In this document: positions 1-45,462 of the stretch, in pieces
How positions within the stretch are numbered: the first letter of the stretch is position 1
Layout: each line of letters starts with the position of its first letter
Assembly (NCBI GenBank): GCA_017521195.1
Contig: JAFXGP010000084.1
Span: forward strand, 1-45,462
Length of the DNA: 45,462 nt
Source: Lachnospiraceae bacterium
Lineage (GTDB): Bacteria > Bacillota > Clostridia > Lachnospirales > Lachnospiraceae
Reading direction: 5' to 3'
The notes under the pieces: generated by a model
Seen by the model: the letters and a program-made list of their open reading frames with translations, nothing else
What the model was told of the DNA's origin: nothing
Databases searched by the model: none
Made by a program: the position numbers and the translations under genes

Positions 1-90
1 AACACAAAGACTGGCACGGAAGGTTTTCTTCGCATGCCCATAAATATGATTTTTCAATCAAAACATTAAAATGCCTCTAAACATAGTAAT

Positions 91-118
91 GGGGCTACAT
101 TCTTACGAATGTAACCCC
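91..118. other. Hairpin outside the rsfS terminator
   Basis: A 12-bp inverted repeat with one mismatch (GGGGCTACATTC, loop TTAC, GAATGTAACCCC). No U-run follows on either strand, so it is not a clear terminator. The flanking bases 1-90 hold no gene I can recognise. Confidence 0.4.
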
Positions 119-136
119 AAATATTGACATAGAGCC

Positions 137-175
137 AAAAATTCCTCAAGTCTTTATCGACTTGAGGATTTTTTT
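137..175 (-). terminator. Bidirectional rho-independent terminator after rsfS
   Basis: A perfect 9-bp stem CCTCAAGTC/GACTTGAGG (144-152 and 159-167) with a 6-base loop lies just past the rsfS stop. T-runs follow it on the plus strand (atttttttc) and on the minus strand (aatttttgg). It probably ends the rplU-rsfS operon. Confidence 0.85.
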
Positions 176-181
176 CATTCA

Positions 182-523
182 CTATAATTCAATTACTTTA
201 CCATCTTTCCAGATTCTCTCTAAATCATAGAAATTACGGCTTTCTCTGTCAAAAATATGCACAACAATATCTACAAAATCCATCAGAATCCAATTGGCCC
301 CATCATAGCCTTCTATCTGCTTCATGGCAAAACCTTCTTTATGCATCTTTTCAGCTACGGCATCAGCCATTGCCTGAACCTGGCTTCTGTTAGAACCACT
401 TGCAAGAATAAAACAATCTGCAATAGGAGAAACTTCACTAATATCAATAATTTTAACGTCTTCTCCCTTTTTATCCTCTAAAGCATCTACCGATGTTTTG
501 ATCATTGTTTCAATTATACTCAT
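182..523 (-). CDS. rsfS: Ribosomal silencing factor RsfS
   Basis: A 113-residue RsfS/Iojap protein, the usual family length. The family binds L14 on the free 50S subunit and blocks subunit joining when nutrients are short. Family hallmarks are visible: the ADCFILASGSNRSQVQAMAD stretch, GYDGANWILMDFVDIVVHIF, and a C-terminal FYDLERIW. The start overlaps the yqeK stop by four bases (ATGA), so translation is probably coupled. It is the last gene of the minus-strand operon, before the terminator at 137-175. Confidence 0.95.
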   Translation of the reverse strand: MSIIETMIKTSVDALEDKKGEDVKIIDISEVSPIADCFILASGSNRSQVQAMADAVAEKMHKEGFAMKQIEGYDGANWILMDFVDIVVHIFDRESRNFYDLERIWKDGKVIEL

Positions 524-1104
524 TCTTCACTCTGTTTCCTTTTATAAAATTCATAGGTCATTTGTGTCATTGGATCGATTTCTTTTTTACTTTCCCTCAA
601 ATGGACCAGAATATCTTCCAATATCCTCAGTAAAGCTTCATCCAAATCAGTAAAACATAATCTACGTACTTCATCTAAATCAGGTGAATGACTTCTCCCC
701 GGTTCTATATAATCAGCAATATAAACAATCTTTTCCAGCAACGACATTCCCGGACGTCCGGTTGTATGATAGAGAATTGCATCAATAATTTCTTCATCAT
801 CAACTTTATATTTTGATTTAGCGAGAAAACCTCCCACTTTTGCATGCAACAAAAATGGATTATTCTGTTCTGCCTCACTAATCTCAATGTTATGTTTTTT
901 ACAAATTTGAATCTTTTTATCGTTATCCAGACATTTGGCACAATCATGAAGTAAACCGGCAAGTTCAGCTTTTTCAATGTCTTCTCCATAACGCATAGCC
1001 AACGCAGCTGAAGTATATGCAACTCCCTGCGTATGTTCATATCGTTTGCTGTCCAGCGCTTTAATAAGCTGCTTTCGTATCTTTTGCAGTTCCAAAGTCT
1101 TCAT
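520..1104 (-). CDS. yqeK: YqeK-like HD-domain hydrolase (probable Ap4A hydrolase)
   Basis: A 194-residue HD-superfamily metal-dependent phosphohydrolase. Metal-binding residues are visible: H near residue 24 (YEHTQGVAYTSAALA), the HD pair in LAGLLHDCAKCL, and further His/Asp in LLHAKVGGFLAK and ILYHTTGRPGMSLLEKIVYI. Members of this family have been shown to cleave Ap4A symmetrically; that activity is assigned here by family only. It sits between nadD and rsfS, its standard Firmicutes position, with a four-base overlap into rsfS. Confidence 0.92.
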   Translation of the reverse strand: MKTLELQKIRKQLIKALDSKRYEHTQGVAYTSAALAMRYGEDIEKAELAGLLHDCAKCLDNDKKIQICKKHNIEISEAEQNNPFLLHAKVGGFLAKSKYKVDDEEIIDAILYHTTGRPGMSLLEKIVYIADYIEPGRSHSPDLDEVRRLCFTDLDEALLRILEDILVHLRESKKEIDPMTQMTYEFYKRKQSEE

Positions 1105-1125
1105 ATAATTGTCCTCTATATTCTT

Positions 1126-1749
1126 TTAGATTGTTTCATCCGGAATATAAAGACGTTTTTTCTTAATCACTTCTGCTGTTTTGTAGTGAACCATATAACG
1201 TATGCTCTTACCCTGTCTTACACGATCTCTGATTCCTGTAGAAGAAATATCTACACTTCTGGAATGTAATCTGGCAATCTTGGTATTATACTTTTCTTCT
1301 AAGAACTTAATCTGTTCTTCTAATTTATCATCTGTATATCCACCACGAATTGCAACAGCTACTGTTACTTCATTAAAAATCTTTTCAGGACACATCCATT
1401 TTTCCATCATAAATAAACTGTCGGCACCTACCATAAAGAAATATTCTGTGTCCGGATTCTGTTTCTTTAATTCTGCAATGGTTTCATAAGAATAAGAGTT
1501 TCCGCCTCTGTCTACTTCTAATCTGGACAACGCAAAATGACTGTTGTCTTCGATAGCTTCACCAACTAAATCAATTCTTGTTTTAGCATCCAAAACATCA
1601 CCATATTCTTTCATATATGGATTACCGCTCGGAACAAATAATACTTCATCCAGCTGTAATTCTTCGTATGCATTTTCTGCTAAAATTAAATGTCCTAAAT
1701 GGATAGGATTAAATGTCCCTCCCATAATACCAACACGTTTTTTACTCAT
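1126..1749 (-). CDS. nadD: Nicotinate-nucleotide adenylyltransferase NadD
   Basis: Adenylates nicotinate mononucleotide to deamido-NAD in NAD synthesis. The nucleotidyltransferase signature GGTFNPIHLGHL is at the N-terminus and the ISSTGIRDRVRQGKSI (ISxTxxR type) motif is near the C-terminus. I place the start at ATG 1749 (MSKKRVGIMGG) because AAGGAG lies seven bases upstream; a nine-codon extension to 1776 would include that ribosome-binding site. The protein is 207 residues, normal for the family. It lies between yhbY and yqeK. Confidence 0.95.
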   Translation of the reverse strand: MSKKRVGIMGGTFNPIHLGHLILAENAYEELQLDEVLFVPSGNPYMKEYGDVLDAKTRIDLVGEAIEDNSHFALSRLEVDRGGNSYSYETIAELKKQNPDTEYFFMVGADSLFMMEKWMCPEKIFNEVTVAVAIRGGYTDDKLEEQIKFLEEKYNTKIARLHSRSVDISSTGIRDRVRQGKSIRYMVHYKTAEVIKKKRLYIPDETI

Positions 1750-1854
1750 TATAATATCTCCTTTAAAAAAACTCACTACTTGTATTGTAGCTCTCTTTTT
1801 GTATTAAATCAAGTACAATTTTACATAAAGTGCAATCATTCAATCGACTTTATA

Positions 1855-2145
1855 CTATTGTGGAAGTACAATTTTAGGGTTCTTTTTATCAGGTTTATAT
1901 AATACAATCTTCTTTCCGATTACATGTACTACCTGAGAACGTGTTCTTTCTGCAACAACTTCTGCAATCGCTCTTGGATCATCCATACAGTTTTTCAATA
2001 CTGCAATTTTAAGCAATTCACGATTATTAAAAGCTTCACTGATTGCTTCAATTACTTCCGGTGTTACACTTCCTTTTCCAATTTGAAAAAGAGGATCTAA
2101 AGTACTTGCAAGGCTCTTTAAATATGCTCTCTGTTTACTTGTCAT
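1855..2145 (-). CDS. yhbY: YhbY family RNA-binding protein (CRM domain)
   Basis: A 96-residue single CRM-domain protein, associated with pre-50S ribosomal particles in bacteria. The N-terminus (MTSKQRAYLKSLASTLDPLF), the QIGKGSVTPEVIEAI loop and HVIGKKIVLYKP near the end are typical of the family. It follows obgE after 11 bases, consistent with co-transcription and a role in 50S assembly. A 105-base gap separates it from nadD. Confidence 0.93.
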   Translation of the reverse strand: MTSKQRAYLKSLASTLDPLFQIGKGSVTPEVIEAISEAFNNRELLKIAVLKNCMDDPRAIAEVVAERTRSQVVHVIGKKIVLYKPDKKNPKIVLPQ

Positions 2146-2156
2146 TTTTCTTCTCC

Positions 2157-3443
2157 TTATTTATAGTAATCAAATACATGACCATAGATTCTAACTGTGT
2201 CACCTTCCTGAATACCAAGTTCTTCCAACTGTTCCAAAATCCCTGTTTCTTTTAAGAAATTCTGGAAGAATGCAAAACCTTTTTCACTCTCCAAGTTAGT
2301 ATAACCAAGCATTCTTTCCACTCTTGGTCCTTCAATTACATATTCTTCTTCTAAATCATCATAAGTAACGGTAAACGGTTCGTTGCCAAATCCTGCAAAT
2401 TCAGGGAAAAATTCCTGTTCGAATACAGTAACTGTATCGTCCAAACCATCTAACATTTCACGAACATGGAATAATAACTCACGGACACCTTCACCACTTA
2501 CTGCAGAAATAGGAAAAACTTTTATTCCCTTGGGTTCAAATTCTGCACGGATTAATTCTACGTGATTATCATCCTCGTCGTAAATACAATCTATTTTATT
2601 GGCTGCAATCACCTGTGGTCTGTTAGCAATATCTTCATTATATGCTTCTAATTCTTTGTTAATAGCATAAATATCTGCAATCGGATCTCTTCCTTCCACT
2701 CCGGCAGCATCTACAATATGAATCATAACCTTGGTACGTTCAATATGTCTTAAGAACTCATGACCCAAACCGATTCCTTCCGATGCTCCTTCAATTAACC
2801 CGGGTATATCTGCAATTACAAACCCCTTACCGCCTTCCATATCTACTACACCAAGATTAGGATTTAAAGTAGTAAAATGATAGTTGGCAATCTTAGGTTT
2901 TGCATTGGTTACACGGGAAAGAAATGTAGATTTACCTACATTCGGGAATCCAACCAAACCTACGTCTGCAATCACCTTTAATTCCAGCAATAATTCCAAT
3001 TCTTTTGCCGGCTGTCCCGGCTGTGCATATTTGGGAGCCTGCATGGTACTGGTAGCATAATGTTGATTACCTTTACCGCCTCTTCCTCCTGTTAAAAGCA
3101 CATAACGTCTATTTTCACCGGACATATCTGTAATAACTTTTCCGGATTCTAACTCTTTTACAACAGTACCTTCCGGAACTTTCAGAATAATATCCTGTCC
3201 ATTTTTTCCACGACAGTTTTTCTTGCCACCATCTTCACCATTTTCAGCTTTATAGTTATGAACATGACGATAATTGGCTAATGTGTTCATTCCTTCATCA
3301 ACTTCAAAAATAACACTTCCGCCATGACCTCCGTCCCCGCCGTCAGGACCACCATTTGGTACATATTTTTCACGACGGAAAGATACATGTCCGTCTCCGC
3401 CTTTTCCACTTTTTACATATATTTTAGCTCTATCTGCAAACAT
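2157..3443 (-). CDS. obgE: GTPase ObgE/CgtA, 50S assembly
   Basis: A 428-residue Obg GTPase with all three regions: the glycine-rich Obg fold (about 1-158, KSGKGGDGHVSFRREKYVPN), the G domain (G1 GFPNVGKST, switch region FTTLNPNLG, G3 DIPGLIEGA, G4 NKID, G5 SAVSGEG) and a C-terminal OCT domain ending in RIYGHVFDYYK. Family members act in late 50S maturation, ppGpp response and, in Bacillus, sporulation. It lies downstream of rpmA and upstream of yhbY. Confidence 0.98.
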   Translation of the reverse strand: MFADRAKIYVKSGKGGDGHVSFRREKYVPNGGPDGGDGGHGGSVIFEVDEGMNTLANYRHVHNYKAENGEDGGKKNCRGKNGQDIILKVPEGTVVKELESGKVITDMSGENRRYVLLTGGRGGKGNQHYATSTMQAPKYAQPGQPAKELELLLELKVIADVGLVGFPNVGKSTFLSRVTNAKPKIANYHFTTLNPNLGVVDMEGGKGFVIADIPGLIEGASEGIGLGHEFLRHIERTKVMIHIVDAAGVEGRDPIADIYAINKELEAYNEDIANRPQVIAANKIDCIYDEDDNHVELIRAEFEPKGIKVFPISAVSGEGVRELLFHVREMLDGLDDTVTVFEQEFFPEFAGFGNEPFTVTYDDLEEEYVIEGPRVERMLGYTNLESEKGFAFFQNFLKETGILEQLEELGIQEGDTVRIYGHVFDYYK

Positions 3444-3504
3444 CTTTATCTCCCATATTTAGAAAAGGCTCCAAACAACGCATGTTTGAAGCCCATCATA
3501 GGTA

Positions 3505-3789
3505 CTATTTTTCTACAGGATAAACGGAAGCCTGTTTTTTATCTCTTCCTTTTCTTTCAAATCTAAGTACACCGTCAACTAAAGCGAATAATGTATCATC
3601 TCCGCCACGTCCTACATTTACTCCAGGATGAATTTTAGTTCCACGCTGTCTGTATAAAATATTTCCTGCTTTAACGAACTGTCCATCTGCTCTTTTTGCG
3701 CCTAATCTTTTAGATTCGGAATCTCTACCGTTTTTAGTAGAACCTACACCTTTTTTATGAGCAAAAAACTGAAGATTCATATTCAACAT
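3505..3789 (-). CDS. rpmA: 50S ribosomal protein L27 with cleavable N-terminal extension
   Basis: A 94-residue bL27. It begins [18 protein letters not shown], so the mature AHKKG end follows a nine-residue leader ending in FF. In Firmicutes this leader is removed by the protease Prp, and the prp gene is immediately upstream here (four-base gap). The cleavage after F9 is inferred from the conserved NLQFF site. The rest ([21 protein letters not shown]) is standard L27. Confidence 0.98.
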
Positions 3790-3793
3790 ATGT

Positions 3794-4123
3794 TTACACC
3801 TCCTCGAATGTTAAGTCTATAAACGTTTTACCGTATTGTTTCTTGATTTCTCCTAAGCCAAGAACCATGGAATCTAATAAAAGCTTGGATTTTTCATTGA
3901 TGCTCTTCTCAAATCTGCAATCAATCAAACCATCTTCTTCATTGGTTACCAGTTTGAATTTCTCTCCGGCAAGTCGATCCAGTGAATTAATAGTATTGAT
4001 AACTAAAACAGAAATTGCCGCGCATACAATGTCTTCTCCGGCATCTGCATATCCGGAATGTCCGATGCAGTTAAAACCTTTATATTCACCATTTCTTGTC
4101 TTAATAATTGAAACATGAGTCAT
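3794..4123 (-). CDS. prp: Ribosomal-processing cysteine protease Prp (YsxB)
   Basis: A 109-residue Prp protease that trims the N-terminus of L27. The catalytic His and Cys fit the family pattern in [18 protein letters not shown] (about residues 21-38). It lies between rplU and rpmA, the conserved position, and its predicted substrate is encoded next door. The stop is four bases from the rpmA start, suggesting coupled translation. Confidence 0.94.
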
Positions 4124-4134
4124 ATTGTAACCTA

Positions 4135-4440
4135 TTAAGCATTAATCTTTTCGATTTTAACCTGAGTGTATGCTTGTCTATGACCATTTTTCTTATGGTA
4201 ACCTGTTTTTCTTTTATATTTGTAAACGATAACTTTACGAGCTCTTCCCTGATCCATAACTGTTCCGGAAACTGTTGCGTTAGCTACTGCTTCACCAACT
4301 TTAAGTCCGTTATCACTTACTGCGATTACCTGGTCAAAAGTTACAGCGTTTCCAGCTTCAACATCGAGTTTTTCTACTCTGATTACATCACCTTCAGAAA
4401 CTTTGTACTGTTTTCCACCTGTTGCAATAATTGCGTACAT
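4135..4440 (-). CDS. rplU: 50S ribosomal protein L21
   Basis: A 101-residue bL21. The N-terminus MYAIIATGGKQYKVSEGDVI, the basic YKYKRKTGYHKKNGHRQAYT segment that contacts 23S rRNA, and the end TQVKIEKINA match the family. It is the first gene of the operon that runs to rsfS. A near-consensus promoter and a leader of about 100 nt lie upstream, and AGGAGG precedes the start. Confidence 0.98.
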   Translation of the reverse strand: MYAIIATGGKQYKVSEGDVIRVEKLDVEAGNAVTFDQVIAVSDNGLKVGEAVANATVSGTVMDQGRARKVIVYKYKRKTGYHKKNGHRQAYTQVKIEKINA

Positions 4441-4543
4441 AAGGCACCTCCTACTTACAAACTTGTTTAAATGTTTGTTTACTCGCTAGCTATGGTGCTG
4501 AAAGCTACTTGTCTTCATCTTATAACCTCGCTATGCGGCATAC
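4441..4543 (-). ncRNA. Probable L21 leader (structured rplU 5' UTR)
   Basis: About 100 nt lie between the predicted transcription start (near 4543) and the rplU ATG. The RNA can form TAGCT/AGCTA (near 4486-4506) and ACAAAC/GTTTGT (near 4456-4475) stems just ahead of the AGGAGG ribosome-binding site. Firmicutes rplU operons usually carry an L21 leader thought to be autoregulatory. I assign it by position and folding potential, not by a covariance-model match. Confidence 0.5.
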
Positions 4544-4549
4544 TCATAT

Positions 4550-4578
4550 ATAATAACCTCACACCCTATGTTTGTCAA
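4550..4578 (-). promoter_or_regulatory. Sigma-A promoter of the rplU operon
   Basis: TTGACA (4578-4573), a 17-base spacer and TATTAT (4555-4550) read on the minus strand. This is almost consensus for the vegetative sigma factor, as expected for a ribosomal protein operon. Confidence 0.85.
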
Positions 4579-4674
4579 TAAGTTTTTTACAACTTTTCCA
4601 AGAATTTTTCTTTATCTTTCAGGGTTTATCACACTTTATAATATTACATAAAAAGAAATAATATTTCTATCTTT

Positions 4675-5232
4675 TTATGGTCTCATTCCTAAGGAAAAAT
4701 AATAAGCTGCCATCTGGGAACGGGAACTGAATTCCTCGGTTTCCAAAAGTTTTGTAACCTCTTCTTTTGTAAAGAAACAAGGCACAATTTTTTCGTTAGC
4801 AGAAGTATTATCCGCTATTTCCCCTTCTGTCTCCACAAATGCAAAATAAGTGGTTGTATCTGAAAAACCAACAGCTGCAAAAGATGGTGGTAAAATCTTC
4901 AAAATCCTTTTCACCTGAAGACCTGTTTCTTCATATAATTCTCGTTCAATACACTGTTCTAACATTTCATCTTTTTCCAACATACCGGCACACAAGTTAT
5001 AAACACTTTTATTAATGCTCATGCGAAATTCTTTCAGAAGCATAATTTTATCGTCCTGATATGCCACAATAGAAACACCGCTTGGACGCGCTCCTAACTG
5101 TTCTTTGGAAGTGATTTCCTTACGGCTAACCATTTCAAACTTCTTTTCTTTGCCTTCTTTATTTAAATAAGTTAGTTCATAGTTTTTCAAATATTTACCA
5201 TCATGAACTTTTTCTAATTTTAATAACTGCAT
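4675..5232 (-). CDS. NUDIX hydrolase, ADP-ribose pyrophosphatase-like
   Basis: A 185-residue NUDIX protein. The Nudix box fits GX5EX7REUXEEXGU exactly: the G begins GMLEKDE and the box ends in RELYEETGL. The surrounding fold resembles ADP-ribose pyrophosphatases (NudF type), which split ADP-ribose to AMP and ribose 5-phosphate; the exact substrate is not decided by sequence. I start at ATG 5232 (MQLLKLEKV) because AAAGGAGAT sits just upstream; the open frame extends 25 codons further without a better site. It is probably co-transcribed with the 2H gene upstream. Confidence 0.85.
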   Translation of the reverse strand: MQLLKLEKVHDGKYLKNYELTYLNKEGKEKKFEMVSRKEITSKEQLGARPSGVSIVAYQDDKIMLLKEFRMSINKSVYNLCAGMLEKDEMLEQCIERELYEETGLQVKRILKILPPSFAAVGFSDTTTYFAFVETEGEIADNTSANEKIVPCFFTKEEVTKLLETEEFSSRSQMAAYYFSLGMRP

Positions 5233-5309
5233 AATTTTAATATCTCCTTTTTGTGTTCCACATACAGCGAAGCTAAATAATATATCATTTAACATTTGAG
5301 TTGTCACTT

Positions 5310-5858
5310 CTAATCACAATCATCTAAATGCCATATCTTAATATCTCTATGCGGATTAGTTTTTGCCACTCCGATTCTTGTCACGCAAGCATTGAAAGGC
5401 ACAAACTGTGTTGATAATTTAATCAATGCCTTTTGTACTTCTTCTTTTGATAATTGTTTCCCAACGGTACAATGTGGCAACCAGCTAAAGGGCTGATAAT
5501 AGGGACTTAAAATAGTCTCATCCATCTGTACTAACTCTTTGTTTAATACCACAGATAACTGATGTAGATATTCATCTAATACAGGCTGCACAAAAACTAC
5601 CTTAGTAGAAAAACTTCCGGCAGAAACAAATTTTATTTCACCCTGTTTTAAACCCTTTGTAATGCTTTCTATTCGTGCAATCAATTCATCTTCACACTTT
5701 GTCTCTACAGATGCTACTGTAATATGCGGTGGTACCTGATTGTCCAACATGAACCGATTTCCGGTCACTTTTGCAACACGTTGTAAAATTAAGTTTAATC
5801 TATCTTCTGTTTCCTTGTCAAAATAAATGGATATTAAATACATGTAATTATCTTCCAT
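5310..5858 (-). CDS. 2H phosphoesterase / 2'-5' RNA ligase family protein
   Basis: A 182-residue 2H-superfamily protein. The two HxT/S-type motifs are PPHITVAS (about residue 43) and LPHCTVGK (about residue 127), which supply the paired catalytic histidines of cyclic phosphodiesterases and 2'-5' RNA ligases. The biological substrate is unknown. The start at 5858 has no clear ribosome-binding site, while ATG 5843 (MYLISIYFD) has GGAAG nine bases upstream, so the protein may begin five codons later. A NUDIX gene follows it on the same strand. Confidence 0.8.
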   Translation of the reverse strand: MEDNYMYLISIYFDKETEDRLNLILQRVAKVTGNRFMLDNQVPPHITVASVETKCEDELIARIESITKGLKQGEIKFVSAGSFSTKVVFVQPVLDEYLHQLSVVLNKELVQMDETILSPYYQPFSWLPHCTVGKQLSKEEVQKALIKLSTQFVPFNACVTRIGVAKTNPHRDIKIWHLDDCD

Positions 5859-5951
5859 ATAAGTATTATCGTCAAAAATAACTGCCGCTTTTCATAATCC
5901 CCTGATATAATAGCAAAGTCGAAATTTTACTCACTAACCTAATTATATTCA

Positions 5952-6176
5952 CTAAAAAATGATATGAACTGATGTATCCTGAACCAACTCTAAAAACAAA
6001 TCATTATCAACCACTTCCGTTACTAAAATCACAGAATGATCGCTCTGTACTTTACTATAAGTAATCTTACGAATATCCTTTCTATAATCTTTCAAATTTT
6101 CAATGCTAATTTTTCCATCACGAAGCTTTGCCCGATGATTATGCCATTCTTTCGACAGGATTAACCCAAATCTTTT
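5952..6176 (-). pseudogene. Orphan reading frame after the methyltransferase stop
   Basis: After the methyltransferase TGA, the same frame stays open for about 74 codons (KRFGLILSKEWHNHRAKL... to VQDTSVHIIF). It has no ATG or GTG and only one weak TTG start about 27 codons in. The composition looks protein-like, with a charged first half and a beta-rich second half, but I do not recognise a family. It is either the 3' remnant of a lost gene or an extension reached only by read-through. It fills most of the gap between 5859 and 6176. Confidence 0.4.
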
Positions 6177-6962
6177 TCACATTTCCAACTCATACAAACG
6201 ATATATTTTTCCGTATATACGCCCTGTAAACATCAGTTTAAAGAATTTTTTATCAAAACCATGTAACTCATCTACCAGTTTTTCCGGTGTAAAAGAATGT
6301 TCTCCTTTAAGGCATATTCTCAAATCACTAATTAAGCCTTCTATATCATCGATACCATAAAGTTTTGTTACACCAACATCATTTACCGGATTTTTATATT
6401 TGGAAGCTTTTGCACCAAACTCAGTATATACATCCATTAAAATATGTAATATTTCATACTTATTCTGTAATGCTCGGAAAAACTTATACAACTGCTCATT
6501 CGATAAATACATACTAATACCTTCAAGCACAACAATAGCTGTCTTACTATCCAGAAGTGATTCTATCTGAGGAATATTGGTTGCGTCCAATTCCACCATA
6601 CGATAATTTTCTGTTTCCTCATAATATTTACGCCGAACAGCTATCACATCAGGTAAATCACAATCTAACCATAATTTATATGATTGTTTTATTCGTCTGT
6701 ATCTGCTGTCCAAACCGCAACCCACATGTAAAACAAGCGCATCTCTGTTATTCTCAAGCCTCAAATCCGTCCAATCATCAAATACTCTGGCACGCATGGC
6801 CATATTGTAGGCCAACCATTTCGATTTGGATTTTCCATGTAATTTAAAGCCTTCCTCTGCCCAGATTCTTTCAGCATCCGAATCCTTCAAAATAATATTC
6901 CGGTTGCTGACAAAAGCTTTCCCATATAGGGGAATAAACAATGTTTTATTTACTTCGTTCAT
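6177..6962 (-). CDS. Class I SAM methyltransferase, leucine carboxyl methyltransferase (LCM) family
   Basis: A 261-residue protein of the LCM/PPM1-like methyltransferase family. SAM-binding features are LVLHVGCGLDSRYRRI (motif I, about residues 91-106) and LWLDCDLPDV (acidic loop), followed by VVLEGISMYLS. The bacterial substrates of this family are mostly unknown, so no reaction is assigned. AAGGGATG precedes the start. Its upstream region is nearly identical over 50 bases to that of the SCP2 gene at 8995-9327, which suggests joint control. Confidence 0.82.
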   Translation of the reverse strand: MNEVNKTLFIPLYGKAFVSNRNIILKDSDAERIWAEEGFKLHGKSKSKWLAYNMAMRARVFDDWTDLRLENNRDALVLHVGCGLDSRYRRIKQSYKLWLDCDLPDVIAVRRKYYEETENYRMVELDATNIPQIESLLDSKTAIVVLEGISMYLSNEQLYKFFRALQNKYEILHILMDVYTEFGAKASKYKNPVNDVGVTKLYGIDDIEGLISDLRICLKGEHSFTPEKLVDELHGFDKKFFKLMFTGRIYGKIYRLYELEM

Positions 6963-6990
6963 TTAATTCATCCCTTTTTTGTTTTTCCCA

Positions 6991-7040
6991 AAGTAACATA
7001 TTGCACTTTCCTATTATTCTTTTTCAAGTTTCAATCAAAA
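6991..7040 (-). promoter_or_regulatory. Shared upstream element, copy A (methyltransferase)
   Basis: About 50 bases that match 9354-9404 at all but about five positions. Read on the minus strand it has a TTGATT-like -35, an A/T-rich -10 and then an imperfect palindrome (GTAACATATTGC on the plus strand, 6993-7004) close to the start codon. The layout suggests a promoter followed by an operator. Confidence 0.6.
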
Positions 7041-7070
7041 CTAACTCTTCTACCGGATTGCTATATCTTT

Positions 7071-7838
7071 TTACAATTTAATAACTGCATCAAGACAAAG
7101 CGTAAGGGCATATTCATATGCATTACCACCCCAATTTCGCTCGTCATATTTATCAACGTCAGCAAGACTATCTGCGGTGTATAGTATCATCCCAAATACT
7201 GCCCCTCTGAAATCAGCACAAGCAGAAAGAGCCGAACATTCCATTTCTACAACCGAACAACCTTCGCTTTTGCGGTAAGCAACCTTCTCCTTAGTTTCTC
7301 TGTAAAAACCATCTGTGGACCAAGTGATGACCTCTTGATATTTCATGCTATGTTCAAGAATTGTTTCTTCAATTACTTTTCTAGCTTGAGCATTGATTGT
7401 TATAAATCGAGAAGGCGGTGCATAATGGTAAGAGGTTCCTTCATCACGCAGAGCTTTGCTTGGAACAAGGAATGTACTTTCAGGAATTTTTTCAAGTGCC
7501 CCGCAACTGCCTGCCGAAATAATTTCCCGAACACCATAACCAATCAGCCAATCCAGTATCTGCGTTGCAGGTGCAGCGCCAACAGGTGCTTGGCAAAGAA
7601 CAATATCCTCACCTTTGTATTTTGTAATATAAACAGGATAATGCTTTGTTGCACTTATAAAAGTTGATATCTGTCTAGTATCTGTTTTATTAGCATATTC
7701 GTCTATATAAGAACCAAGAAAGGCAAACACACATTTTTTAGGAAGATTCAACTCAAGATTTTCATGTGTGGGATTAAGAACAGCTATCTGCTCTGTGTCA
7801 AACTCTAAAATTGGTATTTCATTCTTAACTATAGCCAT
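7071..7838 (-). CDS. Nucleoside phosphorylase (PNP/UDP phosphorylase family)
   Basis: A 255-residue PNP_UDP_1 protein that would cleave a nucleoside with phosphate to base plus ribose 1-phosphate. Seen motifs include VLCQAPVGAAPATQILDWL, the ISAGSCGAL phosphate/ribose loop, and VVEMECSALSACADF, the conserved substrate-binding ME segment. Sequence alone does not separate uridine from purine specificity. It begins 22 bases after the hipA relic on the same strand with AAGGTGAT as ribosome-binding site, so it may be read from the hipB promoter. Confidence 0.85.
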   Translation of the reverse strand: MAIVKNEIPILEFDTEQIAVLNPTHENLELNLPKKCVFAFLGSYIDEYANKTDTRQISTFISATKHYPVYITKYKGEDIVLCQAPVGAAPATQILDWLIGYGVREIISAGSCGALEKIPESTFLVPSKALRDEGTSYHYAPPSRFITINAQARKVIEETILEHSMKYQEVITWSTDGFYRETKEKVAYRKSEGCSVVEMECSALSACADFRGAVFGMILYTADSLADVDKYDERNWGGNAYEYALTLCLDAVIKL

Positions 7839-7860
7839 ACTATCACCTTACAATTCTTAT

Positions 7861-8571
7861 TTAGAGAAATCTCTTAATTCCGCCTTTTTCTAAAATTTTA
7901 TTACAAATCTCATCGACTTGATGAAATCCCTGTTCTTTCAATTCATTCTGAGCAAGCTTCATGGCTTTTACAAATTTATTTACCATGGTATCAAATCTTA
8001 TCATAGCTACTTTCTTACCAAGACCGATATACTCAGCTTCTTTTTCAAAAGACTCTCTTGTTATCTGATTTATATCATATATTCCATCTATACTTAATGC
8101 CATATTTTCAGTACACTTTTCATAAGCCATAGTGCTAATGATATCATATGCCGGAGCAAGTCTGATTGTCTTTAAAAAACGTACGTGACTCTGTTTTACA
8201 ATATGTGTACTTGGTGCTTCTCCTAATGGTAGATACCATTTCTGTTCTTTATCATCAAAATATAATCCAACTTTCCCTGATGCACCGGTCAAAGATAAAT
8301 GAGCTTTTGTTACAAGTTGAGCAGACTCTGCAGCACCTTCTCTAGCCAGTTCCCGTACTTCTGATTGTGAAAGCAACTGATATTTTGGTGTAATTTTATT
8401 TCCCAAATTTTCAATGATTTTTATAGCTCCTAAACACTCATTCCCCAACCCTGCTAACAAGGATAAATAATCGTTAGCATCCGCATGCATCCATTCTGCA
8501 ACACATTTTCTGGTAAATCCTTCCGGTAGCAAACCTTCAAAAAAATCTCTCGTCTGACTAGCATCATTTCC
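7861..8571 (-). pseudogene. hipA: hipA kinase toxin, internally deleted remnant
   Basis: HipA-family pieces in one frame: FFEGLLPEGFTR, then GASGKVGLYF and APSTHIVKQSHVRF, then directly LAPAYDIISTMAYE and the C-terminal helices. Compared with HipA kinases of about 400-440 residues, it lacks the first N-terminal subdomain and roughly 140 residues in the middle, including the QEDxCQ segment and the catalytic DxHxKN loop. The metal-binding Asp of YDIIST remains. The only start in frame is a TTG at 8532; a TGA lies 13 codons before it. A run of seven T at about 8539-8545 could also be a slippage or frameshift site. It is very unlikely to be an active kinase. Confidence 0.8.
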
Positions 8572-8579
8572 TCATTTAA

Positions 8580-8792
8580 TTATCCCCTTTTTTCCACGAT
8601 AACGTCCAACCCCAAAATATTCGCCAGCTTCAATGTTTTCTCAATCTCCGCTGTAGGCTTTCCGCGCTCCACATCTGAAATAAAACTAATGCTAAATCCT
8701 GTAAAATCGGATACATATGCCTGTGTATATTTCAATTCTTTTCTTCGTTCACGAATGACAAATCCCAAAGATTTAGAGTCTGTAATTTTCAT
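8580..8792 (-). CDS. hipB: HipB-like XRE-family antitoxin/repressor
   Basis: A 70-residue single helix-turn-helix protein (LGFVIRERRKELKYTQAYVS then GFSISFISDVERGKPTAEIEKTL), the normal size for HipB-type antitoxins. HipB proteins repress their own operon by binding short palindromes. Here the reading frame is intact, while the toxin gene immediately downstream is gutted. The upstream region has a near-perfect promoter and four copies of a CCGTAC motif, so the gene is probably still expressed and autoregulated. Confidence 0.88.
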   Translation of the reverse strand: MKITDSKSLGFVIRERRKELKYTQAYVSDFTGFSISFISDVERGKPTAEIEKTLKLANILGLDVIVEKRG

Positions 8793-8828
8793 TTTATACT
8801 TTATTCCTCTTCAATTTAAACAATTATT

Positions 8829-8947
8829 ACGTACGGCTATATTTCCGTTTTTCACCTATTAAACACTCCGTACAGCTTATTTTTTCACAAAAAATTTAGC
8901 CGTACAGACCATTTTATATACTATAAGTATATTCTTCTCCGTACGGC
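8829..8947. promoter_or_regulatory. Four-copy CCGTAC(G/A)G operator array
   Basis: Four related sites: CGTACGG at 8830-8836, CCGTACAGC at 8868-8876, CCGTACAGA at 8900-8908 and CCGTACGGC at 8939-8947. The last is inside the promoter spacer and the third is just past the predicted start point. CGTACG is self-complementary, as expected for a dimeric XRE repressor. They are the likely HipB binding sites. Confidence 0.7.
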
Positions 8948-8955
8948 GTTGTCAA
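8926..8955 (-). promoter_or_regulatory. hipB promoter
   Basis: TTGACA (8955-8950), an 18-base spacer that contains an operator copy, and TATACT (8931-8926) on the minus strand. This is close to sigma-A consensus. The transcript would carry a leader of about 125 bases before hipB. Confidence 0.8.
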
Positions 8956-8994
8956 TATTTACGTCATTTTACTTTAGAATTAAGCTGTATCTCT

Positions 8995-9327
8995 TTATTT
9001 TTTTCTTGAAATTAAATCTTTCAGTTTTAATGCTTTTTCAATATTTCCTTCTACTTTTAATTTTCGAATGGTAAATGCCCATACAGGATCCATTTTTCCA
9101 TTCATAATCGCAGTAAAAGTATCTGCAGTTGCTATGAAAATTGCATCACGGTCATAATATTCGTAAGGCTCAATAAAAAGCTTACCATCTTTGACTTCTA
9201 CATAAAAAATGCCCGCTCCTTCATCCCCAATAACATTAAACTGATATGCCAGATGTTCTCTTATATCACTAACATCTGTACCTTCAAATTCCTTTTTCAC
9301 ACTTTCAAAATACTCCTGATATGTCAT
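8995..9327 (-). CDS. SCP2 sterol-transfer-like domain protein
   Basis: A 110-residue single-domain SCP2 protein. The fold pattern is recognisable: GAGIFYVEVKDGKLFIEPYEYYDRDAIFIA, then the ADTFTAIMNGKMDPVWAFTIRKLKVEGNIEKALKL segment. SCP2 domains bind lipids or other hydrophobic ligands; no ligand can be assigned here. GAGAGGGA precedes the start. Its promoter region is nearly the same as that of the SAM methyltransferase at 6177-6962, so the two may form a small regulon. Confidence 0.85.
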   Translation of the reverse strand: MTYQEYFESVKKEFEGTDVSDIREHLAYQFNVIGDEGAGIFYVEVKDGKLFIEPYEYYDRDAIFIATADTFTAIMNGKMDPVWAFTIRKLKVEGNIEKALKLKDLISRKK

Positions 9328-9353
9328 AAAAATCCCTCTCTTTCTGTTTCCCC

Positions 9354-9404
9354 AAGTAACATATTACACTTTCATATTATACTTTTTTCAAGTTTCAGTC
9401 AAAA
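9354..9404 (-). promoter_or_regulatory. Shared upstream element, copy B (SCP2 gene)
   Basis: Second copy of the element at 6991-7040. On the minus strand it shows TTGACT, TATAAT, then the near-perfect palindrome GTAATATGTTAC (9367-9356) about 30 bases before the ATG. The spacer between TTGACT and TATAAT is only 15 bases, which is short and hints at activator dependence or another -35. Confidence 0.6.
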
Positions 9405-9417
9405 TCAATTTTTCTTT

Positions 9418-9799
9418 TCATCGTTTTATCAACATTAGTGTCTTGATAATCAAAAACATAAAAACATATACAGCAGCATAAGGTTGCTGACTTATAATAA
9501 AAAGGAACACACCTATTACATTCAATAGTAACGATAATGTGTTTTTGTTCCGAATCCAAAATGCAGAATTGTAGTTACGCAAAGCAAGGTTCAAAATACC
9601 CAATACAATCATCCCGATGATAACAGCCAAATATAAAACTTTCAGATATGCTTGAACCTCCATCAGTGCTAAAAGGGAGACTCCCTGTATTGTACCATCT
9701 GTTCTCTGTCTGAAGAAAGGTATATAAGCTTTCCGCTAACTCTTCCTGCGTAAGTCCTTTGTTTTTTCTTAACTCCTGTAGTTTTTCGTGAAATTCCAC
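9418..9799 (-). pseudogene. XRE regulator with C-terminal membrane domain, deleted and frameshifted
   Basis: The N-terminus is a normal XRE start (MEFHEKLQELRKNKGLTQEELAESLY) after an AGGAGG ribosome-binding site. Right after LAESLY the sequence jumps to the linker and membrane part of the same kind of protein, now in another frame: RQRTDGTIQGVSLLAL, then helices LYLAVIIGMIVLGILNLAL and TLSLLLNVIGVFLFII. So the rest of the helix-turn-helix and part of the linker are missing and the frame is broken. The short in-frame product (74 residues) would be non-functional. A product starting at ATG 9663 could give only the membrane part. Confidence 0.75.
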
Positions 9800-9811
9800 A
9801 ACAGAACCTCC

Positions 9812-10240
9812 TTATTTTTCTTCCTTACAGCACAATAAAACAGCTGCTTTATAAACACAAAACAATCCCGCACTAAACAGAACGGAACCTACAATATCCG
9901 TCAACCAATGAACCCCGGATATAAGTCTGCTTAACACCATAAACGCAGAAAAACAAATAACAAAAACTTTTACAATCTTTTTCATAGTATTATTTTCAGA
10001 CCTGCGATTTACCTGCTCCACAAGTGTTGGCATTACACAAAGTACAAGAAGTGTAGTTGAGGATGGATAGGAAGCCTCTAAAAATCCTTCTATATCTACC
10101 GGAAAATGAAATCTTGTCCGGTGCTTCTTTTCGATTTACTACAACCATTTCATATGTAATTGGGCTGCCAACAATAAAATTTAACATCTTAAAAAGCAGC
10201 TTCCTGCGCTCATCTATAGATAATCCGAAAATACATCCTC
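9812..10240 (-). pseudogene. PAP2-family phosphatase remnant, frameshifted and 5'-truncated
   Basis: The C-terminal half of a PAP2 (phosphatidic acid phosphatase type 2) membrane protein is clear: GFLEASYPSSTTLLVLCVMP with the PSS-type second motif, and SRLISGVHWLTDIVGS with the third motif SRxxxGxHxxxD. Upstream, YEMVVVNRKEAPDKI lies in a different frame, so a frameshift falls near 10105-10125. The N-terminal membrane helices are missing, and a stop lies in frame near 10240. Only the last 73 residues can be read from ATG 10033. Confidence 0.7.
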
Positions 10241-10288
10241 ACGTCTGATAACCGGTCCCGTATGTATATACTCAAAATCAAATTTGAA

Positions 10289-12601
10289 CTACTCAAAATC
10301 TATTATAAAAGCAGAATCATCACCTAGCATATTTTTAATAGCATTTGTAGCATCTCTTTCAACATCAAGAACTCCAAAATCGTTGTTTATTTTACTGCTA
10401 TATGCAAATCCCGGTAAGACAGCATAAACATTCCCTTCGTAATTAACAAGAGATGGCTGCTCCATTTCACTATGTTGAATAAGCTGAGAGACAGAAAAAG
10501 CAAATGTATTACCAGTAATATTATAGTTTTCTCCACCTCTAGATGCAGAAAACGCACCCGCATCTATCATAACGTAACCAATCTTAGTCGGCCAATGAAT
10601 CTCTCCGTACTCTTCGCCTTTAACCAATGACGGATAGTTATAAAATGATTCAAAACCACTGTACAAAGAATAATTATTTTCTATACAAATATCCTTAAGG
10701 ATATGCTTAGAATTTTCATCCTCTTCCCAATTAGCAGCTCCGAGTCCAAACAGACAATATTCTATTACATTATCTCTAATTATAGTACCTTCGCAAGGTT
10801 CAGGATCTCCTGAAAAAGTTTCTAAACAAATTCCTTCCTGAAATGTATGATGTACATAACAATTCTGAACAGTTTCATAACTACCATTAACATTGATTCC
10901 TCCACCGCAAAGCTCAGCATGACCAAAGCTTGCTGCATTTTGGTTTACCCCAAACCACTTCAGAGCACCACCATTCCAACTCACTTCACAGTTTTGTATT
11001 GTAACATAGTCGCTAGAAACACCTTCATAATATCCACTAGCAATTGTGCCGGTGGAATAACCAAAACTTAGATTATCCAAAGTCGTATAATTTGCCATAC
11101 CATCAAATGCAGCATATTTAGCTACAAATTCAACAGCTTTATATAACTCTCCAGGGTTACCCTCGTCACAACGCACAAAAAGATCACCAGTTAATGGATT
11201 GCTATTCGCATCAACGTCGAAAGAACGCCCCAACTTATCACTGCTTGATTTATCATTTTCATCTACCGGTGACTGAATATATGGAAGTTCTACAAAAAAT
11301 TCCCTATTCTTCATATATGTTTCCACCAAATACGGAATAGTAAAATCTTCAATACACAGATATTGAGAACCATCCCAATAAGCAAGGTCACGCTTAAATA
11401 CCTCTTCACCCTCTAATACAATCGCAGGACAATCTGTCATTTCTTTATAAAATTTCCAAATCTTTTCACCATTTTCACCTTCATAATGTAATGACCATTT
11501 TTCCGCACCAGTTCCATTTTCCGGAGATCCCAAAAGCTTTGGCTTTTCACCCTCTCCATATGCGGAAAGTGTAATCCCTTCCGTACCACGTACAGAATCT
11601 GGCATCTGCACTTTACGCCAAACTCCTCCTCTTTCAAAGAAAATAATATCCCCTCGTTCAAATTCCACTGAAGCTAAACGTTCAATCGTTTCCCATGCTG
11701 TCTCAGGTGATTTCCCATCGGATTCATCATTTCCGTTATTTGAAATATAGTATGCTGTACCTATATAAGTTTCTCCCGGAATATAGGTGTCACCTTTTAC
11801 TATAGATGTCTCTGAGTTAAGAATTTCATGTTTTTTAATTTCTGCTTGTTCAATAATCTCTTTTATATCTTTATTATCTTTAACTAATTCAAATAGTTTT
11901 TCCGCAGTGTTTAAAGCTACTTCCTCATTCGACTCATAAAGTCTTGTAACAGAAATCATGGCATCTCGTAAGGTAAGTTCATCATTTACATGTAAATCCC
12001 CATCTCCATTTATATCATTTAATAAAGGTTCTAAGGTAATACACGAAACACGTCGTGCACAAAAACGTACGGAAATCCCCAAATGGTTATTATCTTCTTC
12101 ATCTAAAATCTTTACAGGTGTATCCCAACCTAAAATAGGATAATCCCATGCCGCGTTGTCTAAATTTGTGGCTTCAAATCTAGAATCATATCCACGATTA
12201 TAAACCAAAAAATCACTTGTTTTTGCTGCAAACAACAAACAAAGCAATGCACCATCTCTCAACATCGGTTCATCTTTTACATCTACTGTCAACCTATCCC
12301 ACTCATCTAACTTGCTTTCATCATATAATTCAATCATATGTCTAAGCATAGTACAATATTGTTTCCATGTAACTATAGTTGTGTCTGGTTCTGTCCCCTT
12401 TAAATCATCCGGTAGAAAACCATACCAAATAGCTCTTTCATATTCGTTCAAAGGTATTTTTTGCTCTGTTTTCTCTTCTGTAGACGTATTTGTTTCTTCA
12501 TTTTCTGAAAACTCGATTTTACCGCTCTTTATATCACTATTACATGCTATAAGTGAAAACAACATTGCACATATCATCAATAAACTTAATATTCGCTTCA
12601 C
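10289..12601 (-). CDS. Secreted lipoprotein with dockerin-like repeat and right-handed beta-helix
   Basis: About 770 residues. I start at GTG 12601 because AGGAG lies eight bases upstream and the product then begins with a clean lipoprotein signal (basic MKRI, hydrophobic core, lipobox LIAC); the frame runs 14 codons further up to ATG 12643. After a low-complexity acidic linker there is an SLH-like stretch (WYGFLPDDLKG...WKQYCTMLRHMI), an EF-hand/dockerin-like segment (DINGDGDLHVNDELTLRDAM), then AYYISNNGNDESDGKSPETAW, which begins a parallel beta-helix of the pectate-lyase/polysaccharide-lyase type with repeated VTIQNCEVS, TVQNCYVHH and IIRDNVIEY turns. Likely surface-anchored and acting on a polysaccharide; no substrate can be named. 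It lies downstream of the DUF1292 gene. Confidence 0.8.
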   Translation of the reverse strand: MKRILSLLMICAMLFSLIACNSDIKSGKIEFSENEETNTSTEEKTEQKIPLNEYERAIWYGFLPDDLKGTEPDTTIVTWKQYCTMLRHMIELYDESKLDEWDRLTVDVKDEPMLRDGALLCLLFAAKTSDFLVYNRGYDSRFEATNLDNAAWDYPILGWDTPVKILDEEDNNHLGISVRFCARRVSCITLEPLLNDINGDGDLHVNDELTLRDAMISVTRLYESNEEVALNTAEKLFELVKDNKDIKEIIEQAEIKKHEILNSETSIVKGDTYIPGETYIGTAYYISNNGNDESDGKSPETAWETIERLASVEFERGDIIFFERGGVWRKVQMPDSVRGTEGITLSAYGEGEKPKLLGSPENGTGAEKWSLHYEGENGEKIWKFYKEMTDCPAIVLEGEEVFKRDLAYWDGSQYLCIEDFTIPYLVETYMKNREFFVELPYIQSPVDENDKSSSDKLGRSFDVDANSNPLTGDLFVRCDEGNPGELYKAVEFVAKYAAFDGMANYTTLDNLSFGYSTGTIASGYYEGVSSDYVTIQNCEVSWNGGALKWFGVNQNAASFGHAELCGGGINVNGSYETVQNCYVHHTFQEGICLETFSGDPEPCEGTIIRDNVIEYCLFGLGAANWEEDENSKHILKDICIENNYSLYSGFESFYNYPSLVKGEEYGEIHWPTKIGYVMIDAGAFSASRGGENYNITGNTFAFSVSQLIQHSEMEQPSLVNYEGNVYAVLPGFAYSSKINNDFGVLDVERDATNAIKNMLGDDSAFIIDFE

Positions 12602-12665
12602 AACAAATCTCCTAACATTTCCTATAATTACTCCGCCACTCATTTAAACTTTACCGACAATATTA

Positions 12666-12953
12666 TTACGAATTCTTTGACATTTGTTCAGAAAAACACT
12701 GTGCCGCAATGGCATATTCTTCATCATCTTCTATATACATAACTACAGGATTATGTTCTTCATCTTCTTCTACTTCATAAAGCATGAAACTAGCAGAATA
12801 ATCCAGCTCCTTTTCCCCTTTCAGCGGAAGTAAGGCAAAATATTTCTTTCCATTAACTTCAAAATATGAAAATACTCCGCAATCCATACTTGTTCCATCT
12901 GCAAAAGGAAGTGTCACCACAATATCCTCTAATTTTTTATCCATAAATTCCAT
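12666..12953 (-). CDS. DUF1292 family protein
   Basis: A 95-residue acidic protein of the DUF1292 (YrzB-like) family: a beta-rich core with VNGKKYFALLPL, then YEVEEDEEHNPVVMYIEDDEEYAIAAQCF. The function is unknown; members are common in Firmicutes. GAGGAG lies eight bases before the ATG. It starts 16 bases after the rng stop, so it is probably the last gene of the radical SAM-rng transcript. Confidence 0.85.
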   Translation of the reverse strand: MEFMDKKLEDIVVTLPFADGTSMDCGVFSYFEVNGKKYFALLPLKGEKELDYSASFMLYEVEEDEEHNPVVMYIEDDEEYAIAAQCFSEQMSKNS

Positions 12954-12969
12954 AATATTTTCTCCTCTA

Positions 12970-14253
12970 CTATTTTAACTGTTCTCTCAACGATTTATGA
13001 ATCTTCTTCCTTGTTACTTCCACAAGTCCTAAAGGTGTCATATCAATGACATTTGTTTTTACAGAATCTTTCTTCACCAAACTGCCTAAATACCCCAAAA
13101 GTTGAGAATCCTGCTCTTTTGTATTCTGACTGATAAAGTCAATAATAATAATTCCTGAAAGATTACGTAGTCTTAACTGCAATGCAATTTCTCTTGCTGC
13201 TTCTTTGTTAATTTCAAAATAAATATCATCTTTGGAATTCTTCTTTTGAATCTTTCCACTGTTCACATCAATAACGGTTAAGGCTTCTGTCTGTTGAATC
13301 ACCAGATAAGCACCGCTTTTCAGCCAAACCCGTTCATCCAAAGCTTCTTTAAGTCTCGTTTCCACACTGTATAACTTCTCTAGTGGAATACGGGAATCCT
13401 GATACAATTCCACATTTTCCATCGTTGGAAATTCTTCCCGTATTCTGTGATAAATCTCTTCTTTGTTAGTAATAATTTTATCAAAGGAATCCTCATAAGT
13501 ATCACGAATATCTGCTAAGTAGCCTTCCATGGGCTGATACAGACAACTAAAGCAGGTACGATAAGGAACCGCAGATAAAACTTTGTTTTTCTGTTCCAGA
13601 AGTTTCTTTAATTCTTCTTTAAGACCATTTAATTCTTCCAAATTACAATCTTCAGAATTGACAACATCTGATGACTCTAACTCACGCTTACCCTCTATCA
13701 AACCAACAACGTTAGTACGTACTACCAACCCCACCTTTTCTACCTGTAAAAGTTCTTCTATCTTCCAGTTATCTAAGATCTCTTTGAGGTAGGTTTTCGT
13801 ATTCTTATCTAATTTCGAACTAAATCCCACTCCAAGCTTTCCGGTGGTTAACACACAATATTTCCCCGTAAAAGACAAATTACAGGTAAGTCCCGGTTCC
13901 TTAGTTTTAATGCCTTTTTTTTCTATCTGAACCAGTATTTCATCACCGGCAACAATTCTTCCGTCATACTTGCGATTCACAATAATAGGATTTTTAGCCT
14001 GTTTCATTGGTAAAAATCCCATCTTTCCTTTTTCCACTTCCACGAAAACAGCATCGATACTAGGGACAACATTTTTTACTTTTCCAATGTAAATAGCATG
14101 CAAAGGAAGGGAAGACGACTTGTCTTCCCCTGTCCTATTATTTTGCTTGTTCAAATTATCTTCGTGTACCTTCACTTGTACCAAACGATTATCCTGATAC
14201 AGCAAAGATAATATCTGTTCATTTCTTTCTATAATTAATAAAGCTGAACTCAT
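12970..14253 (-). CDS. rng: Ribonuclease E/G family endoribonuclease
   Basis: A 427-residue RNase G-type protein. It has the N-terminal S1-like domain (AIYIGKVKNVVPSIDAVFVEV) and the DNase I-like catalytic core with the two metal-binding aspartates in VIDVNSGK and IIIDFI. It ends soon after the core (VEVTRKKIHKSLREQLK) and shows no Zn-link cysteine pair, as in other short clostridial forms. The start codon overlaps the previous stop (TAATG). It normally precedes rplU directly in Clostridia; here more than 8 kb intervenes. Confidence 0.92.
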   Translation of the reverse strand: MSSALLIIERNEQILSLLYQDNRLVQVKVHEDNLNKQNNRTGEDKSSSLPLHAIYIGKVKNVVPSIDAVFVEVEKGKMGFLPMKQAKNPIIVNRKYDGRIVAGDEILVQIEKKGIKTKEPGLTCNLSFTGKYCVLTTGKLGVGFSSKLDKNTKTYLKEILDNWKIEELLQVEKVGLVVRTNVVGLIEGKRELESSDVVNSEDCNLEELNGLKEELKKLLEQKNKVLSAVPYRTCFSCLYQPMEGYLADIRDTYEDSFDKIITNKEEIYHRIREEFPTMENVELYQDSRIPLEKLYSVETRLKEALDERVWLKSGAYLVIQQTEALTVIDVNSGKIQKKNSKDDIYFEINKEAAREIALQLRLRNLSGIIIIDFISQNTKEQDSQLLGYLGSLVKKDSVKTNVIDMTPLGLVEVTRKKIHKSLREQLK

Positions 14254-14954
14254 TAAAAATCTTCTCCTACAGCATCCAATGGAACTAATTCTCTCTTACC
14301 ATTCTTTCCAATATCTGTATAAGTTTCTTCTCTGGTAATCTGAATTGCCAAAGGATCAAACTCTTTCCCTACAAAGGAATAGAAAGCTTCTAATAATAAA
14401 GTTGGCTTAATATTTCCGCTACTGCTTGCATCTACCAACATATAAATTGAATCGGCAGTTGCTTCGATTTCGTAGATTCCCGGTTTTAAATCCAGTTCTA
14501 AGGTACTTTTCTTGGTCTGTTTTGTTACCATAATGCACTCCTGACCAAAAAATTCGAAAACAACTTCTTCTAAATTGGAAGGCACTTCATAACCATCCTT
14601 CCATTCTAAAGTATATCCGGCAGCAGCAACACTGGCCATGGCATTGCCCGCATTATCACCTAATGCCACAATATTTTCAATTACAATCCCCGGAACCATA
14701 GCACCATTTAATCTATCAATCATATCCTGACGCCCATTATGGGAATTTACCTCAATATCAAGATATTCTCCGTTGCTATAATGCCCTACTCCTAAAGGAG
14801 CAGCAAAACTCATAACCTGATGAGGACTAAAGCCTGTAGTATAAGTAACGTCAATGCCTGCACGACGGATAGCTTTCTGGAAATATCTCATAATATCCAG
14901 ATGTCCGATAAATTTTACCACTCCGTGTTTACTGAATTTAATTCTGACACGCAT
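14253..14954 (-). CDS. DUF2344 / TIGR03936 radical SAM-linked protein
   Basis: A 233-residue member of the family usually encoded beside, or fused to, the TIGR03960 radical SAM protein. It begins MRVRIKFSKHGVVKFIGHLDIMRYFQKAIRRAGIDV with FSPHQVMSFAAPLGVGHYSNGEYLDIE following, both family hallmarks. I start at ATG 14954, five to six bases after a strong AAGGAGGT; the frame runs eight codons further. Its function is unproven. It overlaps the radical SAM gene's end by none and follows it after one base, and runs into rng. Confidence 0.88.
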   Translation of the reverse strand: MRVRIKFSKHGVVKFIGHLDIMRYFQKAIRRAGIDVTYTTGFSPHQVMSFAAPLGVGHYSNGEYLDIEVNSHNGRQDMIDRLNGAMVPGIVIENIVALGDNAGNAMASVAAAGYTLEWKDGYEVPSNLEEVVFEFFGQECIMVTKQTKKSTLELDLKPGIYEIEATADSIYMLVDASSSGNIKPTLLLEAFYSFVGKEFDPLAIQITREETYTDIGKNGKRELVPLDAVGEDF

Positions 14955-14955
14955 A

Positions 14956-16887
14956 TTAGTTACCTCCTTCCGCTTCATTTGAGGATTCTGTTACAACTTC
15001 ACATTTTGCAGTTCTGTCTACCGTACAGATACCAACACCATATTTGTTAGCACCGCATCCCTGACACTGTGTCTTACAGTTTAAAGAAACCTCCTCATTT
15101 AAAGCTTTTTTCCATTCTCTCATTAAGAATTCTTTGGTTACACCACAATCTAAGAAATCCCATGGGAAAATTTCATCCAAAGAACGTTCTCTTGTAGTAT
15201 AGAACGCAGGATCTAATCCACATTCAGCTAAAGATTCTAACCAAACATCATTTTTGTAGTATTCTGTCCAGGAATCAAAGATACAACCTTTTTTGTAAAT
15301 CATTTCAATGGCATCTGCCAGTTTTCTGTCACCTCTTGCCAAGACACCTTCAATAATGCTGACATCTGCTTCATGCCAATTGTATTTAATACGTTTCTGA
15401 TTTAACTGTTCCATGACAGCACGACGGGTAATATATGCTTTTTCAATAAATTCCTCTTTGGTATTCATTCTTGCCCACTGGAATGGGGTAAATGGCTTTG
15501 GAATAAAGAAAGATGTACTTGCAACAATCTGCACCGGTGCTCCTTTTCTTTCTTCCTTAGGAACCACTTCAAAATAAGTAGATGCAATTTTATTGCTCAG
15601 TTCCGCAATACCACGGATATCTTCTTCTGTTTCTGTCGGAAGACCTAACATAAAGTATAATTTAACTCTGCTCCAACCGCCTTTAAATGCCAAAGCACTT
15701 CCCTGAAGGATGACTTCTTCAGTCAATCCCTTATTAATAACATTTCTAAGTCTCTGGCTTCCTGCCTCCGGTGCAAAAGTTAAGGAACTCTTTTTCACAT
15801 CCTGAACTTTGCTCATAACATCTAAGGAAAAGGCGTCAATTCGCAAGGATGGTAAAGAAATATTGGTGGAGGTTGCTTTACATTCATCAATTAAGAAGTT
15901 TACAAGTTCTTCCAACTGAGAATAATCACTGGAACTTAAGGAACTCAAAGAAATTTCTTCATGACCTGTGTTTTTCAACATTTCCACTGCATATTTTTTC
16001 AACACTTCCACATCACGTTCACGAACCGGTCGATAAAGCTGTCCTGCCTGACAGAAACGACATCCACGGATACATCCTCTTTGGATTTCCAAGACTACCC
16101 TATCCTGAGTAACTTTAATAAAAGGTACTACAGGTTTCATAGGATAGTAAGTATTGCTGACATCTGTTACCATTTCTTTGTGAATGGTTCTTGGTAATTC
16201 TTCAAAAATTGGTTCAAAGGATGCAATAGTACCGTCTTCTTTATAAGTTACTTCATAAAGACCAGGTACATACATTCCGGGAATCTGTGCTGCTTTTCTT
16301 AAGAATGATTCGCGGCTGTCACCATTTGCCTTTGCTTCTTTATATAAATCTATCAATTCACGGAAACGGGTTTCTCCCTCTCCGATATAGAAAATATCAA
16401 AAAAATCTGCAATCGGTTCCGGATTATATACACAAGGTCCGCCACCAACTACAATAGGATGTTCCCAGGTTCTGCTTTTGGTTCTAAGGGGAATTCCTGC
16501 TAAATCTAACACCTGTAAAATATTGGTATAACACATTTCATACTGGATAGTAATTCCCAGAAAATCAAAGTCTTTGATTGGGTCTTGGGATTCCAGTGCA
16601 AATAGTGGAATATTCTTTTCCCGCATGATTTTATCTAAATCAACCCAAGGGGAATATACTCGCTCACACCAGACATCTTCCCATTGGTTAAACATATCAT
16701 ATAAAATCTGGATTCCCAAATGGGACATTCCAATCTCATACACGTCCGGGAAACACATAGCAAAACGAATATCCACATTAGGGTCATTTGCTTTATTTAC
16801 AGCATTTACCTCATTTCCGATATATCTGGCAGGCTTTTCCACCTGCATCAAAATTTCATCACTAAGCGCTAATTTATAATCTCTCAT
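14956..16887 (-). CDS. TIGR03960 B12-binding-like radical SAM protein
   Basis: A 643-residue radical SAM protein. An N-terminal cobalamin-binding-like region (FPDVYEIGMSHLGIQILYDM ... VVGGGPCVYNPEPIADFFD) precedes the radical SAM core with the [4Fe-4S] motif RGCIRGCRFCQ (CxxxCxxC, about residues 271-281). The C-terminus has a second cysteine cluster, CKTQCQGCG and GIC, which may hold another metal site. The reaction is unknown; the constant neighbour DUF2344 and rng suggest a role linked to RNA. A 16-bp inverted repeat lies just upstream. Confidence 0.9.
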   Translation of the reverse strand: MRDYKLALSDEILMQVEKPARYIGNEVNAVNKANDPNVDIRFAMCFPDVYEIGMSHLGIQILYDMFNQWEDVWCERVYSPWVDLDKIMREKNIPLFALESQDPIKDFDFLGITIQYEMCYTNILQVLDLAGIPLRTKSRTWEHPIVVGGGPCVYNPEPIADFFDIFYIGEGETRFRELIDLYKEAKANGDSRESFLRKAAQIPGMYVPGLYEVTYKEDGTIASFEPIFEELPRTIHKEMVTDVSNTYYPMKPVVPFIKVTQDRVVLEIQRGCIRGCRFCQAGQLYRPVRERDVEVLKKYAVEMLKNTGHEEISLSSLSSSDYSQLEELVNFLIDECKATSTNISLPSLRIDAFSLDVMSKVQDVKKSSLTFAPEAGSQRLRNVINKGLTEEVILQGSALAFKGGWSRVKLYFMLGLPTETEEDIRGIAELSNKIASTYFEVVPKEERKGAPVQIVASTSFFIPKPFTPFQWARMNTKEEFIEKAYITRRAVMEQLNQKRIKYNWHEADVSIIEGVLARGDRKLADAIEMIYKKGCIFDSWTEYYKNDVWLESLAECGLDPAFYTTRERSLDEIFPWDFLDCGVTKEFLMREWKKALNEEVSLNCKTQCQGCGANKYGVGICTVDRTAKCEVVTESSNEAEGGN

Positions 16888-16911
16888 TCAAACCTCTTTT
16901 ATAAAGTAATC

Positions 16912-16972
16912 TGTAGCGATTCAGAACCCCATCGAAAATACGAAATTCTTAATTTTGTTCTGAATCGTTACA
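16912..16972. repeat. 16-bp inverted repeat upstream of the radical SAM gene
   Basis: The left arm TGTAGCGATTCAGAAC (16912-16927) and right arm GTTCTGAATCGTTACA (16957-16972) pair with one mismatch across 29 bases. No U-run follows. It may be an operator, an mRNA structure in the 5' UTR, or a small dispersed repeat. Confidence 0.65.
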
Positions 16973-16990
16973 AGTATTTCAAAAAAATTT

Positions 16991-17027
16991 AATGTAACAG
17001 ACCGCCGAACCGGCGGACTGTTACATT
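16991..17027 (-). terminator. Terminator of the ene-reductase/aconitase X operon
   Basis: AATGTAACAG pairs with CTGTTACATT, and inside it CCGCCG pairs with CGGCGG over an AAC loop, with one A-A mismatch. On the minus strand the stem is followed by aaatttttttg. A strong intrinsic terminator about 50 bases past the small-subunit stop. Confidence 0.85.
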
Positions 17028-17079
17028 ATTATCTATTTAGCCTTTATAACTGATACAACCTTTTTTGCCAAAGACTCTT

Positions 17080-17532
17080 TTAACCTTCTACGACAACTAC
17101 TCCATCCTCTTTAACAGTAATTGTCATTCCTGTTTTTACATATTCTAAGAAATCGTCTCCCAAAGAATCAATTACAGGCATTTTCGTATCTTCACCTTCC
17201 AACCAAACATCTGCTAAGATAACTCCTGCACCTGCAAGAGAATCGATTGGTTTGGAGAACAACATACATGCCGGCTGTCTGCCCATAGAACATGCACAAT
17301 ATAATACCATACCACCGGTTGTGGAACCGATTGTCTGTGGCAAGCAAAGTGCTTTACCAAACATCTGGTGATTAAAGAGGTCCGGATTGTTCTGATCGCC
17401 GCAAGTAGCCTTTTTATCCCCAAACTGTAATGCTTTCTGGAAAGAAGCTAAGGTATTTAATCCACCGTGGGAAACAAGTGCTTCTGCTTTTACGCATCCG
17501 GGAGCAACTACTCTTCCTTTAAATTCTTTCAT
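17080..17532 (-). CDS. Aconitase X swivel (small) subunit, divergent
   Basis: A 150-residue DUF126/AcnX swivel-domain protein, the partner of the large subunit encoded just upstream (one base between stop and start, strong AGGAGG). Known AcnX enzymes are hydro-lyases such as cis-3-hydroxyproline dehydratase and phosphomevalonate dehydratase. The backbone pattern is kept: GKALCLPQTIGSTTGGMVLY, then GRQPACMLFSKPIDSLAGAGVILADVW. But the usual serine-rich loop after the GS pair is replaced by TTGG, and the SFWGGVD-type segment of the family is FQKALQFGDKKA here. So this is a subfamily whose substrate cannot be transferred from the characterised enzymes. Confidence 0.82.
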   Translation of the reverse strand: MKEFKGRVVAPGCVKAEALVSHGGLNTLASFQKALQFGDKKATCGDQNNPDLFNHQMFGKALCLPQTIGSTTGGMVLYCACSMGRQPACMLFSKPIDSLAGAGVILADVWLEGEDTKMPVIDSLGDDFLEYVKTGMTITVKEDGVVVVEG

Positions 17533-17533
17533 C

Positions 17534-18808
17534 TTAGTTGCCTCCTTTCGTAATCTGAACTAAAATTTCATCATCTGTATAGTAACGAGCTGTGGTATAG
17601 GTACGAAGCTTGTTAGAAGATGTAATTACAGGCATCTTGCCGCACAATGGGTTGTTCATGTACATTAATGGACAAATGTAAGAAACAATCACTCCACATG
17701 CTTTTAAACGTGCTGCATAAGGAGTTTTTTCAAATTCCTTAATTACCGCAGGAGCTGCTGTAAATACAGTCGGAATCAATACTTTTTTATTGCCTGCTTC
17801 TTTTAAACCATTTTCCACTTTGTCTGTCCAGGTCTTTAACTGTTCTAAACTCATATGAGGACATCCCATGAAACAAAGTTTTGGTTTTGCATCTTTGTTT
17901 TTCCACATTACAGGATAGCTGTCATATACTCTCTGTAATTCTGCATCATCAATTACATAAACTTTTGCATCTTTTGTAATCAGTTTTTCACCCTGTTCTA
18001 CGGCATCAGGAGTAAGGTTTTCTACATGGTATAAACCTACCGCACCGTTAGAAGCTGTTGCTGCACCAAAGTCTTTTAAGTATGTGCAGGCAGCATCATC
18101 AAGTTCTGTACCTAACCATTTATCAAGGCCTTTAATATATGGAACATCTTCCATAACCTTCATACCGATGGCAGAACCAAGAAGCTGTGCTTCCGGTTTT
18201 TTCGTTGTTTTGATTTCTACAACCCAAGTTGCTTTTCTTCCTTCATCGGTAACAAGACCAAAATAAGGAACATATCCAACGATAGACTGCATAATATCAA
18301 TAATACCGGAGTTACGGTTTACTTTTGCACCAAGGACAGAGTTTGCATATACTACTGCGGAAGATTCTGCCCAACTTAACACTTCTCCTTTGGCAGGTTT
18401 GTTTCCTACTTCATCCATATAACATGCACAGGTAAATGCATTATCATCCATTAAACCAAGGGATTTTAACTGTCCTTCATAAAAGTCCTGTTTGGAATAC
18501 ATAATTTTATTAAAGATAATATCCTGAATAAAATTCTTTGGTACATTAGGATCACATGGTCTTGGGTCCACAGAGAATTTCTGCTGTGAAATAGCACCAT
18601 CTTCAATTAATTTATTAAATAAATCATAGACAGGTCCTAAAGCTTTTAAACCAAAGGATGTAACTAAATGATTATATTTACTTGTTACAGGAATTAATTT
18701 TTCTGCGCCAAAAAGTTCACCATAACGAACTACGGATTCCATAACTTTTGCCATAGTTTCGCCTTTGGAACCATTTAATATGGCCTGTTGTTCTTCTGTC
18801 AAAAACAT
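17534..18808 (-). CDS. Aconitase X catalytic (large) subunit
   Basis: A 424-residue DUF521/AcnX protein. The family signature WAESSAVVYANSVLGAKVNR (146-165) is intact, and likely Fe-S cysteines are C127/C129, C316 in MGCPHMS, and C379 in ICPLMYMNNPLCG. The start is ATG 18808 (MFLTEEQQAIL) with AAAGGAAG upstream; the frame runs 14 codons further back through the hairpin at 18830-18863. Family knowledge gives a dehydration of a hydroxy acid using an Fe-S cluster; the substrate here is unknown. It sits between the ene-reductase and the small subunit. Confidence 0.87.
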   Translation of the reverse strand: MFLTEEQQAILNGSKGETMAKVMESVVRYGELFGAEKLIPVTSKYNHLVTSFGLKALGPVYDLFNKLIEDGAISQQKFSVDPRPCDPNVPKNFIQDIIFNKIMYSKQDFYEGQLKSLGLMDDNAFTCACYMDEVGNKPAKGEVLSWAESSAVVYANSVLGAKVNRNSGIIDIMQSIVGYVPYFGLVTDEGRKATWVVEIKTTKKPEAQLLGSAIGMKVMEDVPYIKGLDKWLGTELDDAACTYLKDFGAATASNGAVGLYHVENLTPDAVEQGEKLITKDAKVYVIDDAELQRVYDSYPVMWKNKDAKPKLCFMGCPHMSLEQLKTWTDKVENGLKEAGNKKVLIPTVFTAAPAVIKEFEKTPYAARLKACGVIVSYICPLMYMNNPLCGKMPVITSSNKLRTYTTARYYTDDEILVQITKGGN

Positions 18809-18829
18809 AATGTTCTTCCTTTCTGTTAA

Positions 18830-18863
18830 TTTGCGGTGACACATCATCATGTATCACCACAAA
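18830..18863 (-). other. Intercistronic hairpin between ene-reductase and aconitase X
   Basis: In the 69-base gap the minus-strand RNA can form a 14-pair stem (TTTGTGGTGATACA with TGTGTCACCGCAAA, two G-U pairs, loop TGATGA). No U-run follows, so it is unlikely to terminate. It may protect or mark an mRNA processing point that sets the ratio of the two products. Confidence 0.55.
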
Positions 18864-18877
18864 CTATATTTTCTTTC

Positions 18878-20950
18878 CTATAATTTCATTGCAACATCCC
18901 ATGCGCCCCAGATAACTGTACGAAGGCTTCCTACCTGCGCAGCATCTCCGATTACATGTACATGTTTGCTCTTAGCAAATGCCGGTGTCGGAACATAACC
19001 AACAGATACTACTGTTGTATCTGCTTTTAATTCTTTTACTGTACCATCTTTCTGGGCAATAACAACGCTTCCGTCTTTGATTTCTTTCACACTGGCTTCT
19101 ACATAGGTAGGCACGTTGTTTGAAACAAAGAAGTCACGTAAGTAACTTGCATTTGGAAGAGGCACTTTGTCAGATACTATTAAGTCATGTTTTGCTTCCA
19201 CGATAACCGGTTTTTTACCATGTAAGTAAAGGTCATAAGCGATTTCACAACCGGATAAACCACCACCGATAATAACTACATCTTCACCAATGTTACTCTG
19301 ATTTCCAAGTAAGAAATCAACTGCTTCCACAGCTTTTTCGATACCTTTCACAGGAATCTTACGTGCTTTTGCACCGGTTGCAACGATAACTTCATCTGCA
19401 TTTAATTCTTCAATACTCTTAACTTCTGTATTCATATGAACATCGATCGGATATTTCTGAAGTTCTCTTTCATACCAAGCGATAAGCATTCTGTCATGTT
19501 CTTTATAAGAAGGAGCTGCAGCTGCAATAAAGATACCGCCCAGACGATCTGTTTTTTCGTAAAGAGATACTTTATGTCCGCGTTTTGCAAGTAAAATAGC
19601 TGCTTCCATACCACCAATACCACCACCGATGACAGCAATATTTTTCACTTTCTTCGCCGGTTTGATTTCATATTTATTGGACTGCATTACTCTAGGATCC
19701 AATGCACATCTTGCAATATGGCTTACATCATGAAGTGACTGCTGATTTGCTACACCTTTGTATTTTGCCATGTTAAAACAAGCATTGTGACAGCAAATAC
19801 ATGGACGGATATCTTCCATACGTCCTTCAATTAATTTTGTAACCCATTCTGAGTCAGCAAGGAACTGACGGGCTACACCCATACCATCGATAAGACCTTC
19901 TTCAATTGCTTTTGAAGCAACATCTACTTCCATACGTCCTGCACAAACAACCGGGATATCTACAAACTTCTTAATATGAGCCACGTCATCTAAGTTACAG
20001 TTTGTAGGCATATACATCGGTGGATGAGCCCAGTACCAAGAGTCATAGGTACCATTATCTGCATTAAGCATATCGTACCCTGCATCCTGAAGATATTTTG
20101 CTGCTTTTTCAGATTCTTCCATATCACGTCCAAATTCTTGGAATTCTTCCCCTGGTACTGCACCTTCACAGAAACCTTTCATCTTAGAGGTTACGGAATA
20201 GCGAAGAGAAACCGGGAAATCTTCTCCACATGTTTCTTTGATTGCTTTTACAATTTCTACAGGGAAACGATAACGGTTTTCAAAGGAACCGCCGTATTCG
20301 TCAGTACGTTTGTTAGTACATTCCATCGTAAACTGGTCTAACAAATAGCCTTCATGTACAGCATGTACTTCCACACCGTCAACACCTGCATCCATACATA
20401 ATTTTGCTGTTTTTGCAAATGCATCTACGATTTCGTGAATTTCTTTTTTAGTAAGAGCACGTGTGGTCAAATCTTCTGCCCAACGGGAAGGTAACTCACT
20501 GGGAGCTGCACTTTCATAGGGAAGGTCGATGATTGGTTTGATTAATGTGCTGATTACTTTTGATTTTGCAAGCGGAACAAGTGGAGATGTAATCGCCCAT
20601 GAACGTCCCATTCCAGCGGTAAGCTGGATAAATAATTTAGCTCCTGTTTTATGAATTTCGTTCATAAATTCTTTTAATTCCACGAACATTTTCTCATTTT
20701 CATAGAGCCACTGTCCCCAATATGTACTCTTAATCGGAGCAATACCGGTAATAATAAGACCTACATTGTTATTTGCTTTTTCAAGGAAAAACTTTGCAGC
20801 CTCTTTGTCAAAATGATTTCCTGTTAATTCCATCCAACCGAACAGCGATGTTCCGCCCATTGGACACAATACGATTCTGTTTTTAATTTCCACATCCCTG
20901 ATTTTCCAAGGGGTAAACAGTGGAGAATACTTTGGATCCATGTTACTCAT
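18878..20950 (-). CDS. Old yellow enzyme-type ene-reductase (2,4-dienoyl-CoA reductase / BaiCD-like)
   Basis: A 690-residue flavoprotein. Residues 1-375 form the FMN-binding TIM barrel (NRIVLCPMGG; EVHAVHEGYLLDQFTMECTNKRTDEYGGSFENRYRFP). A cysteine cluster C384-x2-C387-x3-C391 and C415 should hold a [4Fe-4S] centre, although the last spacing (23) is wider than the usual 11-12. The C-terminal half has two Rossmann motifs, VIGGGIGGMEAA (FAD) and VIIGGGLSGCEIA (NAD(P)H). Relatives reduce activated C=C bonds: dienoyl-CoA, bile-acid enones, cinnamate, bilirubin. The substrate here is undetermined. GAGGGAGGAAAT precedes the ATG. It heads the operon with aconitase X. Confidence 0.88.
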   Translation of the reverse strand: MSNMDPKYSPLFTPWKIRDVEIKNRIVLCPMGGTSLFGWMELTGNHFDKEAAKFFLEKANNNVGLIITGIAPIKSTYWGQWLYENEKMFVELKEFMNEIHKTGAKLFIQLTAGMGRSWAITSPLVPLAKSKVISTLIKPIIDLPYESAAPSELPSRWAEDLTTRALTKKEIHEIVDAFAKTAKLCMDAGVDGVEVHAVHEGYLLDQFTMECTNKRTDEYGGSFENRYRFPVEIVKAIKETCGEDFPVSLRYSVTSKMKGFCEGAVPGEEFQEFGRDMEESEKAAKYLQDAGYDMLNADNGTYDSWYWAHPPMYMPTNCNLDDVAHIKKFVDIPVVCAGRMEVDVASKAIEEGLIDGMGVARQFLADSEWVTKLIEGRMEDIRPCICCHNACFNMAKYKGVANQQSLHDVSHIARCALDPRVMQSNKYEIKPAKKVKNIAVIGGGIGGMEAAILLAKRGHKVSLYEKTDRLGGIFIAAAAPSYKEHDRMLIAWYERELQKYPIDVHMNTEVKSIEELNADEVIVATGAKARKIPVKGIEKAVEAVDFLLGNQSNIGEDVVIIGGGLSGCEIAYDLYLHGKKPVIVEAKHDLIVSDKVPLPNASYLRDFFVSNNVPTYVEASVKEIKDGSVVIAQKDGTVKELKADTTVVSVGYVPTPAFAKSKHVHVIGDAAQVGSLRTVIWGAWDVAMKL

Positions 20951-20984
20951 GCGATTTCCTCCCTCATTAAATATACTCCTCTAT

Positions 20985-21030
20985 ATCATACTTCATTTCA
21001 TTGACAAAGTCAAAATTATAAGACTATAAT
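20985..21030. promoter_or_regulatory. Divergent promoters sharing a -35 palindrome
   Basis: Plus strand: TTGACA (21001-21006), 18-base spacer, TATAAT (21025-21030), towards the MATE gene. Minus strand: TTGACT (21013-21008), 17-base spacer, TATGAT (20990-20985), towards the ene-reductase. Both -35 boxes lie in the palindrome TTGACAAAGTCAA, so polymerase cannot sit on both at once. Confidence 0.75.
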
Positions 21031-21126
21031 GTTATTCTAATTTTAATAAATTGATGGATGAAAATAATAAAATCGGAAGTTTTTGAATAAAAATATCCTT
21101 TTAGCTATGAAAGAAGGAGAAAATAT

Positions 21127-22524
21127 ATGCTAAAGAATTTCAGAAAAAAATTTATCGGTACCAAAGATTTTTATATCTATGTTCTTGGTATTGCCGTTCC
21201 CATGATTATTCAAAATGCAATCACTAATTTTGTCAGCTTTTTGGATAATATTATGGTAGGTCAGATTGGTACGGAACAGATGTCCGGTGTAGCCATAGCA
21301 AATCAGCTTATTTTTGTATTTAATTTATGTATTTTCGGCGGTGTATCCGGTGCCGGAATTTTTGGAACCCAGTTTTTTGGCAAAGGCGATTATGAAGGTC
21401 AGAAATATACCTTTCGTTTCAAAGTATATATTTGTGCCCTCTTAACAGTAATTGCTTTATTATTAGGAAACTTCTTAGATACAGAATTGATTTCTCTTTA
21501 CCTAAACGATACCGGTTCCGTGGGTGATATCTCTCTTGCCTTAGATTATGGAAAACACTATCTGGCAATTATGCTGATAGGCTTAATTCCTTTTGCAATC
21601 TCTCAGGTATATATCAATACTATTCGTGAAACCGGGCACACCTTGATTCCGATGATTGCCAGTATGATTGCTGTATTCACAAATCTGATTTTAGATTACT
21701 GCTTAATTTTTGGTGCCTTCGGATTACCTCAAATGGGCGTTCGTGGTGCTGCTCTGGCTACCATTATTGCCCGCTTTATAGAATGTATCATCGTTGTTGT
21801 CTGGACTCACTTAAATCCGGGAAAAAATAAATATATCGTAGGTGCTTACCGCAGTTTTTATATCCCCGGAAATATTTTAAAAGATGTTCTTAAAAAAGGA
21901 ACTCCGTTAATGATTAATGAAATGTTATGGTCTATGGGAATGACCGTAATTGTACAATGCTATGCCATCCGCGGTTTAGAGGTGGTTGCCGCACAAAATA
22001 TTTCCTCAACCATCACTAACTTATTTAATATTGTATATATCCAGTTGGGTGCCTCTATTGCCATTGTGGTCGGTCAGCTTCTTGGTGCCGGTAAATTAAA
22101 GGAAGCCAGAGATGCCGATACCAAAATGATTTTCTTTGTTGTCACTGCCTGTATCGGAATGTCTGTACTTATGAGTGCTTTTGGGGGATTGTTCCCACAG
22201 ATTTATAATACCGAAGAAGCCATCAAAGAACTGGCTACAAAATTTATCTTTATTTCTGCCCTAATGATGCCTGTTTGTGCCTTTTGTCACAGTACCTATT
22301 TTACTCTTCGTTCCGGCGGAAAAACCGGAGTTACCTTCATTTTTGACTCCGTTTATACTTGGCTTATTGTAATTCCTGTAGCTTACTGTTTATCCCACTT
22401 TACAAACTGGAGCATTGTACCTGTATTCTTTTGTGTACAATCCATGGAATTTGTAAAAGCAATTATCGGATTTTTTATGGTAAAAAGCAATGTATGGCTA
22501 AATACGATTGTAAAAGATTCATAA
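21127..22524 (+). CDS. MATE family multidrug/metabolite exporter
   Basis: A 465-residue MATE (MatE/NorM-like) transporter with about 12 predicted membrane segments. Typical stretches are GIAVPMIIQNAITNFVSFLD, MVGQIGTEQMSGVAIANQ and GTPLMINEMLWSMGMTVIV. Such proteins export cationic or organic compounds with Na+ or H+. GAAGGAG precedes the start. It is divergently transcribed from the ene-reductase operon and followed after 14 bases by the FUSC-like gene, so export of the pathway's substrate or product is a fair inference. Confidence 0.88.
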   Translation: MLKNFRKKFIGTKDFYIYVLGIAVPMIIQNAITNFVSFLDNIMVGQIGTEQMSGVAIANQLIFVFNLCIFGGVSGAGIFGTQFFGKGDYEGQKYTFRFKVYICALLTVIALLLGNFLDTELISLYLNDTGSVGDISLALDYGKHYLAIMLIGLIPFAISQVYINTIRETGHTLIPMIASMIAVFTNLILDYCLIFGAFGLPQMGVRGAALATIIARFIECIIVVVWTHLNPGKNKYIVGAYRSFYIPGNILKDVLKKGTPLMINEMLWSMGMTVIVQCYAIRGLEVVAAQNISSTITNLFNIVYIQLGASIAIVVGQLLGAGKLKEARDADTKMIFFVVTACIGMSVLMSAFGGLFPQIYNTEEAIKELATKFIFISALMMPVCAFCHSTYFTLRSGGKTGVTFIFDSVYTWLIVIPVAYCLSHFTNWSIVPVFFCVQSMEFVKAIIGFFMVKSNVWLNTIVKDS

Positions 22525-22538
22525 GGAGATTTTGAAAT

Positions 22539-23447
22539 ATGTTAAAAAAATGGTCCAGATTACGTGTTGGTCCAAGAACTATGAAAACTGCTTTAGCAGT
22601 AACCTTATCCATCATCATGGTATCCTTTTATGGTTCCAGTACCTCTAACTTAATATTCGCTACCATTGGTGCATTATCTGCCATGGGAGCCACCTTTAAA
22701 GAATCTGTGTCATCCAGTGTTTCCCAAATAGCAGCCGTCGTCTTTGGTGCTTTGGCAGGAGTTCTTTTGCTTTCCCTACATCTTCCACCTTTACCGGCTT
22801 CCGGTATCGGAGTTATTGTGGTGATTACTTTTTACAATTTGTTGCGTCTGAAAATATCTCCAACCTTGGCATGCATAGTGGTAGTTACTATCTGTAATCT
22901 GACTTCTACAACACCATTTGTTTATGCCATGGAACGAATCTGGGACACTGCCATCGGTTTATTAGTAGGTATGCTGATTAATCTGTTTATCTTTCCTTAT
23001 GACAACAGCAAACAGATTCGTAATACCATTTACAGATTGGATAAAGAATTAATTCTCTATTTGGAAGATATGTTTGACGGCGATGAAAACTTACCTAACG
23101 TAAACAAAATGGTAACTTCTTTGGATGAGATCAATCATGGTTTAAAAATATTTTCCGACCAAAAACTTCTGTATCATAGAAAAAAACAACGTAATGATCT
23201 GCACTCTCTTTGGGACTGCGAAGAAAAAGCCCGCCAGTTAGTACTTCATTTGGAAATCTTAAGCGCGCTTCCCTTCCCCGGTGTTTTAAATCCTTACAAT
23301 CGTGAACGTTTGGAACGGAATGGAGCTAAAATCAGAGATCAACGAATTCCGGCAGAACCTTCGGAATTAGATGTTGTAACAAATTTCCATGTAAGTCAGG
23401 TATTAGATTTAAGAAGAGAATTGATAAATGGATTGAGGGAGAATTAA
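22539..23447 (+). CDS. Aromatic acid exporter family (FUSC/ArAE-like) membrane protein
   Basis: A 302-residue protein. The N-terminal half is four to six hydrophobic helices of the ArAE_1/FUSC type (MKTALAVTLSIIMVSFYGSS; LIFATIGALSAMGATFKESV; IWDTAIGLLVGMLINLFIFP). The C-terminal half is cytosolic and helical. Relatives include p-hydroxybenzoate exporters, but many members are uncharacterised. It is translated from AAGGAG right after the MATE stop. The terminator hairpin at 23435-23461 overlaps its last codons. Confidence 0.82.
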   Translation: MLKKWSRLRVGPRTMKTALAVTLSIIMVSFYGSSTSNLIFATIGALSAMGATFKESVSSSVSQIAAVVFGALAGVLLLSLHLPPLPASGIGVIVVITFYNLLRLKISPTLACIVVVTICNLTSTTPFVYAMERIWDTAIGLLVGMLINLFIFPYDNSKQIRNTIYRLDKELILYLEDMFDGDENLPNVNKMVTSLDEINHGLKIFSDQKLLYHRKKQRNDLHSLWDCEEKARQLVLHLEILSALPFPGVLNPYNRERLERNGAKIRDQRIPAEPSELDVVTNFHVSQVLDLRRELINGLREN

Positions 23448-23461
23448 TCTCCCTCTTTTTT
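23435..23461 (+). terminator. Terminator overlapping the FUSC-like stop codon
   Basis: A perfect 8-bp stem GAGGGAGA/TCTCCCTC with loop ATTAA (which contains the TAA stop), followed by TTTTTT. It ends the MATE-FUSC transcript, so the flavoprotein pair downstream likely has its own promoter. Confidence 0.85.
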
Positions 23462-23476
23462 ATCATCATTCCTACA

Positions 23477-23505
23477 TTGCATTCCCCACTAAAAAATGCT
23501 ACTCT
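23477..23505 (+). promoter_or_regulatory. Possible promoter of the flavoprotein-ferredoxin reductase pair
   Basis: TTGCAT (23477-23482), a 17-base spacer and TACTCT (23500-23505). A moderate match placed correctly between the terminator at 23461 and the start at 23544. Confidence 0.4.
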
Positions 23506-23543
23506 AGAAGTAACGAAAAACAAATAAAAAAGGAGGAATTACT

Positions 23544-25064
23544 ATGGACAAAATGTTTGATGTTATCGTAGTTGGTGCCGGAAACGGTGGCTTGGCAGCA
23601 GCTGCAAATACAGCAAAAGAAGGTCTCAATACACTTTTGCTGGAAAAACATAATATCCCAGGTGGATGTGCTACCAGCTTCCGTAGAGGACGTTTCGAAT
23701 TCGAACCATCTCTACATGAGTTATGTAGTGTAGGGACAGCAGAACGTCCTAATGTTGTCTACAAGGTTTTTGATGACCTTGGTGCTAAAATTAATTGGGA
23801 ATATGAAAAAGGACACATCTTCCGTTCTATTTCCAAAGGTGAAAATGGCTTTGATGTCCGTGTCAATGCAGGAATCGAAGGTTTCTGTGAATCTCTGGAA
23901 AAAGAAGTTCCGGGATGTAAAGAAAATGTTCGTGCACTTCTTGCCCTGAAACCAAAGATTGCCGCAGCCATCGATTATATCTATGCTACCAAAGGAAATC
24001 CAAACGGCTTAGTTATGCTCTTAAAACATGCTGATTTCATGCGTGCTGCAGGTCACAGTGTGGAAGAGGTTATGACAGCTCTTGGCATTCCTGAAAAAGC
24101 ACAAAATATCATTTGTACTTACTGGGGATATCTCGGAGTACCAACAGATGAATTGAACTGTATGCACTTTTTAAACATGCTGTACGATTATGTAGTAGAC
24201 GGCGCTGCTATGCCTCGTCATCGTAGCCATGAACTCTCTCTTGCTCTCATTGATGTTATCCAGAAACACGGCGGACAGGTTTGGTATAACAGTGAAGTTA
24301 CAGAATTCCTATACAAAGAAGACGGCAGTGTTTGCGGTGTGGTTGCTAATGGTGAAAAATTATATGCCAAGGAAGTTATTTCCAACGTTATCCCTCATAA
24401 TGTATTTAACATGAGTGAAACAAAATATATCCCTGAACAGAACTTGAAACTTGCTAATGCCAGAGAATTCGGTATCTCTGTAGCCACTGTTTACTTAGGA
24501 TTAGACTGTACTATTGAAGAACTTGGTATGACGGATTACACCGTATTTATTTCCGGCAATCCTAATCCTCGTGTACAGAACGATACCAGAGCTGAAGACG
24601 GTCTCTATATTGTTAACAGCTTAAACAATGTGATTCCTGACAGCAGTGAACCGGGTACCTGTACCATGTTCTTTACCATTCCGGTATACGGACATGATGT
24701 TCCAAAGGATCTGACACCTCAGGGCTACAAAAAATACAAAAACGATTTAGCTAAGAAGTATATTGAAGATGCAGAAAAAGTTCTCGGCATTTCCATTATG
24801 CCTCATATCGAAGAAATCAGTGTTGCAACACCGGTTACTTTTGCCCGCTACTTAGGAACACCGGAAGGAACTATTTATGGTTATAAATTATCCGGTTGGG
24901 ATAATCTTATGGCCCGTACTGCCGGTGAAAAGAACGATTATGCAATTCCGGGACTTAGCTTCTGTGGAGGTCACTACATTCGTGGTGACGGTTACAGCTG
25001 TGCTTATATTATGGGTGATACCATCGGAAAACGTGTTGCAAAACGTTTAAAAGGAGGTGCTTAA
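23544..25064 (+). CDS. CrtI/phytoene desaturase-like FAD-dependent oxidoreductase
   Basis: A 506-residue flavoprotein. The N-terminal dinucleotide-binding motif is VIVVGAGNGGLAAAANTAKEG, followed by LLEKHNIPGGCATSFRRG, the pattern of the phytoene desaturase/carotenoid isomerase superfamily. The C-terminus has the FAD-closing motif PGLSFCGGHYIRGDGYSCAYIMG. No carotenoid genes are near, so a desaturase, isomerase or reductase acting on another substrate is more likely. AAAGGAGG precedes the start. It is followed directly by the ferredoxin-type reductase, which may be its electron partner. Confidence 0.82.
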   Translation: MDKMFDVIVVGAGNGGLAAAANTAKEGLNTLLLEKHNIPGGCATSFRRGRFEFEPSLHELCSVGTAERPNVVYKVFDDLGAKINWEYEKGHIFRSISKGENGFDVRVNAGIEGFCESLEKEVPGCKENVRALLALKPKIAAAIDYIYATKGNPNGLVMLLKHADFMRAAGHSVEEVMTALGIPEKAQNIICTYWGYLGVPTDELNCMHFLNMLYDYVVDGAAMPRHRSHELSLALIDVIQKHGGQVWYNSEVTEFLYKEDGSVCGVVANGEKLYAKEVISNVIPHNVFNMSETKYIPEQNLKLANAREFGISVATVYLGLDCTIEELGMTDYTVFISGNPNPRVQNDTRAEDGLYIVNSLNNVIPDSSEPGTCTMFFTIPVYGHDVPKDLTPQGYKKYKNDLAKKYIEDAEKVLGISIMPHIEEISVATPVTFARYLGTPEGTIYGYKLSGWDNLMARTAGEKNDYAIPGLSFCGGHYIRGDGYSCAYIMGDTIGKRVAKRLKGGA

Positions 25065-25065
25065 G

Positions 25066-26271
25066 ATGGCAAGACCAAAATTATCTAAATTAAATCCTAT
25101 GGATTTTACAAAAATGACTCCTGCCAGACAGGCAAAGATTGAAGCAGCTCCTGCAAAAGCTCTTCCACCAACAGATTCATACAAACCAAACCAGTTAGCC
25201 AATGCTCTTCATCCGGAAATTCAGTATCTGAAAGTTTCTAAAATCGTAGAACATGGTAAAGATGCCAAAAGCTACTGGTTAGAACCAAATGCAGAAAAGG
25301 GAACCACTGCTTTAGCATGGTTTAGTGCAGGACAATATTTATCCATTTCTCTCGAAATCGGTAATATTAAACTCTCCCGTCCTTACTCCTTATCCTCTTC
25401 TCCAAGAGAATCTATGGAAGGACACTATATGCTTACCATCAAACGTGTTAAAGACGGTCTGGCATCTAACTATATCTTAGATAACTGGAAAGTAGGTACA
25501 GAAGTAACTGCTTCCGAACCTCTCGGTGTATTTACTTATGAACCACTCCGTGATGCAGATACTGTTATCGGTATTGCTGGAGGAAGCGGTATTACTCCAT
25601 TCCGTTCTCTTGCAAAAGCTATTGCAGATGGAGACGAAGATGCTAATCTGATTCTCCTTTACGGAAGCCGCACTTTAGATGATGCCATTTTCCAGGAAGA
25701 ATTCAAAGCATTAGAGAAATCCTGTGATAAATTTAAACTCGTAAATGTATTAAGCGATGAAACTGATGCAACTTGTGAAAAAGGATTTATTACAGCAGAA
25801 TTAATTAAGAAATATGCTCCGGAAGGTAATTATTCCCTGTTCTTATGCGGACCACAAGCAATGTATGAATTTGTAGATAAAGAAATTGCTACTTTAGGTC
25901 TTCGCAGAAAATTCGTTCGTCACGAATTATTCGGCGAATACTTCAATCCATCTAAGGAAGCAGATTATCCGGCAAATGTAGCCCCTGAATTCAAAGTTAC
26001 TGTTCGTATTGCAGGCAACGAAACAACCATTACTGCTCCGGCAGATACTTCCCTGCTTCGCAGTTTAGAAGCAAATGGTATTGCGGCTCCTGCTCATTGC
26101 CGAAGCGGTGAATGTGGATGGTGCCATTCCAGACTTGTAAGCGGTGAAGTATATACACCAAAATCTGTTGACGGACGTCGTGAAGCAGACTTGATTTACG
26201 GATATATTCATCCCTGCTGTGCTTTTCCATTAAGTGATGTAACTATTGAAGTTCCACCGGTAAGAAAATAA
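25066..26271 (+). CDS. FAD/NAD(P)-binding oxidoreductase with C-terminal [2Fe-2S] ferredoxin domain
   Basis: A 401-residue modular reductase. Order: a ferredoxin-reductase FAD domain (SRPYSLSSSPRE is the FAD RxYS motif), the NAD(P) domain (VIGIAGGSGITPFRSLAKA; FLCGPQAMYEF), and a plant-type [2Fe-2S] domain with C345-x4-C350-x2-C353-x30-C384. I start at ATG 25066, behind AAAGGAGGTGC; a GTG at 25057 lies inside that site. Such proteins pass electrons from NAD(P)H to a partner enzyme. The gene follows the CrtI-like flavoprotein after one base. Confidence 0.88.
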   Translation: MARPKLSKLNPMDFTKMTPARQAKIEAAPAKALPPTDSYKPNQLANALHPEIQYLKVSKIVEHGKDAKSYWLEPNAEKGTTALAWFSAGQYLSISLEIGNIKLSRPYSLSSSPRESMEGHYMLTIKRVKDGLASNYILDNWKVGTEVTASEPLGVFTYEPLRDADTVIGIAGGSGITPFRSLAKAIADGDEDANLILLYGSRTLDDAIFQEEFKALEKSCDKFKLVNVLSDETDATCEKGFITAELIKKYAPEGNYSLFLCGPQAMYEFVDKEIATLGLRRKFVRHELFGEYFNPSKEADYPANVAPEFKVTVRIAGNETTITAPADTSLLRSLEANGIAAPAHCRSGECGWCHSRLVSGEVYTPKSVDGRREADLIYGYIHPCCAFPLSDVTIEVPPVRK

Positions 26272-26281
26272 CGGCATATAA

Positions 26282-26322
26282 AAGCGCTTAAGGTTTTATA
26301 ACCTTAAGCGCTTATCTTTTTT
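26282..26322. terminator. Terminator between convergent genes
   Basis: A perfect 14-bp stem AAGCGCTTAAGGTT/AACCTTAAGCGCTT with loop TTAT, then ATCTTTTTT on the plus strand. It ends the flavoprotein transcript and, with a weaker T-run, may serve the convergent pyrophosphatase gene. Confidence 0.9.
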
Positions 26323-26329
26323 AATATTC

Positions 26330-27988
26330 CTAATGCTGTAATGACACTACAAATGCCGGAATTAACTGTTTCTTACGGGAAACTACATCCTGCAAATAGA
26401 TACTTTCTATATCTTCCGGCAACTTAAATGCCTGAATAGCTAACTCTTTTGCATTTTTTCCATAGCAAAGGAGTTCTGTTCCTACTTCCATTACATTAGT
26501 CAGCATGAAAAATACCATGTCTAACTTCTGCTTTTTAGCCACCTGCTCTAAATATGGAACCATGAGTGTTTTCAATTCTTCAATTTCCTCTCCACTCATA
26601 CAGTTAACCTGTCCAACTCCAAACTTAACTTCTCCTGCAGCAAACTGTTTGAAATCCTGATAACAAATCTCTTCCGCAGTTTTTCCTTTCAAATCACTAC
26701 CTGCCTTGAACATATTGGCCGCTAATTCCTTCAAATCTAAATCTGCGATTTCCGCCAATTCTTTTGCAGTCAACTCATCCACCCAGGTACAAGTCGGTGA
26801 ACGGAAGAATAATGTATCTGAAATAATCGCCGCACATAATAAAGATGCAATCGTTTTATCAGGCTGAATATTGTTTTCTTTGTACATCGCATACACAATT
26901 GTAGCTGTACATCCTACCGGCTGATTTCTAAAGTATACAGGTCCCAGAGTCTCAATACCACCTAATCTGTGATGGTCGATAATTTCAAGAATATCTGCCT
27001 GTTCAATACCATCAACTGCCTGTGTTTTTTCATTATGGTCTACAAGAATAACTTTTCTCTTGCTGGCTTCCATCAAACGTCTACTGGAAATAAATCCGTA
27101 GTATTTTCCTTCATCATCCAATACAGGAAAATCTCGTGTACGCTTACTGGTAACAATCCCCTTAATTTCTTCCACATTATCTTTGGTATTAAATACTGTA
27201 AGATTTTCCTTTTTATTCATGAAATACTTAACCGGTGTACTCTGGTTAATCAAACGAGCTGCCGTAAAGGCATCATAAGGCGTAGAAATAACTACAATAT
27301 CACGTTCTTCTGCAAGTTTTTTAATCGTTTTACTTATCGGCGCATTTAAACATGCAATGATACAGCTGGCATTTAATTCAATAGCACAAAGCTGAACTTC
27401 ATAACGATTTCCAAGAATTACCAAATCGTCACTTTCAATAATCTTTTCCATCATATCCGGACTGGATGCTGCCACCACAACTTTTCCTTTTACAAAATGT
27501 GCATGTGGATTACCTGTAATAATTTCTCCATCCAAAGTATTCACAATATTCTGGTACTGTGTACGAGCATTACTTAAAATTTCATTATCGTAAACATCCA
27601 TATAAGACATTGCAATATCACCGGTAGAAATTACACCCTCAAGTTCATCATTCTTCGTTACTGCAATGGTATATACATTTTGTTCTTTCATGGTAGACCA
27701 TGCTTCTTTAATAGATGTATTACCGCTAATCCCCGGGATCGTATTTACATCTACATCTCTTACTTTTAAATAAGAATTGGATAATAATTTCGGTGTTTCT
27801 ACTCCAAAACGATCCAAGACATAATGTGTTTCTTCATTCAACAATCCGGCGCTTCTTGGAATATGTTCTGCTTCTGAAATCTGATTCTTCAAATGTGCAT
27901 ATGCTATAGCAGAACAAATAGAATCCGTATCCGGATTTTTATGTCCAATGATATGTACTTTATTTTGATAGTTCTTATAAATGTCCAA
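26330..27988 (-). CDS. ppaC: Manganese-dependent inorganic pyrophosphatase with CBS and DRTGG domains
   Basis: A 552-residue family II (DHH) pyrophosphatase that hydrolyses PPi to phosphate. The DHH part has GHKNPDTDSICSAIAYA near the N-terminus and ILVDHNEKT, IIDHHRLG later. Between them lie two CBS halves split by a DRTGG-type domain (KVVVAASSPD to ISTPYDAF), the arrangement regulated by adenine nucleotides in clostridial enzymes. I choose TTG 27988 (MDIYKNYQNKVHIIGHK) because GGGGGTGA lies six bases before it; the open frame runs 17 codons further but would start inside the promoter. Confidence 0.9.
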   Translation of the reverse strand: MDIYKNYQNKVHIIGHKNPDTDSICSAIAYAHLKNQISEAEHIPRSAGLLNEETHYVLDRFGVETPKLLSNSYLKVRDVDVNTIPGISGNTSIKEAWSTMKEQNVYTIAVTKNDELEGVISTGDIAMSYMDVYDNEILSNARTQYQNIVNTLDGEIITGNPHAHFVKGKVVVAASSPDMMEKIIESDDLVILGNRYEVQLCAIELNASCIIACLNAPISKTIKKLAEERDIVVISTPYDAFTAARLINQSTPVKYFMNKKENLTVFNTKDNVEEIKGIVTSKRTRDFPVLDDEGKYYGFISSRRLMEASKRKVILVDHNEKTQAVDGIEQADILEIIDHHRLGGIETLGPVYFRNQPVGCTATIVYAMYKENNIQPDKTIASLLCAAIISDTLFFRSPTCTWVDELTAKELAEIADLDLKELAANMFKAGSDLKGKTAEEICYQDFKQFAAGEVKFGVGQVNCMSGEEIEELKTLMVPYLEQVAKKQKLDMVFFMLTNVMEVGTELLCYGKNAKELAIQAFKLPEDIESIYLQDVVSRKKQLIPAFVVSLQH

Positions 27989-27994
27989 AATTTT

Positions 27995-28039
27995 CACCCC
28001 CACTAATACTAGTTTAAGTGGGGGTGACGCATTTGTCAA
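27995..28039 (-). promoter_or_regulatory. Pyrophosphatase promoter with palindromic operator around the -10
   Basis: TTGACA (28039-28034), a 17-base spacer and TAAACT (28016-28011) on the minus strand. The 10-base arms CACCCCCACT (27995-28004) and AGTGGGGGTG (28017-28026) are perfect complements and flank the -10, with a 12-base centre containing ACTAGT. Confidence 0.65.
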
Positions 28040-28069
28040 ACATTGTTTTTTTTATAACATTTTACATTC

Positions 28070-29350
28070 TTAACGTTTTGCCAAATCTTCAATAATTTCT
28101 TCCCATGTAATTCCTTTTTCTGCCATAAGTACCATCATATGGTAGAGAAAATCAGAAATCTCATACTTAATCTCATTTGGATTAGGATTCTTGGCTGCAA
28201 TTACAATTTCCGTTGCCTCTTCTCCCAATTTCTTAAGAATCTTATCAATTCCTTTGTCAAACAGATAATTAGTATAAGAACCCTCTTTTGGATTTACTTT
28301 TCTATCCTGAATTACAGCAAATACCTCTTCAAATACTTTCAATGGATTGCTAACTTTTGCATCTTCTTTTTCCATAATTGAATTGAAGAAACAGCTATAA
28401 CTTCCGGTATGACAAGCCGGTCCTATCTGGGATACTTTGGCTAAAATAGTATCTTTATCACAATCTGCAACCAGACTCTTTACATACTGATAATGACCGC
28501 TGGTATCTCCTTTCACCCAAAGTTCATCACGGCTGCGACTCCAATAAGTCATTTTCCCTGTGGATAATGTCTTTTCATAGGCCTCTTTATTCATATATGC
28601 CATCATTAATACTGCATCCGTCTTGTAATCCTGTACAATCACAGGCACCATGCCATCACTATTCTTTTTGAACTCTTCCCAGCTGATGCTTGCTTCCAAA
28701 GCCGCCATAGGAATTCCATTGCTCTTTAAAAGCATCTTTAAAGAATCTATTTCTTTGGCATTCTTATTCACCATTTCTCCGGCTACACCACTAACATTTT
28801 TCTGGAGCATAATTTCAATCATTTTATCCAAAGATACATCCGGTAAGAGTGCAACAACCGAAATCGGAGCGTTAGCAAATGCTTCTTTAAATTTATTACC
28901 CATATATATGGTCTCACAAGCATAATCTTTGATGATGTCAGCAAATTCAGAATATGTATTTTCATCTTTTACGGAAACCACAATCTTTTCTTTTCCAAAT
29001 TTTAAAGAAACTTCTTCGGTAATTGCAATATTTCCGTCTTTCGAATAATTTAATACTGCCTTCTGGCATCCTGCATAAAGAAGCTTCTTCACATCTTCCA
29101 TACGTTTTACATTTCCTGCTCCGATAACAGGAACTTCCACATTCTCGCAAATCGCCTTGATTATATCTAATGCCTCTTCGTGCTCTTTATCCCCCATGGA
29201 TAAATCAAAAACGAGCAATTCATCCGCATGTTTATCACTATACATTTTCGCCAATGCAACCGGATCTTTGCTTACCACAGTTAAATTATCAAAACCTGTG
29301 ATTGCCTCTTTTTCATATAAGAAAATAGACGCAACTAATTTTTTATTCAT
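28070..29350 (-). CDS. hisIE: HisIE with an N-terminal degenerate HisA/HisF-like barrel
   Basis: 426 residues. The C-terminal half is phosphoribosyl-AMP cyclohydrolase (HisI: MTYWSRSRDELWVKGDTSGH, DCDKDTIL, GPACHTGSYSCFF) followed by phosphoribosyl-ATP pyrophosphatase (HisE: KKLGEEATEIVIAAKN, EISDFLYHMMVLM). These catalyse steps 2 and 3 of histidine synthesis. The first 230 residues look like a HisA/HisF TIM barrel, but the N-terminal PxxD strand reads KLVASIFLYEKEAITG and the second aspartate position reads IVVSVKDE, so both catalytic Asp appear lost. The start is ATG 29350, with GGAGAT upstream; four extra codons are possible. Confidence 0.9.
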   Translation of the reverse strand: MNKKLVASIFLYEKEAITGFDNLTVVSKDPVALAKMYSDKHADELLVFDLSMGDKEHEEALDIIKAICENVEVPVIGAGNVKRMEDVKKLLYAGCQKAVLNYSKDGNIAITEEVSLKFGKEKIVVSVKDENTYSEFADIIKDYACETIYMGNKFKEAFANAPISVVALLPDVSLDKMIEIMLQKNVSGVAGEMVNKNAKEIDSLKMLLKSNGIPMAALEASISWEEFKKNSDGMVPVIVQDYKTDAVLMMAYMNKEAYEKTLSTGKMTYWSRSRDELWVKGDTSGHYQYVKSLVADCDKDTILAKVSQIGPACHTGSYSCFFNSIMEKEDAKVSNPLKVFEEVFAVIQDRKVNPKEGSYTNYLFDKGIDKILKKLGEEATEIVIAAKNPNPNEIKYEISDFLYHMMVLMAEKGITWEEIIEDLAKR

Positions 29351-29410
29351 AAATATCTCCATTCTGTCGCTTATAATCCAAATAGTCTGTCTTATATGTC
29401 ATACACACAA

Positions 29411-29998
29411 TTACAAACTACCCTTTGTAGATAAAATTCCTTCAATTCTCTCATCTATGCTTGTTGCCTGATCTAAGGCCTTAGCAAATGCCTTAAACGC
29501 AGCTTCCGCTATATGATGTGAATTCACTCCGGACAACATCTTCATATGAAGATTCATTCCGCATTTGTAAGAAATCGCATAGAAAAATTCACGTACTAAC
29601 TCTGTATCAAATTCACCGATTTTTTCTGTCGGAAATTCCAAATCAAACTGAAAATATGGCCGACCGCACAAGTCAACAGCACAAAGAACCAGCGCATCAT
29701 CCATAGGAAGAATAAAACTGCCATATCTTTTGATACCCTTTTTATCTCCAATAGCTTCTGCAATAGCCTGTCCCAGAACAATGCCTGTGTCTTCCACTGT
29801 ATGATGTGCATCTACCTGCAGGTCACCTTCTACTTTTACATCTAAATCAAAAAAACCATGTTTGGAAAATCCTTCCAACATATGATCAAAGAAACCAACG
29901 CCTGTAGAAATCTCACTTTTACCGGTTCCGTCAATATTCAGGCTTAATTGAATATCTGTTTCTTTTGTTTTTCTAACCACTTTTGTCTCTCTTGCCAT
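29411..29998 (-). CDS. hisB: Imidazoleglycerol-phosphate dehydratase
   Basis: A 195-residue monofunctional HisB. The metal-binding histidine motifs are present: GVGFFDHMLEGFSKHG, DAHHTVEDTGI, and VNSHHIAEAAFKAFA. It lacks the N-terminal phosphatase domain of enteric HisB, as usual in Firmicutes. It removes water from imidazole-glycerol phosphate. The gene follows hisD after 12 bases. Confidence 0.97.
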   Translation of the reverse strand: MARETKVVRKTKETDIQLSLNIDGTGKSEISTGVGFFDHMLEGFSKHGFFDLDVKVEGDLQVDAHHTVEDTGIVLGQAIAEAIGDKKGIKRYGSFILPMDDALVLCAVDLCGRPYFQFDLEFPTEKIGEFDTELVREFFYAISYKCGMNLHMKMLSGVNSHHIAEAAFKAFAKALDQATSIDERIEGILSTKGSL

Positions 29999-30010
29999 AA
30001 CGTAACCTTT

Positions 30011-31300
30011 CTATTCAAATCTAACCTTAATGGAATTTGCATGAGCCGTAAGCCCTTCTCTCTCTGCAAATAACTCTATATCTTTATGCACTTTTTCCAA
30101 AGCCTCTCTGGAATAAGAAATAATGCTGGTTTTCTTCATAAAATCATCCACATTCAATGGTGAAAAGAATCTTGCAGTTCCATTGGTCGGTAATACATGA
30201 TTAGGACCTGCAAAATAATCTCCCAGCGGTTCGGAAGAATATTCACCCAAGAAAATAGCACCTGCATTCTGAATCTTAGTCATAACCGAAAACGGATCTT
30301 TTGTAAGAATTTCCAGATGTTCGGATGCAATGGCATTGGCTGTTTCTATAGCCTCTTCCATAGTATCCACTAACAAAATATATCCGTAATTCTCCAAGGA
30401 CTTTCTCATAATTTCTGTTCTGGATAACTCTTCCACAAAAATATCTACCTGTTCCGATACTTTCTCAGCCAATTCTTCGCTGGTAGTTACTAAAATAGCA
30501 CTTGCAAGCTCATCATGTTCTGCTTGGGATAATAAGTCAGCTGCTACATATCTTGGATTTGCAGTTTCATCTGCAATTACCAAAATTTCACTCGGACCTG
30601 CAATAGAATCTATACTCACATAACCAAAACATGCTTTTTTAGCCAATGCCACGAAAATATTCCCCGGTCCCGTAATCTTATCTACTTTTGGAATAGTCTC
30701 TGTACCAAATGCCAGTGCCGCAATAGCCTGAGCACCGCCTACTTTGTAAATCTCATCTACTCCTGCAATATCTGCAGCAACTAAAGTCCCCGGATTCACT
30801 TTTCCGTCCGCCCCTGCCGGTGTGGTCATTACAATTTTTTTAACGCCTGCCACTTTAGCCGGTAATACATTCATCAATACACTGGATGGATACGCCGCTT
30901 TTCCTCCCGGTACATACACCCCTGCTTTTTCAATAGGTAAAACTTTCATTCCCAGAATTGTTCCGTCCGGTTTTGGATCAAACCAACTGTTATGAAGCTG
31001 TTTTGTATGGAATGCAGTAATATTTTCTGCACTTTTTTTCATGCAGGCAACAAACTCATCATCAATCAGTGCATAAGCTTCTTCAATTTCTTCTTCGGAA
31101 ACTCTTAAATTTTCACTGTTACAATCCCATTTATCAAACTTATTAGTATATTCAAATATGGCTTCGTCTCTTTTTTCACGAACTGCCTGAATAATTTCAT
31201 TTACGATTGCTTCGTATTGTCCATATTGATTCGGACTTCTTTTTAACAATTCTTCCAAAAGATTGTTTCTTGTTTCTTCTGTTAATTTCAAAGTACGCAT
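30011..31300 (-). CDS. hisD: Histidinol dehydrogenase
   Basis: A 429-residue HisD, which oxidises histidinol to histidine with two NAD+. Clear hallmarks are VYVPGGKAAYPSSVLMNVLPAKVAGVK, AGVDEIYKVGGAQAIAALAFGT, KITGPGN, DSIAGPSEI and LSQAEHDELASAILVT, with Zn and catalytic histidines in AEHD and AGPNHVLPT. It follows hisG directly. Confidence 0.98.
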   Translation of the reverse strand: MRTLKLTEETRNNLLEELLKRSPNQYGQYEAIVNEIIQAVREKRDEAIFEYTNKFDKWDCNSENLRVSEEEIEEAYALIDDEFVACMKKSAENITAFHTKQLHNSWFDPKPDGTILGMKVLPIEKAGVYVPGGKAAYPSSVLMNVLPAKVAGVKKIVMTTPAGADGKVNPGTLVAADIAGVDEIYKVGGAQAIAALAFGTETIPKVDKITGPGNIFVALAKKACFGYVSIDSIAGPSEILVIADETANPRYVAADLLSQAEHDELASAILVTTSEELAEKVSEQVDIFVEELSRTEIMRKSLENYGYILLVDTMEEAIETANAIASEHLEILTKDPFSVMTKIQNAGAIFLGEYSSEPLGDYFAGPNHVLPTNGTARFFSPLNVDDFMKKTSIISYSREALEKVHKDIELFAEREGLTAHANSIKVRFE

Positions 31301-31960
31301 TTAATTCTGTTCCTTTTCCAATTCTTTCTTTAACTGTGCTATCAAAGGCTTAATTCTGTCTGCATGCATCTGCATACTCACCTGATTTACAATCATTCTC
31401 GCTGATAACGGACATATTTCTTCCAAAACATCCAGTCCGTTTTCTCTTAAAGTAGAACCGGTTTCCACGATATCCACTATCACATCACCCAATTCCACAA
31501 TCGGTCCTAATTCCACGGAACCATTCAGCTTAATAATATCTACCGTCTGATGTTTCTTATTATAAAAGTAATCTTTTGCAATATTAGGATATTTACTACA
31601 TACTCGAATCATTTCATGGTGTTGCAATAATTCTTTGCTTTTCTCCGGTCCACAAACACACATACGGCATTTGCCAAATCCCAAATCTAATACCTCGTAT
31701 ACCTGCTTTCCTTCTTCCAATAAGGTATCTTTTCCTACAACACCAATATCGGCTGCACCATATTCCACATATGTAGGTACATCCGGCCCCTTTGCCAAAA
31801 AGAATTTTAATTTTAATTCTTCATTTACAAAAACAAGTTTTCTGGAATTCTTGTCTTTTATTTCTTCACAGGTAATTCCAATTTTTTCTAACAATTCCAA
31901 GGTTTTATTAGCCAATCTTCCTTTCCCTAAGGCAAAGGTAAGATAACGTTCTTCACTCAT
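31301..31960 (-). CDS. hisG: ATP phosphoribosyltransferase, short form (HisG_S)
   Basis: A 219-residue short-form HisG that starts histidine synthesis by joining ATP and PRPP. It keeps FALGKGRLANKTLELLE, DVPTYVEYGAADIGVVGKDTL and the PRPP loop DIVETGSTLRENGL, and lacks the C-terminal regulatory domain. Short forms need HisZ, encoded just upstream. The start is ATG 31960 (MSEERYLTF) with AGGAG nine bases upstream, not six codons earlier. Confidence 0.96.
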   Translation of the reverse strand: MSEERYLTFALGKGRLANKTLELLEKIGITCEEIKDKNSRKLVFVNEELKLKFFLAKGPDVPTYVEYGAADIGVVGKDTLLEEGKQVYEVLDLGFGKCRMCVCGPEKSKELLQHHEMIRVCSKYPNIAKDYFYNKKHQTVDIIKLNGSVELGPIVELGDVIVDIVETGSTLRENGLDVLEEICPLSARMIVNQVSMQMHADRIKPLIAQLKKELEKEQN

Positions 31961-32008
31961 GGCACATCTCCTAACCATTCATTTCATTATTCTTCCACGC
32001 TTATGTAA

Positions 32009-33196
32009 TTATTTCATCAAATAAACTACTTGGTTTATTCCGTGATTCTTGGCATAAGCCTCATAATCTGCGGTGGATTTTGCTGTATCAAATCTCATAA
32101 GCTGTACATTGACACCTTTATCACGATGTGTTTTAGCTTCTTTCAACGCTTCTTCAAATCCTAATCCATCATAAACAATCAATAAATTCTTATCTTTTAA
32201 AGGAATCTCTATCTTCTGACGTTTTAATGCCTGCATCAAATCATCAATAACAATCACAAAACCTATTGCCGGTGAATTTTTACCAAAATAAGGAAGTAAT
32301 TTATCATATCTCCCACCTTTCACCACTACATCACCGATTCCGATAGTATATACCTTAAATATAATCCCTGTATAATACTGATAACTGCTTAACATCCCTA
32401 AGTCAAAGGAAACATACTTTTCCACGTTATATGCACATAAGACTTCATATAAGCTTTTTAATCTCTCGATAGCCCCCTGCACTAACGGGTGGTTGGATAA
32501 TTTTCCTGCTTCTTCCAACATATCTACAGAACCAAATAAATCTTCAATAGCCATAATAACTTTAATTTTATCTTCTGCTACTTTTTCAGACTGTAAATAC
32601 TCTTTTACCGCAAAGAAATTTTTATTGGAAATATAATTACGAATCACACTTTCCTGCTCTTCGTTCAAGGTTAAATCTTCACAAATCCCTTTAAAATAAT
32701 CAATTTCTCCTACATTGACCCGAAACTGCTTCAAACCGGTCTGCTGCAGAGCATCGATTAACATGGCAATAATCTCACCATCGGCTTCTACAGAAGCATC
32801 CCCCATAAGTTCTGCCCCCATCTGGGTAGTTTCCTTCAATTTTCCCTGTAACAAACTGGTATTGGAAAATGTATTTCCCACATAAGACAATCTTAGCGGC
32901 AAATCTTCATCTACAAAATACTTCGCTGCACATCTGGCCATAGATGGTGTAAAGTCCGGTCGTAAACACAAAATATTTCCGTCAGAATCAAAAAATTTAA
33001 ACAAATCTTTTGCCGGAGTTGTTCCTATTTCCTTTCCAAACACATCAAAATACTCAAATGTTGGTGTCTGAATGTCCTGATATCCATATAAATGAATCTG
33101 TTTATGTAATATATTTTGTATCGTTAACTTATTCGCATATTCTTTTCCATAGATATCTCTTACACCTTCCGGTGTATGGATTAATTCTGTATTCAT
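32009..33196 (-). CDS. hisZ: ATP phosphoribosyltransferase regulatory subunit HisZ
   Basis: A 395-residue HisRS-like paralogue without the anticodon-binding domain. The class II fold is seen in TPEGVRDIYGKEYANK, TPTFEYFDVFG, LRPDFTPSMARCAA (motif 2 region) and GIGDVVVKGGRYDKLLPYFG (motif 3 region). It activates short HisG and gives histidine feedback. It is the first gene of the his operon, behind a near-perfect promoter. It is unlikely to be a tRNA synthetase because the catalytic motif 2 lacks the HisRS form. Confidence 0.93.
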   Translation of the reverse strand: MNTELIHTPEGVRDIYGKEYANKLTIQNILHKQIHLYGYQDIQTPTFEYFDVFGKEIGTTPAKDLFKFFDSDGNILCLRPDFTPSMARCAAKYFVDEDLPLRLSYVGNTFSNTSLLQGKLKETTQMGAELMGDASVEADGEIIAMLIDALQQTGLKQFRVNVGEIDYFKGICEDLTLNEEQESVIRNYISNKNFFAVKEYLQSEKVAEDKIKVIMAIEDLFGSVDMLEEAGKLSNHPLVQGAIERLKSLYEVLCAYNVEKYVSFDLGMLSSYQYYTGIIFKVYTIGIGDVVVKGGRYDKLLPYFGKNSPAIGFVIVIDDLMQALKRQKIEIPLKDKNLLIVYDGLGFEEALKEAKTHRDKGVNVQLMRFDTAKSTADYEAYAKNHGINQVVYLMK

Positions 33197-33267
33197 ATAG
33201 GATACCTTCTTTTCTTCTTAATTAGAATTATAAAACCTGCTCTGCTATAACCATTTTCTTTACCACT

Positions 33268-33334
33268 TTAGCATGGTAGTGTGTTAGCAAACTAAATCTT
33301 TTGATAGTATACTAAAAAAATTTCTACTTGTCAA
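33268..33334 (-). promoter_or_regulatory. his operon promoter with tandem TTAGC operator-like sites
   Basis: TTGACA (33334-33329), 17-base spacer, TATACT (33311-33306) on the minus strand. Just downstream lies the palindrome TTAGCAAACTAA (33284-33295) and, 16 bases on, the half-conserved TTAGCATGGTAG (33268-33279). Position and symmetry fit a repressor, for example a TrpR-like HisR/YerC. No T-box was seen. Confidence 0.7.
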
Positions 33335-33344
33335 ATACTTCCCT

Positions 33345-33881
33345 TTACTCTTCTCTTTGTTCCAAATCCAGATTTAACATATCCAAATAAGGAACTAATA
33401 TGCCATGTTTCTTAGGCATTTCAAATTTAGGATCCAGCTCCTCAAAACGGAAACTTTTCCGTCCACCCTCTTTTGCTCTTTTCCAAAACACAAGTAACTG
33501 TTCCAAATTCAAATAGTAGAATAAATCTTTATGGGAATAATAAATAATCAAAAATGCAATTCCACCCTGTTTTTCAAAATTCACCATAAACTCCACCTGA
33601 TGTTCATGGATATTTTGAAGTGAAAATGTATCTACTGCACATTCTTTAGCATCAAAACAAACCGGAATTCCCTGTACTGCACCTATATAGTCAACGGTAC
33701 TCTTCTGGTCAAAATATGCCAGGGTAATTTGTCTGTTTTCTTTATCAATATTAATTGGCGTAATCGGTGTAGGAATCTTCTGAATCAACGCCAATCCATT
33801 TTCCAAATATTTCTCATTAGTTCTGTTAATTAAATCTTCCAGGGTAGAACCTCTAAGTCCTCTGGAATTCCATGTTGCCAT
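33345..33881 (-). CDS. recU: Holliday junction resolvase RecU
   Basis: A 178-residue RecU of the PD-(D/E)XK nuclease fold. The pattern is complete: N-terminal NSRGLRGSTLEDLINRTNEKY, the active site D64 in STVDYIG with D77 and K79 in CFDAKE, then NIHEHQVEFMVNFEKQGGIAFLII. RecU cuts four-way junctions in recombination and chromosome segregation. Unlike Bacilli, where it pairs with a penicillin-binding protein gene, it lies here between the his operon and an RluA-type gene. Confidence 0.9.
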   Translation of the reverse strand: MATWNSRGLRGSTLEDLINRTNEKYLENGLALIQKIPTPITPINIDKENRQITLAYFDQKSTVDYIGAVQGIPVCFDAKECAVDTFSLQNIHEHQVEFMVNFEKQGGIAFLIIYYSHKDLFYYLNLEQLLVFWKRAKEGGRKSFRFEELDPKFEMPKKHGILVPYLDMLNLDLEQREE

Positions 33882-33939
33882 GTAACATCCTCTTTTCTAT
33901 CTGCTTCATAATATAAAGCAATAATTCAAAACATATTAT

Positions 33940-34995
33940 TTATTTCAACAATTCATAAAAGGAAGGTTCTTTCGCCACAAATTTCTTATTAGAAAGTTCT
34001 TCAAAATCACCATCCATTTCAGGAAATTCTATCCGATAAGAATGAAGTAACTGCCATTTAGGAAGTTTTATTTCTCTAAAGCTTCGGTTCCAGGTTTTAT
34101 CTCCGTATTTTTCATCTCCTAACAAAGGATGACCAACAGAGGCTAAATGTGCCCTGATCTGATGAGTCTTTCCTGTAATCAGTTCTACTTCCAGATAAGT
34201 GCATCCATTCTTATATATAATTGGTTCATATGCTGTTTCAATAGGCATATAATCCTTTTCATTATCAACACTTTCCTTTAAAAATACTTTATTAAGTTTC
34301 TCATCCTTTTTTAAAAAACCTTTTATATAAGTACCTTTTTCCACTTTTCCCTTTACAAATGTACGGTAATACTTACGAATTTTTCTTTCTTTTATCAAAA
34401 GATTCATCTGACGGCTTCCCATCAAGGACTTGCCGCATATTATAAGTCCACTGGTATTCCTATCCAGACGATTACAGATAGATGGTTTAAATGTATCTAA
34501 CTGTTCTTTGGATATTTTTTTATGTCTAAGCAAATACCCAATCAACCACTCATTCACAGACAAATCTGAGGGTTCCGATTTTTGTGATAAAATTCCTGCC
34601 GGCTTATTTAATAACAAAATATGTTCGTTTTCGTATACTACTTCTATTCCTTTTAATCTTTCATAGGCTGTTTCGTATTGAATAAACATATTTTTATTTG
34701 TTTTATCGCTACCGGAAATATTCTTTGCAATAAGATTTTGGTTTCTTTTACCTGCCGGATTTTGTAAAGCTACATTACCCCGAATTTTCAAAAAAGTTTC
34801 ATCAGAAAAAAAGAACTGTACTTCATCACCTACTGACAGAATTTCTTTTCCGTCAGCCTTTTTCTTATTCAATGTAATATTCTTTTTACGCAACATTTTA
34901 TAAAGAAAGCCGGTTCCTGCTTCCTTCAAATATTTATGTAAAAATTTATCAAACCGCTGTCCTGCCTCATTGGCACCAATTTTAAATTCCTGCAT
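33940..34995 (-). CDS. RluA/RluC-family 23S rRNA pseudouridine synthase
   Basis: A 351-residue pseudouridine synthase. An N-terminal S4-like RNA-binding domain (RFDKFLHKYLKEAGTGFLYKMLRKKNITLNKKK) is followed by the catalytic domain with the catalytic aspartate in CNRLDRNTSGLIICGK and the C-terminal ELITGKTHQIRAHLASVGHPLLGDEKYG motif. It resembles RluC, but the modified position cannot be set from sequence alone. Confidence 0.9.
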   Translation of the reverse strand: MQEFKIGANEAGQRFDKFLHKYLKEAGTGFLYKMLRKKNITLNKKKADGKEILSVGDEVQFFFSDETFLKIRGNVALQNPAGKRNQNLIAKNISGSDKTNKNMFIQYETAYERLKGIEVVYENEHILLLNKPAGILSQKSEPSDLSVNEWLIGYLLRHKKISKEQLDTFKPSICNRLDRNTSGLIICGKSLMGSRQMNLLIKERKIRKYYRTFVKGKVEKGTYIKGFLKKDEKLNKVFLKESVDNEKDYMPIETAYEPIIYKNGCTYLEVELITGKTHQIRAHLASVGHPLLGDEKYGDKTWNRSFREIKLPKWQLLHSYRIEFPEMDGDFEELSNKKFVAKEPSFYELLK

Positions 34996-35058
34996 TCAAA
35001 TTCTCCGTTTTCGTCAGTTCTTTCTCAGATTTCACTCCTGAAAATTTATTAATACTTC

Positions 35059-35625
35059 TTAAAGAGAAACTGCATACAAAGTTTTCATAATGTCTTTTTC
35101 TCTGCTCTTTTCATTTTCCAGATTCTGCATCTGCTGAATTCTTGCCACATATTTATCCAAGTCTTTATACAATTTCACATTAACACCCTTAATGGCATCT
35201 TTGTTCAGTACGGTTTTAATATGTTCTTCAAAATCATTCTCCATAACTTTGCAGTTCTCCGTAAAACCAATTACAGTCATTCCTCTTGTGTATACATGAG
35301 CCATATCATAATTTTTATCATAAGAAGTAAAATAAAGATTATAAGCTCCTACATTTTCTTGTACTACTGATGATATGGTCTTATATGCTTTTTCAGAACA
35401 TCCTTTGATTTTCAAGTTCATAATCATTGAAACTGCACTTTTACTTGCCGGAAGACATCCTAATACTGCAACAATAGTCAAATAGTTTTTATTACTTCCG
35501 GTAGTTATGTAACCTGCCAAATACAATGCGGCTGAAATTCCAAAAAACACAATAGTTTTTATAATTTCAATTTTCTTTTTATTTTGCAAATATAGATAAT
35601 CGCCTTTAGTATACTTGTTTTTCAT
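35059..35625 (-). CDS. Conserved hypothetical protein with two membrane helices
   Basis: 188 residues. Two hydrophobic segments near the N-terminus (IIKTIVFFGISAALYLAGYI at about 24-43 and LTIVAVLGCLPASKSAVSMI at about 49-68) anchor a soluble C-terminal part of about 120 residues that is mixed alpha/beta (NLYFTSYDKNYDMAHVYTRG; ENDFEEHIKTVLNKDAIKGV) and ends in a charged coil. I know no named family for it. It lies between the RluA gene and an SDR and may be transcribed with them. Confidence 0.75.
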   Translation of the reverse strand: MKNKYTKGDYLYLQNKKKIEIIKTIVFFGISAALYLAGYITTGSNKNYLTIVAVLGCLPASKSAVSMIMNLKIKGCSEKAYKTISSVVQENVGAYNLYFTSYDKNYDMAHVYTRGMTVIGFTENCKVMENDFEEHIKTVLNKDAIKGVNVKLYKDLDKYVARIQQMQNLENEKSREKDIMKTLYAVSL

Positions 35626-35703
35626 TCTCTATATAGTCCTTTCCTTATTACCTTAAACTATATTTTCACTTTTAATTTTCTGATATTTATTTTAAAACTA
35701 CTA

Positions 35704-36471
35704 TTATCCCCTATCAAAATTTTCCACAATCTCCAAAATCCAACTATGCGGAATCACTTTGCATAAAACTCTGAAAAGTTTCATAGGTACACTGCACACC
35801 GTAACTGTTTTTCTCTTTTTAGATGCAAGCAAAGCATCTTTTACCACCCATTCCGGTGACACACTGAAATTTTTCTTAAGTGCCAATGTCTGTCCATTGG
35901 TTTCTGCTCTGTCAAAAAAAGGTGTATTTACAGGTCCGGGACAGACTGCGGTTATATAGATTTCTTTTGGCAACAGTTCTTCCTGTAATGCTCTTGAAAA
36001 AGATAATACATAAGATTTAGATGCTGCATATACCGCAAAATGTGCTTGTGGCACAAAGGCGGCCGCACTGGCCAGTTGAATAATTCTACCGTTTCTGGTC
36101 ATATACGGAATTGCCATATACGTAACTGCTGTCAATGCTTTACAGTTCAATTCCACCATATTCAACTGTTCTTCCATGCTAAGCTGCTCAAAATCCCCCA
36201 TAAGTCCAAATCCTGCACAGTTAACCAACATGCAAATATTGGGATTTTCCTTTTCAATCAGGCTCTGTAATTCTGTTCTCTGCTCATTCTTTTCCAAATC
36301 CAGACCTATAATTCTGGTTTTATTCTTCAAAGAAGATGCGATTTCTTCCATCTTTTTTACATTTCGGGCTATCATCCAGATTTCATCTATTCTGGAAAAA
36401 CTTTGATCCAACTGTCGGACAAATTCAGCTCCGATACCGGAAGATGCTCCGGTTACTATAACTATTTTCAC
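35704..36471 (-). CDS. Short-chain dehydrogenase/reductase (SDR)
   Basis: A 255-residue classical SDR. The cofactor motif VTGASSGIGAEF is at the N-terminus, the NAG-like loop is NCAGFGL, the catalytic Ser is in LASAAAF and the YxxxK pair is YAASKSY. An acidic/basic pattern after the second strand (ARNVKKME) suggests NADPH use. Substrate unknown. Confidence 0.88.
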   Translation of the reverse strand: MKIVIVTGASSGIGAEFVRQLDQSFSRIDEIWMIARNVKKMEEIASSLKNKTRIIGLDLEKNEQRTELQSLIEKENPNICMLVNCAGFGLMGDFEQLSMEEQLNMVELNCKALTAVTYMAIPYMTRNGRIIQLASAAAFVPQAHFAVYAASKSYVLSFSRALQEELLPKEIYITAVCPGPVNTPFFDRAETNGQTLALKKNFSVSPEWVVKDALLASKKRKTVTVCSVPMKLFRVLCKVIPHSWILEIVENFDRG

Positions 36472-36534
36472 AGTTCATTTCCTCTTTTTACTGCATCTAT
36501 CTTCAGATGTGGGTTTTGTTGCTTAATCCGTTCA

Positions 36535-38523
36535 CTATTTTTGTTTTCTTTTATGAACATTTCGGATTGTTTTCTTTGGTTTATTTCCCTGCTTTTCTTT
36601 TGATGCAGTTGCACTCTTTTTATTTGAATTATTCTTTGTACTTTTTCCTTTTGCAGAATTGTCTTTTACACCATTTTTACCCTTAGATACATTTCCGGAA
36701 TATGCATTATTCCCATTCCCCTGCATATTTCTCGGACGAATGAGACATTTCTTATCAAATCCGATTAAATCTTCTCTGCCTGCTTTCAATAATGCTTCCT
36801 TAACCAAATCATAATTCTTGGGATTGCGATACTGAATCAGTGCACGTTGCATAGCTTTTTCATGTGGATTCTTACACACATACACCGGTTTCATATCTCT
36901 TGGATCCAATTCTGTATAATACATCACTGTGGACATAGTAGATGGTGTAGGATAAAAATCCTGTACCTGTTCCGGCATATAGCCTAAATCCCGCAAGTAT
37001 TCTGCAAGTTCTACCGCTTCTTTTAAGGTTGAACCGGGATGCGAAGACATTAAGTAAGGCACCAAAAACTGTTTCAATCCTAATTTTTCATTTAACTGTT
37101 TATATTTTTTCTGAAATTTCTCGTAAACTTTGTTCTCAGGTTTTCCCATTCTCTTAAGAACCGCATCAGAAATATGTTCCGGAGCAACTTTCAACTGCCC
37201 ACTAATATGATACTGTACCAGTTCTTTAAAGAAAGTATCATCCTTATCTTCTATCAGATAATCAAAACGGATACCGCTACGGATAAATACTTTTTTTACT
37301 CCGGGAAGTGCGCGAAGTTTACGAAGTAAAGATACATAATCCGAATGATCTACTTTCATATTTTTACATGCCGTCGGGAATAAACACTGTTTATTCTTAC
37401 ACACACCAAACTTCATCTGTTTTTCACAAGATGGTTGTCTGAAATTAGCGGTTGGCCCTCCCACATCATGGATGTATCCTTTAAAATCTTTCTCTGCAAT
37501 TACCTGTTTCGCCTCTTCAATAATAGATTCGTGACTTCTTGTCTGAATAGTTCTTCCCTGATGGAAAGTCAACGCACAGAAGTTACAGCCTCCAAAGCAA
37601 CCACGGTTGCTTGTTAATGAGAACTTAATTTCACTGATAGCAGGAACCCCACCTTTTTCTTCATAAGAAGGATGATATGTTCTCATATATGGTAATGCAT
37701 AAACTTCATCCATCTCTTCCCGGGTCAATGGTTCCTGAGGTGGATTCTGAACCACATAAATTCCGTTTGGATATTCTTCTACCATTACTTTCCCTGTAAA
37801 CGGATCTGTATTTTCATACTGGATACGGAAACTTTCTGCATATGCACGTTTATTTTCTTTCATTGTTTCGTAATCCGGTAAAGTAATTTCATCATAAAAA
37901 CCATCGGTAGACTTTGTTTTATATACCGTGCCCTTAATGAAAGTAATATCATTTACCGCAATTCCGCTGTTTAAAGCATCTGCCACCTCAATGATAGACC
38001 GTTCGCCCATACCATAAAGTAACAAATCTGCTTGGGAATCCAATAAAATAGAACGTTTAAAAGAATCTGACCAATAATCATAGTGCGCCATTCTTCGAAG
38101 GCTGGCTTCAATACCGCCAATAATAATCGGAGTATTTTTATATGTTCTACGGATAAGATTACCATACACTGCAGTTGCTCTGTCCGGACGTTTATTAATC
38201 TCTCCTCCCGGAGTATAGGCATCGGTCGGACGGTGTTTCTTGGATACAAAATAGTGGTTTACCATAGAATCCATATTTCCCGCACTAATTAAAAATGCCA
38301 ATCTTGGTTCCCCATAGACAGCAATACTATTTTCATCTTTCCAATCCGGCTGTGAAATAATTCCTACGGAATATCCTCTTGATTCCAACATACGGCTGAT
38401 AATAGCATGTCCGAAAGAAGGATGGTCCACATAAGCATCCCCGATAATATACACAAAATCAAATTGTGTAATTCCCCTGTCATCCATATCTTTCCGACAG
38501 ATTGGTAAAAATCCCTGGTTCAT
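36535..38523 (-). CDS. YgiQ family radical SAM protein
   Basis: About 662 residues. The N-terminal cobalamin-fold-like region has [20 protein letters not shown], and the radical SAM motif is [12 protein letters not shown] (CxxxCxxC). A second region with [11 protein letters not shown]-like cysteines ([14 protein letters not shown]) follows, then [17 protein letters not shown]. The last 70 residues are Lys/Asn/Ser-rich and probably disordered. The function is unknown. I start at ATG 38523 because GGAG lies six bases before it; ATG 38535 is the alternative. Confidence 0.88.
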
Positions 38524-38553
38524 ACTGTTCTCCATTTTCTGTTAAACAATTAA

Positions 38554-39201
38554 CTAAAATTTTATATCAAAATAATCCTTAATATAGTAATCTGCTAACT
38601 CTTTCTTCTTATCTATCTGATTCATAGAAAAATCATCTTCTACGGCACAGACCTCCATCCCTGCACTTTTACCTGCAAGAATTCCCATTTCAATATCTTC
38701 AAAAACAAGACAATCTTTCGGATTAACTCCTATATTCTCTGCCACCGCCAGATAAATATCCGGAGCAGGTTTTCCCTTGGTTACCTCACAGGCAGTCATA
38801 ACACAATCAAAATACTCTCTGATTTTTAAAGCCTCTAAGGTTGCATCTACGAGTTCCCTGGAATTGCTGGTTGCAATACCAAGTTTAATTCCGTTTTCTT
38901 TGCATCGTTCCAGAAATTCCCCTACACCATTTTTCAAAGGCACTTCTTTCGTATATTTGTCATATGCCATCTGATTCCAGTCTGCTTTAATCTTGTCTAA
39001 AGAGTCCGGAATCTGAAAAGTTTCTTTAAAATAAACTGCTGTTTCCGAAAAACTCATTCCTTCAATATCTTTTTGTAATGTTGGTGGTAAAGGGATACCA
39101 AATTTCCCTAAATATTCAATATCAATAGCTTTCCACATCCACATGGAATCTACCAATGTTCCGTCTAAATCAAAAATAACTGCTTTTTTGTTCTTTAACA
39201 T
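38554..39201 (-). CDS. HAD-superfamily hydrolase, beta-phosphoglucomutase-like
   Basis: A 215-residue HAD subfamily IA protein. Motif I DLDGTLVDS with the nucleophile and acid/base aspartates, motif II in GIATSNS, motif III lysine in KGKPAPDIY and motif IV VFEDIEMGILAGKSAG are all present. Such enzymes act on sugar phosphates or similar; the substrate is not predictable. It lies between the YgiQ gene and an RsuA-type gene, same strand. Confidence 0.88.
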   Translation of the reverse strand: MLKNKKAVIFDLDGTLVDSMWMWKAIDIEYLGKFGIPLPPTLQKDIEGMSFSETAVYFKETFQIPDSLDKIKADWNQMAYDKYTKEVPLKNGVGEFLERCKENGIKLGIATSNSRELVDATLEALKIREYFDCVMTACEVTKGKPAPDIYLAVAENIGVNPKDCLVFEDIEMGILAGKSAGMEVCAVEDDFSMNQIDKKKELADYYIKDYFDIKF

Positions 39202-39234
39202 GTTTTTCCCTATTTTATAATCTATTAAATTTTT

Positions 39235-39936
39235 CTATTTTCCTTTTAATTCCAAAACTTCATTGTCTGTCAGGCATCGATACTCTCCCAAAGCCAATGT
39301 ATCATCCAACTTTAAACTTCCCATAGATAATCGCTTTAAATAAATCACTTCATTATTTACAGCTTTTAACATTCTTTTTACCTGATGGAATTTACCTTCG
39401 GTGATCGTTAGTTCTATTTTTTTATCTTCTATTCTTTCTGCTTTTGCAGGTAAGGTTAATTGTTCTTCTCCGATATCCACACCCTGTTCAAGTTTATGAA
39501 TCATTTCTTCTGTCACAGCAACCTTTGTCTCCACCAAATATGTTTTATCCACATGCTTTTTAGGAGATAAGAGATTATGACTTAATTCTCCGTCATTGGT
39601 AATCAAAAGCAATCCTTCCGTATCTTTGTCCAAACGTCCTACCGGAAACAAATCTTTTCCCGGGGCATCTTTTAACAAATCCAACACTGTTTTGTCATGA
39701 TTATCTATGGTTGCACTTACCACACCTTGGGGTTTGTTTAACATATAATAGTAAAACTTCTGATAAGAAAGCTCTTTCCCATTTACACATACTTTGGCAG
39801 CAGTCTCATCAAATTTATAATCTGCCTTTTTGACAACTTCTCCGTCAACCGAAACCATGCCTTTTTTAACTATATCTTTTACCTGACTTCTGGTACCAAT
39901 TTCCATTTCACACAAAAATTTATCTAAACGAATCAC
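39235..39936 (-). CDS. RsuA/RluB-family pseudouridine synthase
   Basis: A 233-residue protein with an N-terminal S4 domain (MIRLDKFLCEMEIGTRSQVKDIVKKGMVSVDG) and the catalytic RsuA-type domain: LNKPQGVVSA, the catalytic Asp in VGRLDKDTEGLLLITNDG, and TITEGKFHQVKRMLKAVNNEV. It modifies uridine in rRNA; whether 16S (RsuA) or 23S is not clear. It is the first gene of the minus-strand group before the divergent ylbJ. Confidence 0.9.
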   Translation of the reverse strand: MIRLDKFLCEMEIGTRSQVKDIVKKGMVSVDGEVVKKADYKFDETAAKVCVNGKELSYQKFYYYMLNKPQGVVSATIDNHDKTVLDLLKDAPGKDLFPVGRLDKDTEGLLLITNDGELSHNLLSPKKHVDKTYLVETKVAVTEEMIHKLEQGVDIGEEQLTLPAKAERIEDKKIELTITEGKFHQVKRMLKAVNNEVIYLKRLSMGSLKLDDTLALGEYRCLTDNEVLELKGK

Positions 39937-40025
39937 TTTTTATTATCCTCATTTAATTATGTCTTTTAAATATCCGTTTTTTCTATTGGTTATTAAAAAT
40001 TTTAATATATTAAAAATTTATTTTA

Positions 40026-40054
40026 ACATATTCATACCGATTTTACCATAACGT
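40026..40054 (+). promoter_or_regulatory. Sigma-E-like sporulation promoter of ylbJ
   Basis: ACATATT (40026-40032), 14 bases, CATAACGT (40047-40054), close to the Bacillus mother-cell sigma-E consensus (GCATATT and CATACAAT). It lies about 40 bases before the gene. YlbJ is a known sigma-E-controlled protein in Bacillus, which supports the call. Confidence 0.6.
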
Positions 40055-40095
40055 ATAGTATACAACATTTTGTATCTTTATGGGGATTTCATTTT

Positions 40096-41073
40096 ATGAA
40101 AAAAAGATTAATTCAACTCATTTTTACTCTTTTTTGTTGTAGTTTCCTTGTTTTACTTTTTCTGTACTCCAAAGAATGTATTGCACTTGCTTCCAACGGA
40201 CTACTAATCTGGTACCGCAATATGATTCCTTCTCTTTTTCCCTTTATGGTTCTGTCCGGTTTTATGGTTAGAAGTGGTCTTTCATATAAAATAGGACAAT
40301 GGTTGCAACCTATTCTGGGCATATTTTTCAGACTTCCTTCTCACATGCTATATGCTATTTTTATGGGTTTTTTATGCGGATTTCCAATGGGGGCAAAGAT
40401 TGTTGCAGACATGCTGGAAAAGGAACAAATTACACTTAAAGAAGGGGAATTTTTATTAGCTTTTTGCAATAATATCGGACCTTTATATATGTTTGGATAT
40501 GTAATTCCGTTGTTTGATTATCAAAAGGCTTGGCGGATTCTTGTATTGATGTACCTGGTTCCTTTAGGTTATGGATTCTATTTAAGATACTTTTCTCCCC
40601 TAATTAGAAAAACTTTCCCTCTCCTATCCGCCTGCTCTGCTTCTAAAGAAAACCTTATTTCACCAAACTATCTCTCATATTTTCAACAGTCACTTTTCTC
40701 ATCCATAGAACAAATCACTTTACTTGGAGGTTGTATGGTTTTTTTCAACTGTTTGTTAATTTTTCCGAAAATGTTGGAATTTTTCCTTTCACAAACGATG
40801 ATTAACTCCTATTATTCACCATTTCTTTCCGCGATTTTTAGCTCCCTTATAGAAATTGGCGGCGGATTACAGCAGCTTTCCTTAATTTCAAACAAAAATA
40901 ATTCTCTATCTCTCCCTGTTTTCCTGCCACTTGCTCTATTAACCTTTGGCGGATTAAGTTGCATCATACAAACCTGTTCTATATTAAAAAATACAGGTTT
41001 GAAAATCAGCACTTACATAAAGCACAAATTTGTTCAAGCCTGTATTTTTATTCTTTTCATATTTATTCTATAA
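40096..41073 (+). CDS. ylbJ: YlbJ-type sporulation integral membrane protein
   Basis: A 325-residue protein with about eight hydrophobic helices of the nucleoside-recognition (Gate) family. The YlbJ signature is visible: IWYRNMIPSLFPFMVLSGF, MGFLCGFPMGAKIVADML and GEFLLAFCNNIGPLYMFGYV. In Bacillus YlbJ is needed for spore cortex formation and dipicolinic acid transfer. TGGGGAT precedes the ATG. A sigma-E-like promoter upstream supports a mother-cell role. Confidence 0.83.
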   Translation: MKKRLIQLIFTLFCCSFLVLLFLYSKECIALASNGLLIWYRNMIPSLFPFMVLSGFMVRSGLSYKIGQWLQPILGIFFRLPSHMLYAIFMGFLCGFPMGAKIVADMLEKEQITLKEGEFLLAFCNNIGPLYMFGYVIPLFDYQKAWRILVLMYLVPLGYGFYLRYFSPLIRKTFPLLSACSASKENLISPNYLSYFQQSLFSSIEQITLLGGCMVFFNCLLIFPKMLEFFLSQTMINSYYSPFLSAIFSSLIEIGGGLQQLSLISNKNNSLSLPVFLPLALLTFGGLSCIIQTCSILKNTGLKISTYIKHKFVQACIFILFIFIL

Positions 41074-41166
41074 ATTGGCACATACCAATATCCTAATAAA
41101 TAATTAAATCCAATATCTGATTTCCTTTTTTGTCAGTTCCTGCTAACTTATGTGCAGCCACTCACT

Positions 41167-44103
41167 TTATATATACCCTTCATTCAATAACGTTTCAAAA
41201 TCCTCTTCCGGAATTGGTTTTGAATAAAAGTATCCCTGTGCCACAAAGGCTCCGATTTCTTTCATAAGATTTACATCCTTCTGAGTTTCCACACCTTCAC
41301 AGACAATCTGTGCATCCAATTCTTCCGAAAGTGTAACTATTCCTCGCATAATCTTCACCTGACGCTCCGGATTATCTTTATTTAAGAAAAACGAACGGTC
41401 CATTTTTACGACGGATGCCGGAATCTGTTCAAAAATTCCCAAGGAGGAATAACCGGCTCCAAAATCATCAATCGAAAGATGAATTTCCCGATTTTTTAAT
41501 TCATCAAAGGATTCTTTTACTCTTTGCTGATCCATTTCCTCCATAAGAAGCGTTTCTGTTACTTCAACTTCGATTAATTCTTTGGAAACATTATACTTTT
41601 CCAATATGGCTTCAAATTTATCTGCAAACCCCGGCTTAACAAAATGCATACGCGAAAAATTACAAGATACTGTCACTACCGGAAGTCCCGCATCCATTCT
41701 TTTGCGAAGCAGCTTACAAACCGTTTCGCAAACAAACATGTCTATCTCTGTAATTCTGCCAGTTTGTTCATAATATGGTACAAAGAAGTATGGTGCTTTG
41801 ATTTTTCCGCCATCGCTTGGATCCTTAAAACGTACCAAAGCCTCTGCTCCTACAATTTTGCCATTACGCACATCAACCTTGGGCTGATAAAATGCCACAA
41901 AATCCTTATTAATATCTACACTTTCCAGAAGTTTTTCACGGTCATGTTTTATCTTTAGCAATTCTTGCAAAGATTCATCATATATCTTGATATTACTTCC
42001 CACATTGCTGTCCGCAAATTCCAATGCCTGATTTGCACAATTGATTCCACGTCTGATATCAATTTCCTTATCCGGAATCAGATAAACACCCAACTGAAGA
42101 TTTAAATTGTCCCTGTTTATCTGATTCAGGCGCTGTTCCATCGTATTCTTCATTTCCTTAAGACGGTCATAAAATACGGTCTCTTCACTGTAATTTAGTA
42201 AAAGTACAAAGCGATCCCCCTGGCTTCTAGCGCAGATTTCCTTGTCTTCATTTACAAGGCTACGAAGCTCCCTGACAAAAACATTCAGCAGCTGCTCTCC
42301 TACACTCCATCCATAAATAATATTGTATCGGCGGAAGTTTAAAAAATTAAGGTATACAATCGCATATTTATTTTTCTTTTCTGGAAGTAATTTATGTTCT
42401 CCCCAATAAGTAAAGTAATTCAAATTCCAGATATCCATATTGGTATCTTTATACATTAATTTTTGAATCTTTTTGTTATCTGCAAGTTTTTGCAAAACAA
42501 CAAAAATGATAATCAGCATAATAACCATCAGAATGCCAATAATCACAACACTGTTGTCTTTGATAAAATCCACAATTGTAACTAATGGATAGGTGATTTC
42601 TTTTAACATATATTCATTAATCATCTTGGAATCTATCGTGGAAATCGTTTTTTCCAAAATCCCTGAAAGCTGTGTCTGCTGATTACTTATGGCCATTGAA
42701 ATCGAATAATCTATATTCAGAATACTTTCAATTTGTAAATCATCATATTGCAGATCTGTACGCATCAGATTCTCAACGAAATATCCGTTACAAAGCACAG
42801 CATCTACTTCCCGATTATGCAATGCATCAATACAATCCTGTTGATTTTCAAAACTAATAATTTGTACCCCTTCTGCCGCAGATACCCTGTCTGCTTTTTC
42901 CTTTAAAAAACTTACCGTTGCCAAAGTCTGTATATTATCGTTTTTTTCCCTTTTGTCCTTGACCAATACCAATGGTACCTGTGCATAATCACAAATAGAT
43001 TTCAAATTATGCTCTCTCAGAACATCCTCTTGTTCCGTGGAATAAGCTAAAATATCAATTGTTCCATTCTCTAGTGCAATTCTAGCTTCTTGTCTGTTTT
43101 CAAATAAAACATATTCTGTTTCCAACCCAGTGATGCTTAATCCATTTTCCAATATTTCTCTGGTAAGTCCTTTAAATTCATCTTCTTCCACATAAGAAAA
43201 CGGATAATTATTATCCAGATAACCTATACTAATTGTTTTCTTTTCTTCTAAGAACTGCTTTTCCTCTGTGGTAAGAAGAATTGCCTTATCAAACTTATCA
43301 TAAAAAAACCGATTCATCAGCTCAGTTTCTAATTCAGGCCAGTTCATTTTAACATCTACGATTGCCGTATTCAGTTCACGAAGTAATTCATCGTTCCCTT
43401 GATATGTAATGTAATAAAATGGTCTCGGTGCAAAGCGCCCCAGCAGTCTCTGCCCTTCTTTTACCTCTGTAAAAGTATGTACAAATGCGTCAATCTCGCA
43501 CGCATCCAAAGCTGCATGCATATCTGCGGTAGTTTCATATTCTATGATTCTTGGCTGCTCAATCCCATTATGATAAAGGTATTCCAGAAACTCAGCCCTT
43601 CTGACATAATCTTTTACCATACCAAAACAAAAATCCTTCATGGCATAAAAATCTTCATAAGCCGTATCTGTATCCAGATTGGCAGCAATCACACCAAAGG
43701 TATATCCGCTGGAAAGATCTGCATAGTTGTAAATCTCTGCCCGTTCTGCAGAATATTGTGCCGATCCTACCAAATCAACCTCTTTATTCGACAATTTTTC
43801 TAATGCATCCGACCAGCTTTCACACTCTATATATTCAATATTCCATGCAGTATAGTTGGAAATCACATTCATGTATTCTACATCCATACCTCCCAGGGAA
43901 CCATCTTCATTTACGATATGATATCCATCCATCGGAAAAAAAGCCACTCGTACGGTTCTTCTTTCTGCTGCATATACATTACCAGCTACGGAAAGGCAGA
44001 TAATACAAAGTGCCCACAGCATTATTTTTTTTAACATTACAAATTCTGATTTTTCTACTTTGTTTTTCATAACACCCAACCATATCATCCAAGATTGTTT
44101 CAT
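41167..44103 (-). CDS. Membrane c-di-GMP phosphodiesterase: two SBP domains, degenerate GGDEF, EAL
   Basis: 978 residues. After a signal anchor there are two periplasmic solute-binding domains (about 48-265 and 290-510; RVAFFPMDGYHIVNEDGSL and ISIGYLDNNYPFSYVEE), a membrane helix (about 520-545, VVIIGILMVIMLIIIFVVL), a GGDEF domain whose motif is SQGDRF and so probably inactive, and an EAL domain with EALVRF, NFSRMHF, EVTETLLM, DDFGAGYSSL, KMDRSF, EGVET and QGYFYSKPI. All EAL catalytic residues I can place are present. Likely it lowers c-di-GMP in response to extracellular ligand(s). The start is uncertain; ATG 44037 (MLKKIMLWAL) gives a neater signal peptide. Confidence 0.85.
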   Translation of the reverse strand: MKQSWMIWLGVMKNKVEKSEFVMLKKIMLWALCIICLSVAGNVYAAERRTVRVAFFPMDGYHIVNEDGSLGGMDVEYMNVISNYTAWNIEYIECESWSDALEKLSNKEVDLVGSAQYSAERAEIYNYADLSSGYTFGVIAANLDTDTAYEDFYAMKDFCFGMVKDYVRRAEFLEYLYHNGIEQPRIIEYETTADMHAALDACEIDAFVHTFTEVKEGQRLLGRFAPRPFYYITYQGNDELLRELNTAIVDVKMNWPELETELMNRFFYDKFDKAILLTTEEKQFLEEKKTISIGYLDNNYPFSYVEEDEFKGLTREILENGLSITGLETEYVLFENRQEARIALENGTIDILAYSTEQEDVLREHNLKSICDYAQVPLVLVKDKREKNDNIQTLATVSFLKEKADRVSAAEGVQIISFENQQDCIDALHNREVDAVLCNGYFVENLMRTDLQYDDLQIESILNIDYSISMAISNQQTQLSGILEKTISTIDSKMINEYMLKEITYPLVTIVDFIKDNSVVIIGILMVIMLIIIFVVLQKLADNKKIQKLMYKDTNMDIWNLNYFTYWGEHKLLPEKKNKYAIVYLNFLNFRRYNIIYGWSVGEQLLNVFVRELRSLVNEDKEICARSQGDRFVLLLNYSEETVFYDRLKEMKNTMEQRLNQINRDNLNLQLGVYLIPDKEIDIRRGINCANQALEFADSNVGSNIKIYDESLQELLKIKHDREKLLESVDINKDFVAFYQPKVDVRNGKIVGAEALVRFKDPSDGGKIKAPYFFVPYYEQTGRITEIDMFVCETVCKLLRKRMDAGLPVVTVSCNFSRMHFVKPGFADKFEAILEKYNVSKELIEVEVTETLLMEEMDQQRVKESFDELKNREIHLSIDDFGAGYSSLGIFEQIPASVVKMDRSFFLNKDNPERQVKIMRGIVTLSEELDAQIVCEGVETQKDVNLMKEIGAFVAQGYFYSKPIPEEDFETLLNEGYI

Positions 44104-44164
44104 GAAGAATCTTCTTCATCCAAATTATTGACTAATCGTTTAAATAAAATTTTAAATCAGCTAA

Positions 44165-44193
44165 ATTATAACATTAATCAATGTTGAAAACAA
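44165..44193 (-). promoter_or_regulatory. Promoter of the EAL-domain gene
   Basis: TTGTTT (44193-44188), 17-base spacer, TATAAT (44170-44165) on the minus strand, about 60 bases before the first possible start. Confidence 0.55.
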
Positions 44194-44249
44194 GGTATTC
44201 TATTGGCATACCGGAAGTTCTGTGTAACCTGACACTCTGCAGCAATACT

Positions 44250-44363
44250 TTATAAAAATCCCAAATGTTCAAATAAAATCTTCATTCCCAGACAAACAAG
44301 AATAATTCCTCCGGCAAACTGGGCTTTCTTTTCAAATTTACTTCCGAAAATACTTCCCACTTT
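44250..44363 (-). pseudogene. mntP: mntP (manganese efflux pump) C-terminal fragment
   Basis: The last 37 codons encode GSKFEKKAQFAGGIILVCLG then MKILFEHLGFL and a stop, which is the conserved C-terminus of MntP/YebN manganese exporters (about 180-190 residues). Everything upstream is replaced by an istB fragment. It is a dead remnant. Confidence 0.72.
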
Positions 44364-44525
44364 CTATCTTAATGACATTGTGCCATTCACCAAAGTTTTT
44401 ATTTGTAGTAAAGATGGTTGCATATTTTTCATATCTTCCGGCAATAAGCTGAAAAACAGATTGGCTCCTTCAAGGCTTGTAGGAAGATATCCTATTTCAT
44501 CAATAATTAAAACTTTATATTTGGC
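44364..44525 (-). mobile_element. istB: IS21-family istB helper ATPase fragment
   Basis: About 54 codons of an IstB-like ATPase: KYKVLIIDEIGYLPTSLEGA (Walker B and following) in one frame, then YEKYATIFTTNKNFGEW in another, so a frameshift lies near 44431. The Walker A half, the C-terminus and any istA are missing. It abuts the mntP fragment, marking an old IS21-type insertion followed by deletion. Confidence 0.72.
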
Positions 44526-44551
44526 TTAATACTTTCTTCATATCAGTTGTG

Positions 44552-45250
44552 TTACTCGACCTTCAGCATACGATAACCTATTCCTATATGCGTCTGGATA
44601 TACTGCGGTGACTCCGTACCTATTTCTAGCTTCTTTCTGAGTGTTGACATAAACACTCTTAAGGATGCCACATCATCATCCCAGCTCCTGCCCCAGATTT
44701 TCTGTGTGATAAAGGTATGTGTCAGCACTTTTCCTACATTTTGTGACAACAGGCATAGCAATTTATACTCAATAGGTGTCAGATGTAGTTCTTCCTCATC
44801 CAGATAGGCACTTCCGGCTGCATAATCCACCCTTAATTTACCATTTCTAAATACGGATTCATTCGTATTATTTGCCTGCATCATGGCAAGCCTTCTGGCT
44901 GTCACACGAAGTCTTGCAAGAAGCTCCTCCACAGAAAAGGGCTTTGTCAGATAATCGTCTGCTCCATTGTCAAGTGCCTCTATCTTGTCCGCATCCTCAC
45001 TTCTTGCACTTATAACAATTATCGGCATGTTTGACCATGATCTGATTTTTTTAATTACCTCAACCCCATCCATATCTGGAAGTCCCAAATCAAGCAATGC
45101 AATGTCCGGATTATAAGTGGATGCCTGAAGAATGGCTTCTTCTCCGTTTTCTGCCACTATATATTTATAGTCATGTGCTTTTAAAATGGTAGACATTAAA
45201 TTTCTGACGGATTTATCATCTTCTACCACCAATATTTGAAGTTTATTCAT
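44552..45250 (-). CDS. kdpE: Response regulator KdpE (OmpR family)
   Basis: About 232 residues. The receiver domain has the acidic pair ED (VVEDDKSV), the phosphorylation site Asp in ALLDLGLPDMDG, and K in TKPF. The C-terminal winged helix (LHLTPIEYKLLCLLSQNVGKVLTHTFITQKIWG ... HIGIGYRM) is OmpR type and closest in feel to KdpE. I start at ATG 45250 behind GAGGTGAG; TTG at 45253 is one codon earlier. The start overlaps the kdpD stop by eight bases. KdpDE controls high-affinity K+ uptake; kdp transport genes are not in this window. Confidence 0.85.
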   Translation of the reverse strand: MNKLQILVVEDDKSVRNLMSTILKAHDYKYIVAENGEEAILQASTYNPDIALLDLGLPDMDGVEVIKKIRSWSNMPIIVISARSEDADKIEALDNGADDYLTKPFSVEELLARLRVTARRLAMMQANNTNESVFRNGKLRVDYAAGSAYLDEEELHLTPIEYKLLCLLSQNVGKVLTHTFITQKIWGRSWDDDVASLRVFMSTLRKKLEIGTESPQYIQTHIGIGYRMLKVE

Positions 45251-45462
45251 CAATTCTCACCTCTTCCAATGGTAACGTAAATGTAAAATTACAGCCCTGT
45301 GATTGATTGTCAGTCAATGTTATCTCTCCACCGTGTGCATTGATTATGGACTTGCAAAGGGCAAGACCAAGTCCCAGGCTTCGACGGCTGTCTGCAATCT
45401 TGTTCTCTCCTGTATAAAACATGTCAAAAACACGGGGCTTTATTTCCTTTGGAATCCCCGGA
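45243..45462 (-). CDS. kdpD: KdpD-like sensor histidine kinase, C-terminal end (partial)
   Basis: The last 72 codons are in the window: MFYTGENKIADSRRSLGLGL with the G2-type glycine box of the HATPase domain, then CKSIINAHGGEITLTDNQS, ending FTFTLPLEEVRIDE. The rest lies beyond the right edge. The tail LGLGLALCKSII HGGE is typical of KdpD. It overlaps kdpE by eight bases and is clearly co-translated with it. Confidence 0.8.
   Translation of the reverse strand, partial: PGIPKEIKPRVFDMFYTGENKIADSRRSLGLGLALCKSIINAHGGEITLTDNQSQGCNFTFTLPLEEVRIDE

Follow-up and report, generated by a model that had tools for sequence, protein, structure and literature searches.

In bile acid 7-dehydroxylation, the substrate is bound to CoA for part of the way, and the dehydratase is, to our knowledge, not of the aconitase type. 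The overall logic of that pathway—elimination followed by ene-reduction—is the same as that proposed below for a locus from a Lachnospiraceae bacterium; its rings, however, are oxidised first, and the word aconitase does not occur in the portion of the source drawn on here (PMC11574389).

Both solved aconitase X (AcnX) enzymes, AtAcnX and the archaeal phosphomevalonate dehydratase TkAcnX (7cnr/7cns), hold the common C1–C2–C3 backbone, the carboxylate and the C3 hydroxyl with shared residues, and a serine (Ser70 in AtAcnX, Ser62 in TkAcnX) is the proposed general base, according to the excerpted text of PMC8184944. The reference cluster cysteines of TkAcnX are Cys110, Cys283 and Cys342, the last being equivalent to AtAcnX Cys508 (PMC8184944, excerpted text). 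The product of AtAcnX goes on to an imine, not to an enoate on which an OYE could act. Bacterial enzymes of Types IIc to IIf, which lack the landmark residues of either known function, have no assigned function in that text.

Clostridial 2-enoate reductases act on free enoates, on which classical OYEs have little or no activity (PMC5882074, excerpted text). FldZ, the member of this class that has been studied, accepted cinnamate and p-coumarate and turned over none of the aliphatic enoates, so not every enoate is reduced by the class; no AcnX-type dehydratase is named alongside FldZ in the same portion of PMC5882074. Among the listed titles and abstract openings of open-licence PubMed Central papers, we found no report of AcnX paired with an ene-reductase.

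The locus and its genes

The window, a stretch of 45,462 nucleotides, corresponds to contig C79; the assembly to which it belongs spans 2.54 Mb, with completeness of 81.7% and contamination of 4.7%. Seven ORFs in the region 17080–26271 were examined with Pfam and NCBIfam cut-offs; all seven genes named in a preliminary description were found where it had placed them and in the families it had claimed. The large AcnX subunit scores 302.8 bits (cut-off 31.5) and the small, or swivel, subunit 39.6 bits against the AcnX_swivel_put model (cut-off 27); as separate, adjacent genes, the two present a Type-II architecture. The OYE matches Oxidored_FMN (189.6 bits) and Pyr_redox_2 (135.2 bits), above the Pfam cut-offs, as are the MatE match of the MATE gene (143.4 bits), the ArAE_1 match of the ArAE gene (57.1 bits) and the NAD_binding_1, Fer2 and FAD_binding_6 matches of the FNR gene. 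The CrtI-like flavoprotein has NAD_binding_8/Amino_oxidase matches, and its top NCBIfam model, a carotenoid isomerase, reaches 103 bits, under the cut-off of 586.9.

Table 1. Coordinates of the minus-strand genes and of the promoter-like sites beside them
Feature	Position	Strand	Basis
AcnX small (swivel) subunit	17080..17532	-	PF01989, GSTT loop
AcnX large subunit, Type-II-like	17534..18850	-	PF04412, 7cnr_A / 7d2r_A profile matches, residue columns
OYE-type ene-reductase, BaiCD / bilirubin reductase / 2-enoate-reductase architecture	18878..20950	-	Pfam, NCBIfam, PDB relatives, motif alignment, tree
Overlapping divergent promoter-like sites, OYE operon / MATE gene	20985..21030		consensus scan only

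Gaps of 27 bases (OYE to AcnX) and one base (AcnX to swivel) separate the minus-strand genes, which form one operon in the earlier reading and in ours. By consensus scan, the divergent promoter-like sites match at 12 of 12 positions (21001–21030, plus strand) and 10 of 12 (21013–20985, minus strand), promoter-like sites over the region being in no excess (23 against a shuffle mean of 29.8). The same kind of scan finds a terminator-like hairpin at 23435–23455, between ArAE and CrtI, where a terminator ahead of the CrtI–FNR pair had been described; terminator-like sites over the region number 15, against 6.5 in shuffles.

Conservation of the AcnX–OYE pairing

At least 578 stretches in one collection encode a relative of the window AcnX. 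The neighbourhood set comprises 120 other loci (118 distinct; window excluded) with AcnX at least 45% identical: 80 from named records, the best 80 of the 578 confirmed stretches, and 40 from other genomes. Loci under 45% identity (L041, L042, L043, L045, L158, L160, L177) and L044, with no AcnX ORF called, were excluded. In this set, with its best 80 of 578, 102 of 120 loci have an OYE on the same strand as AcnX and no more than 4.5 kb away: 73 of the 80 from named records and 29 of the other 40. Where AcnX is flanked by over 3 kb in each direction, the fraction is 75 of 90; minus two duplicates, it is 100 of 118 overall and 74 of 89 for well-flanked loci. Among the 15 of 90 well-flanked loci without an adjacent OYE, five are from named records (L060, L083, L101, L122, L123). 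The gene orders over the same 120 loci, including the best 80 of 578, are OYE–AcnX–swivel in 93, the same with an OYE split into two ORFs in 2, AcnX–swivel–OYE in 5, OYE–AcnX in 1 and no OYE called in 19; the 101 OYE-positive loci here, as against 102 above, reflect the slightly stricter score limit of the gene-order script. Every neighbour family beyond AcnX, swivel and OYE occurs in at most 10 of 95 grouped loci, except for two antisense shadow groups of 15. Chance falls far short of explaining how the three minus-strand genes are arranged; the layout of the other four is not conserved.

The preliminary description had joined all seven genes in one pathway, with the exporters as members and the flavoprotein–FNR pair adding a step. 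Adjacency in the window, the overlapping divergent promoter-like sites of OYE and MATE, and the suitability of an ArAE-type exporter for an acidic product all speak for such a grouping. However, across the 120 loci (best 80 of 578 included), a MATE gene above 100 bits is found near AcnX once, with relatives of 55–64 bits in three more, and ArAE, CrtI and FNR genes near AcnX in none. Of the 299 family genomes, 15 encode CrtI relatives (E up to 1e-40), and AcnX at 50% identity or more is present in just two of these, G000 and G109. CrtI and FNR are adjacent in all seven of the other genomes' loci that were read (14 have a CrtI match besides the window) and form a two-gene module of their own, and the hairpin stands ahead of CrtI. 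These neighbourhood counts and the independent spread of CrtI rule against the seven-gene pathway, to which we give next to no chance; under the refuting condition that the preliminary description itself had set, four of the seven genes are therefore dropped, and the three that proved to be conserved—OYE and the two AcnX subunits—are kept.

The genomic correlation between AcnX and OYE was assessed in a one-per-genus set of 299 Lachnospiraceae genomes, with close AcnX taken as at least 50% identical and close OYE as at least 700 bits. Close AcnX is present in 16, close OYE in 23 and both in 14 (Fisher p = 2.4e-16), so that close OYE accompanies 14 of 16 close-AcnX genomes against 9 of 283 others. 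In the two remaining AcnX genomes (G015, G038), a divergent OYE adjoins AcnX; an OYE adjoins AcnX in 13 of the 16. Scored as without close AcnX were G241, where a 59-residue AcnX match has a swivel gene and a fragment of an OYE next to it, and G013, G085, G136, G170 and G293, in which no AcnX match exceeds 31% identity; OYE matches under 700 bits, such as that of G075 (681.6 bits, 50%), fell outside the close class.

A tree of 124 OYE sequences places 67 AcnX-linked enzymes among the 68 rows of its main clade and 15 among the 27 of a mixed clade; all 13 of the longer OYEs that make up a deep clade are AcnX-linked, with both gene orders represented, and L039, L171, L173 and L179 constitute a fourth AcnX-paired group. 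AcnX is thus paired with four OYE lineages, in two gene orders. The conserved operon, the co-occurrence in genomes and the pairing with differing lineages together uphold the view that AcnX and the ene-reductase belong together, and sequence comparison suggests that the pairing, unlike its seven-gene version, is a real and widespread pathway.

It might be argued that AcnX and OYE share a compound class without acting in series: OYE would dispose of electrons on exogenous enoates such as plant cinnamates, and AcnX would be a hydratase or dehydratase making or disposing of the hydroxylated form. The nine genomes with close OYE and no close AcnX, from which it follows that OYE has uses of its own, are consistent with this, as are several genomes in which OYE is unlinked to AcnX. 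But some OYE, close or divergent, is present in all 16 AcnX genomes, and four lineages have been paired with AcnX; AcnX therefore seems to need the reductase, and not vice versa, and we judge the absence of a series to be unlikely.

A whole-genome search of 12 AcnX genomes without an adjacent OYE, carried out on genomes other than those of L060, L083, L101, L122 and L123, recovered an OYE elsewhere in 11, at 51–72% identity; five of these, AcnX genomes of 0.9–1.2 Mb, have one match each. The twelfth, G346, has no OYE in that identity range, and its AcnX has Glu162, Ser163, Lys414 and Tyr418 all replaced; G309, however, also has replaced catalytic residues and retains an OYE at 54%. An unlinked OYE may not always be the partner of AcnX, since OYE relatives in L258, L259, L260 and L266 lie near an HGD-D/BadF/CdhC-type gene set. 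In L156, SdhA/FrdA- and SdhB/FrdB-family proteins are encoded directly 3' of the swivel gene, with a further protein that we take to be SdhC-like; the FrdA-like protein is under the cut-offs of the NCBIfam models listed. The arrangement is not repeated in seven other AcnX genomes of genus g208, and the L156 genome has two OYEs elsewhere.

Residues of AcnX and of the ene-reductase

TkAcnX (7cnr_A, E=1.6e-51) is the best solved relative of the window AcnX by profile comparison, in which 7d2r_A gives E=2.3e-26. In residue columns of 29 sequences, the large subunit has Cys141, Cys330 and Cys393 as cluster cysteines (the first two aligned against TkAcnX, the third against AtAcnX Cys508), together with Glu162, Ser163, Lys414 and Tyr418, and the profile alignment and these columns show the cluster and beta-hydroxy-acid-binding residues of the solved enzymes to be kept. 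In an alignment of 13 small subunits, Ser70 is nearly invariant and, by motif reading, probably corresponds to the serine put forward as general base in the solved enzymes. From 18 sequences, AlphaFold2 gave a large-subunit model too poor for use (mean pLDDT 55.7).

The residues specific to either known reaction are another matter. AtAcnX, homologous and with identical C1–C3 binding residues, is a single chain with the substrate-specific Asp203, whereas the window AcnX has two subunits, and Asp203 and Ile206 align with Thr64 and Gly67 in a loop beside a gap. TkAcnX shares the two subunits, the cluster cysteines, Glu–Ser, Lys and Tyr, but is archaeal, and its phosphate-contacting Asn53 and Asn79 align by profile with Ala70 and Asp95 of the bacterial enzyme, which has an ene-reductase as operon partner; in a single-sequence alignment, Asn79 falls at Asp100 instead. 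Column 95 is Asp in most of the clade and Asn in L041, L042, L043, L045, L160 and L177. The NCBIfam hydroxyproline dehydratase model gives 146.2 bits against a cut-off of 700. With that score and Asp203 replaced (beside the gap), cis-3-hydroxy-L-proline dehydratase was rejected as an identity, and mevalonate-5-phosphate dehydratase was rejected with the phosphate-binding asparagines not kept. Proline or mevalonate genes are absent both from the recurring grouped neighbours of 95 AcnX loci and from the 25 of 83 direct-neighbour families listed. That AcnX performs one of these dehydrations, unrelated to the reductase, is accordingly extremely improbable; Types IIc to IIf lack both sets of landmarks in the excerpts of PMC8184944.

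The OYE consists of an FMN barrel, four cysteines (CICCHNAC...C) and an FAD/NAD(P) domain, with the motifs HEGY and YDSWYWAHPP; HEGY and YDxW(Y/F/W)xxHPP are kept in all 23 aligned OYEs, and the second cluster cysteine is Asp in four of them (L165, L176, L177, L180). This is the layout of clostridial 2-enoate reductases—an OYE domain, four cysteines and an FAD/NADH domain. FldZ, compared here by description rather than by sequence, likewise has an OYE-like N-terminal domain, four cysteines and a C-terminal FAD/NADH domain (PMC5882074, excerpted text). The best full-length NCBIfam models are those of BaiCD (NF041087, 362.7 bits) and bilirubin reductase BilR (NF045599, 343.6 bits), far under their cut-offs of 825 and 750; both identities were rejected. 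By these scores, the window OYE appears to be a different enzyme of the same superfamily.

A candidate reductive dehydroxylation and its substrate

The conserved catalytic residues fit the earlier idea of dehydration followed by reduction, and the AcnX–OYE cassette probably removes a hydroxyl group from an organic acid. We think it rather likely that the products of the minus-strand genes at 17080–20950 suffice by themselves for a reductive dehydroxylation in two steps, acting on a free, non-CoA carboxylic acid. In the direction, substrate class and CoA-free chemistry that we infer, the AcnX heterodimer would take a 3-hydroxy (beta-hydroxy) acid at its iron–sulfur cluster; the small-subunit serine would abstract the C2 proton, the cluster and Lys414 would accept the hydroxyl at C3, and the product leaving the enzyme would be a 2-enoate, an alpha,beta-unsaturated acid. 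The OYE would then saturate the double bond with electrons passing from NAD(P)H through FAD and the iron–sulfur cluster to FMN, so that hydroxy acid and NAD(P)H would yield saturated acid and water. Such a pathway would most likely serve a fermenter as an electron sink.

The two enzymes could also run in reverse, with OYE desaturating an acid that AcnX hydrates, in a CoA-free oxidation resembling beta-oxidation; OYE is, after all, the first gene in most operons. NAD+-driven desaturation of a free acid is, however, unfavourable. The aconitase superfamily works by both dehydration and hydration (PMC8184944, excerpted text), whereas the assays of FldZ were of NADH-dependent reduction (PMC5882074, excerpted text), and we regard the reverse direction as very improbable.

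In the reductive direction, the cassette may represent a third task for aconitase X: CoA- and ATP-free reductive dehydroxylation of free beta-hydroxy acids as an electron sink, by a movable two-enzyme cassette spread across many families of gut Clostridia, its reductase exchanged several times. We put this broader proposal forward tentatively, at somewhat less than even chances. If true, it would give gut anaerobes a CoA-free route for disposing of electrons and converting hydroxy acids to saturated acids. The strict link to an ene-reductase predicts a reaction class and an assay for AcnX, whose function thereby becomes directly testable.

Hints to the substrate come from accessory genes spotted post hoc, for which no significance is claimed. 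MarR-type regulators lie co-directionally upstream of the cassette in seven loci (L048, L050, L059, L085, L090, L124, L167). In L090, L112 and L167 a C45-type Ntn hydrolase precedes OYE, scoring 82.9, 85.6 and 82.0 bits, respectively, against a cut-off of 85; L070 has a choloylglycine hydrolase in that position, at 425.8 bits (cut-off 350), and L167 additionally has iron-alcohol-dehydrogenase-type and aldehyde-dehydrogenase-type genes. Of 86 direct co-directional neighbours, 73 were scanned with Pfam, the other 13 being fragments at contig edges or ORFs likely to be shadows; no family dominates these 73, the top reaching 5 (sugar-nucleotide enzymes, response regulators), with CBAH and MarR_2 at 3 each. 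As clues to the substrate, the regulators and the linked amide hydrolases are weak.

A homologue on a Rhodococcus opacus plasmid (48.4% over 98% of the query) keeps the catalytic residues, its clade loops reading HVVTSMG and DPRPYD. Next to it are a LysR gene in divergent orientation and a gene for a symporter (424.3 bits for a metabolite/H+ symporter subfamily, cut-off 443.45; 362.4 for a shikimate transporter, cut-off 538), and a 3-carboxyethylcatechol dioxygenase gene lies about 5.5 kb away. These neighbours hint weakly at aromatic or carbocyclic acids, with no single compound indicated. In its boldest form, the proposal is that the substrate may be an aryl beta-hydroxypropionate such as 3-(3-hydroxyphenyl)-3-hydroxypropionate, a urinary metabolite presumptively tied to gut Clostridium in paper titles and abstract openings. 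In L123, a TAXI-type TRAP transporter stands immediately upstream of AcnX, where OYE would otherwise stand, and a related transporter lies 7–9 kb off in L091.

Conservation of the aconitase X cassette

The seven open reading frames of the window lie at the places, and belong to the families, that the preliminary description had assigned to them. Its single operon of the ene-reductase (OYE) and both aconitase X subunits (large, AcnX; small, swivel) agrees with the tight spacing of these minus-strand genes, separated by 27 bases and 1 base, respectively. The terminator that it placed ahead of the flavoprotein pair was also recovered, as a terminator-like hairpin dividing ArAE from CrtI; the CrtI and FNR genes themselves overlap by 8 bases.

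Features of the window and of three loci from other genomes
Locus	Feature	Position	Strand	Remark
Window	swivel	17080..17532	-	
Window	AcnX	17534..18850	-	
Window	OYE	18878..20950	-	
Window	Divergent promoter-like sites	20985-21030		overlapping
Window	MATE gene and ArAE/FUSC-type gene			divergent from the OYE-AcnX-swivel cassette
Window	Terminator-like hairpin	23435-23455		between ArAE and CrtI
Window	CrtI/CrtISO-like flavoprotein and FNR-type reductase with [2Fe-2S] domain	23544-26271	+	
L156	AcnX, swivel, SdhC-like, SdhA/FrdA-family and SdhB/FrdB-family genes	5577-10248		
L167	MarR, iron-alcohol-dehydrogenase type, aldehyde-dehydrogenase type, C45-type hydrolase, OYE, AcnX, swivel	2606-10819		all on one strand; fullest operon found
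L306	AcnX	15028-16757		Rhodococcus opacus plasmid

AcnX relatives were recovered from 22 of 299 genomes in the family sample (E up to 1e-15), including 16 with an identity of 50% or more, from 24 of 391 in the class sample (E up to 1e-70) and 7 of 398 in the phylum sample; these samples partly overlap, and each contains the window's own genome. A named genome collection contains AcnX relatives in at least 578 confirmed stretches, the best 80 of which were kept. In neighborhoods taken directly from the DNA of the loci, OYE lies within 4.5 kb of AcnX on the same strand at 102 of 120 loci (AcnX at least 45% identical, window excluded), and a same-strand OYE is near AcnX at 75 of the 90 loci whose flanks each exceed 3 kb; with two duplicates removed, the counts become 100/118 and 74/89. 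The association appears at 73 of the 80 named-collection loci, which were selected by similarity to the window as the best 80 of at least 578, and at 29 of the 40 loci from the family, class and phylum samples. Across the same 120 loci, a MATE gene scores above 100 bits at one (relatives of 55–64 bits occur at three others), and ArAE, CrtI and FNR occur at none. Grouping of neighbors within 10 kb of the first 95 loci, in which some real ORFs were displaced by antisense ORFs, returned AcnX (85 loci), swivel (71), OYE (69) and two antisense shadow ORF groups (15 loci each), with no other group at more than 10 of the 95 loci. The OYE-AcnX-swivel cassette therefore stands alone. The preliminary description had joined all seven genes in one pathway and named neighborhood comparison as its check; that comparison retains OYE, AcnX and swivel, which recur together, and sets aside the exporters, CrtI and FNR.

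CrtI and FNR instead constitute a separate two-gene module, adjacent in each of the seven CrtI loci examined in other genomes (L247–L253). Since the reductase would supply a carotenoid-isomerase-like flavoprotein, the module is a candidate saturase or redox isomerase.

Genomic co-occurrence and reductase lineages

Among the 299 family genomes, 23 encode an OYE of at least 700 bits: 14 harbor AcnX and OYE, two AcnX only, nine OYE without a close AcnX, and 274 neither (Fisher p = 2.4e-16, genera being treated as independent). In both AcnX-only genomes (G015, G038), a divergent OYE of ~30% identity adjoins AcnX. Twelve AcnX genomes without an adjoining OYE were searched whole, five such named-collection loci being left out, and 11 carry an OYE elsewhere (51–72% identity); all seven further AcnX genomes of genus g208 also hold one (best match 55–63%). 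The sole genome of the 12 lacking OYE, G346, has an AcnX in which Glu162, Ser163, Lys414 and Tyr418 (window numbering) are replaced. A similar loss affects the AcnX of its relative G309, which nevertheless has an OYE at 54%. The dependence is mostly one-way: AcnX appears to require the reductase, and the reductase can exist without AcnX. The AcnX relatives of G346 and G309 (L160 and L158; 39–41% identical, one genus), with catalytic Glu, Ser, Lys and Tyr replaced, are kept as open two-gene pairs beside unrelated genes.

A tree of 124 OYE sequences, built by a quick method whose program flagged long branches, recovers a main clade of 68 OYEs. All but one of these (67) are AcnX-linked, and the remaining one comes from genome G388, which does encode AcnX, ~14 kb away on the contig that carries the OYE. 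The second clade, of 27, is mixed: 15 OYEs are linked, five are unlinked in AcnX genomes and seven stem from genomes without AcnX. In a deep clade, all 13 OYEs are linked, upstream or downstream of AcnX, and a fourth group unites four linked rows (L039, L171, L173, L179) with one from an AcnX-free genome. HEGY and YDxW(Y/F/W)xxHPP are present in all 23 aligned OYEs; in four of the 23, Asp takes the place of the second cysteine in the cluster motif.

At locus L156, of genus g208, no OYE lies beside AcnX, and three other genes directly follow swivel. The small membrane protein is SdhC-like by reading of the sequence (Pfam and NCBIfam gave no match). The flavoprotein has the domains FAD_binding_2 and Succ_DH_flav_C but scores under the cut-off of every NCBIfam model listed, and the SdhB/FrdB-family iron-sulfur protein matches TIGR00384 (117.8 bits, cut-off 88). 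Because this arrangement is absent from seven further AcnX genomes of the genus, and the L156 genome has two OYEs elsewhere, a replacement of OYE by a complex of the fumarate-reductase type is possible but suggested by this one case.

Besides the window OYE, the window's own genome (L264) has a tandem pair of OYE-type genes, with identities of 34% and 31% to it. Other OYE relatives (L258, L259, L260, L266) lie near a recurring set of HGD-D, BadF/BcrAD-type ATPase, CdhC-like and CooC-like ATPase genes, the first three families being tested in L259 only and the last assigned by eye.

Catalytic residues and proposed reaction

In PMC8184944, the two solved AcnX enzymes are described as holding the substrate carboxylate and C3-OH with common residues, and as differing in those that contact the remainder of the substrate. 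By alignment, the window retains the common set (Glu162, Ser163, Lys414, Tyr418 and cluster cysteines 141, 330 and 393), with the GSTT loop in its small subunit. Asp203 and Ile206 of the hydroxyproline enzyme AtAcnX align with Thr64 and Gly67, and Asn53 and Asn79 of the mevalonate phosphate enzyme TkAcnX with Ala70 and Asp95; these matches are tentative, since the first loop lies beside a gap and a second alignment places Asn79 at Asp100.

Given the kept residues, which match a beta-hydroxy acid as substrate, and the domain plan that the window OYE has in common with clostridial 2-enoate reductases, the simplest reading would be a CoA-free two-step conversion of a hydroxy acid, by way of an enoate, into a saturated acid: AcnX would dehydrate the beta-hydroxy acid to an alpha,beta-unsaturated free acid, which OYE would then reduce. 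We infer this direction, a role as electron sink, and the substrate. According to PMC5882074, clostridial 2-enoate reductases reduce free alpha,beta-unsaturated acids with NADH, a reaction in which classical OYEs show little or no activity, and FldZ, the 2-enoate reductase studied there, accepted aromatic enoates and no aliphatic ones. None of the papers listed in searches of the open-licence literature described an AcnX-ene-reductase pathway. Removing water and then reducing the resulting alkene is an established theme, from which this pathway would differ in its dehydratase family and in apparently dispensing with CoA.

Habitat and substrate hints

By record title, 49 of the best 80 named loci derive from one ruminant gut catalogue (RGIG), 48 of these from caecum, colon or rectum and one from jejunum, which are catalogue counts and no test of hindgut preference. 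Several features noticed after looking, namely MarR-type regulators at seven AcnX loci, Ntn hydrolases at four, a TRAP transporter at one and the surroundings of a Rhodococcus homolog, fit aromatic or carbocyclic hydroxy acids, which may be released from conjugates.

Most members of the window's AcnX clade share a signature of their own, HLVTSFG in slightly varied forms together with DPRPxD, from which L039 and L040 deviate. The aerobe Rhodococcus opacus has a plasmid-borne homolog that is 48% identical, keeps the clade's catalytic residues and reads HVVTSMG and DPRPYD; no annotated OYE is present in the plasmid stretch around it. That stretch does contain aromatic-acid genes: a gene for 3-carboxyethylcatechol dioxygenase is ~5.5 kb away from AcnX, and the best full-name model for a nearby symporter gene is a shikimate transporter, below cut-off.
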